This document shows positions 1 to 64,000 of a stretch of DNA of 64,000 bases, in pieces. The DNA is taken from NCBI GenBank assembly GCA_001630475.1, contig KV419438.1, forward strand, positions 65,187-129,186. The letters are read 5' to 3'. Made by a program: the position numbers and the translations under genes. Position 1 is the stretch's first letter. Each line of letters opens with the position of its first letter. The notes under the pieces were generated by a model. It had not been told where the DNA came from and did no database searches. It was given only the letters and a program-made list of their open reading frames with translations. This DNA is from Sistotremastrum niveocremeum HHB9708 (taxonomy: Eukaryota; Basidiomycota; Agaricomycetes; Sistotremastrales; Sistotremastraceae).

Positions 1-17
1 CTGTTGTCTTTACTGCT

Positions 18-2354
18 ATGTTGATTGAAGATCTCTCTCGTTCTCAATTGCAAAGGCTGGCCAAGGTAAGCTTTGACATTGAGTTTGGCTTATCTCTAAT
101 ATTAACCGGCTTTCCTTACAGAAAAAAGGGATAAAAGCGAACCAACGATCAGAGAAACTGAGACAAGCACTCGTAGAACATGGCTTCCCGTGCGTAACAT
201 AATACTGCATATCAATTGCTCATGGTTGATGGTCTCTCTTATTCAGGGATGCCGCAAGCTTCAGTGAGCTCCTCGAGAGGCAATCTGATACCTCGAGCTG
301 GAGGACCATGTCTTCCCCGCGTTTGAGTCGCTCACGTTCTATCACTCCAACGCGCCAAGTCGCCTCTTGTGACGAGACAAACAAACGACCACAGGCAGCT
401 TCCGTGCCACACTCCACTCGCAGCCTTACACCCATTGTGAAACCACCAGCCATCAAACCTGAGCCTGGAAATACACTCCTCCTCTCCATAGGTATGCGTG
501 ATGGAATTCTCTATATCTCATCTGCTTACGCGACTCCTTAGACTCCGATACCCCCTCACCCCCAATGCCTGCTCGTTCTCTGGAGGCTTCTCCTGCGGCG
601 GCTAGTGCCACTTCGGAATCACAAAATACAGTCGTCGGTGCGTCGCTTCCCACAAACTCTATGCCGCTCATCCTGAACTTCCGCCATCAATCAGAATCAC
701 CTCCCGAATTCAAGATGATCACCACAAAATCCGGTCACACTGTCGTCATCAAAGTCGACCACGATGACCAGATTTTCGTTCCACTACCTCAAGCTCCTAC
801 GGGTATGTTCCTTGCTTCTTGCCACTCACTCGATCGTGACGGTCATTATCCAGATGAATCCGAAGCATATCCGTACATGCCACCTGCTGCAGCTGACGAT
901 GATGAAGATTTGTACAGTACGCCTTCTCTTCATCTATCACACCTGTCACTTATCAATGACGATTAGAAACGGATTGGACGGCTGATAATGCTGGAGAGTT
1001 TATTGATGACATCTATCGTCAATACTTCGATTTGCTCAATCAAGAACATCTTCTTGGGAAGAGCTTGTCTGACCTGTGCAAAGAAAAGCCTGAGGCTCCG
1101 AAGAAAAGGTTCGCATCTTTTCCTTATCTCGATCCACCCAATCTGACATCTCACTGAAGGAAACGAAGTGATTCGTCTGCTGATATACCGCCCGCCAAGC
1201 GAGAGTTCAGAGAAGCGTCTCCAGATTTCTTCGACTACGAAGATGAGGCCGAATACGAATCTTTCACAGCTCAGCCCGGCATCTCCACCTCCACCTCCAC
1301 CTCTCACACTCCCTCAACCTCGACCGACAAAGTCGAATCAAGGCAGGACGCCGCCGAACGAATCAATTTCCAGACCGCACTCGTCCAATTCGCGTTTGAA
1401 CTACCTTACTCCCACGAACCCTCAGAATGGAAAGACAGAGACATACGCGAGGCGTTCGAATGTCTCATTCTCCCAAACATCCCCTCCAAAGGCTTCCCCA
1501 CCCAACTCACCGAGGAGGAACAAGAACTCTATTCCTTCGAGCGTCTATTCTATCTCGGAGATTCGGAGCAACAGTCCGCGATCGATTTTGGATGGTTGGA
1601 GAGACGATTACCTTCTCTCGGCGTCCAGTACGATTATAAAGCTTTCGCGCTCGACATCTGGATTGCCGAACGCCGCAAACAACTTGCAGGCGAAGGCGGG
1701 GACCTCCAAGGCCTGCTTATCGACTTCCAGTGGAGGAATATCCGGCTGGAGTTGGCTAAAGCATACGTCGCTCTAGCTTGTCAGGAATGCGAGGAGGACT
1801 ATCCATTCCCTCGATCTGGAAATGAAGAAGATTGGAAGTGGTGGCTTGAGACTCCCCGAGGAACTGATGCGGACGAGTACGCCGCTCGAGTCGCGTATAT
1901 GGCTCGAATCACTCGTCACTCGTCTAAAGTCAGAATTCCTCTCAATCTTCAGCAGAAGACTCTCGATAACGTTACGAAGCTCGTTTGGGACGAGGCGATA
2001 GCGTCGCGTTCGACGAAGTACGGGCGAGCAAACCGGATCGGTCAGGAGTTGATCTGCCATCCGGAGCTTTATGGCAAAGGTGCCGCTGATGATACCCCAA
2101 CAGAAGAGGGCTTCGTGAATTCCACGTACCGCGGAGGAGATCCACTGAATGATCTCGACGAATCTTCGTCTGACTCCGAGGTTGAACTGCAGATAGTTGT
2201 ACAACCTCCTTCTCCCGGCGCCTCACACATCAATTCTTCCTTGGCGCCGGCTCCTACTGGGAATCAACCTTCGACCCGTAAACGTCCTTCGGAAGCCGAG
2301 AGTGAAGAGCGGGAGGTTGAGCCCTCTACTCGCAAAAGGAGAAGGTTGAACTGA
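18..2354 (+). CDS. SAP-domain protein, otherwise unknown
   Basis: This is a multi-exon gene of roughly 670 residues. The first two exons (18-65 and 121 to about 190, joined across a GTAAGC...TTACAG intron) encode a SAP motif (LSRSQLQRLAKKKGIKA, then RSEKLRQALVEHG). SAP is a helix-extended-helix DNA-binding module found in chromatin and RNA-processing proteins. The middle exons (about 246-492, 541-805, 852-917 and 967-1106) are Ser/Pro/Thr-rich. The last long exon (about 1158-2354) begins with a basic KRKRSDSS stretch and then a folded-looking region without a family I recognise (LERRLPSLGVQYDYKAF, FQWRNIRLELAKAYVALAC). It ends in a basic tail (RKRRRLN) that could be a nuclear signal. The frame is also open upstream of the ATG to the window edge, so the true start may lie outside. 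A nuclear DNA-binding role is inferred from the SAP motif only. Confidence 0.7.
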
Positions 2355-2521
2355 CAGGACTATCCATTCCATACATATACTTGCATTCATATTATTTATT
2401 ACAATCTGATGTTTCTTGATCAATCCTTAGCTCACACTGGTGCTACACGTACATGCTCATACACTGAATGATCGTCAATCCGTCGCGCCTATCCGCTACC
2501 TGTCCTACTATCTTCAAAGTA

Positions 2522-3885
2522 TCAATTGCCGGAATGTTTCGGTCCTCGTTTACAGGACGGCTCGCCAGTGTCTCCTGCATGGAGGCCCTTCTCCAAAGCG
2601 TCCCATTTGCGTTTCAACTCATTTTGAGCGATTGTAGCATCCTCTAGGGCACGCTTGGTGTACTCCATTGCGTGCCTTGCGTTCGCACCAACTGATTCCA
2701 AGACCTTCAAGGCTGTTCCTAGTTCGGCTCTGTCTTTGACTGATTCTAGAATCGCGGGGAGATCGTCAGGAATTCGTTGAAGGAAAAGTAGACCAGTGCT
2801 GGTGCTGGTTTCCAGATGGCCGCATTGCTCGTATAATTCTTTGAGAAATTTCGCCTCTTTGACCAGCTTAGTGGTCGTATCGGGTGCTTGATGAATAATG
2901 GAACAAAATCAGCGGGACTGAAATTGAAATACAGCAAGTAACACACTTTTGGCAGCTTTGGACTGGAGTGGGCCTGCTGGATACTCTCGCGGATGATGCT
3001 CTTTCGGCTTCAGCTTGACTGGTTGCGAAGGCTCATCAGCTACCTTCTTTGTGACCTGTTTGGGCCCGGGTTTCGCTGGGACGGGTTTCTTAGCGGTCGT
3101 CTTGTAGTAAACAAACCGTGAGAGCGAGACATAATCAATGAATGAAGAACCGTACCTCGAGCAAAACCTCTAGAGTAGTGGGGACCATCTTTTTGGGAGA
3201 GTTCGAGTCCTTGCTCAGTTCTTTCGCCGCTTTCGGGGGAGAGCGACTTATATAATCCAGCGGAACATTGTCCGGTAGGCAACCCGATGGCGCCTTAGCC
3301 TCGGCTTGTCCTTGTTTCATATCCATTCGCTCTTTAGGTCGTACTTTTGCAGCTTGTTCGAGAATATCATTCAGACCTCCTGTTAAATAGAATTTTCATA
3401 TCAGTACTGTGGAGTTTCAGCAGAATTTACATACCTTTGGAAAAGGGGCATTTCCGTCTCAGTGACTTGCATCGCTTGCATGCGTGCACGCGATCACGGA
3501 CTTGACACAGGGTGACCTTCTCGTTACTACAGGGCTCACAGATGACAGGAGATCGTTCCCAGCCTTGATCTCGGAGAGCAGAAGAGGATTTCGAAATGGG
3601 GCGCGCATCGCCTGCATAGAAGGCGTAAGTCTGTAGGTGATGACAGTGATGGGACAACTCACCGTTATGCTTATGACTTCCAGAGACTCTACTGGAATCG
3701 ATATTGGGTTTATCGAGTCCTCCTTCGCTGTGTACATTATTAGAATATGGGTTTCTCTCGCGAGGCGCGCTTTCTATTCCAGAGTCCCCGCCGCTTTGTG
3801 AACGCTCGATCTGGGCGAATGTTCGTTTAGAAGGAGAATGGGGATTGACTGTGCTCCGATACTGTCCCGTATTCGTTGAACTCAT
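2522..3885 (-). CDS. Zn2Cys6-like knuckle protein, paralog A
   Basis: First of three neighbouring minus-strand paralogs. ATG at 3885 opens a Ser-rich N-terminus (MSSTNTGQYRS). A later exon carries six cysteines spaced C-X2-C-X7-C-X8-C-X2-C-X6-C, followed by PFSKG and a splice donor at the same place as in paralog C. Known fungal Zn2Cys6 activators use C-X2-C-X6-C-X5-12-C-X2-C-X6-8-C, so this fits apart from one extra residue in the first loop. Downstream exons are Lys/Pro-rich (KKPVPAKPGPKQVTKK). The last exon is helical (TTKLVKEAKFLKELYEQ to KRKWDALEKGL) and may dimerise. DNA binding is inferred, not shown. Introns are about 50 nt. The middle part is the least certain in exon structure. Confidence 0.65.
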
Positions 3886-4253
3886 GGTGGTTGGGGGACA
3901 AGGGGGTGTTGGAAGGAGTCGGGAATCTCGGTCAACAGACTTCACGAGAGTGAGTTCGGCTATCACATATCGTACTAGTACTGAGAAGCCTATCGTGAGA
4001 AGATCTATCAAGTCTGACTTCCGACCCTTGATGAGATCACTATTTAGAAAAAGGATGAAACAAGCACTAATTCGGGTCCGGTCGTACATGCTTTGTGAAT
4101 CTACAATGCCGGGATTATCGTGTTGATCATTACGATACTAATATCCACTTCATAAAATATTAGAGACAAGGGAGTTACACTAAATAGTGTATCGCTGGAA
4201 TACTACGCTGTGAAGTGTGGACGGAAAAATGACAATCGTTTGGAGCTGGCAAT

Positions 4254-5096
4254 TCACTCTTCCGCAGCACATCCTATCTTCTTCAAAAGTCTTTGACATC
4301 TAAGGAGGTTCCTACGTTTCTCCTGAAGTAATGAGTTGATGTCGCGGACAACCTTTTGATTTATGGCAAGAACGGTTTCGATGTTTTTCGAAATGACAGG
4401 AATGAGTGGATTTAACAAGTCGGGAATGATGGGACCCTGATTTGTATCGAAGGCATCGAAGGAAGCTTGAGCTTTTAGCCGCAAATTCTCATAGTATACG
4501 ATGCAAGCCTTGAGGCGGGTCCTGATTTGCAAGAGCTCGCATCGATACGCTGGCGAGGATATGTATGAGTGAAGACGACAGATGAGAGCATGATACATAC
4601 CCGTGAGTCCAGATTTCTCCACCAGGCAGAGTCGCTGAAGAGAGACTGAATCAAGCGGACTGTCCTTGAACCGATTTGGCCTCTGAGGAGAAGGCGGAAG
4701 TTCGACACATTCCATGACTAGCTTTTGTGGAACAGAGGGTGTTGGAGAGCCGGAGGGTGCTACATAGGAGATTGAATGAGAGATATAGAAGTAGGACAGG
4801 GAACTCAGATACTCACTTTCGACGAAAGAACAATGCCTGTGTTTCAGAGTACACGCCCGACATGCAGCAGCTCCCTCTCTGACCCAACAAACTGTCTTCT
4901 TGCCTGAGTTCGCAGCACAGGATTGACAAGACGAAGAAGAGGGCGTCCATTCCACGATTGGAGCCCCTTTGCGTCCTGGGCTCCCATGCAAAGGCTCGAA
5001 TATGGTCCCAACGTTCCTATTACCAATTCCAGCGACAACTAGACCATGACGACGAGACTTGCTCGGTTTTCGGGAGAGAGGTCCTTGAATAACCAT
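4254..5096 (-). CDS. Zn2Cys6-like knuckle protein, paralog B
   Basis: Second paralog of the trio. The whole span stays open in one frame from ATG 5096, but two segments look like introns because they begin with GTGAGT or GTATGT, end with AG, and interrupt the conserved layout (about 4766-4822, 57 nt, and about 4551-4601, 51 nt). Both are multiples of three with no stop, so retention would not break the frame. The knuckle is C-X2-C-X9-C-X8-C-X2-C-X6-C (CQSC ... CWVREGAAACRACTLKHRHC), followed by SF as in paralog C. The C-terminal 120 residues are helical with many Leu, Lys and Arg (RDINSLLQEKRRNLLRCQRL), again resembling a coiled-coil tail. The N-terminus is basic (RKPSKSRRHG). A DNA-binding role is inferred from the cysteine pattern. 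Confidence 0.65.
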   Translation of the reverse strand: MVIQGPLSRKPSKSRRHGLVVAGIGNRNVGTIFEPLHGSPGRKGAPIVEWTPSSSSCQSCAANSGKKTVCWVREGAAACRACTLKHRHCSFVESEYLSSLSYFYISHSISYVAPSGSPTPSVPQKLVMECVELPPSPQRPNRFKDSPLDSVSLQRLCLVEKSGLTGMYHALICRLHSYISSPAYRCELLQIRTRLKACIVYYENLRLKAQASFDAFDTNQGPIIPDLLNPLIPVISKNIETVLAINQKVVRDINSLLQEKRRNLLRCQRLLKKIGCAAEE

Positions 5097-5749
5097 CTCG
5101 AAGGGCCCGGAGACGTTGCTGGAGAGATGAACGTTGGACCAAGATGTCTCGGAGGCTGGGGCGCTGAGGCGCGATGCCGACGAAGGTCAGGTTGAAAATA
5201 TTTTTCCAAGAATCGAAGAGAAATAATCGCCGAAAAAGACACAAATTAGGGCCAACGGAGCTTGACGCTTCTGAATCAAGCTAGCTTGATTTTCCCTGAG
5301 CGCTGAGCTAGGCCCCACGATGGCTATCACTGTTCGAGACTCATCTGAGTCATTTCGGCACCGGTTTGGTCCTTAGGATAGATTTGACTCCTAAATTTAC
5401 AGACATGAAAGCAAGAAATGGGAAGACACAAGGGTAAAGACAGGATCAGAGTGGGATTACCATAACTCTTCATATTCAGTCTCCCGGTGAGTAGCTCAGC
5501 GCAGTTGAGAACGTGGAGAGACGGAAGCGAAATATTTTTTCGGCTGCAACCGTACTCGCCAAGCTTGGCCGAACAAAGCCGACATTGTTTGTTTGCCGTA
5601 GCAGGGTATCCTCGTAGACAGACGGATGCATAACGTGTTGGACTTCGAGGAGCTTACAGCGACGAGGAAAGACAATCAGAATTATAGTACTCATTTTAAT
5701 AAGTGCCCGAGCAATGATTAGCCGTACATGAAGAAATTTAGCCACAAAA
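5097..5749. other. Intergenic, no gene seen
   Basis: Between paralogs B and C. Short open frames on both strands have no splice-compatible neighbours or family motif. The stretch near 5270-5330 contains an inverted AGCTAGCTTGA-like sequence. I see no transposon ends or RNA gene. Confidence 0.5.
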
Positions 5750-6824
5750 TCACTGGTTGAATCGACTTTTGGGAATATTGATCGCCTTCCGAAGCCCCTC
5801 CAATTTCTCCTCTTCTCTCTTCAATATCCTCTCTAAATCTTCTACCACCCACTTATTCTTGGAGATAGCCACTTCACTGTTTTCTCTGATAGTCTCCTTC
5901 ATTTGATCTTCGACGTCGATTGCTTTAAATGCCTGCATTGTAGTAAAAGGCTGGTACACTCGCTCGGAGTAGGATAGAGCATCTTTTGAGTGTAACAGCA
6001 TGCGCCTATACTCTTTCACAATTTCTTCACATTCCAGAAGCTGGTTTTGAAGTTGAGCATCTGGGTCCACGCCGTTGGACCGTGCCACTGGAAATTCCTT
6101 AGAAATGTGTTGAAAACGAAGCCCGAGTCACGAAATAGCTCACCAGGCGCAACACGAGATATATCAGAGCCACTGATGCCAGAGGTATCACGACGACGAC
6201 TATTATTGGATGAACTCTGAAAGCAATATACAATGGGTTGAGAGGATCCTGAATGAAGCGCTGCAGAAAAGCTTACTATGTTTCCGGCAGTAGGTCGAGC
6301 AGTATCAGGAGAGCGAGATTCAGAAGAGTTGGGCACTGTGCCTCCATTCCGTTCCGAACCATGATGGTTTCTCTGAGCTCTCGCAGCACCGGTGTCTGTA
6401 AGGAAAGCCATGATACCACCTCGACGCAACAGTCAATGAACCAAACATCTCGAGAGATCGCACACAACATACCTTTAGCGAACGCGCATTTATGACTCCC
6501 TTTCACGCACGCTCGACAACGTGTTTCCTTATCCCTAATCCAACATACCTCCTCTTCCCGAGTGACACAAGTCGGGCACGGAACCGGAGAATGATACCAT
6601 TCGACCTGAGAATATTCCTTATTCTTTGACATCCTGGATGGATGAGGAATATATGTCTCCCTAATGACGGTCGGTGTTGCGCCGAGATGCTTTTGACTCC
6701 TTGTAGCACGGCCTTGCCTTGACGGACTCGAATGCACGACGATATTGTCGAATGTCGCGGGACCGGCGGACCGTGGAGAGAATTCATGTTGATGGTCTCG
6801 AGGCGCGTCAAAATCGATGTCCAT
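5750..6824 (-). CDS. Zn2Cys6-like knuckle protein, paralog C
   Basis: Third paralog, starting at ATG 6824 (MDIDFDAPRDHQHEF). The knuckle is C-X2-C-X7-C-X8-C-X2-C-X6-C (CPTCVTREEEVC, WIRDKETRCRACVKGSHKC) and is followed by AFAKG at a splice donor. The shared VCW-(V/I)-R-(E/D) core ties it to paralog B. A middle exon is Ser/Arg-rich. The last exon (to 5750) is a long amphipathic helix (QNQLLECEEIVKEYRRML, KNKWVVEDLERILKREEEKL), a likely coiled coil. The overall plan of low-complexity N-terminus, cysteine knuckle and helical tail is the same in all three copies, so they form a tandem family. Targets are unknown. Transcription-factor-like function is an inference from the Zn2Cys6-like spacing. 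Confidence 0.65.
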
Positions 6825-7165
6825 CGTGTTATGAGAATTTCTTGACTTCAAAATGATCAGGCTGTCGAGGGAGGACGGGAGAGTGGGGAAAATGTGTTTG
6901 AAATTAAGTTCAAGAAATAACAAGCACAATTTAATTCACCGGTCCGCCGCCGACGGAAAATGATGAAATAATCAAACCCGAAGGTTGTCGACGACCCTTC
7001 GAAGGCAGTGAAGTCCAACCATATCGAGAACCAGAGATCTCGACACAAGTTCAACCAACCCTGAGCGCCACCCAGGGTCGCTTAGCGGAGCTTCAAACTA
7101 ACAGCGAGCTATCGCTACCAAATCAAGAAAAAAGATTTTGGCTCGATATCGAGTGTAAATATAGA

Positions 7166-8357
7166 TCAAAGATCTTTCGCCTTCTCGACAACTTGATCGA
7201 TATTCCTGTCAGCCGTCGGAGCGACTTTCTCATCCTTCGCAGTGAATCGTTTGGTTATCGCTGAGACCATTTTCGAAAGCCTACAGAATTATTCAGATCG
7301 GATCGAAGACTTTGTGACGGTAGCTTACCAGATCCAATTAAGGATGTTGAGGACGCCGTTCCCCACGATATATGTGATTAGGACTGGCAGAGGCATCGTA
7401 TCACGAGCCGAGTATAACGCTTGCCAGAAGTGATAAGTCTGTAGCATCAATGAGCATCGAGATCGAGACAATATGAATCCGGAACTCACAACATAGGCTC
7501 CATAGACGATCCTGACGCAGAAGAAAGTGCTTAGGAGAACGATGCCATTAACTAATTGAATGGTCGATCCGGTACGGCCGGTTTTGTCGAGCCACCTGGA
7601 CGAATGAGCTATATGATCAACAGTCAATGACGTCGAACATACCAGTGAATATTAAGGAAGGGAGTTGAGGCCTCCCAGATTAGTGATCGAGGGATAAAGT
7701 AAGCGACAAATGGTTTCTAATGTAAGTCTGTTAGTCTGTAGATGGGTCGTCGGGGGCTGTTCAACTTACGAATCCTAAACTGAAGATGCAAAGACAAGCG
7801 AAACCATGGATCATAAATGCGATTTCGCCTCCTGCAACGATAACTTCTATTGTGTCCCAGAGGAAACTAAAAATCGGGATTTGTGAGTCTCGGCGGAAGT
7901 AGGTTTGCAGCGATATCTTACTAGCTATGGAATATGACATCAGTATGCTTTGCAAAGAGGAAAGATCTTCGGATATCACTCACCCCATAGCGACCGCAGA
8001 GAGCCTTCCTACTGACGCGTCCCACCCATACACTTTATCTTGTTCTAGGACCGGGGAATGAAAACAGGTGTATCCCATTATAAGGACGGTCAAAGCGTTC
8101 AGCTGGCTAGCAGACTTGACTCTCCATTGATATCTTGTGCGTTTTGGAAGTGATGTATAATGTCGAGAAATAAAGGGCGAAATTATGCCGGAAATTACGA
8201 AAGCTGATTGGAATGCGAAAGCAGCAAAGCAGAAAGACGGGAAGTGGTCAGAAAGGCGACGAAGACCCAGCGCGTTCGCTATCGGTTTCGAAATCGGATA
8301 AAGCGATTCAGCATAGCGGTCGTCTAAGAAGGCAAGCAGAGCAGAAACCCAATCCAT
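7166..8357 (-). CDS. TLC (TRAM/LAG1/CLN8) domain membrane protein
   Basis: ATG 8357 begins MDWVSALLAFLDDRY. The stop (TGA) is at 7166-7168 after a hydrophilic tail (KRFTAKDEKVAPTADRN). At least five exons can be joined. Several strongly hydrophobic helices are visible (FCFAAFAFQSAFVISGIISP, GEIAFMIHGFACLCIFSLGF, then a run ending ILNWIW). The motif order fits TLC proteins of the TMEM56/TLCD group: ER polytopic proteins thought to act in lipid sensing or sphingolipid-linked metabolism. Characteristic features are the conserved SGxxS near helix 2, the FxxHG helix, and a Leu/Trp-rich last helix ending in NxxW. The Lag1 motif proper (HHxxT) of ceramide synthase is not seen, so ceramide synthase itself is less likely. 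About 290 residues. Confidence 0.7.
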
Positions 8358-8978
8358 AGGTTGATCAACGCCAGCTTCAACGTGGTATAAGTCAAAATCG
8401 ACGCGTAGGACTGGCGTTGTTCGGCTTGCCGATGATCACTGAGTCTCGGAACCGGCGATCGGAACTCCCACGTTCTCGCCCAGAAAAGGCATCTCAGGAT
8501 ATTTTATTCAAGCGCAGACGGCGACGTGCTCGAGCGTAAAAGTTACTTCAATATTGAACGAGCTGTGCCAATGGAAAAATCAAATATTGTACTGAAAGAT
8601 TCATGTCACAGTATATGATCATGAGCAATCAACACGTGGGCTGAATTCCTGAGCCTCTTCAGAAGTCGCATCGAGCATGTCGACATCACCCCCCTCACTG
8701 GCAATAGGGACAAATTGGATTTCCAACCCTTCCCTTTGCCCTTCACAGATATCAGACAGCAATTCGCGGAAAAAATACATCGTAAACGCTAACCTGCAGA
8801 TATTGTTGGTTGAGTCTTGACATCTCCATGATCCGCATTGTGGAATCGAGCTTTCAGAGCCTAGATTGGGAAAATCTCTCTGAGAAGGACTTCGCTGAGC
8901 CTGATAGTCCGCTCACATTTGCCTGTGCCCTTGATATCAGGTCATCCGGCCGCCAAATCTATTCGTCATGCGATTATG
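8358..8978. other. Intergenic with an unassigned minus-strand frame
   Basis: A minus-strand frame is open from about 8870 to a stop at 8619-8621 and reads plausibly as protein (TMYFFRELLSDICEGQREGL, then an acidic tail). It has no ATG of its own. It could be an alternative 3' exon of the DUF1917-type gene just upstream, or chance. A plus-strand frame (8810-9040) overlaps it and shows no family motif. Confidence 0.3.
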
Positions 8979-10199
8979 TCATCGTAAGGCTCTCGTTCGT
9001 GCAAAATAGCGTCTCCGTACATTTGGCGAAATTCGACTAGGATGTTTGCTATCAAGGCCTGAAACGAATCAACCAACGAAGACAACCGCAATACACTGAT
9101 ATTCACCAATCAAAGTATATAGATCTGATTTGACTCCGCTTGGGTCTTGTCCGTGCTCTCGAATCAACACAGTCAAAGCCTACAATGATAAGTCGTAGGT
9201 TAAATCGGTGCTTCCGAAGGAAGACGTGAAGCGAGCCTCTCTGGCAGCTACCATGTCATACACGTCCGACATGTATAGACATATAACGTGTTGCCAACCG
9301 CGGGGGAGGACCGCCGGAGTTGTTGACACCTTCGCGCAATAAATGGCGGTAGAAGAAAGAGGACCAGAATGAATAGATTCTGTGGTCGCGTCAGATCCAA
9401 CATAGGTATGTGGTGCAGTTCGTACTTGCCAGGCGTTTCCAGACATCGTCCACTTCGTTGTGATATGGGAACACCATCCTATGACAACGTCAGCACCATC
9501 ATATTCCCATGAAATATACTCACCATTTCCCGTTCACATGACCTGTCTCCACAGATATTCTTTTCAGGTGTTCGGTCGTTATATCACGCGCCTAAATGAA
9601 GGTTAGAGGAAGATATGAGAGATTAGAATTAGACTGTGGATCGAGAGAACTCACCTCCTTCACGAATTTTTTCTTGATAGCCACACTGGCCGTGGCATGC
9701 ACGGAAATTGGATCTTCGTTCTGCGACAGGGGAATGCATCAGCAATGCACCGACTCCCAGAAATGAAACCACATACATCGATCGACTTGAGCCACTCAGT
9801 TGCTTCTCTTACTTTGATCCGAACGAACACGTCAAACGAGCACGCCTCAGGCTGGGGAACCAAGCCACCGACATGCGTTAGAAGCTCTGGCTATTGCCTC
9901 CTCTCTCTTTCCAGGCGGGACATAGGCAGGTTCTCTGCCGGAATGTATCCATATCCACTGAGACGAAGATTGATATGATGGATTGCATCGTTCGAAGAGC
10001 CTAAGCCATGACTGACTGGTGTCCTGCCGTCGTTGCGCACCGTTGATGGTTTATGCTGGTGTAATAGCGGTCGATGAGCTTGATCTCTGCAGTTCTTCAG
10101 CCGACATACCTGGATTAAGAAATCGTCCAACGAGCGTGTAGAAGTCGGATGCCATGAATACGGATATTCAAGGAGTGCTGCAGTCGTTTCCGGTTCCAT
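8979..10199 (-). CDS. DUF1917-domain (C11orf68/UPF0696-like) protein
   Basis: The gene is split into about eight small exons. From ATG 10199 (MEPETTAALLEYPY) the frame can be followed through an exon with QWIWIHSGREPAYVPPGKRE, a helical stretch (ARDITTEHLKRISVETG), then HVNGKWMVF...VDDVWKRLA and CAKVST, an ICLYMSDVYDM segment, and DLYTLIGLDSKHPS. This order (GKWL-F, VD-VW, AKVS, ICVYT-DF-D, YK-D-YT-LGI) is the signature of the DUF1917 family as I recall it. Its biochemical role is not established. The final stop is placed at 8979-8981, but a donor-like GTACGG inside the last exon means the 3' end may extend further. Exons 2-3 are the least certain. It is divergent from the MIF4G gene, with 416 bp between the start codons. 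Confidence 0.5.
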
Positions 10200-10615
10200 G
10201 ACCGGTTTGTATTCGTGGGAACGTTGACTTTATGTCAAAGCATTACAAACCAAATACAGTCAAACAAAAGCTAACCTTATCTTAGCGCTTACCACGATAA
10301 ATCCCGCTCAAGAAGTGATTATCCAACATTAAAACAACGAGTTCCAATGAGAATAATTCACATTGATTCGCATTTCCATCCCCTTCATATCTGGATCTTT
10401 CCGTGAATAACGCTATGCCGCTGCTTTCATCATTTGCACGGAAAGGCACGACGCACGAGTTGGGCACGGGAGAAGCATGGCCAGGAGGTCGAGCCCTCCA
10501 CACTCGTACCGTAGTCTCATGCCAGCCTCGTGTGTTAACCTCTCTTATGTCACTCCGTTCATGTTCTGCTTGTTTGGTTCTTACTCTCAAGCTTGCTCGT
10601 GTTCCATGAACGACG
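10200..10615. promoter_or_regulatory. Divergent promoter region
   Basis: This 416-bp stretch separates the start codons of two divergent genes (DUF1917-type on minus, MIF4G on plus), so both promoters must lie in it. Pyrimidine-rich tracts precede the MIF4G ATG. No specific operator is recognisable. Open frames here on either strand show no family motif. Confidence 0.4.
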
Positions 10616-12842
10616 ATGGCCCACTTGGCTCAGGCTCAAACGACAGAGTCAGCGGAGGCGATCGCACTCATCGACTCGGCACTGGCAGACACGGCGGCCG
10701 CTGCTGCCGAGGTAGACCAGCTTAGCTCGAAGTCTGTCTCCCCTAACACCGCGATAATATCAATCTCACAAGTAACGTTCCCCCCGATATCCTCCACCGA
10801 CCTCATCTGTAAAGTCCGAGCAATTCTCAACAAAGTGGCTCATAGCACTCTCGACACTTTGTCACGAGAATTGCTCAACATAGTGGACTCGTCCCTCGCT
10901 CAGACCCAGACGAATACTGAGGCTTCAACGAGACAGGAGGTAGCGGAGTTGTTTATTGTGCATGCGGTTGCGGGGGAGCAGTGGGCTGGTCTCTATGCCC
11001 AACTAGCCCTCGTCCTGGTGAAAGGGTTGACACCGAACATCTGGAACGATGAAGGTTCGACTTCAGGAGGAAACCTGTTCAAGCGACATTTGCTTGGGGC
11101 GATACAAGCTAAATTTGATTCCATTATGGGAGCCCTTGTCGATCCGCTTCCGGCCCCGCGACCACGCTCTCGGAAAGCAACAATTCGACCATCTCCTCCT
11201 CCCCAGTCTAATCCCACCTTGAATTCCTTCGCTTCGTTCCTCTCCCAAGCCTTTCTTCATGATCTCGTGCCCGAACATATTCTCCACAACCATATCCGTC
11301 GATTGTTATTTCCCGGCAATGAGATTACAAGTAAACTTTCTTCGCCCGCAAAAATCGAAGCAGTCTGCAAGATTTTAGGCGCAGTGGGGGAGACCGTTGA
11401 TTTATCCACAGGGAGAGCGACGATGGATCAATATTTCCATCATATGGAGAAAGTGCTGCTCAAGCAGAGCACCGCTGTTTTAGCTTACCGATCCCGATTT
11501 CAATTGATGGTGTGTTCTCGTATTGAACAGTCCCCCTTTTTATTGATCTGATGACATGATGCAGGACTTGATCGAAGCTAGAGCACGTCGTTGGAACCCG
11601 AGGGTGCCCGAGACACCAGCCAGCATCCCTAGCATCGTGAGTATTCTAAAGACTCACGAGCATCAGACTATATCGTCACTCAAACTCTAGCTCCTCGAAG
11701 AATCTGATGCTGATGCGAACTTCAAGCCGCTCTTCAGCCCCAACATGAACGCTGTCGTTGAAGACGGAATTCATTTTGAGATAATTAAGGACCGCCATAA
11801 GCCCCCACATTCAATTCACGCCGAGCTTCTCTCGCATCCGCTTCTCAAACAAGGCGCATTCCACTATGGAGATGAACTTTCGGCCCCGCGTACGCCCATA
11901 CAAGTTCGCGGAGCACAGTTCGAGATGCTTGGAGCTCCCGATAATCTGTTGTCTCCCATGACCGTGGGCGCTTCGGTCACCAGTGCAGAAGCTGAATTAG
12001 ACAGCATGGTCAACAGTCCAGCTACTGCCGGATTCCTTATGCCCATACCTGCTTCTCCCTTCGACGATCCTCTTTCTACTGCTCCGACATCAGAATCCGA
12101 GCTGGAGACCGATGTCACCTCCACGTTATCTCGTCATGCGCGACTCTTTGTCAAAATGAGAGACCTTGATAGAGCGGAATCCACGTTTGCAGATATGAAG
12201 TCGTCTCAGAGAAGCAAGCTCATCGACTTGCTAGTGATGGAGGCGCTCTGCGCCGAAAACGGGACGCTTGCCAAGGCGGTCGCCCAGCTCTTCCGTCGTT
12301 TGGAAACTAAGACCATCTGCGGAGCGTCGGCTTTCATACGCGGATTTGAGCGAGGAATGCAATTGGTTTGCCAGGAATCGAATATGGGGAGCAAACCAAT
12401 TCAGAAGAAGAAATTCAATGAAATGGCGATGTTTCTCGCCGTCATGCTCTGGGGCTGTGCTATGACTGCAGCCTCCATCCGACAACTTCAGCTCTTCGCC
12501 AACTTCCAGTCAACCAGAGATCTTCTCATTAGTAATATGGAACAAGTTGAAGCGCAGGACAACCTTTTCGAGATCTGGAGGGAAGTCACACCGTACGTGT
12601 ATACCGGTCATCCCTCGCCTCGGTCTGTCCCGTCAATCTCAAGTCCATCACGATATTCTACTCACGAAGGAGAGATAGAAGATGGAGAGAGTCTACTTGA
12701 CAATGATGATGAATCGGATGATATCGAGTCTTATTATATGGACGAGGATGAACTCCGCGCTCCTCCTTCCAGCTCAGAAGAGGAGGTAGATTGGGGGTAC
12801 TGTGATATTCATGGTGGATATTGTGGCCATACGCATGACTGA
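10616..12842 (+). CDS. MIF4G-domain protein
   Basis: Three exons: 10616-11508, about 11564-11638 and about 11690-12842, for roughly 700 residues. Residues of about 50-330 match the MIF4G HEAT-repeat fold: a KVRAILNKVAHSTLDTLSRE opening (family pattern VxxLLNKLTxxxFxxIS), a lone Gln/Trp-Ala-LYAQL helix (family YAxLC), then the F-R-LL-xxQxxF pattern (NLFKRHLLGAIQAKF) and the KIEAVCKILGAVGE helix. MIF4G domains of eIF4G and related factors bind eIF4A or mRNA-decay partners. This protein lacks the long N-terminus of eIF4G, so it is a smaller relative. The second half has a helical region and ends in an acidic tail (DNDDESDDIESYYMDEDE) with a His/Cys/Gly-rich end. Which RNA complex it serves is not visible from sequence. 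Confidence 0.7.
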
Positions 12843-13388
12843 GATCGTGCAAATATCACGGACAACTATCACGAGAGGAAATGTTTTGCCCTATCTCACC
12901 CCAATGTAATTGTATACGTACCAGTTTGGTTCAGTATCCAGAACGTCTCCCCGTTGATAACTCATGGACTCTCGTAGGCTAAGAGCTTCAAATTTTCAAG
13001 TTCGGTGATGTATCATGTCATTGTACGGCATGCAGATGTAAACGAAATACCAAATTTCCAGGTACTGACTTCAGGAACTTCAACTTGGGCTGTAAACCTT
13101 GCACGGCTTACGTAACACAGAAACGTTTTCAAACTGCCATCAGTCAAGCATGAATCAACGAAACTTAATATTATCGATAGACACTTCATGAACACAACAA
13201 AGAAAAGGAAAGATGTCAATCCAAGTCTATCATCACTCTATAAGTAAAACGGAACCTCAAAGTTCGTGTCAGAAGCGGTGTCAGAGGAAATACAGCATGT
13301 CATCATGATGAACATGCACAGATGATCCAGTTGCAAGTAACGAGACGTGCATTAATGAGTAGTTGCATACTCTCTAGGTCTATGTAAC
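12843..13388. other. Intergenic between convergent genes
   Basis: Convergent 3' ends of the MIF4G gene (plus) and RER1 (minus). Only short frames without motifs are present. No repeats or RNA gene recognised. Confidence 0.5.
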
Positions 13389-14285
13389 CTATTTTCGGCC
13401 GTATTTCGTTTTACCGAAATCCCAGGGAACGTATTTATATTTAACCATATGCCTGTAGTACATTAGTGACCATGACCACCATGTGGAAGGAGGGGACATA
13501 CTGTATTTGACGACGCATGGTAAGTGCGAAAAGGACGAAGAAGTATACGAGGAGGATGGGCCAATAGACGGGTATGTCGGTTGCGGAAGTAAATGTCAGG
13601 AAGAGCGCAATAATTGTTGCGCGTGTTGATGACAACCTGCAACGCACCCAGATGAATTATTCTTGAGTGCGAAATGCAGAAAAGGGCGTACCAGAAGTCC
13701 CATTCGGGTAAACGTCTGATAAAGGGCCTGAATTCATCGTCTGTCGCGGAGGGTAAGACCGGTTGAGTGTCAGGGCCGCCTTCTTCAACTTCATCCGCTG
13801 CGAGATCTGCTTCTAATGAGGGGTCGAATTTGGGTTGGAGGAAGGCGAGGAGGAGGTTGAGGAGGTATATTGCCCATCCGTCTGTTGGGTAAGAATCAGT
13901 GGGCGTTCGAGAGTATAAGGCTAGGTGGAAAGTGGCACGTACAGCAGACTGTAATAAAATGATTGTCAGTCATCTGGTTTTATATGCAAAGACGGAGGAG
14001 ACGTACTGATATACCACTGCCACCATCAAGGAACACCAAGTCGAAAGAAAATAAGCACCCAGCTCGTCAGACAACCACAGCGGAGGATGAACTCACGCCT
14101 TGAGCAACCAATATCCTCAAAAGAAACAACGCAGCAACTCCACCGAACCCAAGCCACCTATTAAGCGTATGCGGAGTCGTCCTATCCAACATCCCTTTAT
14201 ACTGTCGTCTATATCTCGACAGCTTATCTGCTAAGGGCTGGAGAGCAGGTGGCACTGATCCATTGGAGAATTCTGTTGAGTCCAT
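13389..14285 (-). CDS. RER1: RER1, ER retrieval receptor
   Basis: ATG 14285, stop at 13389-13391, about six exons. The family landmarks appear in order: [20 protein letters not shown] near residue 30 (family YQxYLDKxTPxxxxRW), a first hydrophobic helix ([14 protein letters not shown]), the central [17 protein letters not shown], the [13 protein letters not shown] linker, [14 protein letters not shown], then helices [20 protein letters not shown] and [20 protein letters not shown], and the C-terminus [23 protein letters not shown]1 is a four-helix Golgi membrane protein that returns escaped ER membrane proteins by recognising polar residues in their transmembrane segments. The C-terminal KxxYVP-DFGK segment is intact. 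Length is normal for the family. Confidence 0.95.
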
Positions 14286-14484
14286 CGTGGGCGGTCGTTA
14301 GAGGAGAAGATGAGCGTTGAGCGTCGTGTCGTGCAATGACCGTGACGAGGCGCGCAGCGAGCAGCGAAAAGCGGCGGAGTTTGAACGGGATTTTTTTGAC
14401 CCTGGTCGGCTTGCAAACGGCAAGCGAGTGAGTCGCTCGGGAAAGATTATCTGAACATTCGCTCGATTGAACAAGAAATATTCT

Positions 14485-15557
14485 CTATTTATCTTCTTTC
14501 TTGGGAGCGACATATTGCTCTTGTTTCTCTAGGTACACCAGCTCAGGGAATATTCCCTCTAATTTCGGTTGATTGATGATCGTCTTGTAAAACCTCACCA
14601 CGTTTGCATATTTCTTCCTTGTATCCGGATCGAATACGAGGGAGAAGGAGCAGATGAGGACGGAGGCCACTGTGATATCTGCGAGAGTGATACCTTCGCC
14701 GACGAAGAAAGTGCGGATTGAGAGATGGTTGTCGATTGTTTCTAGACCTCTGAAGAGACGCTTCCTGGTCTCGATATCCAGCTAAACAGGAGAATTTAAA
14801 ATAGGACAGTAAGTCAAAATGTTACGGCATAGTGGAGGGGGGAGGGACATACTCCTTTGACGTATGGCTTGAGAAGCCCGCGGATGAAGAGACTGATGGT
14901 GAGGTTGTGATTCCCTATATTGTTCGTTGCGAATGCGACCCATTGATTGATGAGAGCCGCTTCTTTGGGTGTCTTTCCAAGAAGACCAGCTTCTGGTACG
15001 AGGCTAGAAACTGGGAATGTATATCAGTCATTTTTGTTTATCTTATACAGCGGTGACAAAGCACTGGATGAATCAATAGCCTGAGAATCTCAAGCACCGT
15101 TCTGCGTCGGACACGCCGGAGATAAACTCCGATGTATTTTCATGTTTGGCTTTCGCGTCCGACGCAGAACGGTGCTTGAGATTCTCAGGCTAATGAATCA
15201 ACTGGATGATGCCCGTGCATAGCGCCAGAGCCGTGGAATGGATAAACAAGATAAGAAAAGACTTACTATATCTCGAAATAGCAATCGACTCAAAAAGCCT
15301 CAACCCATCCTTCCCCTCAAACGCAGGTATCTTCCCATTCGGAAACTTCTCTTCAAAAGCAGGTGTTCGGTTCGTCTCGTAATGCGTGTATCCTTCACCT
15401 ATGCTTAGTTCGAGACCAGACCATGCTGCCAATGCGCGAATCTGTGCTTGTCGAGTCAATATGGATAGGGATGAGGATGGAGAGAGGAGCTTGCTCGGAT
15501 GCCTTCGCGTTGAGGAGCTACCGTCCACAGCGTTCCAATGTTTTTCGAATGGGACAT
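14485..15557 (-). CDS. Glutathione transferase-like, eEF1B-gamma type, copy 1
   Basis: ATG 15557 opens MSHSKNIGTLWTVAPQREGIR. The next exon resumes at IRALAAWSGLELSIGEGYTH, exactly where copies 2 and 3 resume. The intron between them starts with GC rather than GT (CGA|GCAAGC...CACAG). The N-terminal thioredoxin fold contains the NGKIPAFEGKDGL and ESIAISRY motifs that bind glutathione in the eEF1B-gamma/GST theta-like group. The C-terminal helical domain has FVGEGITLADITVAS (N-capping box and hydrophobic staple). The protein is about 220 residues and lacks the eEF1-gamma C-terminal domain, so a detoxifying or redox GST role is more likely than a translation role. The intron after ESIAISRY is about 250 nt because a 116-bp transposable element sits in it. 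Stop TAG at 14485-14487. Confidence 0.8.
15077..15192. mobile_element. 116-bp MITE with 36-bp inverted repeats, MULE-like
   Basis: Perfect 36-bp terminal inverted repeats (both ends start TAGCCTGAGAATCTCAAGC) enclose about 44 bp of unique sequence. The element is flanked on both sides by the same 9-bp sequence, ATGAATCAA (15068-15076 and 15193-15201), a target-site duplication. A 9-bp duplication with TIRs forming most of the length is usual for Mutator-like (MULE) miniature elements. It lies inside an intron of GST copy 1 and encodes nothing. The identity of the arms suggests recent activity. Confidence 0.8.
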
Positions 15558-16030
15558 AGTTCAGAGGTGTGTAGACAGTATAATTGTGGTGACTCGAACC
15601 AGTACTCGTCAGAGGGCTTGACTCGGAATTTCTAAAGCTCTTCAAAGTGCTGCGGTCTGGTCAGGATGATCCAACTCGACGCATTTGATTTTCAGTGATC
15701 CCGGAGCCGAATGTCTGGTTAGTTAGGGCCATTTTGAGAGTGAACATATTAGGAGATCATGGACGGCGTCAAGATTGAATCGGTAAGTCAGGCATCGTCA
15801 CCGTTGGCTTGAACGACAATTTTAAGGAAGACCGGAAGCCACGTGCATTCGAAGCCAGCGCGAGGCCTCTCGTGCAAGCTCTCGTGGACAGTGTCAGGAC
15901 ATTGAGCTTAAAAGAAACAACAACTAAATGCTTCGTAGATTACATGCTCTTCATTTTGCCAGATCTACACTCTACATTCCATTCAGATGACTTCCGCAAC
16001 GCTTCCCCATGATCCCATCACAGCTCATGC
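15558..16030. other. Intergenic between GST copies 1 and 2
   Basis: Holds the promoter of copy 1 and the 3' flank of copy 2, both transcribed leftwards. No gene or repeat recognised. An open plus-strand frame (15809-16012) has no motif. Confidence 0.45.
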
Positions 16031-17033
16031 TTATTTTTCCTCCTTCTCCTTCTTAGGCGCAACGTACTGTGCCTGCTTATCAATATACTCAACCTGACCG
16101 AAGATATCCTTCAACTTCGGCTGGTTAATAACGGTCTCGAAGTGCCTGACAACGTTGGGGTGGCTCTTCCTCGTCTCGGGGTCGAGGACAAGAGCAAAGG
16201 AGCGGATGAGGATAGATGCAAGGGTGATGTCTGCTAACGTGATACGGTGGCCGACGAGGAAAGTTTGGGTTTGGAGGTGCTTTTCGATAATGGCGAGATG
16301 CTGGATGAGACGTTCACGAGAGTTGGTGTCCAACTATCATGAAACATGAGCAGAGGAAGGGAGAGGTGGTGGAAAGAAAGACGTACAGCCTTTACGTAGG
16401 GCTTGAGAACGCCACGGATGAATTGGTTAATGACGGCGTTGTGCTGCGCGACGTGGTTGACGGAGAAGGAAACCCATTGATCAACCAATGCCGCCTCTTT
16501 TGCGTTTGATCCTAAAAGGCCCGCTGAGGGGTTCAGGGATGCGACTGTATCGTTTAATCAGTATGGAGATCGGATACACGTGTCAGGACTCGAGAAAAAA
16601 ATAGGAGTGCGGTTCAGAGTTACAGAATATGACTCGACACGGTGTGATTAAGCCAGGGATAACTGATGGTTATATCTCATCTTTTAAAAGTAGACGAAGG
16701 GTGGGGGTGATGGGTATTGGTGAATATTGGATGCGTACCGTATCGTGCAATGGCTGTCGACTCGAAGAGCTTCAAACCATCCTTGGTCTCCAACGCTGGG
16801 ATCTTTCCACTCGAGAACTTGGCCTCGAACTCAGGTGTCCTGTTGGTTTCGAAATGGGTGTATCCAGTGCCAAGTTCGAGCTCGAGGTCTGCCCAAGCAG
16901 CTACCGCACGAATCTGAAATCATACAGAAGAAGATCGAATCTGTATGTCGTTCCTATGAAAGCAGTTAATGCTTACGCGTTTTCCCTCGAGCTGTTGAGG
17001 GACAGTCCAGAGTGTACCGATGGATTTTGACAT
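16031..17033 (-). CDS. Glutathione transferase-like, eEF1B-gamma type, copy 2
   Basis: ATG 17033 gives MSKSIGTLWTVPQQLEGKR, then a GTAAGC intron and IRAVAAWADLELELGTGYTH. The thioredoxin-fold half has SSGKIPALETKDGLKLFES followed by TAIARY. The helical half has FLVGHRITLADITLASILIR. The C-terminus is Lys/Glu-rich (QAQYVAPKKEKEEK). Five exons or so, about 220 residues. Compared with copy 1, the serine of the ESIAISRY box is preserved as ESTAIARY. It is the same subfamily as the three neighbours and lacks the eEF1-gamma C-terminal domain. Glutathione conjugation or peroxidase activity is inferred from family only. Confidence 0.8.
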
Positions 17034-17195
17034 TTTTGCGCGGGGAGGGTGTAGAGGGTTAAGAATATTTTAATCAGCTGACTAAGCGACATCTGGCTAA
17101 ATATCAGATAGCCGAGCCGGCAATCGATACTGGGCCAAGGGCATCCAAAAACACTAGATTATATTCTACATGTGAACCAAAGACAGCTGCCATTT

Positions 17196-18191
17196 TTACT
17201 CCTTCTTAGGTGGGACGTATTGAGCTTGTTTATCAATATACTCAACCTCCCCGAATATATCCTTCAATTTAGGTTGATTGATAATCGTCTCGAAAAATCG
17301 GACGACGTTGGGGTGACTCTTCCTGGTCTCGGGGTCGAAGATGAGTTGGAAGGCGCGAATGAGTACCGATGCGACGGTTATATCTGCGAGGGTGATGCGC
17401 TCGCCAACGAAAAACGTGCGTGTAGACAGATGTTTTTCGATGGTGCCGAGTCCTCGAAGGAGACGATTGCGAGACTCCGTGTCGAGCTGTATTTAGAAGT
17501 GAGAAATAATTTGCAGATGACAAGAAGGAGGATACTGACGGCTTTAACGTAGGGTTTGAGGTACCCGCGGGTGAGGAGGAGGACAGTGCTGCTGTGGGAG
17601 CCAATATCATTCGTTGCGAACGCCACCCATTGATCAATCAAAGCCGCCTCTTTGGGAGTTTTTCCCAAAAGGCCAGCTTTTGGCACCAAGCTCGCAACTG
17701 AAAGGCGACAAAGATCAGCACTTCGATATCCGTGGGAACGAGGGAAAGAATGAAAGAGTTTGAGACACAAGATTGAGCTTTCGACTCCAAAAAAGATATA
17801 AAAGGCGCGGTAATGGATTAATGCACCTCATCGGCGCTTCCGCCAAAAAAGCGAGCGGTTGGGAGAGAGAAAAGCAAGGAAGAAACGCACTGTAACGAGA
17901 AATAGCAATGGACTCAAACAACTTCAATCCATCCTTGCCTTCGAACGAAGGGATCTTGCCAGATGGAAATTTAGCTTCAAATCCAGGTGTCCGGTTAGTC
18001 TCAAAGTGAGTATATCCTTCGCCAATATCGAGTTCAAGACCTGACAGCGCAGCAAGGGCACGGATCTAGAACAACAGACAGACTTTAGCCTCATCGTCGA
18101 CCAACCTCGGACATTATGGAGAGATGGTGCCTACGCGTTTGCCCTCAAGCTGGTACGGGACGGTCCAGAGTGTTCCAATGGATTGCGACAT
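17196..18191 (-). CDS. Glutathione transferase-like, eEF1B-gamma type, copy 3
   Basis: ATG 18191 gives MSQSIGTLWTVPYQLEGKR, then a GTAGGC intron and IRALAALSGLELDIGEGYTH. Further motifs are PSGKIPSFEGKDGLKLFES, SIAISRY, SLVPKAGLLGKTPKEAALID and ERITLADITVASVLIRAF, and the end is QAQYVPPKKE with the stop TAA at 17196-17198. It is closest to copy 1 in the second and third exons. The same residue positions are interrupted by introns as in copies 1 and 2, which supports tandem duplication. About 220 residues, no extra domain. Confidence 0.8.
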
Positions 18192-18374
18192 TGCTGGCGA
18201 CGATGAGGTGAGATCTGATTGAAGATTTTCGATCGGTTAAGGATGACTAAGCGCCCCTTTTGTAGTCCGGCAAGAGAAGCCGAGCGGAAGCAATCCTGAT
18301 TTTGGCGTTGGCTTTGGGGCGCTTCAGTCAGCTTCTTTCCTGTAAACACATTCGCATTTTGTACCAATCCAAGA

Positions 18375-19369
18375 ATGTCCGAGTCTATTGGAACGCTGTA
18401 TATGGGGTCTGACAGGCAGCCGGAAGGGAGACGCGTGAGTCAAGCTTTATTTTTTTCGCGGTTTTCTTGTTAAATGCGCTCTTGCCTCGTGTTCGTATAG
18501 ATTCGGGCTGTTGCAGCGTTGGCTGGTCTCAAACTTGATATCTCGCCGGACTATGTACATTTCCAAACGAATAAGACCGATGCATTCAAAGAGAAGTTTC
18601 CCTCCGGACGAGTTCCTTGTTTGGAAGGGAAAGATGGGCTGTGGTTATTTGAATCCATTGCCATCACTCGATATAGTGAGTGAACTGTTCTTGAAACTTT
18701 CATGTCACTGTGAAAAGGTCGCTATATCACCATGGAGTCCATTGCCTGGAATTTTGCTCGTCCTTTGTTCTCAGCGCAACCATTCATCAATTCACCTCGC
18801 TCTATCGAACTTGCACCTTATACCATGCTGATATTCCATTCTGAACAGTCGCAAATCTCGCACCCGAAGCTCATCTCTTGGGACGCACGCCCAAAGAGAC
18901 AGCTCTGGTGGACCAATGGGTCTCATTCGCATCTCACGAGATTGCTTTCAACAACAATCAATCCTTCCTCATGGTCCACCACTGGATAAAACCCTACGTA
19001 AAAGCCGTAAGGAATCCCCCATTCGTTCTAACTCTGTCTCCTAATATTGCTTTCCCAATACTCAAGATCGACCAAGAATTTCGCACCCGCCAACTCCGTT
19101 CTCTCGCAACCCTCGAATCACACCTCGAATCACACACATTCCTCGTCGGAGAACGTATAACCATTGCGGACATCACCGTTGTATCGATCTTACAACGCGC
19201 ATTTTCTGTGATATTTGATAAGCCGACGAGAGAGGCTCATCCGAATATTGTCAGGTTTTATGAGACTGTGGTCAATCAGCCTGCTGTCAAGGATATATTT
19301 GGAGAAACGGAGTATATAGATAAGCCTTTGGCTTATACTCCTCCTCCGAAAGATGAGAAGAAAGCTTGA
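18375..19369 (+). CDS. Glutathione transferase-like, eEF1B-gamma type, copy 4 (inverted)
   Basis: The only plus-strand member, divergent from copy 3, with 183 bp between start codons. ATG 18375 gives MSESIGTLYMGSDRQPEGRR. After the first intron it continues IRAVAALAGLKLDISPDYVH, SGRVPCLEGKDGLWLFES, AITRY, NLAPEAHLLGRTPKETALVD and ERITIADITVVSILQRAF, and ends PPPKDEKKA. The first exon differs most from its paralogs (LYMGSDRQ for LWTVPYQL), but intron positions are shared. It likely arose by an inverted duplication in the array. Confidence 0.8.
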
Positions 19370-19601
19370 GTTTACCTGGCTTGAAGCCTGGATTCATGGA
19401 CCGAGTTGACCGGTTCCCCGAATATTCGGCCGGTCTTTGATCTTCTGTACGTTCTCAGATCTGCGATCATGTATCTTTTCTTGTAATTTTTCCATTCGGG
19501 AAGAATACGATGAGCGTCGGTTGGTGATAAAATTGTGCCTTCTGATCAACAATTTCGTTCATTTCTCGTCATTATTTGTCCCTGTTTATCCGCTCCGAAA
19601 A

Positions 19602-20771
19602 ATGGCTTTGATCACCGTCACCGGCTATCCATGCTCAGGCAAATCAAAACGAGTAAACGACGAGCTCGTACCTTCACTCCAACGGCGAATCGACGACCCA
19701 TCATATACCGGCCCCATCAAGCGCATCGTAGTCCTCTCAGATGATTCACTGAATATTCCGCGGAGCGTCTACAGCGGTGAGTCAATCCCAGTTATGGAAG
19801 TAATTTGGGATTGAGGGGAGGGATTAGATACGAAAGCTGAGAAGATTGCGAGAGGGACGCTTTTTACGAATATTCAGCGGGAGATGAATAGGGAGACGAT
19901 CGTCATTGCGGATGGGCTGAATTACATCAAAGGGTTTCGGTATCAGATGTATTGTGCTGCCAGAGAATTGAGTATCAGAGTAGCAACGGTACGTATTCCT
20001 TATCTCTTCCAAAAGCATCTCGCACTCAATTATGCCACGCCGTAGATATTCGTCGCTGCCACGCCTGATATTTGCAAAGAAAGAAACGAAAGCCGAATAT
20101 CGTCCTCTGATTCCGATCCTTCCAATGCATATGAACCTGATATGTCAGTACCTCTCTTGACGGATCAAGAAGCAGAACCCGACTTATGCTCCTAGTCTAG
20201 ATAATCTCATCATGCGGTACGAAGAACCATCGTCAATGGTCCGATGGGATTCACCCCTATTCACCATCTCATGGCTCGATGAACGAATCCCGGATGAGGA
20301 TATATGGAAAGCTGTCACTGAAGGCGAAGTCAAGCCTCCTAATGCTGGGACGAGTGCTGTATGTCGCATCGATTATCTTGTTTGGATGGTTTATTGATGA
20401 GGGTTGTGAAGGCACCTAAAGCTCCTACGGATGCATTGAGCGTTTTGGAACAGACAGCAAGCACCATGGTCTCATCTATCTTAGCTGAACAATCTGCTTC
20501 GGGAGCTGCAGGTGGAAGCATCAGACTTGCTATCCCATCCGCCGAGTCGTCAGTCCAGACGAAAGGGAAGGTTCAGGCGCAGACGTTGACTGTCAATCTG
20601 CCTCCGCGAAATGTGACACTCTCGGAACTTCAGCGGCTCAAGAGACAGTTTATTACTAGTCATAAGAAAGCTGTTACTCTTGGGAGTACGGAGAAGGGGG
20701 ATGTGGATTGGAGTGAGGGGAGTGTAAGAGAGCGATTTGCCGTTTTCTTGGAGAATCATCTGAGTCTTTGA
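19602..20771 (+). CDS. KTI12: KTI12, Elongator-associated P-loop ATPase
   Basis: ATG 19602 begins MALITVTGYPCSGKSKRVNDE. The P-loop GYPCSGKS (residues 8-15) is the first landmark. The second exon has the KAEKIARGTLFTNIQREMNR and IADGLNYIKGFRYQMYC segments (family LDxxNYIKGxRYELYC), and the third contains IFVAATPDICKERN. Then come RYEEPSSMVRWDSPLFT (family RYExPdxxxRWDSPLF) and a C-terminal region with LSELQRLKRQFI. KTI12 binds Elongator and tRNA and supports wobble-uridine modification. All core motifs are intact. Four introns. The exon around 20150 has the least certain boundary. It follows GST copy 4 on the same strand with 232 bp between. Confidence 0.9.
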
Positions 20772-22113
20772 GTTGAGCTTGGATGTTACTTGGACGGGTT
20801 CACTTGACTACACTGTACCAGTAGTCGCGCTTCACTTGTACAGTACAGAATGCTCAATTTTTCTAAAGGAAATTGATAGGTTGGTCGGCTATAGTGCCGA
20901 TAAGACCGAGCCCAATGAAAGGCTGTCGGAACGGAAGCTTTTTCTTCTCAACCACCACAGTCCAAAGGCCGCGTTGCTCGTCACATACAGAGATCACCGC
21001 ATCTCTTCCCTTGCGAGCGGGCTAAGGTCTGAGCATTATACATCCTCCTCGATAGATCCTTGCTGGATCGGACGATAACAAGTCCAACGACGTATCAGAA
21101 ACGCATCCTGTTCTCTTTGCTCTTTGAGCGCCTTGTGATCTCCTAGGAGTGAAGGCATGAGAGAGCTTGGATCTGGAAAACGTCGTGAGGGTCGGGTGGG
21201 TTCGAACTCTTGACAAACTGAGCTCGTCAGGCGGACTATCGCGTTCAAACTCATGTGTACCATGGCTAAGCTGATGTGTTAGTGATTGCGACACGCGTTA
21301 TGGCGCCAGCTCCGGGCGAATCACCAAGGGTAGACGGATCCTAACCTTCACTTCGGTTGAAGTAGACAGCTTACTTCCCAACTGCGCTCTTGATCCAACT
21401 CTGCACTTTGTGTGTAGGTCCAGAAGGGTCAAACATAAGCAGGTACTACACCTGGTGTTCGTGGCGACGCAGGGCGACCCTTGGCAATGTCGAGGCTCTC
21501 TTATGTGACGCTGCCACCTGTGATTCGCTGATACGTACGAGGTCGTAGCCTGGCGACGTGGTTGTCCATCTGTTGCCCCATCCTTGAGTGCACTTCGCGG
21601 CTCGTGTGATGATGCTTCGAAAGAGGCAAGCACGAAACTCGATTCAGACTACTCTTGGACTGTGGTGTCTTCAATTTTTCATTCGAGATCACTTCGAGTG
21701 ACGCTTTCCGATACGATATTTCCTGAGTGGTTCTGTTGAGCGCTGAGCGCTCGCCTCATGTTTATTCATAATGATGCGCTCATTTTCCGATTCTATATGA
21801 GGGTATGTAGTGTGTACACATTTGGGTAAGTTCGGACCGAGAGATCCTTTTCCTATATATATATACATTGTTCAAAATGAGAGAGATGTTCATTGTAAGA
21901 CGTTGAATGAGTTTTATCTGAGTAGTAAAAGATATGTAGCGTTCACCCATTTCATCAGCTGTCGGTAAACACGGGCTCCTAACAAGACGCCGACGTATTC
22001 CAGTAAAAAAAATACATCCGAACTAGCGCTCAATTTTGACCGCCGGTACCACCACCACGGCCACATCTCAGTCCACGAGCTCGAGCCTCCTGTCTCCTGA
22101 TCAGTTCTGAGAC
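20772..22113. other. 1.3-kb stretch without a recognisable gene
   Basis: Contains scattered short frames on both strands without motifs. Near 21190-21270 the minus strand has a tRNA A-box-like and B-box-like pair only about 20 nt apart, too close for a tRNA. A short TATATATATATA run lies at about 21855. The last 200 bp probably hold the promoter of the first oxygenase-like gene. Confidence 0.5.
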
Positions 22114-23857
22114 ATGGCCAGCGACAGCCACCTCGCAAGAACTATCACAACGTACGAATGTTTCCAAGAACTACGTCAAGCCGTCGAAGACATCGACGAC
22201 AACCCTTCGTTCCTCACAGGAACATGGAATATTCCCAAGTCAAAACTTGCTCTATGGTACAAGAGAGGAGATGCGGCGAGGTGAGAGGACCATTCTTTCA
22301 AACACGAAGAAGTGCCACCTGAAACATTTGCATTCAGTTACATTAAATTTCCGCCCTCGCATGAGGAGGACTTGAAACATCTTTCGAAAGCCTGCCTTAC
22401 CGAGGCTAATGGAGTCGGGAGGCTCGCAGCATCAGATTTCTGCATCGACCTCGGCTTGAGCTTCCCACAACTCCTCGGTCAAAGTGCAAGAAATTTACTC
22501 GGGATGGAACGCGAAGACCGGAAAATTCGAGCCGAATTATTTGAAGTGAATTTTCTTGGTATCGCACATTCGATAACTTCTCAGAGATTACCGTCTTGAC
22601 GTCTCTTCTCAGGACCCAATGCCTCATTCAAAGCACCCGAAAGCATTCCAGCTGTCGATGATAGATTCGGGACCCTGATTTTAGTACTTCCGACCGAACA
22701 TCAAGGTGGCACCCTGATCGTCAGAGATACCAAAGGCGAATACAAGTTCGAATCTTCGCATATGCCTCAATCTGCAAGTTCCAAAGGAGAACCGTACGAG
22801 GTGACGACGGTCGCTTGGGTCGCGTTCCATAATCATTTGGAACACGAGGTGATGCCAGTCGTTTCTGGAGTCCGAGTTACGTTGACATTCGTGAGTTACC
22901 CTGCATCCCCTTTCTTCGAAATTATTCACAATGGCGCGTACGAAGAATCTTCATTTCTCCGATTCGCCTGTGCTCCCGAATAACACCACGATTACAGCAG
23001 AAGCGCCAGATTTCCTACTTAAATTGAAAGCACGTCTTGATGATCCTTCCTTCTTGCCGTTGGGCGGCCGCCTTGGCTTCGGACTCAAATACAAATACTC
23101 ATTCTCCGCGGAGTCAAAGCTTAAAAGCTTGATCACCTCGTTGAAAGGCGCAGACGGTGCTGTTGTCAAGACATTGAACCATCTTGGCTTGAAAACCTCG
23201 CTCGTATCGCATTACGACCTGGAAGAATTGTTGGAAGATCCAGAAGGCGAATGGGGACCGCCTGAGCAGCCTCCCGACGAGTGGAAACGATACTTCATCA
23301 GTGACACGATCATTAGTATGGGCGAATTGGGATCTACTCAACTTCATGACGAGTTCGACTACCCCGAATGTATCCGAGACTCGCGGGACACCAAAACGGT
23401 CCTCAATCGAGGGTTCGTTTATGTTCGCAGTGAGTTGCTGTACTTTCTCGTTGTCTTTTCCATCATTACTCACGTTCTACATAAAATAGACAATGAAGAT
23501 TCGACGACAAAACGCACTGACACTGAAGAAGTCAAGGTTACGACTCAGTTCGATAACTTTGTCTGTGACCTCGGGACGAAAATTGTGAAGAAAGTTCTCG
23601 AGCGGGAGACGGTCACAAAGAACCGCGAAACGGGCAAGAAAACCTCCACTGTGGATGAGCAAACTGTCGTTCAAGAAACGGAGAAAGCCGCGGGCACCAC
23701 AGGATCTAAGGCGAAGCCCAACATGCCGGTGATCAACTGGATCTCGCCCAATCTGGATACGAACGTGGTTCAAACTTATCTCAAAGAGTTAAATGCCTCC
23801 ATTGTGCTATTGGGAGAGGTCCCGCCGTACGAAAAGAGACGTGTCGATAAAGCTTAA
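22114..23857 (+). CDS. 2OG-Fe(II) oxygenase-like protein, copy 1
   Basis: First of four paralogs. ATG 22114 (MASDSHLARTITTYECFQEL), five to six exons, about 490 residues. The double-stranded beta-helix core reads FGTLILVLPTEHQGG, WVAFHNHLEHEV, then VVSGVRVTLTF and NLHFSDSP. In fungal relatives the stretch before FGTL is HxDTP, giving the first two iron ligands. Here the aligned residues are Pro and Ser (FKAPESIPAVDDRFG). The distal His (EHEV) and the 2OG-contacting Arg (SGVR) are kept. The N-terminal third (GTWNIPKSKLALWYKRGD, then a substrate-binding-like helical region) is shared by all copies. The C-terminal INWISPN segment is more diverged than in the others. It is probably inactive or changed in chemistry (inference). 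Confidence 0.75.
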
Positions 23858-24245
23858 ATTAGCCACTATGGGGCGCGGACGGCTGTTTGTAGGATCGAAG
23901 ACTGCGGCTAAAATCTTGACTACATTGTACGATATGTATACCGAGACGATATTTATAATTGAGCTCACCCTTATTCTTTATCAAGCTGTTCAAACACACT
24001 ATCCTAATTATATACAAGATCGTGACATGTTAGTACTAGTAGCTCACCTCCAGTGCTGTTCGTCCCTCAAAGCTAAGGACGCGGTTTGCGTTGCCACTTC
24101 ATTGCAGATATCTCGGCATTTTCTCAACATTCAGAGGAGAACCTATAGCAGTTTACAAAGGTACAAAGCAATATAATAATTTAACCGGTATGGACAACGG
24201 ACCCTGCGGTGGACACCAGTGCTCTCGAGGGTCAAACCATGCGGC

Positions 24246-26310
24246 TCACGATGATCCCAATGATGACATTCGGATCGATTCTGCATCTGACTCATCGCTT
24301 TTCCGTGAATCGAGCCCTTTGTCTTTTTCGGTAGTCAAATCAATCTTGGACGCAGCTCCGCCCCAGAACTCCAGACTGTCCTGCCTCACGGGCAAGTCAA
24401 ATACGGTGTCAGATGCCGCTGGTAAAGATATCAGTCTCAAGTGTATGTTAACGAGGAAGAGGTGCCGAGGTACATACCGGTTGAGAGAGAAAGTACGGGA
24501 GCCGATCCATGAATCCTTTGCGAGCGGTTGAAGAACTCAAGTGTTCCGGGGACTGTGCTATGCTGAGGCTTGGCTATTCCGACCGACCGTATGTTCAAGA
24601 TGAGGCGGGATCCCTAAATCTCATTCGTCAAACATCTGCTTCGGTATAATCGAGATATCACTAACAGAGTAGGCGTACACGGATACAAGCCAACTGTCAG
24701 ATTTGGCTTAGCAAACCAGTAAAAGATCTGAGGGAAGCACAGCGGGACTTACGGGTAGGCCAGAGTCACAATCTCGCTATGCTGATAGACGATAGTCATG
24801 ACCGCACATACTACGCTGATGCCTGAGTAGACAAGACAATAAGCAGGGAGCCTTTGGAGGGGGTGGAGAGGAATTACGCACTGAACAGTCTAATGAAGAG
24901 TGTCAGCCGAAATCTATTCTGAAGTGATTCGAGTGACTTACAAAGCGAAGAAAAGAGCACCATCGCGAATGAACATCGTCAACATCGGCCCAAGACTGCT
25001 CTTGATCTGACGGGAGGTCAACCTGAAGACACCCGTAGTGGTAGACTGAGAGTGTTGTTCCCGCAGGGTTTGATACAGCTTGATGACTGTCAATACGAAG
25101 AATCCGACTGTACGGAAAGTCCTGTCAGGATGGAGTTTGTGGTAAGCGGAAGTATGTGCTCTTACATCCGACGGAGAAGTTGGGGACCCTTCAATCACCG
25201 TTGAGTTTGTCTGTCAGAATCCTGTAGGAAATAAACGTACCATGCGATCAAAGCTCTATTCGTCACGCCGTTGGAGATCAGGCACCCAGGAATGAAAGGC
25301 AAGGGTCTTGGGATGACATCGTTGAGGAGTGCTTGGCTCAATGTAACATAGAGCTCGGTCTAATACACGTAAGATGAGACCCTTCGAAAATGCAGAAGCG
25401 CTCACGCCGAATTCGACTGCAATACGTGGAAAAGTGAAAAGAGCAAACGTTTGAAACTCCGCAATTACTTACGTAAAACTAGTCCTATCAGCAGTGTAAG
25501 GACTGGGGGGAGGGCGTTAGCCAACGGAAGATAATGCATTTTGTAGAACCGAGGCTTACTTCGTTTGCTACGGTTGTACAACGCATGGATTCGCAGAACG
25601 AAGATCACGTTGACGGTAGTTGTGAAGACCACAAAGCCGGAACTAGGAAAACGATCAATATTCGTGATGCAAATGCCATGCCGGCGATACGCACAATGTG
25701 TAGAACCAAAGCCAGAATTTGCAGCTACAGCAAAGTTCGAGTCAGATGATGGGTCGAATTATTAGTGGGGACTCTGGCACGTACAACTGAGAAGAGGATG
25801 AGTCATCGTGTCAAACCGAGCGGTGCAAAATTGCTTACATCCACCCCAACGGTAACACTGTTGTTTACTATAGCGCTTGAGATTTCGATTGCGGATATTG
25901 AGACCATCGTGCTCACCACCAAGTTCGAATCTGAAGGAAGCCGGTCAGACCACTTTTGGGTAATGTGGATTAAATCTCACCCCAATTGGAAAATACCCCA
26001 ATATCGCGCAAAGATATACAGGACTTTGGGGAACGACCACTTCGCTCTTTGTAGTGCGTGAGCACATATAAAAGATGGGCTCCGCATCGAGAAAGCTTAC
26101 CTCCATATGTATTCGATCTCGCTGGGCAAATGACAGACCGTGTCGTATACGAGCCATGCCAAAGCGCTCGCTTAATAAAGGGTATCAGCAGAAGTTGTTG
26201 GATGAAAGCAAACAATACCGACCTATACTGTAGTTTACAGCGCGGAATTGATCGAGCGTTGTAAGGAGCTCCTGCCACTCTTGTTGAACAGTCAATCCGG
26301 TGTTAGACAT
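24246..26310 (-). CDS. DUF6533-domain seven-helix membrane protein
   Basis: ATG 26310 begins MSNTGLTVQQEWQELLTTLD. The DUF6533 signature follows over two exons: SALAWLVYDTVCHLPSEIEY (family A--L-YD-LL-L--EI--IW), then the W-------LY---RY segment. Later exons encode further hydrophobic helices and the typical end of the helical bundle, FFVLTVIKLYQTLREQ and TMFIRDGALFFAL (family lvrDG-lYF). The tail exon is hydrophilic and Ser/Asp-rich, ending at the stop at 24246. Nine or more short exons make this hard to assemble exactly. DUF6533 proteins are a large basidiomycete family of unknown function with a GPCR-like layout. It is convergent with oxygenase copy 1. Confidence 0.65.
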
Positions 26311-27716
26311 CTTGCGATCGACAGGGAAGGTATGGCAATGCGCAGGGACGCTCAGGAAGAGAGAACTGATCAGCGATCACGAAGACTGCTTTTGGTTTTA
26401 TCGCTGCGTCCTGTAAGCCCCAGACCTCCATCACCGTAAATTTCGTCGGGTTCGATGGGGAGCGCTTGATGGAACGGGGTGGCCTATCTGGGTAAATTGT
26501 GACTGAGGGCCAATCATACTGCTGCTAGAGATCAATCGATCAGGCGTGATAGACCAGCGTGGAGCACGGGCTGGAAGTGGACTGTCGACCTCAAGACCAA
26601 GATCAATCTGCTATCTCGCTTACAGAAGTTAGACCCGATCAATATCCCAAAAAGGAAGTCGTAGTTAGGAACCAGCACAGCCACCCCCTGGATTCTTAGA
26701 TGACTATTGCGTGTGTGTGAGGATCAAAGTCGACGAGTTATGTGATTGGTTATCGAACCCCGATGTAGATCAAGAAATCATGTTGCCGAGGATTTACGGG
26801 ATCCCAAAGGTCGGCGTCGCTCTCATGACCAGTTCGCCGATGATCGATGCGATCTCTGGAACTGCTGCACGCTGATTTTCCGGATGAATTGGTTGATGGG
26901 AGCGGAGAGACTGATTTCTGGACCCACGTCGCATGTCATTGCGTCAGCGTCGAGGTACGTAAGAAGGAATCCATTCTTCACGGCTACGGAACATGCGTCG
27001 GGTGTCGGGGGCTGGGGTTGCGACATCATCGGCTTCGGGAGATACTAAACGCTCTGAGAGGTATGAGGTTCAGTGAACGTTTTTGACTTCGAATATATCT
27101 ACACACCTTGAATGATATTGATCAGACTCGGCCAATTCATGGCCTCATGGGACGCAGCGGGCTTACGAAAGTTCAAGTTGCGTCCCTGAACACATCAATG
27201 AAGCATAGATTGGATGAGAGGTAAAGCATTTAACCTGTCCTCACTAGCAGATGATCATCATAAATCGTATGCGAACGCCTCGTTGGTGCGTCAGTCGTCA
27301 GAGCTGCTCAGTGCTCAAGCCAACGACGCCTGGCGGAGTTCGAAACTGTGATGTGATGGTTTGACTGATTGATCCGGCCCGGCCCGGGCGCCGTCGGAAG
27401 CATTTTGCGGCAGCTTTTCCGGCTTGATAATGTCAAGCGCCGGTGCCCGTTCGGTGTCTGGGTTAGGCTTACGCTGCCCGACCGAACCAGGATCGATATT
27501 CTCCTACGACCTGGACAGTTCCCAATATGGCTAAGAAGGCATTTGGTCCAGAAAATCTCCAGGAAAAGGGCAACTCGTACGACGAGTCAGCAGCTCGGAA
27601 AACTTGAGCAGGTGGCGCAACCGATCCCGGATTTGGCAGAAAGGGACACAAGAGCGCCTCGTTTTGTTCTTTTCTTTCTTCTCTAACGCACGTCCAACTC
27701 TTTGAACTCGAAGGCC
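26311..27716. other. 1.4-kb stretch without a recognisable gene
   Basis: Open frames exist (for example 26746-27048 plus and 27369-27686 plus) but show no splice-linked extension or family motif. A GC-rich GGCCCGGCCCGGGCGCC tract lies near 27377. The segment 27615-27649 resembles a stretch upstream of the second MYND gene and is probably promoter sequence of the first. Confidence 0.5.
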
Positions 27717-29731
27717 ATGGGGTCGTCACTGTCGGTTTGCTTAGTCCTTACCGCCTCAATCGCCTCCTTTTTCATGTTCAAGTACTTCGAATCCCAAAAA
27801 TCCGAGCAGTTTTTCCTATCGCGGTCACAAAGCAGTCAATTGGACTTCCATCCCCAGAATCAGTCAGAGCCCAACAATCGAAAGGCCAAAACGACCTCGA
27901 GTCGAGGTCATCGTCGCTTCGTCAAACTCGAACCAGGTGATGATGGGTCTGACTTGGATCCCGTTTTTCGCCAAGGTAGGCACCCCATCGACGTACACAA
28001 TCGCACACACATGTAACTCAAATGTCGCACGCAGATATGACCAAGTTCAAACCAATCAAGAACCATCTGGGAGAAGCTACCCTCTGGGGGCTTCGAGAGT
28101 ATGACAGGTCTGGACATCCTGTCTTCGATTTGGAGGGGGCTGGGCGGCGGCGGGTTAGTAGTCGAAACGCCTCATGGACATCGCTCTCATGCATCCTACT
28201 CTAGATGCTCCATCAATCGTGCTACTACAGTCGTGGAGCTGAGATCCCGGAATCTCAATTTGTCAAATACTTGATGGCAAAAAAGGTACAAATTTCGCCA
28301 GACATATCTTCCTTGACGCTCAGAGACTTTAACGACAGAAATCTCAACTAGAGAAGCTGGATGTGACCGCGCTAAAGAAGCGAGATTATGTCATCAACTT
28401 GACACTTCCGTGAGTCCCTCTTACCAATTCTCGACGAATTTCTCGTCGTCGCAACGACCTGACACTGCGCCGCACAAGATGGATCCCCTTAGAACCTATG
28501 TCCTCGGACGCACATGATAGATACTACGAGGACGGGGACGTCGAACCACACCTGATCACTCGAAAGTTCAAAGTTTCTGGAGGAATCAACCTCGACACAT
28601 TGCAAGACAAGATACTCCAGCCAATTATGGGATGGTGAGACACACCTCTCCCAGTGACACCATGCTGAACTCATGCTGATGCTTTTCACAGGGAGCGTAA
28701 CAGCCATGCATGGATATTCACGGATCTGAAAGACGGGGCTTGTTTCGGTCCGAAAGTGAGTGCGAATGCATTGTTCAGGAACGAGTATATCTGACGCTCA
28801 TTTTTGTATTTCAGGGTTGCAGTGCAACCGACATCATGCACTTGCCTATGCTGTGTTACGAGTTCCTCTATGCCGAAGAATACACACTTGCCCATCTCGC
28901 GCAGAAAGAAGGAGAAAGAATCGAATATCGCTACGACCTCGGAGACAATTGGGGTCATAATCTCAAGGTACGCGAGATATCATCTATGGACTAGGAAAGC
29001 ATTTTGATAAGTTCGTCAAGATTGAGAAGATCTTATCGGAGCAAGAGTCCGACGGAGCTGTTGTGCTTGTTGAAGGTCATGGAATGTGTCCTCCCGAGAA
29101 TGGAGGAGGCAATGGGTGCGTTCCGGCCATCATAGCTGATAACGCATTTACATCTAATTACAGTGTGTGGGCCGACGATGTCTATAAACTGAGCTATGGA
29201 ACTCGCCACGAGAAGTCTGAAGTTCGACACAAACTATCCGGCGCTCGCAACGTCGATCTTCCACCGGGAGCTATTGACCCAAAGTACTTCTCTGTCGACG
29301 AAGCGAATAAACGTCTCCGAGATGCCCTTCGCTCTCATTCTTCTCTTCGGGATGGTGCGAGGACGAATTATATCTTCCCTGGTGTTCCGAGCCCAGATCT
29401 TCTACGATTGATAAATCCTCCTCGACGTGGGGCGATCATAAACCGAACGATAGAGGCAGCGTCTGGCAGCTCGGCGATAGGATTAACTGAAGAGGTTGTC
29501 AGTCATCGGAGGGATAAGAATGCAAAAGCATTATGCGCGGTGTGCGGAAAGGCACAGGGGCTGAAGGCGTGCGCTAAGTGTAGGAAGGTTTGGTATTGTG
29601 GATCCCAACATCAGCTGTATGTGCCCTTTCTTTGACATTGCCTTTGAGAAGTTGACGTGCGCGCGAATTCTAGCGATGATTGGCAGGAGCACCGAAGACA
29701 TTGTCAGTGTCCCAAACCGCGCGTTCACTAA
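27717..29731 (+). CDS. pRiA4b ORF3-like domain + MYND finger protein, copy 1
   Basis: ATG 27717. Residues 1-26 form a hydrophobic N-terminal segment (SVCLVLTASIASFFMF), a possible signal anchor. After FVKLEPGDDGSDLD and NHLGEATLWGLREYD the pRiA4b ORF3-like domain follows: VSGGINLDTLQDKILQPIMG, then W...HAWIFTD, then GERIEYRYDLGDNWGHNL, and GHGMCPPENGGGNG (family Y-YDFGD-W-H and PPED-GG). The C-terminus is a MYND zinc finger: CAVC, CAKC, YCGSQHQ, then DDWQEHRRHC. The domain was first described from a bacterial plasmid/IS passenger gene and is of unknown function. MYND fingers bind proline-rich peptides. About eight introns of 50-60 nt. A paralog lies 3.6 kb downstream on the same strand. Confidence 0.8.
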
Positions 29732-30109
29732 CATTCTCCCTTTGGGATCTCCTCAATCTAACGTGTCGGTGTAAGCTTGTGTACCAGTAGTACCACCGGT
29801 CCAAAAATTCGTTATAAGTCCAATTTGTTAAAATGTGATCAATTTCTTGTCAGAATTAACTTGTATATTCTGTATCTCTAGTCTCATCATCGGTTCAAAT
29901 AACATTACGATGCTTAAGCAGTCGTCTGGGCGCAAGAATGTGGTCCACTAGTGGAGGTAGCTAGCGCCAACAGTGTGACTGACTGTGACTGGACAACTTG
30001 AAACTGAGGCAGTTTTCTCCCGAATCGACGTCCTTGGGCCTCATGCCTCATAATCGAGCCTTTCAGGATTAATATTGATAAACAACTTTGAACCTTTGCA
30101 CTGGTGAGT
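29732..30109. other. Intergenic 3' flank of MYND gene copy 1
   Basis: No gene recognised. The region ends at the 11-bp target duplication of the transposable element that follows. Confidence 0.45.
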
Positions 30110-30120
30110 GCATGCACCCC

Positions 30121-31107
30121 ATTCTCCTTCCCAGAGGCTCCCGCTGCTTGGGCCGCGGTCAATCACAGTACGGTAGAATAGAGAACAACGTAATTTCAAT
30201 GTCGTGATAATGTTCGGAGATAAAAATGATAAATCCGTNNNNNNNNNNNNNNNNNNNNNNNNNNNNNNNNNNNNNNNNNNNNNNNNNNNNNNNNNNNNNN
30301 NNNNNNNNNNNNNNNNNNNNNNNNNNNNNNNNNNNNNNNNNNNNNNNNNNNNNNNNNNNNNNNNNNNNNNNNNNNNNNNNNNNNNNNNNNNNNNNNNNNN
30401 NNNNNNNNNNNNNNNNNNNNNNNNNNNNNNNNNNNNNNNNNNNNNNNNNNNNNNNNNNNNNNNNNNNNNNNNNNNNNNNNNNNNNNNNNNNNNNNNNNNN
30501 NNNNNNNNNNNNNNNNNNNNNNNNNNNNNNNNNNNNNNNNNNNNNNNNNNNNNNNNNNNNNNNNNNNNNNNNNNNNNNNNNNNNNNNNNNNNNNNNNNNN
30601 NNNNNNNNNNNNNNNNNNNNNNNNNNNNNNNNNNNNNNNNNNNNNNNNNNNNNNNNNNNNNNNNNNNNNNNNNNNNNNNNNNNNNNNNNNNNNNNNNNNN
30701 NNNNNNNNNNNNNNNNNNNNNNNNNNNNNNNNNNNNNNNNNNNNNNNNNNNNNNNNNNNNNNNNNNNNNNNNNNNNNNNNNNNNNNNNNNNNNNNNNNNN
30801 NNNNNNNNNNNNNNNNNNNNNNNNNNNNNNNNNNNNNNNNNNNNNNNNNNNNNATAAAAGAGTCAGTAGGAGCATTTCCCGAGAGCCCATGCAAGGCGGC
30901 GTGACAGGGAAAAGCTGATGTAATCGTCTCGGATCGGAATCGGAGACCATCATGTTCCAGAGGCTCCCGCTGCGCGGTCGCGTCTCCTTACGGATTTATC
31001 ATTTTTATCTCCGAACATTATCACGACATTGAAATTACGTTGTTCTCTATTCTACCGTACTGTGATTGACCGCGGCCCAAGCAGCGGGAGCCTCTGGGAA
31101 GGAGAAT
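30121..31107. mobile_element. DNA element with 118-bp perfect terminal inverted repeats, MULE-like
   Basis: The left arm 30121-30238 and right arm 30990-31107 are reverse complements over all 118 bases that can be compared. The left arm runs into the gap, so the TIRs may be longer. An 11-bp direct repeat GCATGCACCCC flanks the element (30110-30120 and 31108-31118), a target-site duplication. Long TIRs with 9-11-bp duplications fit Mutator-like elements. A 17-bp stretch of the TIR (CAGAGGCTCCCGCTGC core) recurs inside at about 30958. Most of the interior is unsequenced, so it cannot be said whether a transposase is present. At the stated gap size the element would be 987 bp, most likely non-autonomous. 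Confidence 0.8.
30239..30853. other. Assembly gap (615 Ns)
   Basis: A run of N. It lies inside an inverted-repeat element, which is a common cause of short-read assembly failure. The true length is unknown. Confidence 0.99.
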
Positions 31108-31333
31108 GCATGCACCCCTTAGTTCTTGTGTAAAATCTCAACTTTCGGGTTTCAGTGGGCGGCAGTGCTGCGGCACGGCGTAGTGTAGCAACCGATTCCA
31201 AATCTGGAAGAAAGGGGCAAACCAAAAGGGGTCGTCTTGTACAATTGTTTTGCTTCCGCTCTTAAAAGCTGAGAGTTGAGGGGTCAACTCCCTGTCAATC
31301 GATCGCTCCCTGATTCATCTGCAAGTAAAAACT

Positions 31334-33277
31334 ATGGGTACGTATTTCTGACCTCTTTGCTATCTCCTATCCCTCTTATCAGCGTACGCCGTGTCGCGAA
31401 ACGTGAGTTTTTCACATAGCGATATCTTGGTTCCGTGAAACTTCCATACTGAGCTTCGGAATCAAATCCTTCAGATCAAACTTTAGGTCGCTATGTTAAG
31501 CTTCAACCGGGTGATAATGGAGCCGACTTGGACGACGTCTTCCTTCAAGGTGAGTCAATATCATCCAGTGCACCGAAGTCGAGGAATCAGAGACCCCACC
31601 CAGATATGAATAAATTCGTTCCGGCCAAGAACTCGCTCGGCGAAGCTCATCTTTGGGGGCTTCGGAAGTATGATGCCTCAGGATTTCCTGAGTTCGAACT
31701 TGAGCGGGGTTACCAGCGGATGGTTCGTGATGAATATGCCTTCAATCGCATCGCACTTACACTCTCTTAGATGGTCAATCAGATCCTCTACCACAGCTAT
31801 GGAGTTCGGGTTCCAGAGAAGCAATTTGTTGATCATCTAATGGCGAAAAAGGTACTGTCGTAAGTTGTGCACCCTTCGACTTCAACTGACTTACGAAAGA
31901 AATCAAAACTGGAGAAGTTGGACGTGACCTCATTGAAGAAACGAGATTATGTCATCAGTCTGTCCTTTCCGTGAGTTCCTTGTACCAATCTGCGATGCCA
32001 AGCCCGAGATGACATTATACATCTCAAGCTGGATTCCCTTATCCCCCATGTCTTCGGACGCCCACGACGAACATTTCAAAAACGGCGATGTTGAGCCGCA
32101 CCTTATCACTCGCAAATTCAAGGTCTCTGGAGGCATCAACCTCGATACATTGCAGGACAAGATACTCCAGCCAATCATTGGATGGTGCGTTACTTCATTG
32201 AATAAAGATAAGGGTAATTGATCTTTTCTGCAGGGAACGCAATGCTCACGCTTGGCTCTTCACGGATTTGCGAGACGGGGCTTGCTTCGGACCAAAAGTG
32301 AATGCGACTGTGATTGTTCTGCAATGTTCTCTTTTTCTGATTCACCTCAGCACAGGGTTGTAGCGCTCAGGATATCATGCACGTCGGGATGCTGTGCTAC
32401 GACTTCCTCAAAGCGGATGACTACACACTCGCTCATCTTTGCCAGAAGGAAGGAGAAAGAATTGAATATCGATACGACCTGGGAGATAATTGGCTTCAGA
32501 ACCTCAAGGTTGGTGACGTCATACCAACAACGGAGCAAAGTCGGATAACATCTTCCGTAGGTCGAAAAGATATTATCGGAAGAAGAATCCGACGGAGCTG
32601 CGGTGCTGATCGAGGGTCATGGAATGTGCCCTCCCGAAAACGGAGGAGGCAACAGGTACGCCCTGTCCATGCTAATTGAGAACACTTCTGCAACCTATCG
32701 CAGTGTATGGTCTGGGGATATCTACAGACTGATTCACGGCACCCAAGACGAGAAGAAAAAGATTCGACTAAAACTGGCCAATGCTAGGAATATCACGGCA
32801 CCGTCTGGTTCAATCGATCCCAAGCACTTTTCTCTCGAGGAAGCAAAAGAGCGTCTCCGAGCTGCACTTCATTCTCATTCTTCTCTTCGCGATGGAGCCA
32901 GGACAAATTATATCTTCCCCGGTGCACCGACTCAAGATATTCTACACATGATCAATCCTCCCCGACGTGGTGCGGCCGTGAATCGGACAATTGTTCCCGG
33001 CTGTGAGCATACCCTGACGGGGGTTACTCAAGAAGTTATCAGCGATCGAAGGGACAAAAATGCCAAAGCATTGTGTGCTGTCTGTGGGAAAGCTCAAGAT
33101 CTGAAGGTGTGTAGTAAATGCAAGAATGTTTGGTATTGCGGAGTCCAACATCAACAGTATGTGCCCTTTTTCGTCGTCGATCTTGAGCATTCTTTGAAGA
33201 GCATTTTCGCTGTCTATAGCGATGATTGGCAGGAGCACCGGAAGAACTGTCGCCGCCCCAAACCTCGCGCTACATAG
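31334..33277 (+). CDS. pRiA4b ORF3-like domain + MYND finger protein, copy 2
   Basis: The probable start is ATG 31334, which gives only ATGG before a GTACGT donor. The next exon resumes RYVKLQPGDNGADLD, so the hydrophobic N-terminal segment of copy 1 is missing. The rest aligns exon by exon: NSLGEAHLWGLRKYD, VSGGINLDTLQDKILQPIIG, ERNAHAWLFTDLRDGACFGP, GERIEYRYDLGDNWLQNL, GHGMCPPENGGGNR, then the MYND finger CAVC, CSKC, YCGVQHQ, DDWQEHRKNC. In the YDLGDNW-H motif the His of copy 1 (GHNL) is Gln here (LQNL). The protein would be soluble, unlike copy 1. It is separated from copy 1 by the inverted-repeat element. Function unknown. Confidence 0.8.
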
Positions 33278-34016
33278 TATCCTGTTTGAAGAAACCCTTC
33301 TTGACTCGTCATGCGAAAGCCGTATCTTGAACACCAACCTCACGACCTTGAAATTTGTTTTTGAGACTCTGTCAGCAATTATACCGTCTTCATCTCGTTC
33401 AATGTGATGTAGGACTTCTCTATCCTTCTTGTAGCTCTAGTATTGTCTTTTCTGAATCTGTTGATCTTGGTCCTGCCAGTAGTCGGCAATGGGACCCATG
33501 TGTAAATGTGTAAAATATGATACTGATCGCTTGTAATGAAATCGTTCCTGTGTATCCTGCGCACAAGATTCGATCGCGAGTTTTTTTCAACGAAAGTCAA
33601 ACAGCCTCATGATGCAATTTATCCCATAAAGAAAACACTTCCATGTTTTTTTTAGCCGGCCGCGGTGCACGTTAGCAAGGTGACTTAGAAGCCCAAATCC
33701 AACTCCCACATCAAGAAATTAGTCTCAGACGTGGCGCTCGGGGTTACTATGTTTTGACGTGTCTGAGAACTCGTGGGTGCAACTTTCTTGGTCCGTCAAA
33801 GCATGAATTTTTCAGAAAATTCTAACAATACTCACAGACCCACCCAGTGAACTAATTCAACTGGGTCTGTCAGTGAAACAATAGGAACGACACCGGGACT
33901 TGCACCAGAATCGGCTGCTGAGCTTCGAATGACATGGTCGTAGACCTGTCGGAGTTTATCCTTTATTACGAAACTGTTCAACTTGCAACTGTCACCACCA
34001 CTCAGTCCACACCACC
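33278..34016. other. Intergenic, includes promoter of oxygenase copy 2
   Basis: No gene recognised. The last 150 bp share several blocks with the 180 bp upstream of oxygenase copy 3 (AATAGGAACGA, then GCAGCTGAG/GCTGCTGAG, and CTGTCGGAGTT), so the promoter was duplicated with the gene. Confidence 0.5.
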
Positions 34017-35788
34017 ATGAAATCCAAAGAACATCTGCTGAAGACGATAACGTCTTCGACCAAATTTGAGGAGCTACGCCTAGCAATGGAAGCCACCAAG
34101 GAGACCCCGGTTTTTGTAGAAGGGACGTGGAACTTCAACTCAGAGTTTGTTTTGTGGTATAAGGATGGGGAAACCTCCAAGTAAGTTTCTTCGTTTTCTT
34201 CGCCCCAGACTGTTCTCACTATATTGCTGCGCAGAAAGATCACTTTTCCAAACTTCGATGAGGTGGAACTGAAGCGTCTGTCGGATGCATGTCAGCCAGC
34301 CACTCGTGGCATCACTTCTTTTCGGAAGCTGGACAATCAAGACTTCACCATAAACACCGGCTACACCCTCTACGAAATGATCAGTCATGGAGTCAGACGT
34401 CTACTTGGGGTTCCATATGAGGGGAAAAATTTCACCGCTGAGTTGGACCAGCTTCAAGTCTATGGTATTGAGTCATCCCGCCCTCTTGTCGCACCTGAGC
34501 TGGAATTTATTAGGCCCAGGATCTTTCCGGGAGCAAAATCCTAACGCTTTGACGAATGCGGACGCATTTGGTACATTCGTCTTGGTTCTGCCAACCGAAC
34601 GGAAGGGTGGAGATGTTCTACTTTGTGCCAGTGAAGGGGTTCAAGGAGACGTCTTGCGAGCACCGGAATCAGTCCAAGTTCCAGACTCTCATGGTTCGGT
34701 CTCATTGGTCTCATGGGCAGCCTTCTGGAAAGGAGCGAACCATGAAGTTAAACCAGTCAGCGTCGGCTACCAAGTAGTATTGACATTCGTGAGCTTCCGC
34801 AGTATTACTGTTTCTCTACTTTGACATTCTTCCTAGAACCTGTCTTTCTCAGACTCGCCACCGCCCATCATCGCATCGAGAGTGGCACCAGAAGCACCAG
34901 CTCTCTTCGACGCGCTGAGGAACTCCTTGGCTGATCCTACATTTCTGCCTCTCGGCGGCTTTCTAGGTTTCGGTCTTAAGCACAAATACGCTTTCACCAA
35001 GGACTCCGAATTGCAAGACTTCAGAACTCATCTCAAAGGATGTGACGGCTCCATCGTCAATGTAGGAGATTCGTTCGGGCTGAAGTTAAGTCTCCGCGCA
35101 TTTTACGACGCCGGAGATTATGGATGTGGCAAGGCGAGTGAGAAAAGATGGCTCATGACGGAGAAAATCTTGTGTCTCGGAGACTGTGAAGGAATTCCGG
35201 AGGACATGATTGCAGAGTGTTTGGAGAACTTCGGAGACATGGAGGCTGATATCATCATGGAGCCAGACCCCACCGTCAACTTCGTCGTCCATCGTGGTTT
35301 CTTCCGTTCAGAAGGTGTGTTAAGCAGCGACTTCCTACGAACAACGACCCTTCTGAATCTGAGCCACAGTGAGATCCTGGAGGGGCGACAATCCAAGCGT
35401 CTTGAAGATTGTCGAACTCTGTGATGTTGGAACAGCTGTGCACAAAAAGGTTTTGGAGCCCGAGAGCAAGGAATGCCAAGGGGATGAGGGTGATTTCTCT
35501 CAAGTGGTATCTTCCAGCGACGCATCCAATCAAGCTGTTTATCGGGCAAGCCCTCGGGAGCCCTTCGATGAGGCCCTTGTTATCAACTGGGTTGCTCCAA
35601 TGAACAGGAGTAATCCCATTGGTTTTCCACTGGATCACTCTCATCGTCCGGGAGTCATGGGCCATCCATTTGGATCAATCAATCTCATTCTGGAGATTCC
35701 TCCTCTAGAAAGCCGACAGAGACAGATTCAGAATGCTTCCGGAGACCAGGGGTTGGCCGATTTGAACGGCACTCAGAGCAATGTCTAG
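34017..35788 (+). CDS. 2OG-Fe(II) oxygenase-like protein, copy 2 (probable pseudoenzyme)
   Basis: ATG 34017 (MKSKEHLLKTITSSTKFEEL), about 500 residues with the family's intron positions. The core is FGTFVLVLPTERKGG, WAAFWKGANHEV, then SVGYQVVLTF and NLSFSDSPP. At the HxD columns of copy 4 it has Asn and Asn (FREQNPNALTNADAFG). The HxGG His of the other copies is Arg (ERKGG). The distal His remains (NHEV), but the 2OG-binding Arg is Gln (GYQV). With both first iron ligands and the Arg gone, normal Fe/2OG chemistry is unlikely (inference). The frame is nevertheless open through the C-terminal VINWVAPMNRSNPIG and HPFGSINLILEIP region. Closest relative is copy 3, 2.6 kb downstream on the same strand. 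Confidence 0.75.
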
Positions 35789-36116
35789 AGCGTGAGCTGG
35801 AGTGAAGGCTTGGACCTGGGTTGCCACTGCTATATGAACAAAGTTGCACAATCTATTAGTGAGATCCGGGATATGTATCAGACGGCAAGAAAATGTGTCC
35901 AATTTGTGTAGAGTCTCAGCACTTTTACGTTGCCAAGAGTACATATATGACTGTATGTCTAGAAAAACGAGATCTCCCCGAGATTCCGAGTTCTAGAAGA
36001 CACATTCTCGGATCGGCTTCCTGAAAACTCCGAGCATAGAGTCTTCTCGACCGGGACGTGAGTTATTGTTGTCCCAATTTCGGCGTAGAAAGCAAGAATT
36101 ATGTCCGAGCATCTGA
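35789..36116. other. Intergenic 3' flank of oxygenase copy 2
   Basis: No gene or RNA recognised before the target duplication of the next element. Confidence 0.4.
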
Positions 36117-36124
36117 GGAGGTGG

Positions 36125-36424
36125 TAAGGCATCCAACGAATATAGGCCAAATGAGTACACTCGCGAGTATACTCGCGTGAGTACTCGCCTAGGGTTAGGC
36201 ACATGAGTACTCGAGTATTGGATTTTGGGAAAAAACAGTGGAAAATGAGTACTCATACTCGAGTACTCGTGGTTTTTACTAGTAATACTCGCGAGTACTC
36301 GAGTATGAGTACCCATTTTTTGCTGTTTTTTGGTCCGCGAGTGTTTTGCTCAGCCTCCAAAAAAACGCGAGTACTCATGCGCGAGTACTCGAGTACCGCG
36401 AGTATGTATTCGTTGGATGCCTTA
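36125..36424. mobile_element. 300-bp hAT-type MITE packed with GAGTACTC palindromes
   Basis: Terminal inverted repeats of about 18 bp (TAAGGCATCCAACGAATA at both ends) and an 8-bp flanking duplication GGAGGTGG (36117-36124 and 36425-36432) fit a hAT-superfamily miniature element. If the TIR is taken to begin one base later, the duplication reads as 10 bp. The interior carries seven exact GAGTACTC palindromes plus many one-base variants (GAGTATAC, GAGTACCG). No coding capacity. hAT transposases are known to bind short subterminal repeats, which may explain the motif (inference). It lies upstream of oxygenase copy 3, about 200 bp before its ATG. Confidence 0.75.
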
Positions 36425-36627
36425 GGAGGTGGTGTCCCTCGTCCATCAACTGAGCTGGGTAGAGTTCATTGACCAATCCTACCGGAACCGGGACAATAGG
36501 AACGAGTCACACTGAAAATTCAACATCGGCAGCTGAGTTTGAAACGATATGGTAATAAGGCTGTCGGAGTTCATCTTGATTATTACTCAACTCTCAACCA
36601 TCTTCACCACTCATTTCACCAGACGCG

Positions 36628-38497
36628 ATGGAATCCAACAAGCATCTCGATAAAACTATCACGTCGTTTTCGCTCTTAGAAGAGCTACGATCGGCAGCCC
36701 AGGCCACAAAAGAGACCCCCGTTTTCGTCAAAGGAACCTGGGACCAGCCCAAGTCGCAGTTTATTCTGTGCTATAAGGACGGGGAAACTTACAAGTGCGC
36801 CTCTCCGTTCACTCTTTCGCCAATGTCCCAGTTACAGATATCTCATAGCAAAATCACATTCCCTAACTTCGACGAGGTTGAGCTGAAGCGTCTGTCGGAT
36901 GCGTGTCAGCCAGCCACTCACAGTGACAGCGGTTTGCGAACGCTGGACAGCCAGGAACTCTCGATCAATCTGGGCTACGATCTGTATGATTTGATCAATC
37001 ATGCAGTCAGGAGGCTACTTGGGGTTCCGTACGAGGCGAAAAATTTCACTGCTGAGTTGGACCGGCTCCAAGTCTATGGTATTGAATGGTTATACTATAC
37101 TCCTGTTGCGTGTGTTCTGATATATCTCAGGTCCAGGATCTTTCCTCGAATCCCAATCTCACGTGTCCACCACGGCCGATGCAATCGGTACTTTCGTCCT
37201 GGTTCTGCCTACCGAACATCAAGGCGGAGATATCCTTGTCCGCGAGGGAAGTGAGGAGCACTGCTTCGAAGCGGCCCAATCGAATGGAAAAACCCCGGAC
37301 TGCAACGTCTCATCGGTCTCGTGGGCAGCGTTCTGGAAACAAGCGAACTATGAAGTCAAACCAATCAGCGCCGGCTACAAAGTAGTATTGACATTCGTGA
37401 GTTCGTCCCATGATGCTTTTTTCCCTTCGGAAGTGACGTTTTCCCTAGACTTTGTCTTTCTCAGACTTGCCGCCTTCCATTATCGCGTCTAGAGTGGCAC
37501 CGGAGTCCCCTACTTTCCTAGGAGCGCTTAAAAGTTCGCTGGCTGATTCTACATTCCTACCGCTCGGAGGCCTCTTGGGTCTCGGTCTGAAACACCAATA
37601 TGCTTTCAACCAGTCAAAGTTGGAAACCTTCAGGTCTCATCTCAAAGGTTTCGATAGCTCTATCGTCAAGGCCGCAGATTTGCTCGGCTTGAACTCGAGC
37701 GTGCAGATATTCTACGACGCTTCGGTTTACGGAATCAAAAAGACGAGCCAAAAACGGTGGATGATGACTGAGACAATCATGGTATTTGGGGACTGTGATG
37801 GCTGGATGGAGGAAAACATGGGTGAAGGGGCCTTCCCCGAGAAACCCGATGACAAGACAAAATTCATAATCAATCGCGGGTTTTCACAGAAAACAAGTGA
37901 GATGAATCTTACATGTAAACTGAGTCTCCTAACCCCTGGTTTACAGTACGTCCATGGTATAAGAACGTCACCACCAAGATTGAACTTTGCGACATTGGGA
38001 CAGATGTGCAAAGGAAGATCCTTGAGCAAAAAATCAAGAAGTGGACTAAGGAAGGGAAGAGTTTCACTCAAGCCGTTGATCCTCTCAACTTCTCCGAAAA
38101 ACCCTTGAAAAGATTTGATATCACCAACGCTTCTCACCGTGATAACCACCCTGAAGCGCTTGTCATCAATTGGATCACTCCCATGCGCAAGGAAAATACA
38201 GTTGGCCAAACATTTATGCGGGGCTATCGTCCTGGGATGATGACTCATCCTTTTGGATGGGTAAATCTTGTCATCGAAATACCTTCGTATGAGCGCCGGA
38301 AAGCAGGCCGTTCTCCCCATGCTTTCGACGCTGACCCCACTTCGTCCCCTACCAGCATTATTCCAGCCCCAGTCAAGGTCTCTAGCAGTGATGTGAACGC
38401 TGCGCCTACGTTCACAGATGGTAACGAAGAGGCGATGGAGGATTATGAATATTTCGACGGGGCCTCTGATACTGATGAGCAATCATCTGATGAGTAG
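36628..38497 (+). CDS. 2OG-Fe(II) oxygenase-like protein, copy 3 (probable pseudoenzyme)
   Basis: ATG 36628 (MESNKHLDKTITSFSLLEEL), about 510 residues. The N-terminal module resembles copy 2 closely (ITFPNFDEVELKRLSDACQ in both). The core is IGTFVLVLPTEHQGG, WAAFWKQANYEV, then SAGYKVVLTF. The HxD columns of copy 4 hold Gln and His (FLESQSHVSTTADAIG). The distal iron-ligand His is Tyr (NYEV) and the Arg is Lys (GYKV). All four catalytic positions are therefore changed, the most decayed active site of the array. The C-terminal KIELCDIGTDV, VINWITPMRKENTVG and HPFGWVNLVIEIP segments are well kept, and an acidic tail (EEAMEDYEYFDGASDTDEQS) is unique to this copy. Confidence 0.75.
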
Positions 38498-38548
38498 GCA
38501 GGCCGAGCTCGCATGTTGATTAGTAGCCTGTAGCCATCGCTTTGTGGT

Positions 38549-38926
38549 CTAGCGGAAGAATCGTCCACCTTTGTCACGCCATCCATCTACCCAGTCCTTT
38601 TGATACACATTAAAATCTCCCGCAGTAGTATGTCTATGCCGCCAGTATCCTTTAGCTAGTCCGAGTTCAATCTTCACGTTTGATTCAAATTGTTCGGAAA
38701 ATTTGGGGATTCGGGTCCCAATATAGCGCAGACATTCCACATCGAACATAAGATATAATTTATTCGCGCTGTGGGAGTTGTCTCCCTTTGACAATGTCTG
38801 ACGAACGGCTCTCGAGCCGGCATCTTGAAAAGAAGCCGGCAGCAAGGTTGAGGCCATAGTAAGTTCGAACTCCGACAGCCTTCTTCCTGTCTTCTTCGAA
38901 TCTTCCTGCTTTTCAAGAGCATTCAC
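38549..38926 (-). CDS. Possible small protein, 125 aa, unknown
   Basis: A single-exon frame from ATG 38926 to a stop at 38549, head to head with oxygenase copy 4 (39 bp between start codons). It reads like a folded protein: a helical start (ALEKQEDSKKTGRRLSEFEL) and an aromatic, charged end (KGYWRHRHTTAGDFNVYQK, then WVDGWRDKGGRFFR). I recognise no family. It may be real or the remains of a longer gene. Nothing else in the gap between copies 3 and 4 explains it. Confidence 0.35.
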   Translation of the reverse strand: MNALEKQEDSKKTGRRLSEFELTMASTLLPASFQDAGSRAVRQTLSKGDNSHSANKLYLMFDVECLRYIGTRIPKFSEQFESNVKIELGLAKGYWRHRHTTAGDFNVYQKDWVDGWRDKGGRFFR

Positions 38927-38965
38927 AATAACACGGACTTGACACTACGTCTCTTTGCCTCTGCC

Positions 38966-40845
38966 ATGACAACAGACCAGCATTTGAATAAGACCATCAC
39001 CTCTCTTTCGCATCTTCATCGCTTGCGTGCCGCAGTCGACGATATCAAAGACTCCCCGATTCTTACCAAAGGAACATGGAATTTCCCAAAAAATAATCTT
39101 ATTTTATGGTATAGAGATAAAGACGAATATCGGTGTGTCTACAGTATAAATCATTCGATGAGACTCACGAGTCTGAAATGGCCTCATCTAGGCGCATTGA
39201 ATTTCCTACCTCGGATGTCGTTGAACTTGAACGTCTTTCATCAGCTTGTCAGCCTGCTACGTTCGGGAACAACAAAGACCATGTCTTGGATGAAAACTAT
39301 CGACGGGCACGGAAGATGGACGTTGAAGACTTTGCCATCAACATGGGCTTCAATTTCACGGACTTCCTCAACCACGCAGTGAGGCGTTTACTGGGAGCGC
39401 CACATGATGACAAGAACTTCCGCGCGGAACTGTACAAGCTTAACGTCTACGGTCCTTCTTCCGTCTCTTATATAATCCCTAAAACTAACTAATTGATGTT
39501 GACTAGGCCCTGGTTCCTTCTTTAAACCACATCGAGACACTCCGCGAGCTGATGATATGTTCGGGTCCCTCATTGTTGCCTTACCCACTAAACACGAAGG
39601 TGGATCTTTGATCCTTCGCGATGAGAAGAACGAGCTCGTATTTGAATCGTCTCAAAAGTGTACATCGTCCGAATCAGGACTATACTCTGTCCCATGGGCG
39701 GCGTTTTGGAGCCAAATTGAACATGAGGTGGCTCCAGTCATCAGCGGTTACCGGGTTACTTTAACGTTTGTAAGCATGTTTTCGTGTTCTTTCTGCACGA
39801 TGTTTTACTTAATCGACAACTTAGAACTTGTATTTTTCTAAAGTTCCGCTTCCCACTTCTGTCCGTGTCTCGAACGTGGTACCGGATGCGTCGCCTCTTT
39901 TCACGATCTTGAAGACTCTTCTCAATGATTCGACTTTTCTTCCACAAGGAGGGCTACTTGGTTTCGGGTTAGAGCACCAATACCCAATGTCAAATACTTC
40001 AAAGCTCCAAAGCCTGATGATGTATCTGAAAGGAACCGACTCGTTCATAGTGATGACGGCCCAAGCTCTGGGGCTCAAAGCATATCTTAGAACAGTGTAT
40101 GACATCGCCGCCAGCGATCAGATTGGGTTCCAAAGCGACGACGAAGGCTATTCTTACAGACCAGGGCCTGTTGAGGAAGTGTGCCAGAGGCGCTGGCTGA
40201 TGAAATGCAAGGTCATGTATCTGGAGTATTTCTATGACTACAACAGCGATCAAGACGATACCTTGGGCGAGTGGATGCGCGAAAGCCTTGAGAAAGGAGA
40301 TACTTTCTTTGTCAATCGAGGTTTCTTGAACCGGAGCGGTCAGTGTTCGAGTCAGCTCTTTCTTTCTTCGGACGGACGCTGATCATGATTCACATCGTTC
40401 AGTGACTTCCAACGACATTCAAGTCACGTTCGGAGATCAGGACGAAGCCAAGACCGTGACTACCGATACCAAAATACACCTTTGTGACCTTGGTACGGTG
40501 TTCAAGAAGCTCGTCGAGCGAAGGATAGACACCGAATACGCCAAAACTGGCCAAAAGACATCTGCCGTGGAATATTCGACTATAGGTGCTGACGATCCGC
40601 AGAATCTCAGTGATAAGGATGGCGATCTGGACCTGACACGGGATTGTGGTTTCCCTCCTCTGCCTGGAGCCGTCGTTGTCAATTGGATTAGACCGATGAA
40701 GCAACAGAATGCAATTGGCACGCCCTACGCTGGGATCTTCGGCAACACCCCTGCTCTTGATCATATCTATGGATGGATCAATCTCATCGTGGAAGTGCCT
40801 TCGTTTGCAGACAGAATTCAAACTCAACCCGTTGCAAGCTCATGA
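38966..40845 (+). CDS. 2OG-Fe(II) oxygenase-like protein, copy 4 (intact active site)
   Basis: ATG 38966 (MTTDQHLNKTITSLSHLHRL), about 520 residues. It is the only copy with the full set: PHRDTPRADDMFGSL provides His and Asp, EHEVAPV the distal His, and SGYRVTLTF the 2OG-binding Arg. The beta-helix core continues LPTKHEGGSLIL, WAAFWSQIEHEV, NLYFSKV. A C-terminal module follows (LCDLGTVFKKLVERR, VVNWIRPMKQQNAIG, IYGWINLIVEVP). The family is the prolyl-4-hydroxylase-type Fe(II)/2OG oxygenase fold common in agaricomycetes. The substrate is unknown. An intron near 40345-40400 separates the FVNRGFLN and TSNDIQVTF segments. It is the right-hand end of the array. Confidence 0.8.
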
Positions 40846-41399
40846 ATTCGACATTCCATTGCCTGAGAAGGTTGCATTGTCATTGAAGGGCCAGGGCCGA
40901 CTTGCAGTTGCAGAGGCGTCTTTGGAGCGATGTGCGGTAGATGTACGCGTAGCATACTTTCCATGTCGGACTGCGCATAAAATGGAATCGAGTTCTTGCT
41001 TTCAGATTTGCGATCGTTGTCAGGCCAGATAAAGACGCTATGAAGCGCCCGCCATCATCAAATATATACCTATACGACGCCGGGCTGCTATGAGCTATAA
41101 ACTAACTACAAGATATGCAGAACAGAAGCAGAGTCTGCAAGCAAGCACAGTAAATGATAAGCAGAATATTTTAGCACAGATTTTCGAGGGCAGAATCGCA
41201 TTAGTCGACTGGTTGGATTCGGTGAAGTTTGTTGAGTTTGATTTTTTTGTTTGGCTTCTTTGTTTTCTTCTTCTTCAGTTCCTATATCGGGGCGGCCTTT
41301 CCGCTCACTTCTTATCTCCTCGCTTCCCTGCCCACTTCCTTTCTTCCCTTCAACTTGCTGAGCTTATCTTCTGTAGATCATCATGACAGGAAGACAAGA
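40846..41399. other. Intergenic between convergent genes
   Basis: 3' flanks of oxygenase copy 4 (plus) and NAB2 (minus). Only short frames without motifs, including T-rich tracts near 41240-41280. Confidence 0.45.
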
Positions 41400-43650
41400 T
41401 TAAACGGTGATCACAGGGGTAGCTTCCACGTCAACTACCCCCTCGACCTCGGCTTCATCCTCTTCTCCATCGGCATCCCTATCAGATCCTTCCAAACCAT
41501 CTTTATCCTTCTCCGCACCGGGTGCAGCCCCCCCAGCAGTGGCGGCAGACCCAGTTCCCGCAACAGAAGCAGTCCCGCTCGCACCAGCAGCAGCAGGAGC
41601 GACGGCTTTCTTGACTGGTTTATTGAAGACCACACTCCGATGCGGAGCAGGTTGCCACGCGTCACTAGCTTTTGTGCCCACATCCAACCCTTTGTGGAAC
41701 TGATTGGGAAGCGTCCGCCCCGGCGGATGAGAGAATTGACAATCTGGACGGGTACAGTTCGAGCCGTATCGACACGGGCCGCGCTGCGATGGATTCCCGC
41801 TTTGCAGTGCACTATTAAGTGATGATTTTGTGAATTGAGTTGAGGTGGAAGGGATTGAGGATGAAGAGGGACGGTGAAGGGGATGTCCTGGCGGGTGGGA
41901 GAAGTGACAGTTTGGTCGTGTGCAGTTGATCCCGAATTTACACGGGGTCTGAGAGTGCTGATTTGGTGCAGAGGTGGAGGGCGCAGACGAAGATGTTGCG
42001 TTCGCACTTGCCGCAGCCGTCGGCTTCGTTGACGCAGGAGTTGAAGTGGACGTAGGTGGTGCGCCTGACGGGGTCGCCGACGGTAACGTACTCGGTGCGT
42101 TATTGGATGTTGCTTTCGCTGACAATATCGATTAGTATTTGAGCTGTCTTTGAGAAACCGACAGAACGCTCACCAGCTCGGATCACAGCTGGCCCTACAT
42201 GGCTCTTGGTACAATCCTTATCGTTACATTCACTACCACCTCGTCCTTTATCACAGATCTCACTGCTCAGCACGACACCGCTTTCCGGCGTTGCAACAGG
42301 TGAAGGATGAGTGAAGCGGCAGTGGGAGTTTGTACAAGTTGTGGCAAATTTACACAGGGAAGGAGATGGCGGTCGGGAGGGAATCGTTACAGGAACTTGC
42401 GGTTGATGGGTAGCGGTAGGGCGGGAGGTATGTGGTTGTGGGCGGGGATGGACGAGTCTCGCGCCGCCGTTGGCGTTCGCAGCGCCATTCGCGGTTCCGT
42501 TGGGTACTGGTGTTTGACCAGGCGCGTTCGACGGGGTTGGGAGAGGGGGAGATTGTTGCTGCTGCTGCTGCATTTGCATCATGCCCATCATGTTGCTCAT
42601 TTGCTGCATCATCGCCAGATTCGCGCCCATCATCTCCTGCAAAGCCATCGGGTTGAGGTTCATCATCATAGCCATTTGGGCGGCGGGGTCCATCATTCCT
42701 GGTCCAGCCGCCATCGGATTGAACGGCATCTCCGGCCCCATTCCTCCTGGGACGAACGGCATGGCGTTTGGAGACAGCGCCGGTGTATTTTGATTGTTAT
42801 GGTGCCGATTGAAACCGCCGTGTCGTCCGCCCCTCTCTCCACTGTTATTGTATCCTTGTCTCCCGCCAACTCTCTCCAGTAAGCTTTTCCCTGTGGTCTT
42901 GACAGGAGCCGAACTAGGACCCTCAGCATCGGTATCTCGCATTGCTCTCGGCCGATCTGGGGCGTCGACTCTTCTCAGTTTACCGGGACCACCGCCGATA
43001 CCTGATGGAGAGGCTGAACGTTTGCCTGAGGGGGATGAGGTGTGTGTTGGAATTGGTTGGGTCGCTTGGGAGACGGCTTGGGAGACGATACGAGATTGTT
43101 GGATGGTAGGAGAAGTTGCGGGACGTGATGCTTCGGGAGCAGGGGCGGTAGCGGTGGGTGGACGAGCGGCTGTGAATAGCCATGTAGTGAATTCTGGATC
43201 TATGAGCGTTAAGTCAGATACGTTCCAAAAAACAAGAACAATAAGTAGGTACCATAAGTTGGACCGATGACTGGTATCAAATCGTGAGACGATGAGATAA
43301 ATACAAGCAAGAAAGGATTAAACGTACGGTCTGTTAGTTCCGCATTGATCTGATCTATACTCGGCCTTGAGACTTTGTTCGTCGAGACGTCATGAAACAG
43401 CAGCTCACCTGCGGTTTTCTGGTTGATGACCATGATGGCGATATACTCTGCCATGACCTGATCTACACCCGATGTCAGTGAATCTCCTTCTCCTGAAGTT
43501 GCATATAGGTATACCAGCGTCGTAGCCTCTCCTAGCCAGCTCATCCTGGATATTGCTCTACCCCACAAAAAACATTGGCGTCAGTCATTCGAAAATTTGA
43601 ACACGGGTCAAAGAACACACCTGGAAAATTTGGGCACGCTCTGTGCCCAT
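41400..43650 (-). CDS. NAB2: NAB2/ZC3H14-type CCCH polyadenosine RNA-binding protein
   Basis: ATG 43650 begins MGTERAQIFQ and continues SNIQDELARRGYDA then VMAEYIAIMVINQKTAG, the PWI-like N-terminal fold of Nab2 that contacts the nuclear pore. Then comes IGPTYDPEFTTWLF. A long linker follows (Met-rich run NMMGMMQMQQQQQQ, Gly/Asn/Pro-rich stretches, and RKxRRVDAPDRPR-like basic patch). C-terminal CCCH fingers are CKFATTCTNSHCRFTH, CDKGRGGSECNDKDCTKSH, CKFGINCTRPNCHFSH and CRYGSNCTRPDCQFSH, followed by an acidic tail. The spacing C-X5-C-X4-6-C-X3-H is that of Nab2 fingers. Nab2 coats poly(A) tails and controls their length and mRNA export. The gene symbol rests on family layout. About 600 residues. 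Confidence 0.85.
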
Positions 43651-44195
43651 AATTAGCGGTTCGTCAGCCATCAGAAGAACAGTGCCAATCAGCACGGAGG
43701 GTACGAGAGGGATGGGATGAGAGGTACGGTAAGAGTGATGTAAGCCAGCCCGCTCAATGTTGTTTGCTCTTGTGTACGAGTTTCGGTACCCGGAGTCGGA
43801 AGCTCGGAAGGCTGAATTTGACTCGAACAAGATCCAATTTCAACAATGACTAACACTGAATTTCTGGACTAGTGGTATACACAACATGTTTCCTGTGATA
43901 CCGCAATAGGATTCAAGACCCAAAGAAAAGGTGTCGACTGAGATCTTTCTGCCGAACACTTACTGTACGTGCAGACTGTAGTCCAACACCGCAAGTACAT
44001 GCAATAGCACAGCAGTACTGGAGTAGTCCCAGGGGTAGTCTCACGACAACACACTCAAGCTCCAACCCTCCACCTTCAAGTCCCGTCCAGCAGACCCCAA
44101 TGCGACTATGCGACTATTTCCGCACCGAGACCCGCAATTGCCTACGCCACCACGACCACATTGACACGAAAACTGTTTGGCAGACTCACTCAAAG
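43651..44195. other. Intergenic, promoter of NAB2
   Basis: No additional gene seen. Short frames lack motifs. Holds the NAB2 promoter and the 3' flank of the F-box gene. Confidence 0.45.
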
Positions 44196-46021
44196 TCATA
44201 CCCAATGAGGCTCCTCTGACAAAGTTTGAACTAAGGGCCGGATGTCTCCCACCGCACCATCAGGACAATCCTCCGCAAATCTGAGCTCTCTGAGAGGAGC
44301 ACCCTGACTAATTCGGAATGTCAGAAATCGGACCATATGCGCGACGCAGAATTTGGTTTGTCTACAGCCCAGAATTTCCAGATCCGGACAAATCAGGGGC
44401 AACTCCTCAAAAGCGATCAGGAGGCTGGCGAAATCTGCCTCCAGCACATTGAGAAGGAGGCGAGTGAGCCTTGGCCAGGAGCGCAAAGCGTGGATGAGAT
44501 CTTGTAGAGGTAGGGTGTTATAGCAGTGTATGCGCAAGGAGGAGAGATGATTTGGGAAGGAGGAAAGTGCCCGGAAAGATGTAAGATGATAGTCTTCTTC
44601 ATCGCTGTACGACATGTACGGAGTGTCCGATTCGTATTTGAGCTCGATCCGCCTTCCACAATCGGACAGCATGAGGTAATCGGATCGATAATCAGGCCCT
44701 TTTACTATGAGCTCTGTGGTGGACGAAAGGTAGGGACCAAGAAAGTTCTCCAGCCCTGTGTCGTTCATACTTCTGATCACATCCAACTGCAAGTTTGCTG
44801 AGGGAGGGATTTTCAGATGTTCAAAGACATAGATCATATCCTGTAAAGATAATTTCTCAATCGACAGGAATCGGATCCTTTGGAGAAGCACGACGGGCCG
44901 AATACGCAGGATCCGGTGGGAATCCCCATGATGAGTATCAATGAAACCCCGCTCTAAGCAAGGGAACCAGGAGAGTAAGTCCAGGATCTCTTCGGCACCG
45001 AGATGACCTTCGTCAAACCGAAGTTCGACGAGGTTTTGCGCCCGAACACGCGGCATGCTGTAAAGTGACACGCCCACAAAGTGAAGTTGTTTGAGAGCGG
45101 GAGTGTTCAATGTATAGTTACCCAGAGCACCGGACGGTTTTTGGTCGGACCAACGGTGCATTACAGTGAGAGCTTCGAGTATGCCGAATTCCGCCTGTCC
45201 TACTCGTCGAGCCAACACTTCGCTCAAGCTGAGGGCACCTGTGGTCTGGTGATGTCTCGGCCCGTGGTAGAACAAATAAAGATAGGAGATGCGAGCTGCG
45301 AGCTGCATGAGTCGATCTCTCCTGTTACTAACGACCTCAGTTTCAGGGCCGCGTTTCTGAACGTGTGCCTCTTCCCCGTCTGGTATGTCTGAACGAAAGA
45401 ATTCGGATACGCGGAGAGGGATACCACCACTACGGGATAGGGATGTATTCGATAGTTCTGGATGTGATGCATAGGAAATTTCGGACCACAATGACGGCGT
45501 TCGCACGGCTATAGATCTCCACCTAACGCACCTAAGGAAAATGTTGAGATACCGCCCGTCACCACAAGGAAAGCGAACGAAGGCTGTACACTGAGTATGC
45601 GGGAGGTATTTCGACAGGGGAGGACCAAAAAATTCCAAATCCCATCAGGGGGTCCTGAGAATATTCAAGAATTTGAAGTATCAGATCATCGGACAGACGT
45701 CCCACGGGGGAACACAAGTTGCGTTGCTGCTTCAAAAACTGAACGGATCGAAGCAGTCTGGCTTCTAACTCAAGTAATTCTGATGATGCGACACGTCAGT
45801 TCTCTTCGAAAGATTTCTACACGACTTCGGTAGAGCTCACCATTCGTGATAGTGCGTGATTCCTCGTCTCGATTCCGACGGTCAGCGAAACGGCCTTGGC
45901 TGCATAATGTTATTGTTCAATTATATCGGTAAGCTGATCTCGCAACCTACATCTCTTCAGCAGTTTCTCTCTCAAATTTCGAACAGAAATCTGATAACGT
46001 CTCCAATCCTAGGCCCGCCAT
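44196..46021 (-). CDS. F-box protein with LRR-like C-terminus
   Basis: ATG 46021 (MAGLGLETLSDFCSKFERE) is joined through a short exon (DRRNRDEESRTITNELLELE) to the F-box (PVGRLSDDLILQILEYSQ, then CVRWRSIAVRTPSLWSEI). This layout, LP-E-L--IF-y ... V-R-WR-iA---p-LW--I, is the standard agaricomycete F-box start. The long last exon (480 residues) contains repeated leucine-rich segments (TLNTPALKQLHFVGVSLYS, ELRFDEG, HLSSLRIHCYNTLPLQDLIH, LRSWPRLTRLLLNVLEADFA) without a fixed repeat length. Such proteins recruit substrates to SCF ubiquitin ligases. The partner is unknown. Intron positions were read from splice signals, with the upstream exons less sure than the long one. Confidence 0.75.
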
Positions 46022-47551
46022 TCGAAATTTCTGCTACGAGTATACTAGTTTAGCCTCGGAATGGAAATAATGGGTATGTTGAGAGGTTTCGATTGGAAAA
46101 GTCGTAGAATGGAAATGAAAGAGAAACAGTCGCTCAGCGCACGCAACGAGGTCAAGCAGGTAAGCAGCTACGAGTTTCAACGTGTTTCAGGACGTAACAA
46201 TCGGTGACATAACATGGAGTTAGGACACTTCCGAGATCCGTCCCGTATGAGGCAACGCCGACGTCCAGGCTCGGTCAGTATGTCCGACTGCTTTCGACGA
46301 TCCTCGGCTGACTTGGTCGAACTTGGTCGTCCACCAAGTTGATCTCACTTTGGAAGTGCCGAACACACGAAGCCGCCCAAGGGATATTCAGTGTTATATT
46401 CAGCGGAAGACTTTTATGATCCTGTTCAAGCACGAATATAATAGTGTATATGCCTTGGTTTTTAAGATTTGTTTACAATATTTTGTTAGCATTCTCTTTG
46501 TTCTTGGGTTTGCCGTACGACGAAGAAGTCAGTGTAAAAAATTCGGGGTAAGAATGATTATACAAGTCGTGAACAGAAAAAAATTCTGTACTCGAAGCTT
46601 GTCAATTAGAGGATTCGACCCACAAAGCTCGAATTCCGGCCATGTGAAACTTGCATTCCACGCTGGACTGGGACAGCTTTCAACGTATGCGCTTACCCAT
46701 TCTTGGACATTGACAATATAGAGATGTTGTCTGAGGAAAAGCGATAGTTCTGGTCGAAACTCACGATAAGAGTGGGGAGTTTTTAATTCGCCTGTTGTCA
46801 ACCTGTTCTTCTTTCTGCACGAGTGCCTTTGTGGGTAGCATTGGCAGGCTTTCACACTGTTGTGCATCGAGCATTTTTCAATGAGTTGACAATCTTATCA
46901 GATTTCACCACTCGCTCGAGAACGGTTGGCCATACCTACTGAAAATTTACAAAGCCAGTATTTCATATTATAAGAGCGAGAAAATGCAAACACTGATGTT
47001 GTCAAGAAGTTCTAATCACTTCCACGACACACGCGGTCTTCACTATACGCTTCCTTATTACATGAGCGGGCGTCAGGGAGTTCTTGAAGTTTACGTCGTC
47101 CGAGAGGGCCCTATGATCGCCTGACATTCGTCACGATGGCGTGAACAGTGGAAAACTTCACAAGATCCGGAACTATCCATTCAATACCCGTGGAGCGCGA
47201 CTATGCTCCCCACAGAATGTGGATAGTCCTTATCAGCGAAGATAAACAAGAAAGAATGAAATAACTGTCTATAAAGCTCTTCTTGTGTTCAACCGACGCA
47301 ATATTCGCAGTTTCCGATCTCCAGAGATAACTTCAGGGTCCTTGGCAGTCATTTATCGAGGCTGTGAAAAGAATTGAGGTACAAGTTCCGGGTGGCGAGA
47401 ACAAGAAGCAGCATCCGGCCGAAGAAGGGTGTTTGTGCGTGTTTGTTCAACGGGGCCAAAAATTTTCTGGCGAGTCAAATTAGATAAAAAATTCAAGGAC
47501 AGGGTTAGAACTGCTACCGCCACCTCCTCCTTCTCGCCTTGCTCACTGCCA
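46022..47551. other. 1.5-kb stretch without a recognisable gene, holds CPA2 promoter
   Basis: Between the divergent F-box gene and CPA2. Frames at 46323-46721 (plus) and 46529-46867 (minus) show no family motif and overlap each other. Upstream of the CPA2 ATG the frame stays open, but no upstream ATG fits a mitochondrial start better. Confidence 0.45.
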
Positions 47552-50500
47552 ATGGCAACAGCATTGGCAAAGCTGAAACCCAGCTGGAATACCTTCGCAC
47601 GACGAGCTCCTTCATTAGCACATCCCTCTCTCCCGGCCCGCTCATTTATTCATACCACTCGTCATGTCGGCTATCCAACCCCCACTAAGCCTCGACATGC
47701 TATTGCTGCTCCTGCAGTAGGCTCATACGGCCAGAAAGATGGAGTAGAAGAGGACGAACACGTCTTGAGCTCACCCTCTGAGCTTGCGCGGAAAATATCT
47801 GCTAAAGTGCTTCCCAAAATCCCCAGACCTGATGTTCGAAAAGTCGTCGTTGTGGGTTCTGGTGGTCTTTCCATCGGCCAGGCTGGTGAATTCGACTACT
47901 CCGGTTCTCAAGCCCTCAAGGCCCTTCACGAAGAGGGCGTCGAGGCCGTTTTGATCAACCCCAACATCGCGACTTGGCAGACGAGTCACCAGCTCGCTAG
48001 CGAAGTCTACTTCCTGCCTATCACCACGGATTATGTCGCCTACGTTCTGGAAAAGGAGAGACCTGATGGCGTATTTTTGACTTTTGGTGGTCAGAGCGCG
48101 TTGAATGTCGGTATTGCTTTGGATAAAATGGGTATTTTCGAGAGACTTGGCATTCAAGTGCTGGGAACGCCCATCAGGACATTGGAAGTGAGCGAGGATC
48201 GTGATCTTTTCGTACAGGCTTTGAAAGGTGTGTTATTGTGCTCTCTTCGACCCCCTTCCGATAACTGATTAAACGACTATGTTCAGAGATCGATATTCCG
48301 GTGGCACAATCTACTGCAGTCTCATCCGTGAACGACGCTCTCAGCGCCGCAGAGGTGATCGGCTACCCCGTCATCCTTCGTTCCGCCTTCACCCTCGGTG
48401 GCCTCGGCTCCGGTTTCGCCAACGACCCAACTGAACTCGCCAATCTCTCCGCTCGGTCACTCTCTTTATCGCCCCAAGTCCTCATCGAGAGATCGATGAA
48501 AGGATGGAAGGAACTCGAATATGAAGTTGTTCGCGATGCCGCGGACAACACGATTATTTGCTGTAATATGGAGAACTTCGATCCCCTCGGAACGCATACT
48601 GGTGATTCGATTGTCGTTGCGCCGTCTCAGACGTTACCGGACGATGAGTACCATATGCTGCGAAGTGCTGCCATTAAGGTTATTCGGCATTTGGGTGTCG
48701 TGGGCGAGTGTAATATCCAATATGCGCTCAACCCCAATTCAAGGGAATACTGTGTCATCGAAGTCAATGCTCGGTACGCCTTTTTCTATAATCGCCTCGA
48801 CCCTCACTGACATGCTACTGTAGATTGAGTCGTTCTAGGTTTGTTGCATGAAATTACTTTAGTTCGAGATACTTATGATATCTTATCAGTGCTTTGGCTT
48901 CGAAAGCTACCGGATATCCTCTCGCTTACACCGCCGCCAAGATCGGCCTGGGCCACACTCTCCCCGAACTCCCCAACGCAGTCACAAAGACCACAACCGC
49001 CTGCTTCGAGCCTTCCCTCGATTACATCGTCACCAAGATCCCCAAGTGGGATCTCGCCAAATTCTCCGGTCAAGTCGACAGACACGTCGGTAGCGCTATG
49101 AAGAGTGTCGGAGAAGTCATGGCTATCGGACGAACTTGGGAAGAGAGTCTACAGAAGGCTATTCGGATGGTTGATCCTAAGTGGACTGGATTTGAGGTTA
49201 TGAGGAGATGGGATGGTGATGAGCTTGATGATGTGCTTAGGAATCCGACGGATATGAGGATTTTCGCTGTGGCGCATGCTATGTATGAGAGGGACTACAC
49301 GGTTGAGATGGTTCACAAGTTGACCAAGATTGACAAGGTGCGTTTCTTTCGGCCACGCTAATATTTGACAGTTTGTTGACATTGAGTATAGTGGTTCCTG
49401 TACAAGATCGAGAACATTGTCAACACGAGCCGAATGATCAAGGCTGCTGGTTCACTCGAAGCTATCGACAAGGATCTCATGGACCTCGCCAAGCGCATGG
49501 GTTTCTCCGATCTCCAAATCTCCATCCTCATCTCCTCCACCGAAGACCTCGTCCGTGCCCACCGTAAATCGCTCGGCATCACCCCCTTCGTTAAGCGTAT
49601 CGACACTCTCGCAGCCGAATACCCCGCTCACACCAATTACCTCTACACGACCTACAACGCTTCAGAACATGACGTCACTTTCGACGAAAATGGAACGATG
49701 GTTTTGGGTAGCGGTGTATACAGAATCGGAAGCAGTGTTGAGTTCGATTGGTGTGCTGTTACTTGCGCTAGGAAGTTGAGAGAGAGCGGAAGGAAGACTG
49801 TCATGGTCAACTATAATCCTGAAACTGTCTCCACGGATTTCGATGAGGCCGATCGGTTGTATTTCGAAGAGTTGAGCTTCGAGAGGGTCATGGATATCTA
49901 TGAGATGGAACAGGCTCAGGGTGTTGTTGTCAGTGTCGGAGGTGAGTTCATTGATACGGTACATCGTTCTCGTATGGGATGTCTGATTTTCGACGAAAGG
50001 TCAACTGCCGCAAAATATTGCGCTGAGATTGAAGAACACTGACGTGAAGGTACTCGGCACCGATCCCGAGATGATCGATACTGCGGAAGACAGACACAAG
50101 TTCTCCGCCGTCCTCGATAAGATCGGAGTCGATCAGCCGAGCTGGATCGAAGTCACCAGCGTCGAAGCAGCCAAGGCTTTCGCAGATGACGTCGGATACC
50201 CAGTTCTCATCCGACCTTCCTACGTCCTTTCTGGCGCAGCCATGAACGTCGTCTACGAAGAATCCACCCTCGAATATAACCTCTCCGCAGCTGCATCCGT
50301 TTCACCCGATCATCCTGTCGTTATTACCAAGTTCATCGACAACGCTCAGGAAATCGACGTCGATGCCGTCGCGCATAAGGGACAACTTCTTATCCATGCC
50401 GTCTCGGAACACGTCGAGAATGCAGGTGTCCATTCTGGAGATGCCACCCTCGTTCTTCCTCCGTTCTCACTCCCGGAAAGCGATATGGTTCGTCTGAAGA

Positions 50501-51491
50501 CTATCGCGCAGGAAGTCGCAAAAGCATTCGAGATTTCCGGTCCTTTCAATATGCAAATCATCCGCTCGGCACCATCGACACCTGAAGGAGAAGCAGAACT
50601 CAAAGTTATCGAATGTAACTTGCGAGCATCGAGAAGTTTCCCTTTCGTTTCCAAAGTCCTTGGAACCAACTTCATCGAAATCGCCACGGCTGCGATCGTC
50701 GGAGAGAACGTTCCTGAACCGGTAGACGTCATGACTGCCAAGAGAGATTATACCTGTGTCAAAGTCGCCCAGTTCTCGTGGACCAGATTGGGCGGTGCGG
50801 ACCCTTTCCTTGGCGTCGGTATGTTCTCCCTCCGCTTCGTCCTCTCGGAAAATAACTGACTGATTTTCGGCGTAGAAATGGCAAGTACGGGGGAAGTCGC
50901 GAGTTTCGGCAAGGACGTCCATGAAGCTTACTGGGCGTCACTACTCTCTACTACTGGGTTCAAGCTTCCTCGGGCAGGAGCAGGTGTTCTCCTCGGTGGT
51001 GACATTACTAAACCCGAGATGCGGACCATTGCTAAAGGCTTGATCGATCTCGGATTCAAACTCTACTGCTCTTCGGTCGAAATCGAGGAATTCTTGAACG
51101 ACATTCCCTACGTCAAGGCTAAGAAGATTTTCTTCCCTACGAAGGACAAGAGAAAATTGCGCACCGTTTTCGACGAGTACGAGATTCAGTGTGTTATCAA
51201 CATCGCACGAGGGCGGGGCCAGAGTGCCACGGACGAAGACTATGTCGCTAGGAGGTAAGTTTCTTTTTCAGTTTCTTGGCATGCAGGAGCGGGGTTTCTG
51301 ATCGGCGATAAACCTTTCTTAGAAATGCGGTGGACTTTGGATTGCCTCTACTCAACAACGCTCGTACGGCCCAGCTCTTCGTTGAAGCTCTCGCGAGGAA
51401 GATCCCGGAAGGAGGACTGAAACGATATACTGAGGGCCGTATTCCGAGTGAAGTCAAGTCGTGGAGAGAGTTTGTTGGTCACCGTGCATGA
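47552..51491 (+). CDS. CPA2: Arginine-specific carbamoyl-phosphate synthase, large subunit
   Basis: ATG 47552 begins [20 protein letters not shown], an Arg/Ser-rich mitochondrial presequence (first 35 residues or so). The synthase fold starts [20 protein letters not shown] with [27 protein letters not shown] and the [10 protein letters not shown] loop. First ATP-grasp: [19 protein letters not shown]-like stretch (here [17 protein letters not shown]) and [19 protein letters not shown]. Oligomerisation domain and second ATP-grasp ([19 protein letters not shown], then [31 protein letters not shown]) follow. The MGS-like C-terminal domain has [13 protein letters not shown] and [17 protein letters not shown]. 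There is no glutaminase or aspartate transcarbamoylase part, so this is CPA2, not URA2. It makes carbamoyl phosphate for arginine synthesis with the CPA1 small subunit. Six introns, about 1,190 residues. Confidence 0.95.
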
Positions 51492-51823
51492 GTTGCCGCT
51501 GCATCAGCTTCTTGATTGTTTCCGCTGCAAAAGAGCTCGGACCGAGCTCACAATATCTGTTTTGAAATCTTGTTTCTAGAGCTTTCCCTTCCACGCATTT
51601 TTCTGTAAAATCTAACATATAATTGGAATTTGTACATAGTGCACAGCAAAGATCCCTGAATGACCCTATCTTCGAGGGCATGAGGTGCGGGGCAGAGAAG
51701 ACGCCGGACTCGGCGCCGAGCCGTGGCTGTGCACTTTGAACAAAAGACGAAACTTGCTGACTAAGCCATTAAAGTTCCTTGTAAACCTCCTCTGACGACG
51801 ATTCCACCGACGACGACGACGCG
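51492..51823. promoter_or_regulatory. Promoter region of the CSC1-type gene
   Basis: Holds the CPA2 3' flank and the promoter of the next gene. A perfect 12-bp palindrome CTCGGCGCCGAG lies at 51709-51720, about 105 bp before the ATG. Its role is unknown. Confidence 0.35.
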
Positions 51824-54800
51824 ATGTCAAACCCGGGAGATGTCGCTGGCGACATCATCGACCAAAATTCCAGCTCGCGCGAGATCGCTCCCAAGGCCGT
51901 CGGCTCACAGCTGCTGCTCATGACAGCAGTCAGTCTGATCACTCTACTCGCTTTTAATATCCTACGTCCCAAGAATAAAGTCAGTATTGGTCGTTATTTC
52001 GTGAGGACCTCGCTAATGTTGATTTAGGTAATTTATGAACCCAAAGTGCGTTATCGAAACATCCCCAGTCTCTGAGTCTTACAGAAAGTCAGGTCAAATA
52101 TCACATTGGCAACAAGCGACCACCCCCTATATCTCCCGGACTATTCTCATGGATATCGCCTCTGATTCACGTCAAGGAGCCAGAACTGATGGACAAAGTC
52201 GGCCTGGATGCAGTCACTTTCCTTCGTTTCCTCCGCATGATGCGCTGGCTATTTGCTGTCATCAGTCTATTGGCTTGTGGCGTCCTGATACCCGTCAATG
52301 TGGTCTACAATCTGAAGAATGTGAACCAGAAAGACCGAGATCCACTCAGTCAAATGACGATTGCGAAAGTTGGCGGAAAGATTCTATTCGTTCATGTTGG
52401 GATATCTTATCTCATCTGTGCGTGTCTCACTTTTGCTTTTCTGCCACCTCGCGCTTATGCATGTGCCACTCTCAACCGAAGGTTTTGCGGTCATGGGGTT
52501 CACATATTTCCATTGGAAACGAATGGTTGAGCTTCGTTATCAATTCTTCCGTTCAGACGAATACGTGCAATCCTTCTACGCCCGAACCCTCATGGTGTCC
52601 AAAGTTCCCAAACAACTTCAGTCCGACGAGGGTCTTCGATCCCTCTTCGCGTCCTTGCAGGTCCCCTATCCCACAACCTCAGTGCACATCGGCCGACGCG
52701 TCGGGCGCCTCCCGGAGCTCATTAAATACCATAACGACGCCGTATGCGAACTCGAACAAGTCCTGGTCACGTACCTCCGTGGTGGCAAAATCGGTAAAAA
52801 GAGACCAACAATCACGCAGGGAGGGTTCTTAGGGATTGGGGGCAAGAAAGTGGACGCGATTGATTTTTATACGAATAAGTTGCGGAACACGGAGAGGGCG
52901 ATCGAAGATTGGAGGATGAAGATCGACACGAGGAAAGCGGAGCCTTATGGGTTCGCTAGTATGGCTGCCGTGCCTTATGCGCATATCGTGGCGAAGTTGT
53001 TGAGAGGGAAGAGGAAGCAAGGGACAATCATACAGCTGGCTCCTAATCCGAAAGATATCGTGCGTCGCGACTTCCCATTCTGTCGCTTTCTAGATTGCTA
53101 ATGCCTTCGATTTCCCCAGATCTGGGAGAATCTCAATCAAAGCGACGCAGCGGTCGCGCGAAAGAAGACCCTCGGTTGGTTTTGGATGGCGGTTGTCTGC
53201 TTCTTCAACACCGTTCCTCTCCTCGCAATCTCCATCTTGGCAAATATCCAATCACTAACAGCATGGGTCGGCTTCCTCGACGAGTGGCAGCAGAAAAGCG
53301 GGACGACCTTTGCTATCGTATCCGGTGTCTTACCTCCCGCCGTCTCTGCTATCTTTGGATATTTTTTCCCGATCATCATGAGGTGGCTGAGTCAGTATCA
53401 AGGAGCTGTGAGTTGGCAACTTTCAAATCGAGTAGCGATCAAGCTGATGAGAACGGCCGCGTTAGACCACTAACTCGCGACTCGATCGCGCTGTTGTCGC
53501 TCGCTATTTCGCTTTCCTGATCATCTCCCAACTCGTCATCTTTACCCTCATCGGCGTTATCTTCAGTTCGTTTACTGTTTACACTCCTGGTAATGAGCTC
53601 ATACAGATACTGTTTAGACTCCGTGAAGCAAATTATCAGTCAGATCGGGAAACACAAGAGTTTCCAAGAAATTCTTGATAACCTTCACAGTGCGTCCATT
53701 CAGCGTTACATTGTGCCACAATCTGATTCATTGCGCCAGCCCTCCCTGCTACTATTAACTCGACTTACATCGAACAATCCTCTTACTGGCTGACCTTCTT
53801 CCCGTACGTGCTCGGCTCTGTTCTACTCTCTACTGCTGAAGCGCTGACGCTCGGCTCAGCCTTCGAGGATTCCTCGTGCTCTTCGATCTTGCTCAACTAC
53901 TAAACCTGATCTGGACAACTATCCGAACACAGTGAGTCTCGTTCAGCCAGATCTTCCCTCGACGTCCCCTAACATGTACGTTTCAGTTTGTTCGGCCGCA
54001 CCGTTCGCGATATTCGCGAATGGACCAAACCTCCCGAGTTTGAATACGCAACATACTAGTCAGTCCTTAGTCTTACTCCTTTCCCGAACATAGCTGACAG
54101 ATCGTCTTAGTTCAAACATGCTGTTTATGGCAGCTGTAGGCTTAGTCTTCGCTCCACTCGCACCGCTTGTATCGTTGGGCGCATGCGTCGTGTTTTGGAT
54201 TAGCTCGATGGTGCACAAATATCAAATGATGTTTGTGTATGTTACCAAGGTGGAATCCGGAGGGGTGAGTCGATCATTGTATGGTGGCAGGTGGATACTG
54301 ATCGGCGCGATGTAGCGTTTGTGGAACGTCGTTGTGAACCGGCTGCTAGCATCTGTCATATTCATGCAGTTGCTGATGGTGCTCAGTACGTCCGTCTTAT
54401 CTTTCTCATAACCTCTACTGATCATCAGCAGCAATTGGGCTTCAACTGGGCTTTAGGACATTCTTGTGGGTAGCCACAATCCCCCCAATCATCTTCATCT
54501 TCATCTTCAAGATCTACCTCTCCCGCACCTTCGTCAAACAATTCCGTTATTACATTCCTACCGACGCCGAAATTCAATCCGCGAAGATCCACTCGGAGCG
54601 CGCCGATAATAAATCACATCGTCTCGAGAAACGCTTCGGTCATCCCGCATTACACACTGAACTCTTCACACCGATGTTACACTCGACGATGATGCCTCTT
54701 CTACCACAAGTTTATTCTGGGAGATTGGGTACGTCGGAGAGCGCCTTGGATGAATTTGGCGGACAGAAGATGGAGACGAGCGTGGCACCGGGTGGTATCA

Positions 54801-55585
54801 AGATTGCGAGCGTTGAGCAGAGAGACTTGGAGTACGATCCGAAGCTCTATCAACGTGATCGTGGAGAATTGGATTGGGATGCTAAATCCGTCGCATCACA
54901 AGCTTATCTCTCGAATCCCAATGATCCGCGGGCTGGGATGATGAGTCCTCCACCGCCTGTACCTAAATTCGGCGGAGCGGGCTATGAGGAGTACATGGCT
55001 GGTGGTCCTGGTCCTGGATTCGGCGGCGGTACCCCTGACGCAATTGAACTGTCGAGGTTGGATACAGATTCTGCACCTCTCCTTTCCGCACCGTTATACT
55101 ATCATGAGGAGACGGGTGAGAGTATGACCAACTTACAAGAGTATCGCGATCACCCTCCTGCTCCTCCACCGGGACCTCCTCCAGGAGCCGGATATGGGCA
55201 GAGCGGGCTTGGATATGGAAGACCGGCACCGACTAGGAGCAGTACGGGATACTCGACAACAGACGGAGGTTATGCGTATCCTCCTCGACCTCCATCCATG
55301 ACTCCTCAACAATCATATTCAACATCACCTCAACAACAACAACCCCAACAGCAACAGCAGCGGGGGTATACCCGCAGTCCACCAGTTCCTCGACATCGTG
55401 ATTCCGATGGCATACGTGAAGCACCTCTTCAGCGTTATGGCGGATCAAATGCTCCACCTGGCCCTGGAGAAATCGTCAATGTTCAGGCATTAACAGGCGG
55501 TGCTTCACGACCGCCTGCTCAGAGACAGGGTTCGAATATGTCAGATCTCGCTGGACGAGGAACCGGAGGGTATAGAAGGCAGTGA
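51824..55585 (+). CDS. CSC1/OSCA/TMEM63-type calcium-permeable channel
   Basis: ATG 51824 (MSNPGDVAGDIIDQNSSSRE), a dozen or so introns, about 1,000 residues. Helix 1 (LLLMTAVSLITLLAFNILRP) is followed by YEPK, a short exon KYHIGNKRPPPISPGLFSWI, and the conserved VGLDAVTFLRFLRMMRWLF. The large cytosolic segment holds FARTLMVSKVPK-like text (ARTLMVSKVPKQL), ELIKYHNDAVCELEQVL and IDFYTNKLRNTERAIEDWR (family IxYYxxxLxxLxxxI). The channel part follows (LGWFWMAVVCFFNTVPLL-like, VSGVLPPAVSAIFGYFFPII, then SNMLFMAAVGLVFAPLAPL, VHKYQMMFVYVTKVESGG). The cytosolic tail is Pro/Gly/Gln-rich (PPPPVPKFGG, QQQQPQQQQQRGY). Members are mechanically or osmotically gated. Specificity here is by family only. Confidence 0.85.
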
Positions 55586-55959
55586 TCAGCACTCTTTCCA
55601 TTCATCTTGCTTGGACTCTTGACTTATTGGACATATCGATATTCTTGTTGGTGGTGGTGTTGTCAATATGCATATTTGTCTTGGTACCAAGTCTTGCTCT
55701 CCTTTTTACGATTTTTCTTTTCTTTTACTTTCATGTTCATGTCTATCTTGTCGGTATCTGCTTGCGTTGCGTTGCGTTGTGCTGTTCTGTCGTTCGTTTG
55801 ATATATCATAATAGAAATGATATCCATGTATATGATATCTGTATTTCGAATTGGTTGGGGAGAGAATATTCGGGTCGGAAGCGGAAGCAGATCGTTAGCG
55901 CCGATCGCGACTGACGGGAACGTCATCCTCGCTGTCGACCACGACGGTTTCGAGGGACA
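55586..55959. other. Short intergenic stretch
   Basis: T-rich 3' flank of the channel gene and promoter of the next gene. A GTTGCGTTGCGTTGTG run lies at about 55764. No gene seen. Confidence 0.4.
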
Positions 55960-56828
55960 ATGCTCTTTCGTACTCTCTACGACGGTAGGCTTATTTAAAA
56001 TCAAGTTGAAAAGTACTGATCAAGAACGTAGAGACATGCAGATACTATCTTGTAGCGCCTCCTCTGGCCTCAGCAGCCTGTTTCTTCATCGACGCGCCGT
56101 TCGGTCGATTTTCGCTGCCCACTTCGAGATTTAATATTCCAGGCATATCATCATGGATCATCATGGAGCTCTTTGCTCCTCTTTCATTCACAGTCGCGTT
56201 CTTGTCATCACCTCTTTCATCGTCACCTTCACCTCCACCTCTCTCACATCCAGCATCTTTCCTCGCTGGTCTTTTCCTGATTCATTACTCGAATCGCGCC
56301 CTCATATCACCTCTGCGAACGCCTTCGAGGAATAAGAGCCATCTTATCGTCTTTTTATGCGGCGTCGCGTTCAATATCGTTAACGGCACGCTATTGGGAA
56401 CGTGGCTGACTAGCCCTGTGGCTCTGAACACTCTCCGGGGTGCCTTCTCAGACTGGCGCTTCTGGATTGGCGTTGCAGGGTGGGTAGGAGGTTTCGTGGG
56501 CAATGTAGCTCATGACGAGATTTTACTTGACATTCGCCGTCAAAAATCCTCCACGCCCAGGGAGCAGAATCATTACGCGATCCCGCACGGTCTTCTATAC
56601 TCCTACATCTCCTACCCAAACTATTTCTGCGAGTGGATCGAATGGCTCTCATTCGCTCTTATAGCTTCGCCACCTCACGTCACCGGATTTCTCACTCCGC
56701 CATGGTTGTTTTTCTTCGCGGAAGTGTGGACTATGTTCCCTAGGGCTGTAAGCGGGCATAGGTGGTACCACAAGAAGTTTGATGATTATCCTAAGGACAG
56801 AAAGATAATTATTCCATTCGTACTTTAA
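55960..56828 (+). CDS. 3-oxo-5-alpha-steroid 4-dehydrogenase-like membrane enzyme
   Basis: ATG 55960 (MLFRTLYD), one intron about 55984-56056 (acceptor ATCTTGTAG), then APPLASAACFFIDAPFGRFS. About 265 residues. Family landmarks in order: F-APYGRF (here FIDAPFGRF), WIIMELFAPLSF, HYSNRALISPLR, FNIVNGTLLGTWLT, GWVGGFVGNVAHDEILLDIR, YAIPHGLLYSYISYPNYFCEWIEW, and RAVSGHRWYHKKF with DYPKDRKIIIPFVL at the C-terminus. The NADPH-site N-H-D-x-x-L motif is seen as NVAHDEILLD and the PxGLF-YIS-PNYF-E-EW block is intact. The family reduces steroid or polyprenol-type double bonds. In fungi, relatives act in sterol or dolichol metabolism. The exact substrate is not shown. It is convergent with the following F-box gene, 65 bp apart. 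Confidence 0.85.
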
Positions 56829-56893
56829 TAGATAGCATAGCAAACACAGGGTTGTAGGGGAGAGGAAGAAACCAAATGAAAGAGGTGGTCAGT

Positions 56894-58574
56894 CTAATAC
56901 TCCGCCACGCAAAGGTTGTCGTGGAGGAGAAAAAAGAGCCGGCCATTAATTGGATCGAAGGCCATCTCATACAACGGCCGATCGAGAAGCATACTAGTAG
57001 GATTTTTACCGGCCTTTGTTGAAACCCAGTGTACCTCAGGAGGCACTCTGAGGTTAACAAAACCGGTCCTGGACAAGGACTGTACTGAAGAGAATAGAGC
57101 GTAGATCGACGAAGGCGGCTTTCTCTGCTCCCCAAAAAGAGTGAAAGTCCTCATGTCGATTATATCTCCTCCTACGATTCCGATAAACGTTCCATCAAAG
57201 TTACCAATCTTTAAGGAGGTGGTTGTGGCGCTCTGGACCTTCACGTTCCAACACGAATTCGCGTCGGCAGCTTTCTCCGATCCGTCCAAGTCCAATGATA
57301 AACGCTGAATGGTTTGCGGGTCAAATGTCCTCATGGAGATGATGGGTGGTAAAGGTAGAATGTCGACTGCGAATGATGAGCCGTTGTAGGGATATCTGCA
57401 GGAAATAATAGTAGATCCGGGAGTATTGAACCCTGGGAAATGATAGTTATGTAGAGCATGATGTCCCATGATATGAAGACATCGGCAAGATAATTGTCTC
57501 TCAGGCCAAAGCTGAGCATGTCCGGAAACCAGCATGCCTTTCAGCGATGGCAGTTCCATGGGAATGTCCACGGCGAAAATTCCCAGCCTTTTCTCGTCCG
57601 TCAGCCTTCCCAACAACTGTGTGAATATGAAGAAACTTCCGTGAGGGTCGAACACAACGTTGGAGATTGGTTTCCAATTGGATACCTGGAGCTTGAGTTA
57701 TGGTCAGAGAGCTCAACTAAGATTTTCTCGATGATGACTCACTTCACGCTTCTCACTCACGAGTTTTGCGCCTCTGACGTTTCTCCAGTCACAAATAAAT
57801 TTGGACCCGATGTGATCAAATATAAGTATGAACGAGCCCTTCAAGACTATCTCGTTGACAGATTGGACAAGAATGAGGCTCGTTCCCAGGAATAGATGGC
57901 GACACTGTTCGACCTGTCCGATTTCTGGTAAGAGGGAGATTTTGAGGACCAGGATTTCTGGTCCTGGCTGTGGGTGCCAGGGTGAATATATGATCCCAGT
58001 GGAAAGGATGGCTAAAGTCAGTCGGCTGCGGTCTTCTGAGAGCTCTCCACATGCTCGTGCGCGTTCTACTGGGAACGGCACTTGATGCTCAAACATCTGA
58101 CCACTTATTATGTCACAAATGATCAAGGACCATTCATGGTTCGAATTCCAAACTACGAAACGGTCGAGAACAAAGAGGATTTTGGCTCGAGGGGAGCTTT
58201 TCCAGCCCAATTTTGACGTTCCACGACCAATGACAGTTGTCTTTTTGGGATAGAGAGTAGAGAATACGGATGCCTTGACTCTTGTCGCCAAAGAGCATGC
58301 CTTTGCAGCTTGCTTAAGCAGAAGAGAACCGGGTATAGAAGATTGACTGTATCCGATGGGAATTGGTATGTCGAAGGAGTTTGGACATCGGAGCAAGATC
58401 TCTCGGTTATCAATGATAACCATTCTTAGCCATCTGCACGTCTTGACGAAGTCATAGATTACTTGTGAGATCATCTCGAACTTCTCTTACCTGAGCCATC
58501 GATATCAAATCTTGCAGGACCAAGTCGATCGATAGCTTCGAGATGAGTTCAGGAGGTAGTGATTCAAGTCCCAT
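56894..58574 (-). CDS. F-box protein
   Basis: ATG 58574 gives an F-box-like start MGLESLPPELISKLSIDLVL then QDLISMAQ (family LP-ELL--I---L---DL--la). A 49-nt intron (GTAAGA...GTCAAG) joins it to TCRWLRMVIIDNREILL. A second intron (GTGAGT...CTCCAG near 57660-57710) joins SEKREV to SNWKPISNVVFDPHG. The body is about 480 residues of beta-rich sequence (KILFVLDRFVVWNSNHEWSL, SRCLHIMGHHALHNYHF-like, IVGGDIIDMRTFTLFG), without WD40 or LRR repeats I can name. Substrate recruitment to an SCF ligase is inferred from the F-box. Confidence 0.65.
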
Positions 58575-59598
58575 TTTCGTCTAGATACGATGATGAGCAG
58601 ATCACTGGCAAATATCGAAGTTGAGACCTCGCTGAGAGGCAAGCAGTCCGGAGGCAAGGACAAGGGCAAGGAGGGAAGTTGAGTGTCGGAGTCTCGGAGA
58701 GCGGCACGCGTTCGGCAGATCGGAGAACGAATTTTGAACCCGTTTACGAGCCCGATATCTCCGTTTCTGCTCTCCAAGCCCCCCACAATCGTCGTCAACA
58801 GCATCGTTGCATTGGTCTCAGGCTCTCGCCTGTTATGGAACATTCAAACGGCATGGTTATTGCACGGTCTCGATAACGTCATGAACATGTTTATGAGTCT
58901 CTATTATACCGAGACTCTTCAACACGGCACACAACTTGAATGAACATCTTGCCGTTGGATTGACGTGGCACCATAATCTGGTATGCTTTCCAAGTAAGCT
59001 CAACTGGCTTTCCACTCACGGTGTATATTTTAGAGCCTCGAGAGTCAGTGTATGCCACATATCCAATGCCTGAGCTTGATCCCCGACATCCTCTTTTTTT
59101 GTCGATGATCGGCGGGCTTCTTTAGGTTCTTTCTGTCACAGGCCGTCCAGCAAAACGATCGGAATGAGCTCCCACTGTATCTGCTACTCCAAATTCATCG
59201 ATTTCGTGCTGTCGTCTCCACTGCCACATTCGCTCGCTACACGTCCCCGCAGCTCGCAGGGCTCGAGCGGCGAGGGGTCAGTAGTGGGTTGACTTGCTGG
59301 AGAAGTTCGTGACGCGTCCCTCCGGTCTTCAGGCCTCAAGTGTAGGCGCCCCCACAGAGGTCGCTGATCCTCCGATCCGGCCAACGTCTCAACAGCGTAA
59401 GACAAAAGCTCTGGGGATCTCCACCTCAATTGCATCAATTGAACTTGTGGCTGGTGCAGAGGCAGGGAATGCATCTTGAAACCTGGCTGAATACACGAAC
59501 GTACGTCGCTTTCGGTTCCGCGAAGGTTGCGACACTAATTCGGTCAGAGAAGGCACTATTTATTCATACAACATACATGGCATACACCGGATAGGCTA
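58575..59598. other. 1-kb stretch without a recognisable gene
   Basis: Lies upstream of the F-box gene and downstream of the NACHT-WD40 gene. Frames such as 58683-58943 (plus) and 59184-59474 (minus) lack family motifs. No repeats recognised. Confidence 0.45.
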
Positions 59599-62500
59599 CT
59601 ACTCGTTTGCGTCAGAAGGTTCACTAGTAACGTCCGCTTGCTCTGCAACTACTTGCTCTTTTGTTGACTCCACAGACAGGTCTGAACTACAATGTATCCA
59701 CCGGTCTCCGTGTTCGAATTCACTGAAATCAATGATGGTTGGATCGGCACCTAGTAGTTTCTTGCATCTGCCCCACAAAAAAGTGCGGCGATACTCCGAA
59801 GGAAGCCACAAAAGCAGCTTGCGTTCTCCTCCATCCTCTGAATGAACCCATCCGTCCTTGTCGATCCGAGGGAACGTCGCTTCCAGTTCCGCTTGTGATT
59901 CGGGTTTGAGTGGCCCGGAATCGTGTTCGATGTCCCAAATGCGGATGACACCGTCACCTGCTGCTGAGACGACGCGCGTCTCGTCGAAGAAGTGTGCCAT
60001 TTTAACGCCAGAGCTATGTCCCTCCCAAGGGCTGCCAATCAATTCTCCAGTGTCGATCTCCCATAACCGAATCGCGTGATCCTCACTGGATGATAGCAGA
60101 CGCGTGCCATCGGCAGAGAATATGACCGAGTTCACTCTCTCGGTGCCGTGTTGCAATTGTTTTCCAAACAGCAGGGTGTTCAGATTTAAGAAGACAATGA
60201 CGCCATTGTACAGCGCTATCGCAGCGAGATCCTTCTTCGGCGAGAGAGTGATTGTTCTTATTTTTGTTTCGGTGTTGTTAGGGATTTCGAGTGGATCGTC
60301 GGTCGGCTCGCCACTCTCCGCGTCCCAGATGCGAATGGTACAATCACGAGAACATGATATGATGTGGTCATCGTCATCAAAGAAATGAGCTGCAGAAACC
60401 GTCTCTTTGTGACCTACGAGGGGCTTCGTGGCCATCTTCCACGGGTTAGTAGTCGTATCCCATACACATACGGTTTTGCCGCCGCAACTCAGGAGGCGTT
60501 TTCCGTCTTCGTCAAAAGACAGGCTCCGAGGGCTATCATTATGACCCTCCATCACCAACGTTTCTGACACAACATGAACTTTCTTCCCTGTCCTGGTATC
60601 CCAGACGCGGATTGTCTTGTCATGAGAACAAGACACGAGATGCTTGCCGTTTGGAGAGACTGCTAGGTCGGAGATTACACCATTGTGTCCGAGAATTGGT
60701 CGTTGTGATCGGACATTGGCTGACAGACTAAAACGATGGATTGACCCATCCGTGGCTCCTGTAAATATACGCCCTCCAGGTGCGACGGCCACGACTTTAT
60801 GCACGACCCTCTTATCATCCCGCAGGCTTGATTTCTCAACCAAGGCCCTATCCAGGAGATAGATTTTGCCCTCCTCTGTTCCCGCTGCGATGTATTGTCC
60901 ATCCATAGAAATTTGGATGCTTTCCACGTCTTCGACTTCTGTGATCGAATTCCCAATGGGAGACGCATAATGGAGGTCCCATAAGCGAAGAGTCTGGTCT
61001 CCGGCAGACGACACTATGATGGGCTCATATTCGTCCGGTGAGACTGCAACACTCTTTATATATGCGGTGTGCTTGTTGCTGGGGACTCGTTTAGGTTTTT
61101 GCGCTCCCGAGGCAACATCGAACACCCGAACATATCCTGAGTCATGTCCAGCCACCACAGAGAGGCCACTGGGAGAGAAACTGAGGGCGCAGAAGCTACC
61201 TTCGGTAGTGGTCACTTTGTGCCGAACGATCCATTCTATGCTCCCGGATTTGCGCTCGAGAATTGATACAGAACAATCGCCCAGTGCAAATGCGAGGTGA
61301 GAGGTATCTCTGGATATTGTCATATATTTGATCCCGGGTTCCGGCAGGTCCAAGAGCTGGGCGGTGGATATTGTCGCGCTCTTTTCGATGTCCCAAGCGG
61401 ACAAGTATCCAGCAGATGTACCGACCCAAAGGATGCTCGAGTCGGGCGAAATTTGGAGGCAAATGATCGGATGGTCAGATACTTTCAGTGGTTCGGTAGT
61501 CAACTCGTGGTTAGAGATGTCTGTGACAATGACCTGGTCACTGGACGTGGTCGCGGCAATCAATCTGGTGTCTGAAGAGGCTACGAGAACGGGATGTTCA
61601 GTATTGATGGGGCGGGATGTCAAAAGTTTGCCACTGTCTATATTCCACAAGTTCAAGGCTTTTTCTGTTGCCGTGATCAAAGAAATGCCGTCGAAGGAGA
61701 AAGACATCGCTTTGATTGGAAGCTTCTCTGACTCTCCACGGTCAGCTAGAACTTTGATGACCGGGCTCCGCTCATGGTGTTTGTCGCTCCGCACCTTCAC
61801 GGTCTTGTCGAAGAGGGACATGTACTCTTTGGATACGATGCTCGATCGGGGAGCGAGTGGGAGGACAGACACATAAAGGTGCGGCGGACTGAAAGCTATC
61901 ACATCCGCGCAATCTCCTATGAACTTTCGGGCGTCGTTTCCGAAGTTCACAAGCTCCTTGTCTCCGAATTTCTGGACAGACGATTACTGCACGGTCACAC
62001 ATGATCAAATAATTGATAGACTTACTTGTGCCCATCTGACCATCAGATGAATAGAGTTGCTTGAGCCATAGATGTTAGGACTTAACGCGAGAAGTTCAAG
62101 CCAGAACAAGAACTTCGTTCTGATGAATGTGTGGACTAGTCCGGCCAACTCGGTGTCCCACTGGCATTCGAGCAGATGGTCCGCCCAAAATTTTGAAGCG
62201 TAAAGTAGTTGGTTTGAAACGTGATTTTTTGTGCTGTCGACATTCAAAGACTTCGTGGCGGAATAAGAGGTTTTGAATCCGGAGATGTTAAATTTGAGCT
62301 CAGTCTTCATGACTGTCAAACACGCTTTAGCAAGTGCTTTGTCATGCGCGAGGGGGTCCACGTGATAAATTTGACTTCGCTTCTTATCGAACAGGAAATC
62401 TCTGAAGGACGAGTGGAGGGCTTGTACTGGTTCCTGAGAGCCAGAACTAACGCCGGTTAGAAGCGATCCCATTTGATCTAAAATATCGTCCTCAAGTGGG

Positions 62501-64000
62501 CCGCACAATCCGGTGAGATCGGTAATGGATAGTGGATCATAGACACAAAGAAATCTCCCAAGAACTTTGCGGAAAATGGGAATACGACCGTCATCGTCGT
62601 TGGAGAAAGGAAAGATCTTTTGTAATATGACCGTGTATAGCTTGTCAATCCCAAGATCAATCCCCTGCAGCTCGCAATCGTCTGTCGCAAGCAGCTCACT
62701 GAGACGTTTGGTTGGATTCCACCCCGGCTCGAGGACGAACCTGCAGGCCGTGAACGCCCATTGGAATGAGCCCTCGGATCTCTTGACCAAGGCCCTAGTC
62801 CACTCCATGTTGGGCCACTTTCTGTCAAATTCTGGCAGGTAGTGTTTGAACACGTTCCGGTAATAAACTTCAAGGTCCTCCTCGGCTGCTGGAACCAAGT
62901 GATGACGTTTGACGTTCTTATTTCCGGAGAATGTATCTTCTATCCACTTTTCCCGGCGAGAGGTCACAAGAATACGGAAATTTCTTGGGAGCTCGTGCAA
63001 TCGTTCGGAAAGGCTCCTGAGAAGTTCGGTGCGTGCAGCTCCATCATCGCACTCGTCCAGAGCATCGATGACAATGAAGATTGGTCCAAGGAACTGCACT
63101 TTATTTGCAGGAGCAAGGATGAACTCATCGAATTGTCGTTGGACGGAATCCGTGTGGCGAAGCTCATGGCCATGGGGATTTGAGGGACCGGTGATTTGGC
63201 CAAGCTCTTCCTTCCATTCAGGAATCAGATCTGCGAGGTCCCGAGAGATTTTTGGGAAAACAGCAGCTGCATTGCGCTTATTTATGTCCGCTTTATCGAA
63301 GAAGAACGAGGAACCAAGGCGACCAAGAGAAGAGAAACGTTGGGCGATGGTATGAGCGATGGCTGATTTACCCGCTCCAGGGAAACCTATCAGCCAAAGG
63401 AGAGAGGCCCCTGCTATACTGTCTTCACCCTGTTCGCTTGCAACGGTGCGATCAATGCCGATTCCTTGGTCGACTTTGTGGTCAGTCCGGACAGTCCCAG
63501 TGTTGATAGCAGGGTCTTCAAATTTTGACTCGTTTGACTGGCTATTATCCGTTTCCTGTTCATTTTGGTCCCGGAAAGCAGCTCCCCATCGAGCAATCTC
63601 ATCAAGGGTACGTGTTCGAGTGTGGGGAAGACATCCCTTCTCGGGGGCAAAACTTGTCCCGTCGACGTATGGCATATCATTCAAAGATACATCGATGGCT
63701 TCAAAGGATGTGAGAACTACACAGACCCCTCAAAGCGCCGCAACATACCTAGATTTTCCACGAGCTTCAGAGTTTGCAACACCACAATTTCGATCTCCAA
63801 TGTGGCTCGATCTTTGAATGCTCTCCTGAGCTTCTCCAGACTCTGGACAAGCTTCTGGACTACTCCGCCTGTATTGATCGTGAGGTTTTTCAAAGTTCGG
63901 TTTGCTGAGTGGACTATCAGAAGGTAGAATGATTGTCGAAAGAGGAAAAGCCTGACCGAATTCCTTGTCTTCAGCATATTGCTGAATGAAGTAGCCGCAC
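59599..64000 (-). CDS. NACHT-WD40 (NLR-like) protein, 5' end outside window
   Basis: About 1,400 residues seen. The N-terminal end at the window edge is helical (VVQKLVQSLEKLRRAF, LQTLKLVENL) and of unnamed type. After a short intron near 63710-63760 it continues AIDVSLNDMPYVDG. The NACHT ATPase follows: Walker A GFPGAGKSAIAHTIAQRF, Walker B FIVIDALDECDDG, the RILVTSR sensor, the PLSITDLTGLCG winged-helix-like part and the LHSSFRDFL block common to fungal NACHT proteins. An intron at about 61951-62003 leads to the WD40 domain, about ten repeats (for example SCSHDKTIRVWDTRTGKKV, SCSRDCTIRIWDAESGEP, SSSEDHAIRLWEIDTGELI, SAAGDGVIRIWDIEHDS). Fungal NLRs act in self/non-self recognition and heterokaryon incompatibility. 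The stop is at 59599. Confidence 0.85.

What the first reader, a model, noticed from the sequence alone, without database searches (positions are those of the whole stretch)
22114..40845. Graded loss of the Fe/2OG active site across four tandem oxygenase-like paralogs
Aligned by eye at fixed spacing, only copy 4 (38966-40845) has His and Asp in the PHRDTPRADDMFG block, the distal His (EHEV) and the 2OG Arg (SGYR). Copy 1 has Pro and Ser at the HxD columns but keeps the distal His and Arg. Copy 2 has Asn and Asn plus Arg-to-Gln. Copy 3 has Gln and His, distal His-to-Tyr and Arg-to-Lys. All four frames are open with conserved intron positions and intact C-terminal modules (VINWI-P-M, HPFGW-NL--EIP). 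That is hard to explain by simple pseudogene decay and suggests selection for a non-catalytic role, perhaps as partners or decoys of copy 4.
Basis: partly seen in the sequence, partly recalled or inferred. Interest (0 to 1): 0.75.

Follow-up and report, generated by a model that had tools for sequence, protein, structure and literature searches.

The report
Dead oxygenase copies kept by selection
In a fungal genome, several copies in two families of iron-dependent oxygenase genes have lost the iron-binding site yet still look protected by natural selection, so they probably work as proteins without being enzymes.

Summary
Four tandem five-exon genes are open. At HxD / distal His / 2OG-Arg, copy 4 reads H-D/H/R, copy 1 P-S/H/R, copy 2 N-N/H/Q and copy 3 Q-H/Y/K.

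The window cuts the array. Four more copies downstream keep the site, so 3 of 8 have lost it. A related family repeats the pattern: of 18 places found, 9 keep all four ligands, 8 have lost some, 1 lacks the core.

Copies 1-3 also deleted 10-13 residues of a segment conserved in bacterial relatives.

Sisters 2 and 3 both lack HxD, share the deletion and diverged under purifying selection: omega 0.25 at dS 1.4, omega=1 rejected (2dlnL 109). Neutral drift would have given about 18-19 stops. Relaxation is seen in exons 1-3, not exons 4-5.

So these are most likely maintained pseudo-oxygenases, not decaying pseudogenes. 'Graded' is not the right picture; partner or decoy is untested. No expression data or usable structure was obtained, and no collection of other fungal genomes was on hand.

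The parts
22114..23857 (+). Copy 1: 5 exons 22114-22280, 22338-22558, 22613-22890, 22946-23429, 23490-23857; 505 aa; HxD His column Pro (22636-22638), Asp column Ser (22642-22644); distal His (22843-22845) and Arg (22873-22875) kept; 13-residue deletion in exon 2
   Evidence: model; alignment; codon positions counted by hand
34017..35788 (+). Copy 2: 5 exons 34017-34180, 34235-34464, 34514-34788, 34837-35314, 35370-35788; 521 aa; HxD columns Asn (34537-34539) and Asn (34543-34545); distal His kept (34741-34743); Arg column Gln (34771-34773); 10-residue deletion in exon 2
   Evidence: codon positions counted by hand
36628..38497 (+). Copy 3, sister of copy 2: 5 exons 36628-36794, 36849-37078, 37131-37396, 37449-37896, 37947-38497; 553 aa; HxD columns Gln (37154-37156) and His (37160-37162); distal His column Tyr (37349-37351); Arg column Lys (37379-37381); 10-residue deletion at the same place as in copy 2
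   Evidence: codon positions counted by hand
38966..40845 (+). Copy 4: 5 exons 38966-39132, 39192-39451, 39507-39769, 39825-40338, 40403-40845; 548 aa; intact site His 39530-39532, Asp 39536-39538, distal His 39722-39724, Arg 39752-39754; exon 3 frame above the PF13640 cut-off
   Evidence: codon positions counted by hand
39262..39318 (+). Segment FGNNKDHVLDENYRRARKM of copy 4, the counterpart of bacterial [FY]GRGxxTLVDTxVRxTW; 10-13 residues of it are deleted in copies 1-3

Best explanation
The locus is part of an eight-copy tandem array of PF13640-type Fe(II)/2-oxoglutarate oxygenases with a conserved C-terminal module.

Shown by sequence: copies 1-3 have lost the HxD pair (copies 2-3 also the 2OG Arg, copy 3 also the distal His) and a conserved segment before the core, while most of the rest of the protein and the splicing pattern stay conserved. 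Copies 2 and 3 diverged from each other under purifying selection.

Inferred: copies 1-3 cannot bind iron and 2OG in the family's way, so they are not oxygenases. They persist because the folded barrel plus the C-terminal module does a non-catalytic job. The most likely job is binding the family's partner or substrate, so that each dead copy reads, scaffolds or competes for what the active paralogs modify. Which of these it is, is not shown.
For: Ligand loss. The four bacterial relatives that I aligned, of 22 plasmid records matched, keep all four ligands and the exon-2 segment. Loss is concentrated at the presumed active site: of 42 positions invariant in 5 intact fungal + 4 bacterial proteins, copies 1/2/3 keep 2/2/1 of the 7 in the two blocks but 29/31/29 of the other 35 (Fisher p 0.0085, 0.0026, 0.0011).

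Selection after loss: copy 2 v 3 omega 0.253, dS 1.39, 2dlnL 109; exons 1-2 0.17, exon 3 0.36, exons 4-5 0.19. In eight-copy branch models omega=1 on the 2 and 3 tips is rejected (2dlnL 115.9); exon 3 omega is 0.098 on intact branches v 0.356 on dead ones (2dlnL 13.8); exons 4-5 show no difference (2dlnL 0.04). Introns 2-4 of copies 2/3 are at shuffled level while exons are 68-80% identical. A neutral model without indels at dS 0.56/0.79 gave a mean of 17.6/19.3 stops, 0 of 500 runs stop-free.

Repetition: in the C27/C16/C56 family 8 of 18 places lost ligands, with the core exon open; in a 17-copy model their branches have omega 0.156 v 0.138 for intact ones, and omega=1 is rejected (2dlnL 357.6).
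Against: No expression data, no orthologues from another fungus, no usable structure. dS is saturated for copy 1 and the 2+3 stem in the whole-gene model (dS 4.7 and 69) and in most of the C27 pairs tested, so omegas there are rough. For copy 1 the loss could be late on a long constrained branch. omega=1 on the 2+3 stem is rejected for the whole gene (2dlnL 18.3, on a saturated branch) but not in exons 1-2 (0.07), exon 3 (0.56) or exons 4-5 (1.01) taken singly. Copy 1 has lost the HPFGW stretch of the C-terminal module. A single loss per family is not rejected (p-AU 0.18, 0.26, 0.31).
Confidence: 0.72

Rival explanations
1. The losses are recent and independent in each copy, so the low omega only records constraint from before the loss.
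For: The branch of copy 1 is long, and its loss cannot be dated. In the second family the dead copies have long tip branches (dS 1.2-2.7) on which a late loss could hide.
Against: Copies 2 and 3 both differ at His, Asp and Arg and share a deletion of the same length and place, which points to loss in their common ancestor, before dS of about 1.4 accumulated. In the second family L064+L087 (92.9/96) and L073+L074+L088 (92.9/91) are clades made only of dead copies.
Confidence: 0.13
2. Ordinary pseudogenes under neutral decay that happen to be open.
For: Duplicate arrays often decay (general knowledge). One intact-site copy (copy 7) has an in-frame TGA and one C27 place lacks the core, so decay does occur in these families.
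Against: omega=1 rejected for the 2/3 pair; 0 of 500 neutral runs stop-free at those distances; a GT-AG intron can be placed at all 12 positions of copies 1-3 (models built on that rule); third positions are the least identical in 9 of 10 full 50-codon blocks of 2 v 3, tied with first positions in the other.
Confidence: 0.06
3. New enzymes: copies 1-3 use other residues for metal or another chemistry.
For: Residues that could bind metal occur nearby, such as His in the Asp column of copy 3; no structure rules this out.
Against: The replacements differ in every copy (P-S, N-N, Q-H), whereas a new shared site should converge. The exon-2 segment is also gone.
Confidence: 0.06
4. Dead copies serve only as donors for gene conversion or as a sequence reservoir, not as proteins.
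For: Tandem arrangement; third-position identity of 2 v 3 varies from 0.30 to 0.66 over full 50-codon blocks.
Against: A pure reservoir has no need of open frames, splice sites and low omega.
Confidence: 0.03

Closest known systems
PF13640 2OG-FeII_Oxy_3 / prolyl-4-hydroxylase-like oxygenases
   Same: The exon 3 frame of copy 4 and full-length copy 8 score above the Pfam cut-off; HxD, distal His and Arg at His+10
   Different: Copies 1-3 lack defining ligands; 2 and 3 are not reported by the model
Bacterial 2OG-Fe(II) oxygenases of about 750-800 aa (Microvirga, Thiodictyon, Streptomyces, Bradyrhizobium plasmids)
   Same: 39-46% identity over the core in the 20 listed of 22 records; in the four aligned, the same segment before the core and a shared LxHxY...LKGxD stretch after it
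   Different: Longer C-terminal part; all four aligned keep the active site; annotated only as 2OG-Fe(II) oxygenase
Epe1, fission yeast JmjC protein (PMC7192584, passages seen)
   Same: A putative 2OG demethylase with a natural His-to-Tyr change in its iron triad and a non-enzymatic function, partly carried by its C-terminal part
   Different: Different subfamily (JmjC), one gene, not an array; JARID2 is named there as a further example
Ssd1/Dis3L2 pseudonucleases (PMC8097288, abstract and outline seen)
   Same: Active-site loss at least four times in fungi, with other parts of the protein conserved
   Different: Unrelated enzyme class; losses in separate lineages rather than among array neighbours
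TET/JBP expansions in basidiomycetes (PMC8889193 and PMC12730594, passages seen)
   Same: Lineage-specific expansion of 2OG oxygenases in mushrooms
   Different: Different subfamily, often linked to transposons; the word 'inactive' has 0 occurrences in the main text of either paper

Membership tests
PF13640 2OG-FeII_Oxy_3 (as a homologous family) | Profile score above the curated cut-off | tested here: inconclusive
   Exon 3 frame of copy 4: 32 bits v 27 (met); copy 1: 24.8 (not met); copies 2 and 3: no PF13640 row (not met). Homology of 1-3 to copy 4 over the full length is clear.
Functional Fe(II)/2OG oxygenase | HxD...H triad and 2OG Arg | tested here: not met
   Copies 1-3 lack HxD, 2-3 lack Arg, 3 lacks the distal His; met for copies 4-8 and the four bacterial relatives aligned
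Pseudoenzyme | Homologous to an enzyme, catalytic residues lost | tested here: met
   Sequence homology and ligand loss; the fold itself was not confirmed, and that the intact copies are active enzymes is inferred
Pseudoenzyme | Protein maintained by selection | tested here: met
   Copies 2 and 3: omega 0.25, 2dlnL 109. For copy 1 omega=1 is rejected too (2dlnL 35.5 whole gene, 4.9 exon 3), but dS is saturated in the whole-gene model
Pseudoenzyme | Protein made, with a non-catalytic function | not testable with these tools
   No expression or functional data
Pseudogene | Stops, frameshifts or broken splice sites; omega near 1 | tested here: not met
   for copies 1-3; copy 7, outside the window, has one in-frame TGA
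Partner or decoy of copy 4 | Physical or genetic interaction with the active paralogue | not testable with these tools
   None available

The most novel reading that the evidence does not exclude
The fungus keeps a standing repertoire of dead 2OG oxygenases: 11 of 25 core-bearing paralogues in two families have lost ligands. They act beside active paralogues as binders, competitors or subunits, so that array composition tunes one modification pathway or recognition system.
Probability: 0.25. Interest if true: 0.75.

Novelty: new variant of a known kind. Interest (0 to 1): 0.55.

Why it matters
Pseudoenzymes are a known theme. Here, in one genome, two families of one oxygenase superfamily hold apparently active and dead copies side by side. 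In the array whose eight genes I modelled, a segment conserved in bacterial relatives is deleted along with the ligands, and two sister dead copies still diverge under purifying selection. That makes a natural series for asking what a 2OG oxygenase fold does without chemistry, and it warns that automatic annotation as '2OG-Fe(II) oxygenase' may over-call enzymes in fungi.

Tried and rejected
Structure: AlphaFold of exon 3 (four window copies, mean pLDDT 43.4) and of the copy 1 C-terminal open frame (36.6) were too poor to superpose metal sites, so I ran no fold search.

PDB sequence searches gave no relative: one search had 0 matches; the 16 matches (E 0.34 or worse) are antibody chains, ribosomal L24 and one adenomatous polyposis coli protein.

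Relatives: degenerate-pattern scans of genome contigs and viral contigs confirmed nothing. Phages: no match. Plasmids gave bacterial relatives. PF13640 as a whole-genome query rang at 2 places, copy 4 and a place on C3 (31.6 bits, over the cut-off). The C3 place did not appear in the protein searches, so I take it for another branch of PF13640 and left it out; my script did not find its frame. C5 (L076) came up weakly with copies 1, 3 and 4 (E about 0.001-0.002) but not with the C27 query; I could not read its HxD and left it out of the counts.

Independent losses within a family: I expected the data to force more than one loss in C45; the AU tests do not reject one, so I claim only one per family.

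'Relaxation everywhere in the dead copies' rejected: exons 4-5 show none, nor does the C27 core exon. The 14-copy C27 run is superseded by the 17-copy run.

NCBIfam gave only weak matches below cut-off for two bacterial relatives and none for copy 8.

Literature: I found no report of such arrays in what I saw. Searches returned no paper. Searches (10 of 10 listed; 12 of 14; 8 of 10; 6 of 6; 10 of 42) returned listings of which I looked into four papers. The library holds open-licence papers only, so this is weak.
Full report
WHAT IS THERE. The window is 64 kb of contig C45 (65187-129186) of a 34.7-Mb assembly in 111 contigs. Short spliced introns and the gene content point to a fungus, probably a mushroom relative (my inference). 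I rebuilt the four genes by hand from the DNA. Each has five exons with GT-AG introns of 48-64 bases at matching places and no internal stop.

THE ARRAY IS LARGER THAN THE WINDOW. Protein searches of the whole genome showed four more copies downstream. Their models all keep H-D/H/R. So 5 of 8 copies keep the ligands and 3 of 8 have lost some. One of the five, copy 7, has an in-frame TGA at codon 48, so the one copy with a plain nonsense codon is one with a good active site.

A SECOND FAMILY DOES THE SAME. A query with the core of one intact member (L070) found 18 places of a more distant family: 16 on C27, one each on C16 and C56 (a lower bound by the tool's own statement). HxD lies on a tiny exon there, which I read by eye from the DNA. 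Nine keep all four ligands (L035, L062, L066, L068-L072, L075). Eight have lost some, written as HxD His and Asp columns / distal / Arg: L064 D-S/Y/Q; L065 D-T/H/R; L067 D-S/L/R; L073 K-D/L/L; L074 H-R/Q/Q; L087 P-S/R/Q; L088 N-D/V/Q; L089 S-Q/H/R (distal and Arg columns). In L064 and L089 the tiny exon differs in length from the intact one, so their HxD columns are less certain. One place, L090, lacks the core. In all eight the core exon is open (stop-to-stop frames of 265-352 codons). So 11 of 25 core-bearing copies in the two families have lost ligands. I did not model the whole genes of the second family. Two further places, on C3 (PF13640 31.6 bits) and C5 (weak matches), were left out as other branches.

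A MISSED FEATURE. Four bacterial relatives from plasmids (Microvirga, Thiodictyon, Streptomyces, Bradyrhizobium; 4 aligned of 22 records matched) keep the ligands and a segment before the core, [FY]GRGxxTLVDTxVRxTW (with small variations), that corresponds to fungal FGRNxxDVLDESYRLARKM. Copies 1, 2 and 3 have deleted 13, 10 and 10 residues there; the deletion is at the same place in 2 and 3. In the C27 family the segment is shortened or rewritten in all eight dead copies; by my gap-free reading by eye, against the one intact copy whose segment I read (L086/L070), the Asp is lost in 8 of 8 and the Arg in 5 of 8. That this segment lines the substrate and 2OG pocket is recalled from prolyl-4-hydroxylases, not shown here.

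WHERE CHANGE FELL. Of 156 positions invariant in the five intact fungal copies, 22 lie in the exon-2 segment and the HxD block. Copies 1/2/3 keep 4/5/3 of these 22 and 100/97/96 of the other 134 (Fisher p 6e-7, 1e-5, 3e-7). With the bacteria added, they keep 2/2/1 of 7 and 29/31/29 of 35 (p 0.0085, 0.0026, 0.0011). The two blocks were chosen after seeing the alignment, so the p-values describe the contrast and are not a blind test.

SELECTION. I wrote a codon likelihood program. Copies 2 and 3 form a 100/100 clade, and both lack HxD and share the deletion, so their divergence probably all happened after the loss. Their omega is 0.253 (dN 0.35, dS 1.39), and omega=1 is worse by 2dlnL 109. By part: exons 1-2 0.17, exon 3 0.36, exons 4-5 0.19, omega=1 rejected in each (47.7, 11.1, 64.6). 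In the eight-copy model, exon 3 has omega 0.098 on intact and 0.356 on dead branches (2dlnL 13.8), exons 1-2 have 0.089 v 0.212 (8.7), exons 4-5 show no difference (0.04), and the whole gene gives 0.124 v 0.203 (6.1). So constraint was relaxed in exons 1-3, not abolished, and not measurably relaxed in exons 4-5. In the C27 family the core-exon omega is 0.156 for dead and 0.138 for intact branches (2dlnL 0.45, 17 copies), with omega=1 on dead branches rejected (357.6): no relaxation is seen there.

LIMITS OF THE SELECTION TESTS. dS is saturated for copy 1 and the stem of 2+3 in the whole-gene model (4.7 and 69) and in most C27 pairs tested. omega=1 on the 2+3 stem is rejected for the whole gene (18.3) but not in exons 1-2, exon 3 or exons 4-5 taken singly (0.07, 0.56, 1.01). 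My program is a simple one-rate-across-sites model. Copies 2 and 3 are tandem neighbours, and third-position identity varies along the gene (0.30-0.66 in full 50-codon blocks), so some gene conversion is possible.

INDEPENDENT CHECKS. Introns 2-4 of copies 2 and 3 are no more alike than shuffled sequence, intron 1 somewhat more (0.72 v 0.60, sd 0.07), while exons are 68-80% identical; 300 bases upstream of the start codons are also at shuffled level (0.63 v 0.62). A neutral simulation (substitutions only) at the tip distances gave 17.6 and 19.3 stops on average and no stop-free gene in 500 runs each; at dS 0.1, 3 of 500 (copy 3) and 5 of 500 (copy 1) stayed open; at dS 0.05, 25 of 500 (copy 3). 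So a very recent loss cannot be excluded by open frames alone.

HOW MANY LOSSES. At least one per family. Within C45 the best tree separates copy 1 from 2+3, but a single loss is not rejected (p-AU 0.18 with bacteria, 0.26 without); in C27 likewise (p-AU 0.33 with 14 copies; 0.31 with 17). Either reading suits maintenance: many losses mean a recurrent outcome, and one loss means an old dead lineage that kept duplicating and stayed open.

HOW IT MAY WORK. Shown: ligand loss, segment loss, conserved remainder, purifying selection on 2 and 3. Inferred: no Fe/2OG chemistry in 1-3; a binding or scaffolding job. The closest worked examples that I saw are Epe1, with His-to-Tyr in its iron triad and a non-enzymatic function (PMC7192584, passages), and the fungal Ssd1/Dis3L2 pseudonucleases, where the active site was lost at least four times while other parts stayed conserved (PMC8097288, abstract). 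Whether the dead copies compete with, pair with or ignore the active ones is open; there is no expression evidence, and that the intact copies are active is itself inferred from their ligands.

VERDICT. Real, and stronger than the finding says because ligand loss repeats in a second family; less tidy than 'graded loss' suggests. A new variant of the known theme of pseudoenzymes from duplicated enzymes.

Noticed in passing
C45:143566-145420 (copy 7, outside the window; L009, L012, L027): A copy with all four ligands carries an in-frame TGA at codon 48, where six of the other seven copies have Trp and copy 3 has Cys.
   Followed up: partly
window 28332-29635 and 31893-33277: A tandem pair of MYND-finger genes with a PRiA4_ORF3 match below cut-off sits between oxygenase copies 1 and 2 (blocks 69-79% identical); a long run of N lies between them at about 30236-30857.
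   Followed up: no
L090 (C27:374600-376400): A member of the second family with an upstream NPCRNIK-type stretch and the C-terminal part, but no catalytic core that I could read in between.
   Followed up: partly
window 59599-63729, minus strand: An NPHP3_N/NACHT frame followed by a long WD40 frame, like fungal NLR-type genes (recalled).
   Followed up: no
window 36150-36410: A stretch rich in GAGTACTCGCGAGTACTCGAGTA-like repeats and inversions between copies 2 and 3 (the tandem finder reports only a 3-copy 12-mer).
   Followed up: partly
L077, L078, L079, L080: Bacterial plasmid relatives of this oxygenase family, annotated only as 2OG-Fe(II) oxygenase, share an unnamed stretch LxHxY...LKGxD after the core with the fungal genes.
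   Followed up: partly
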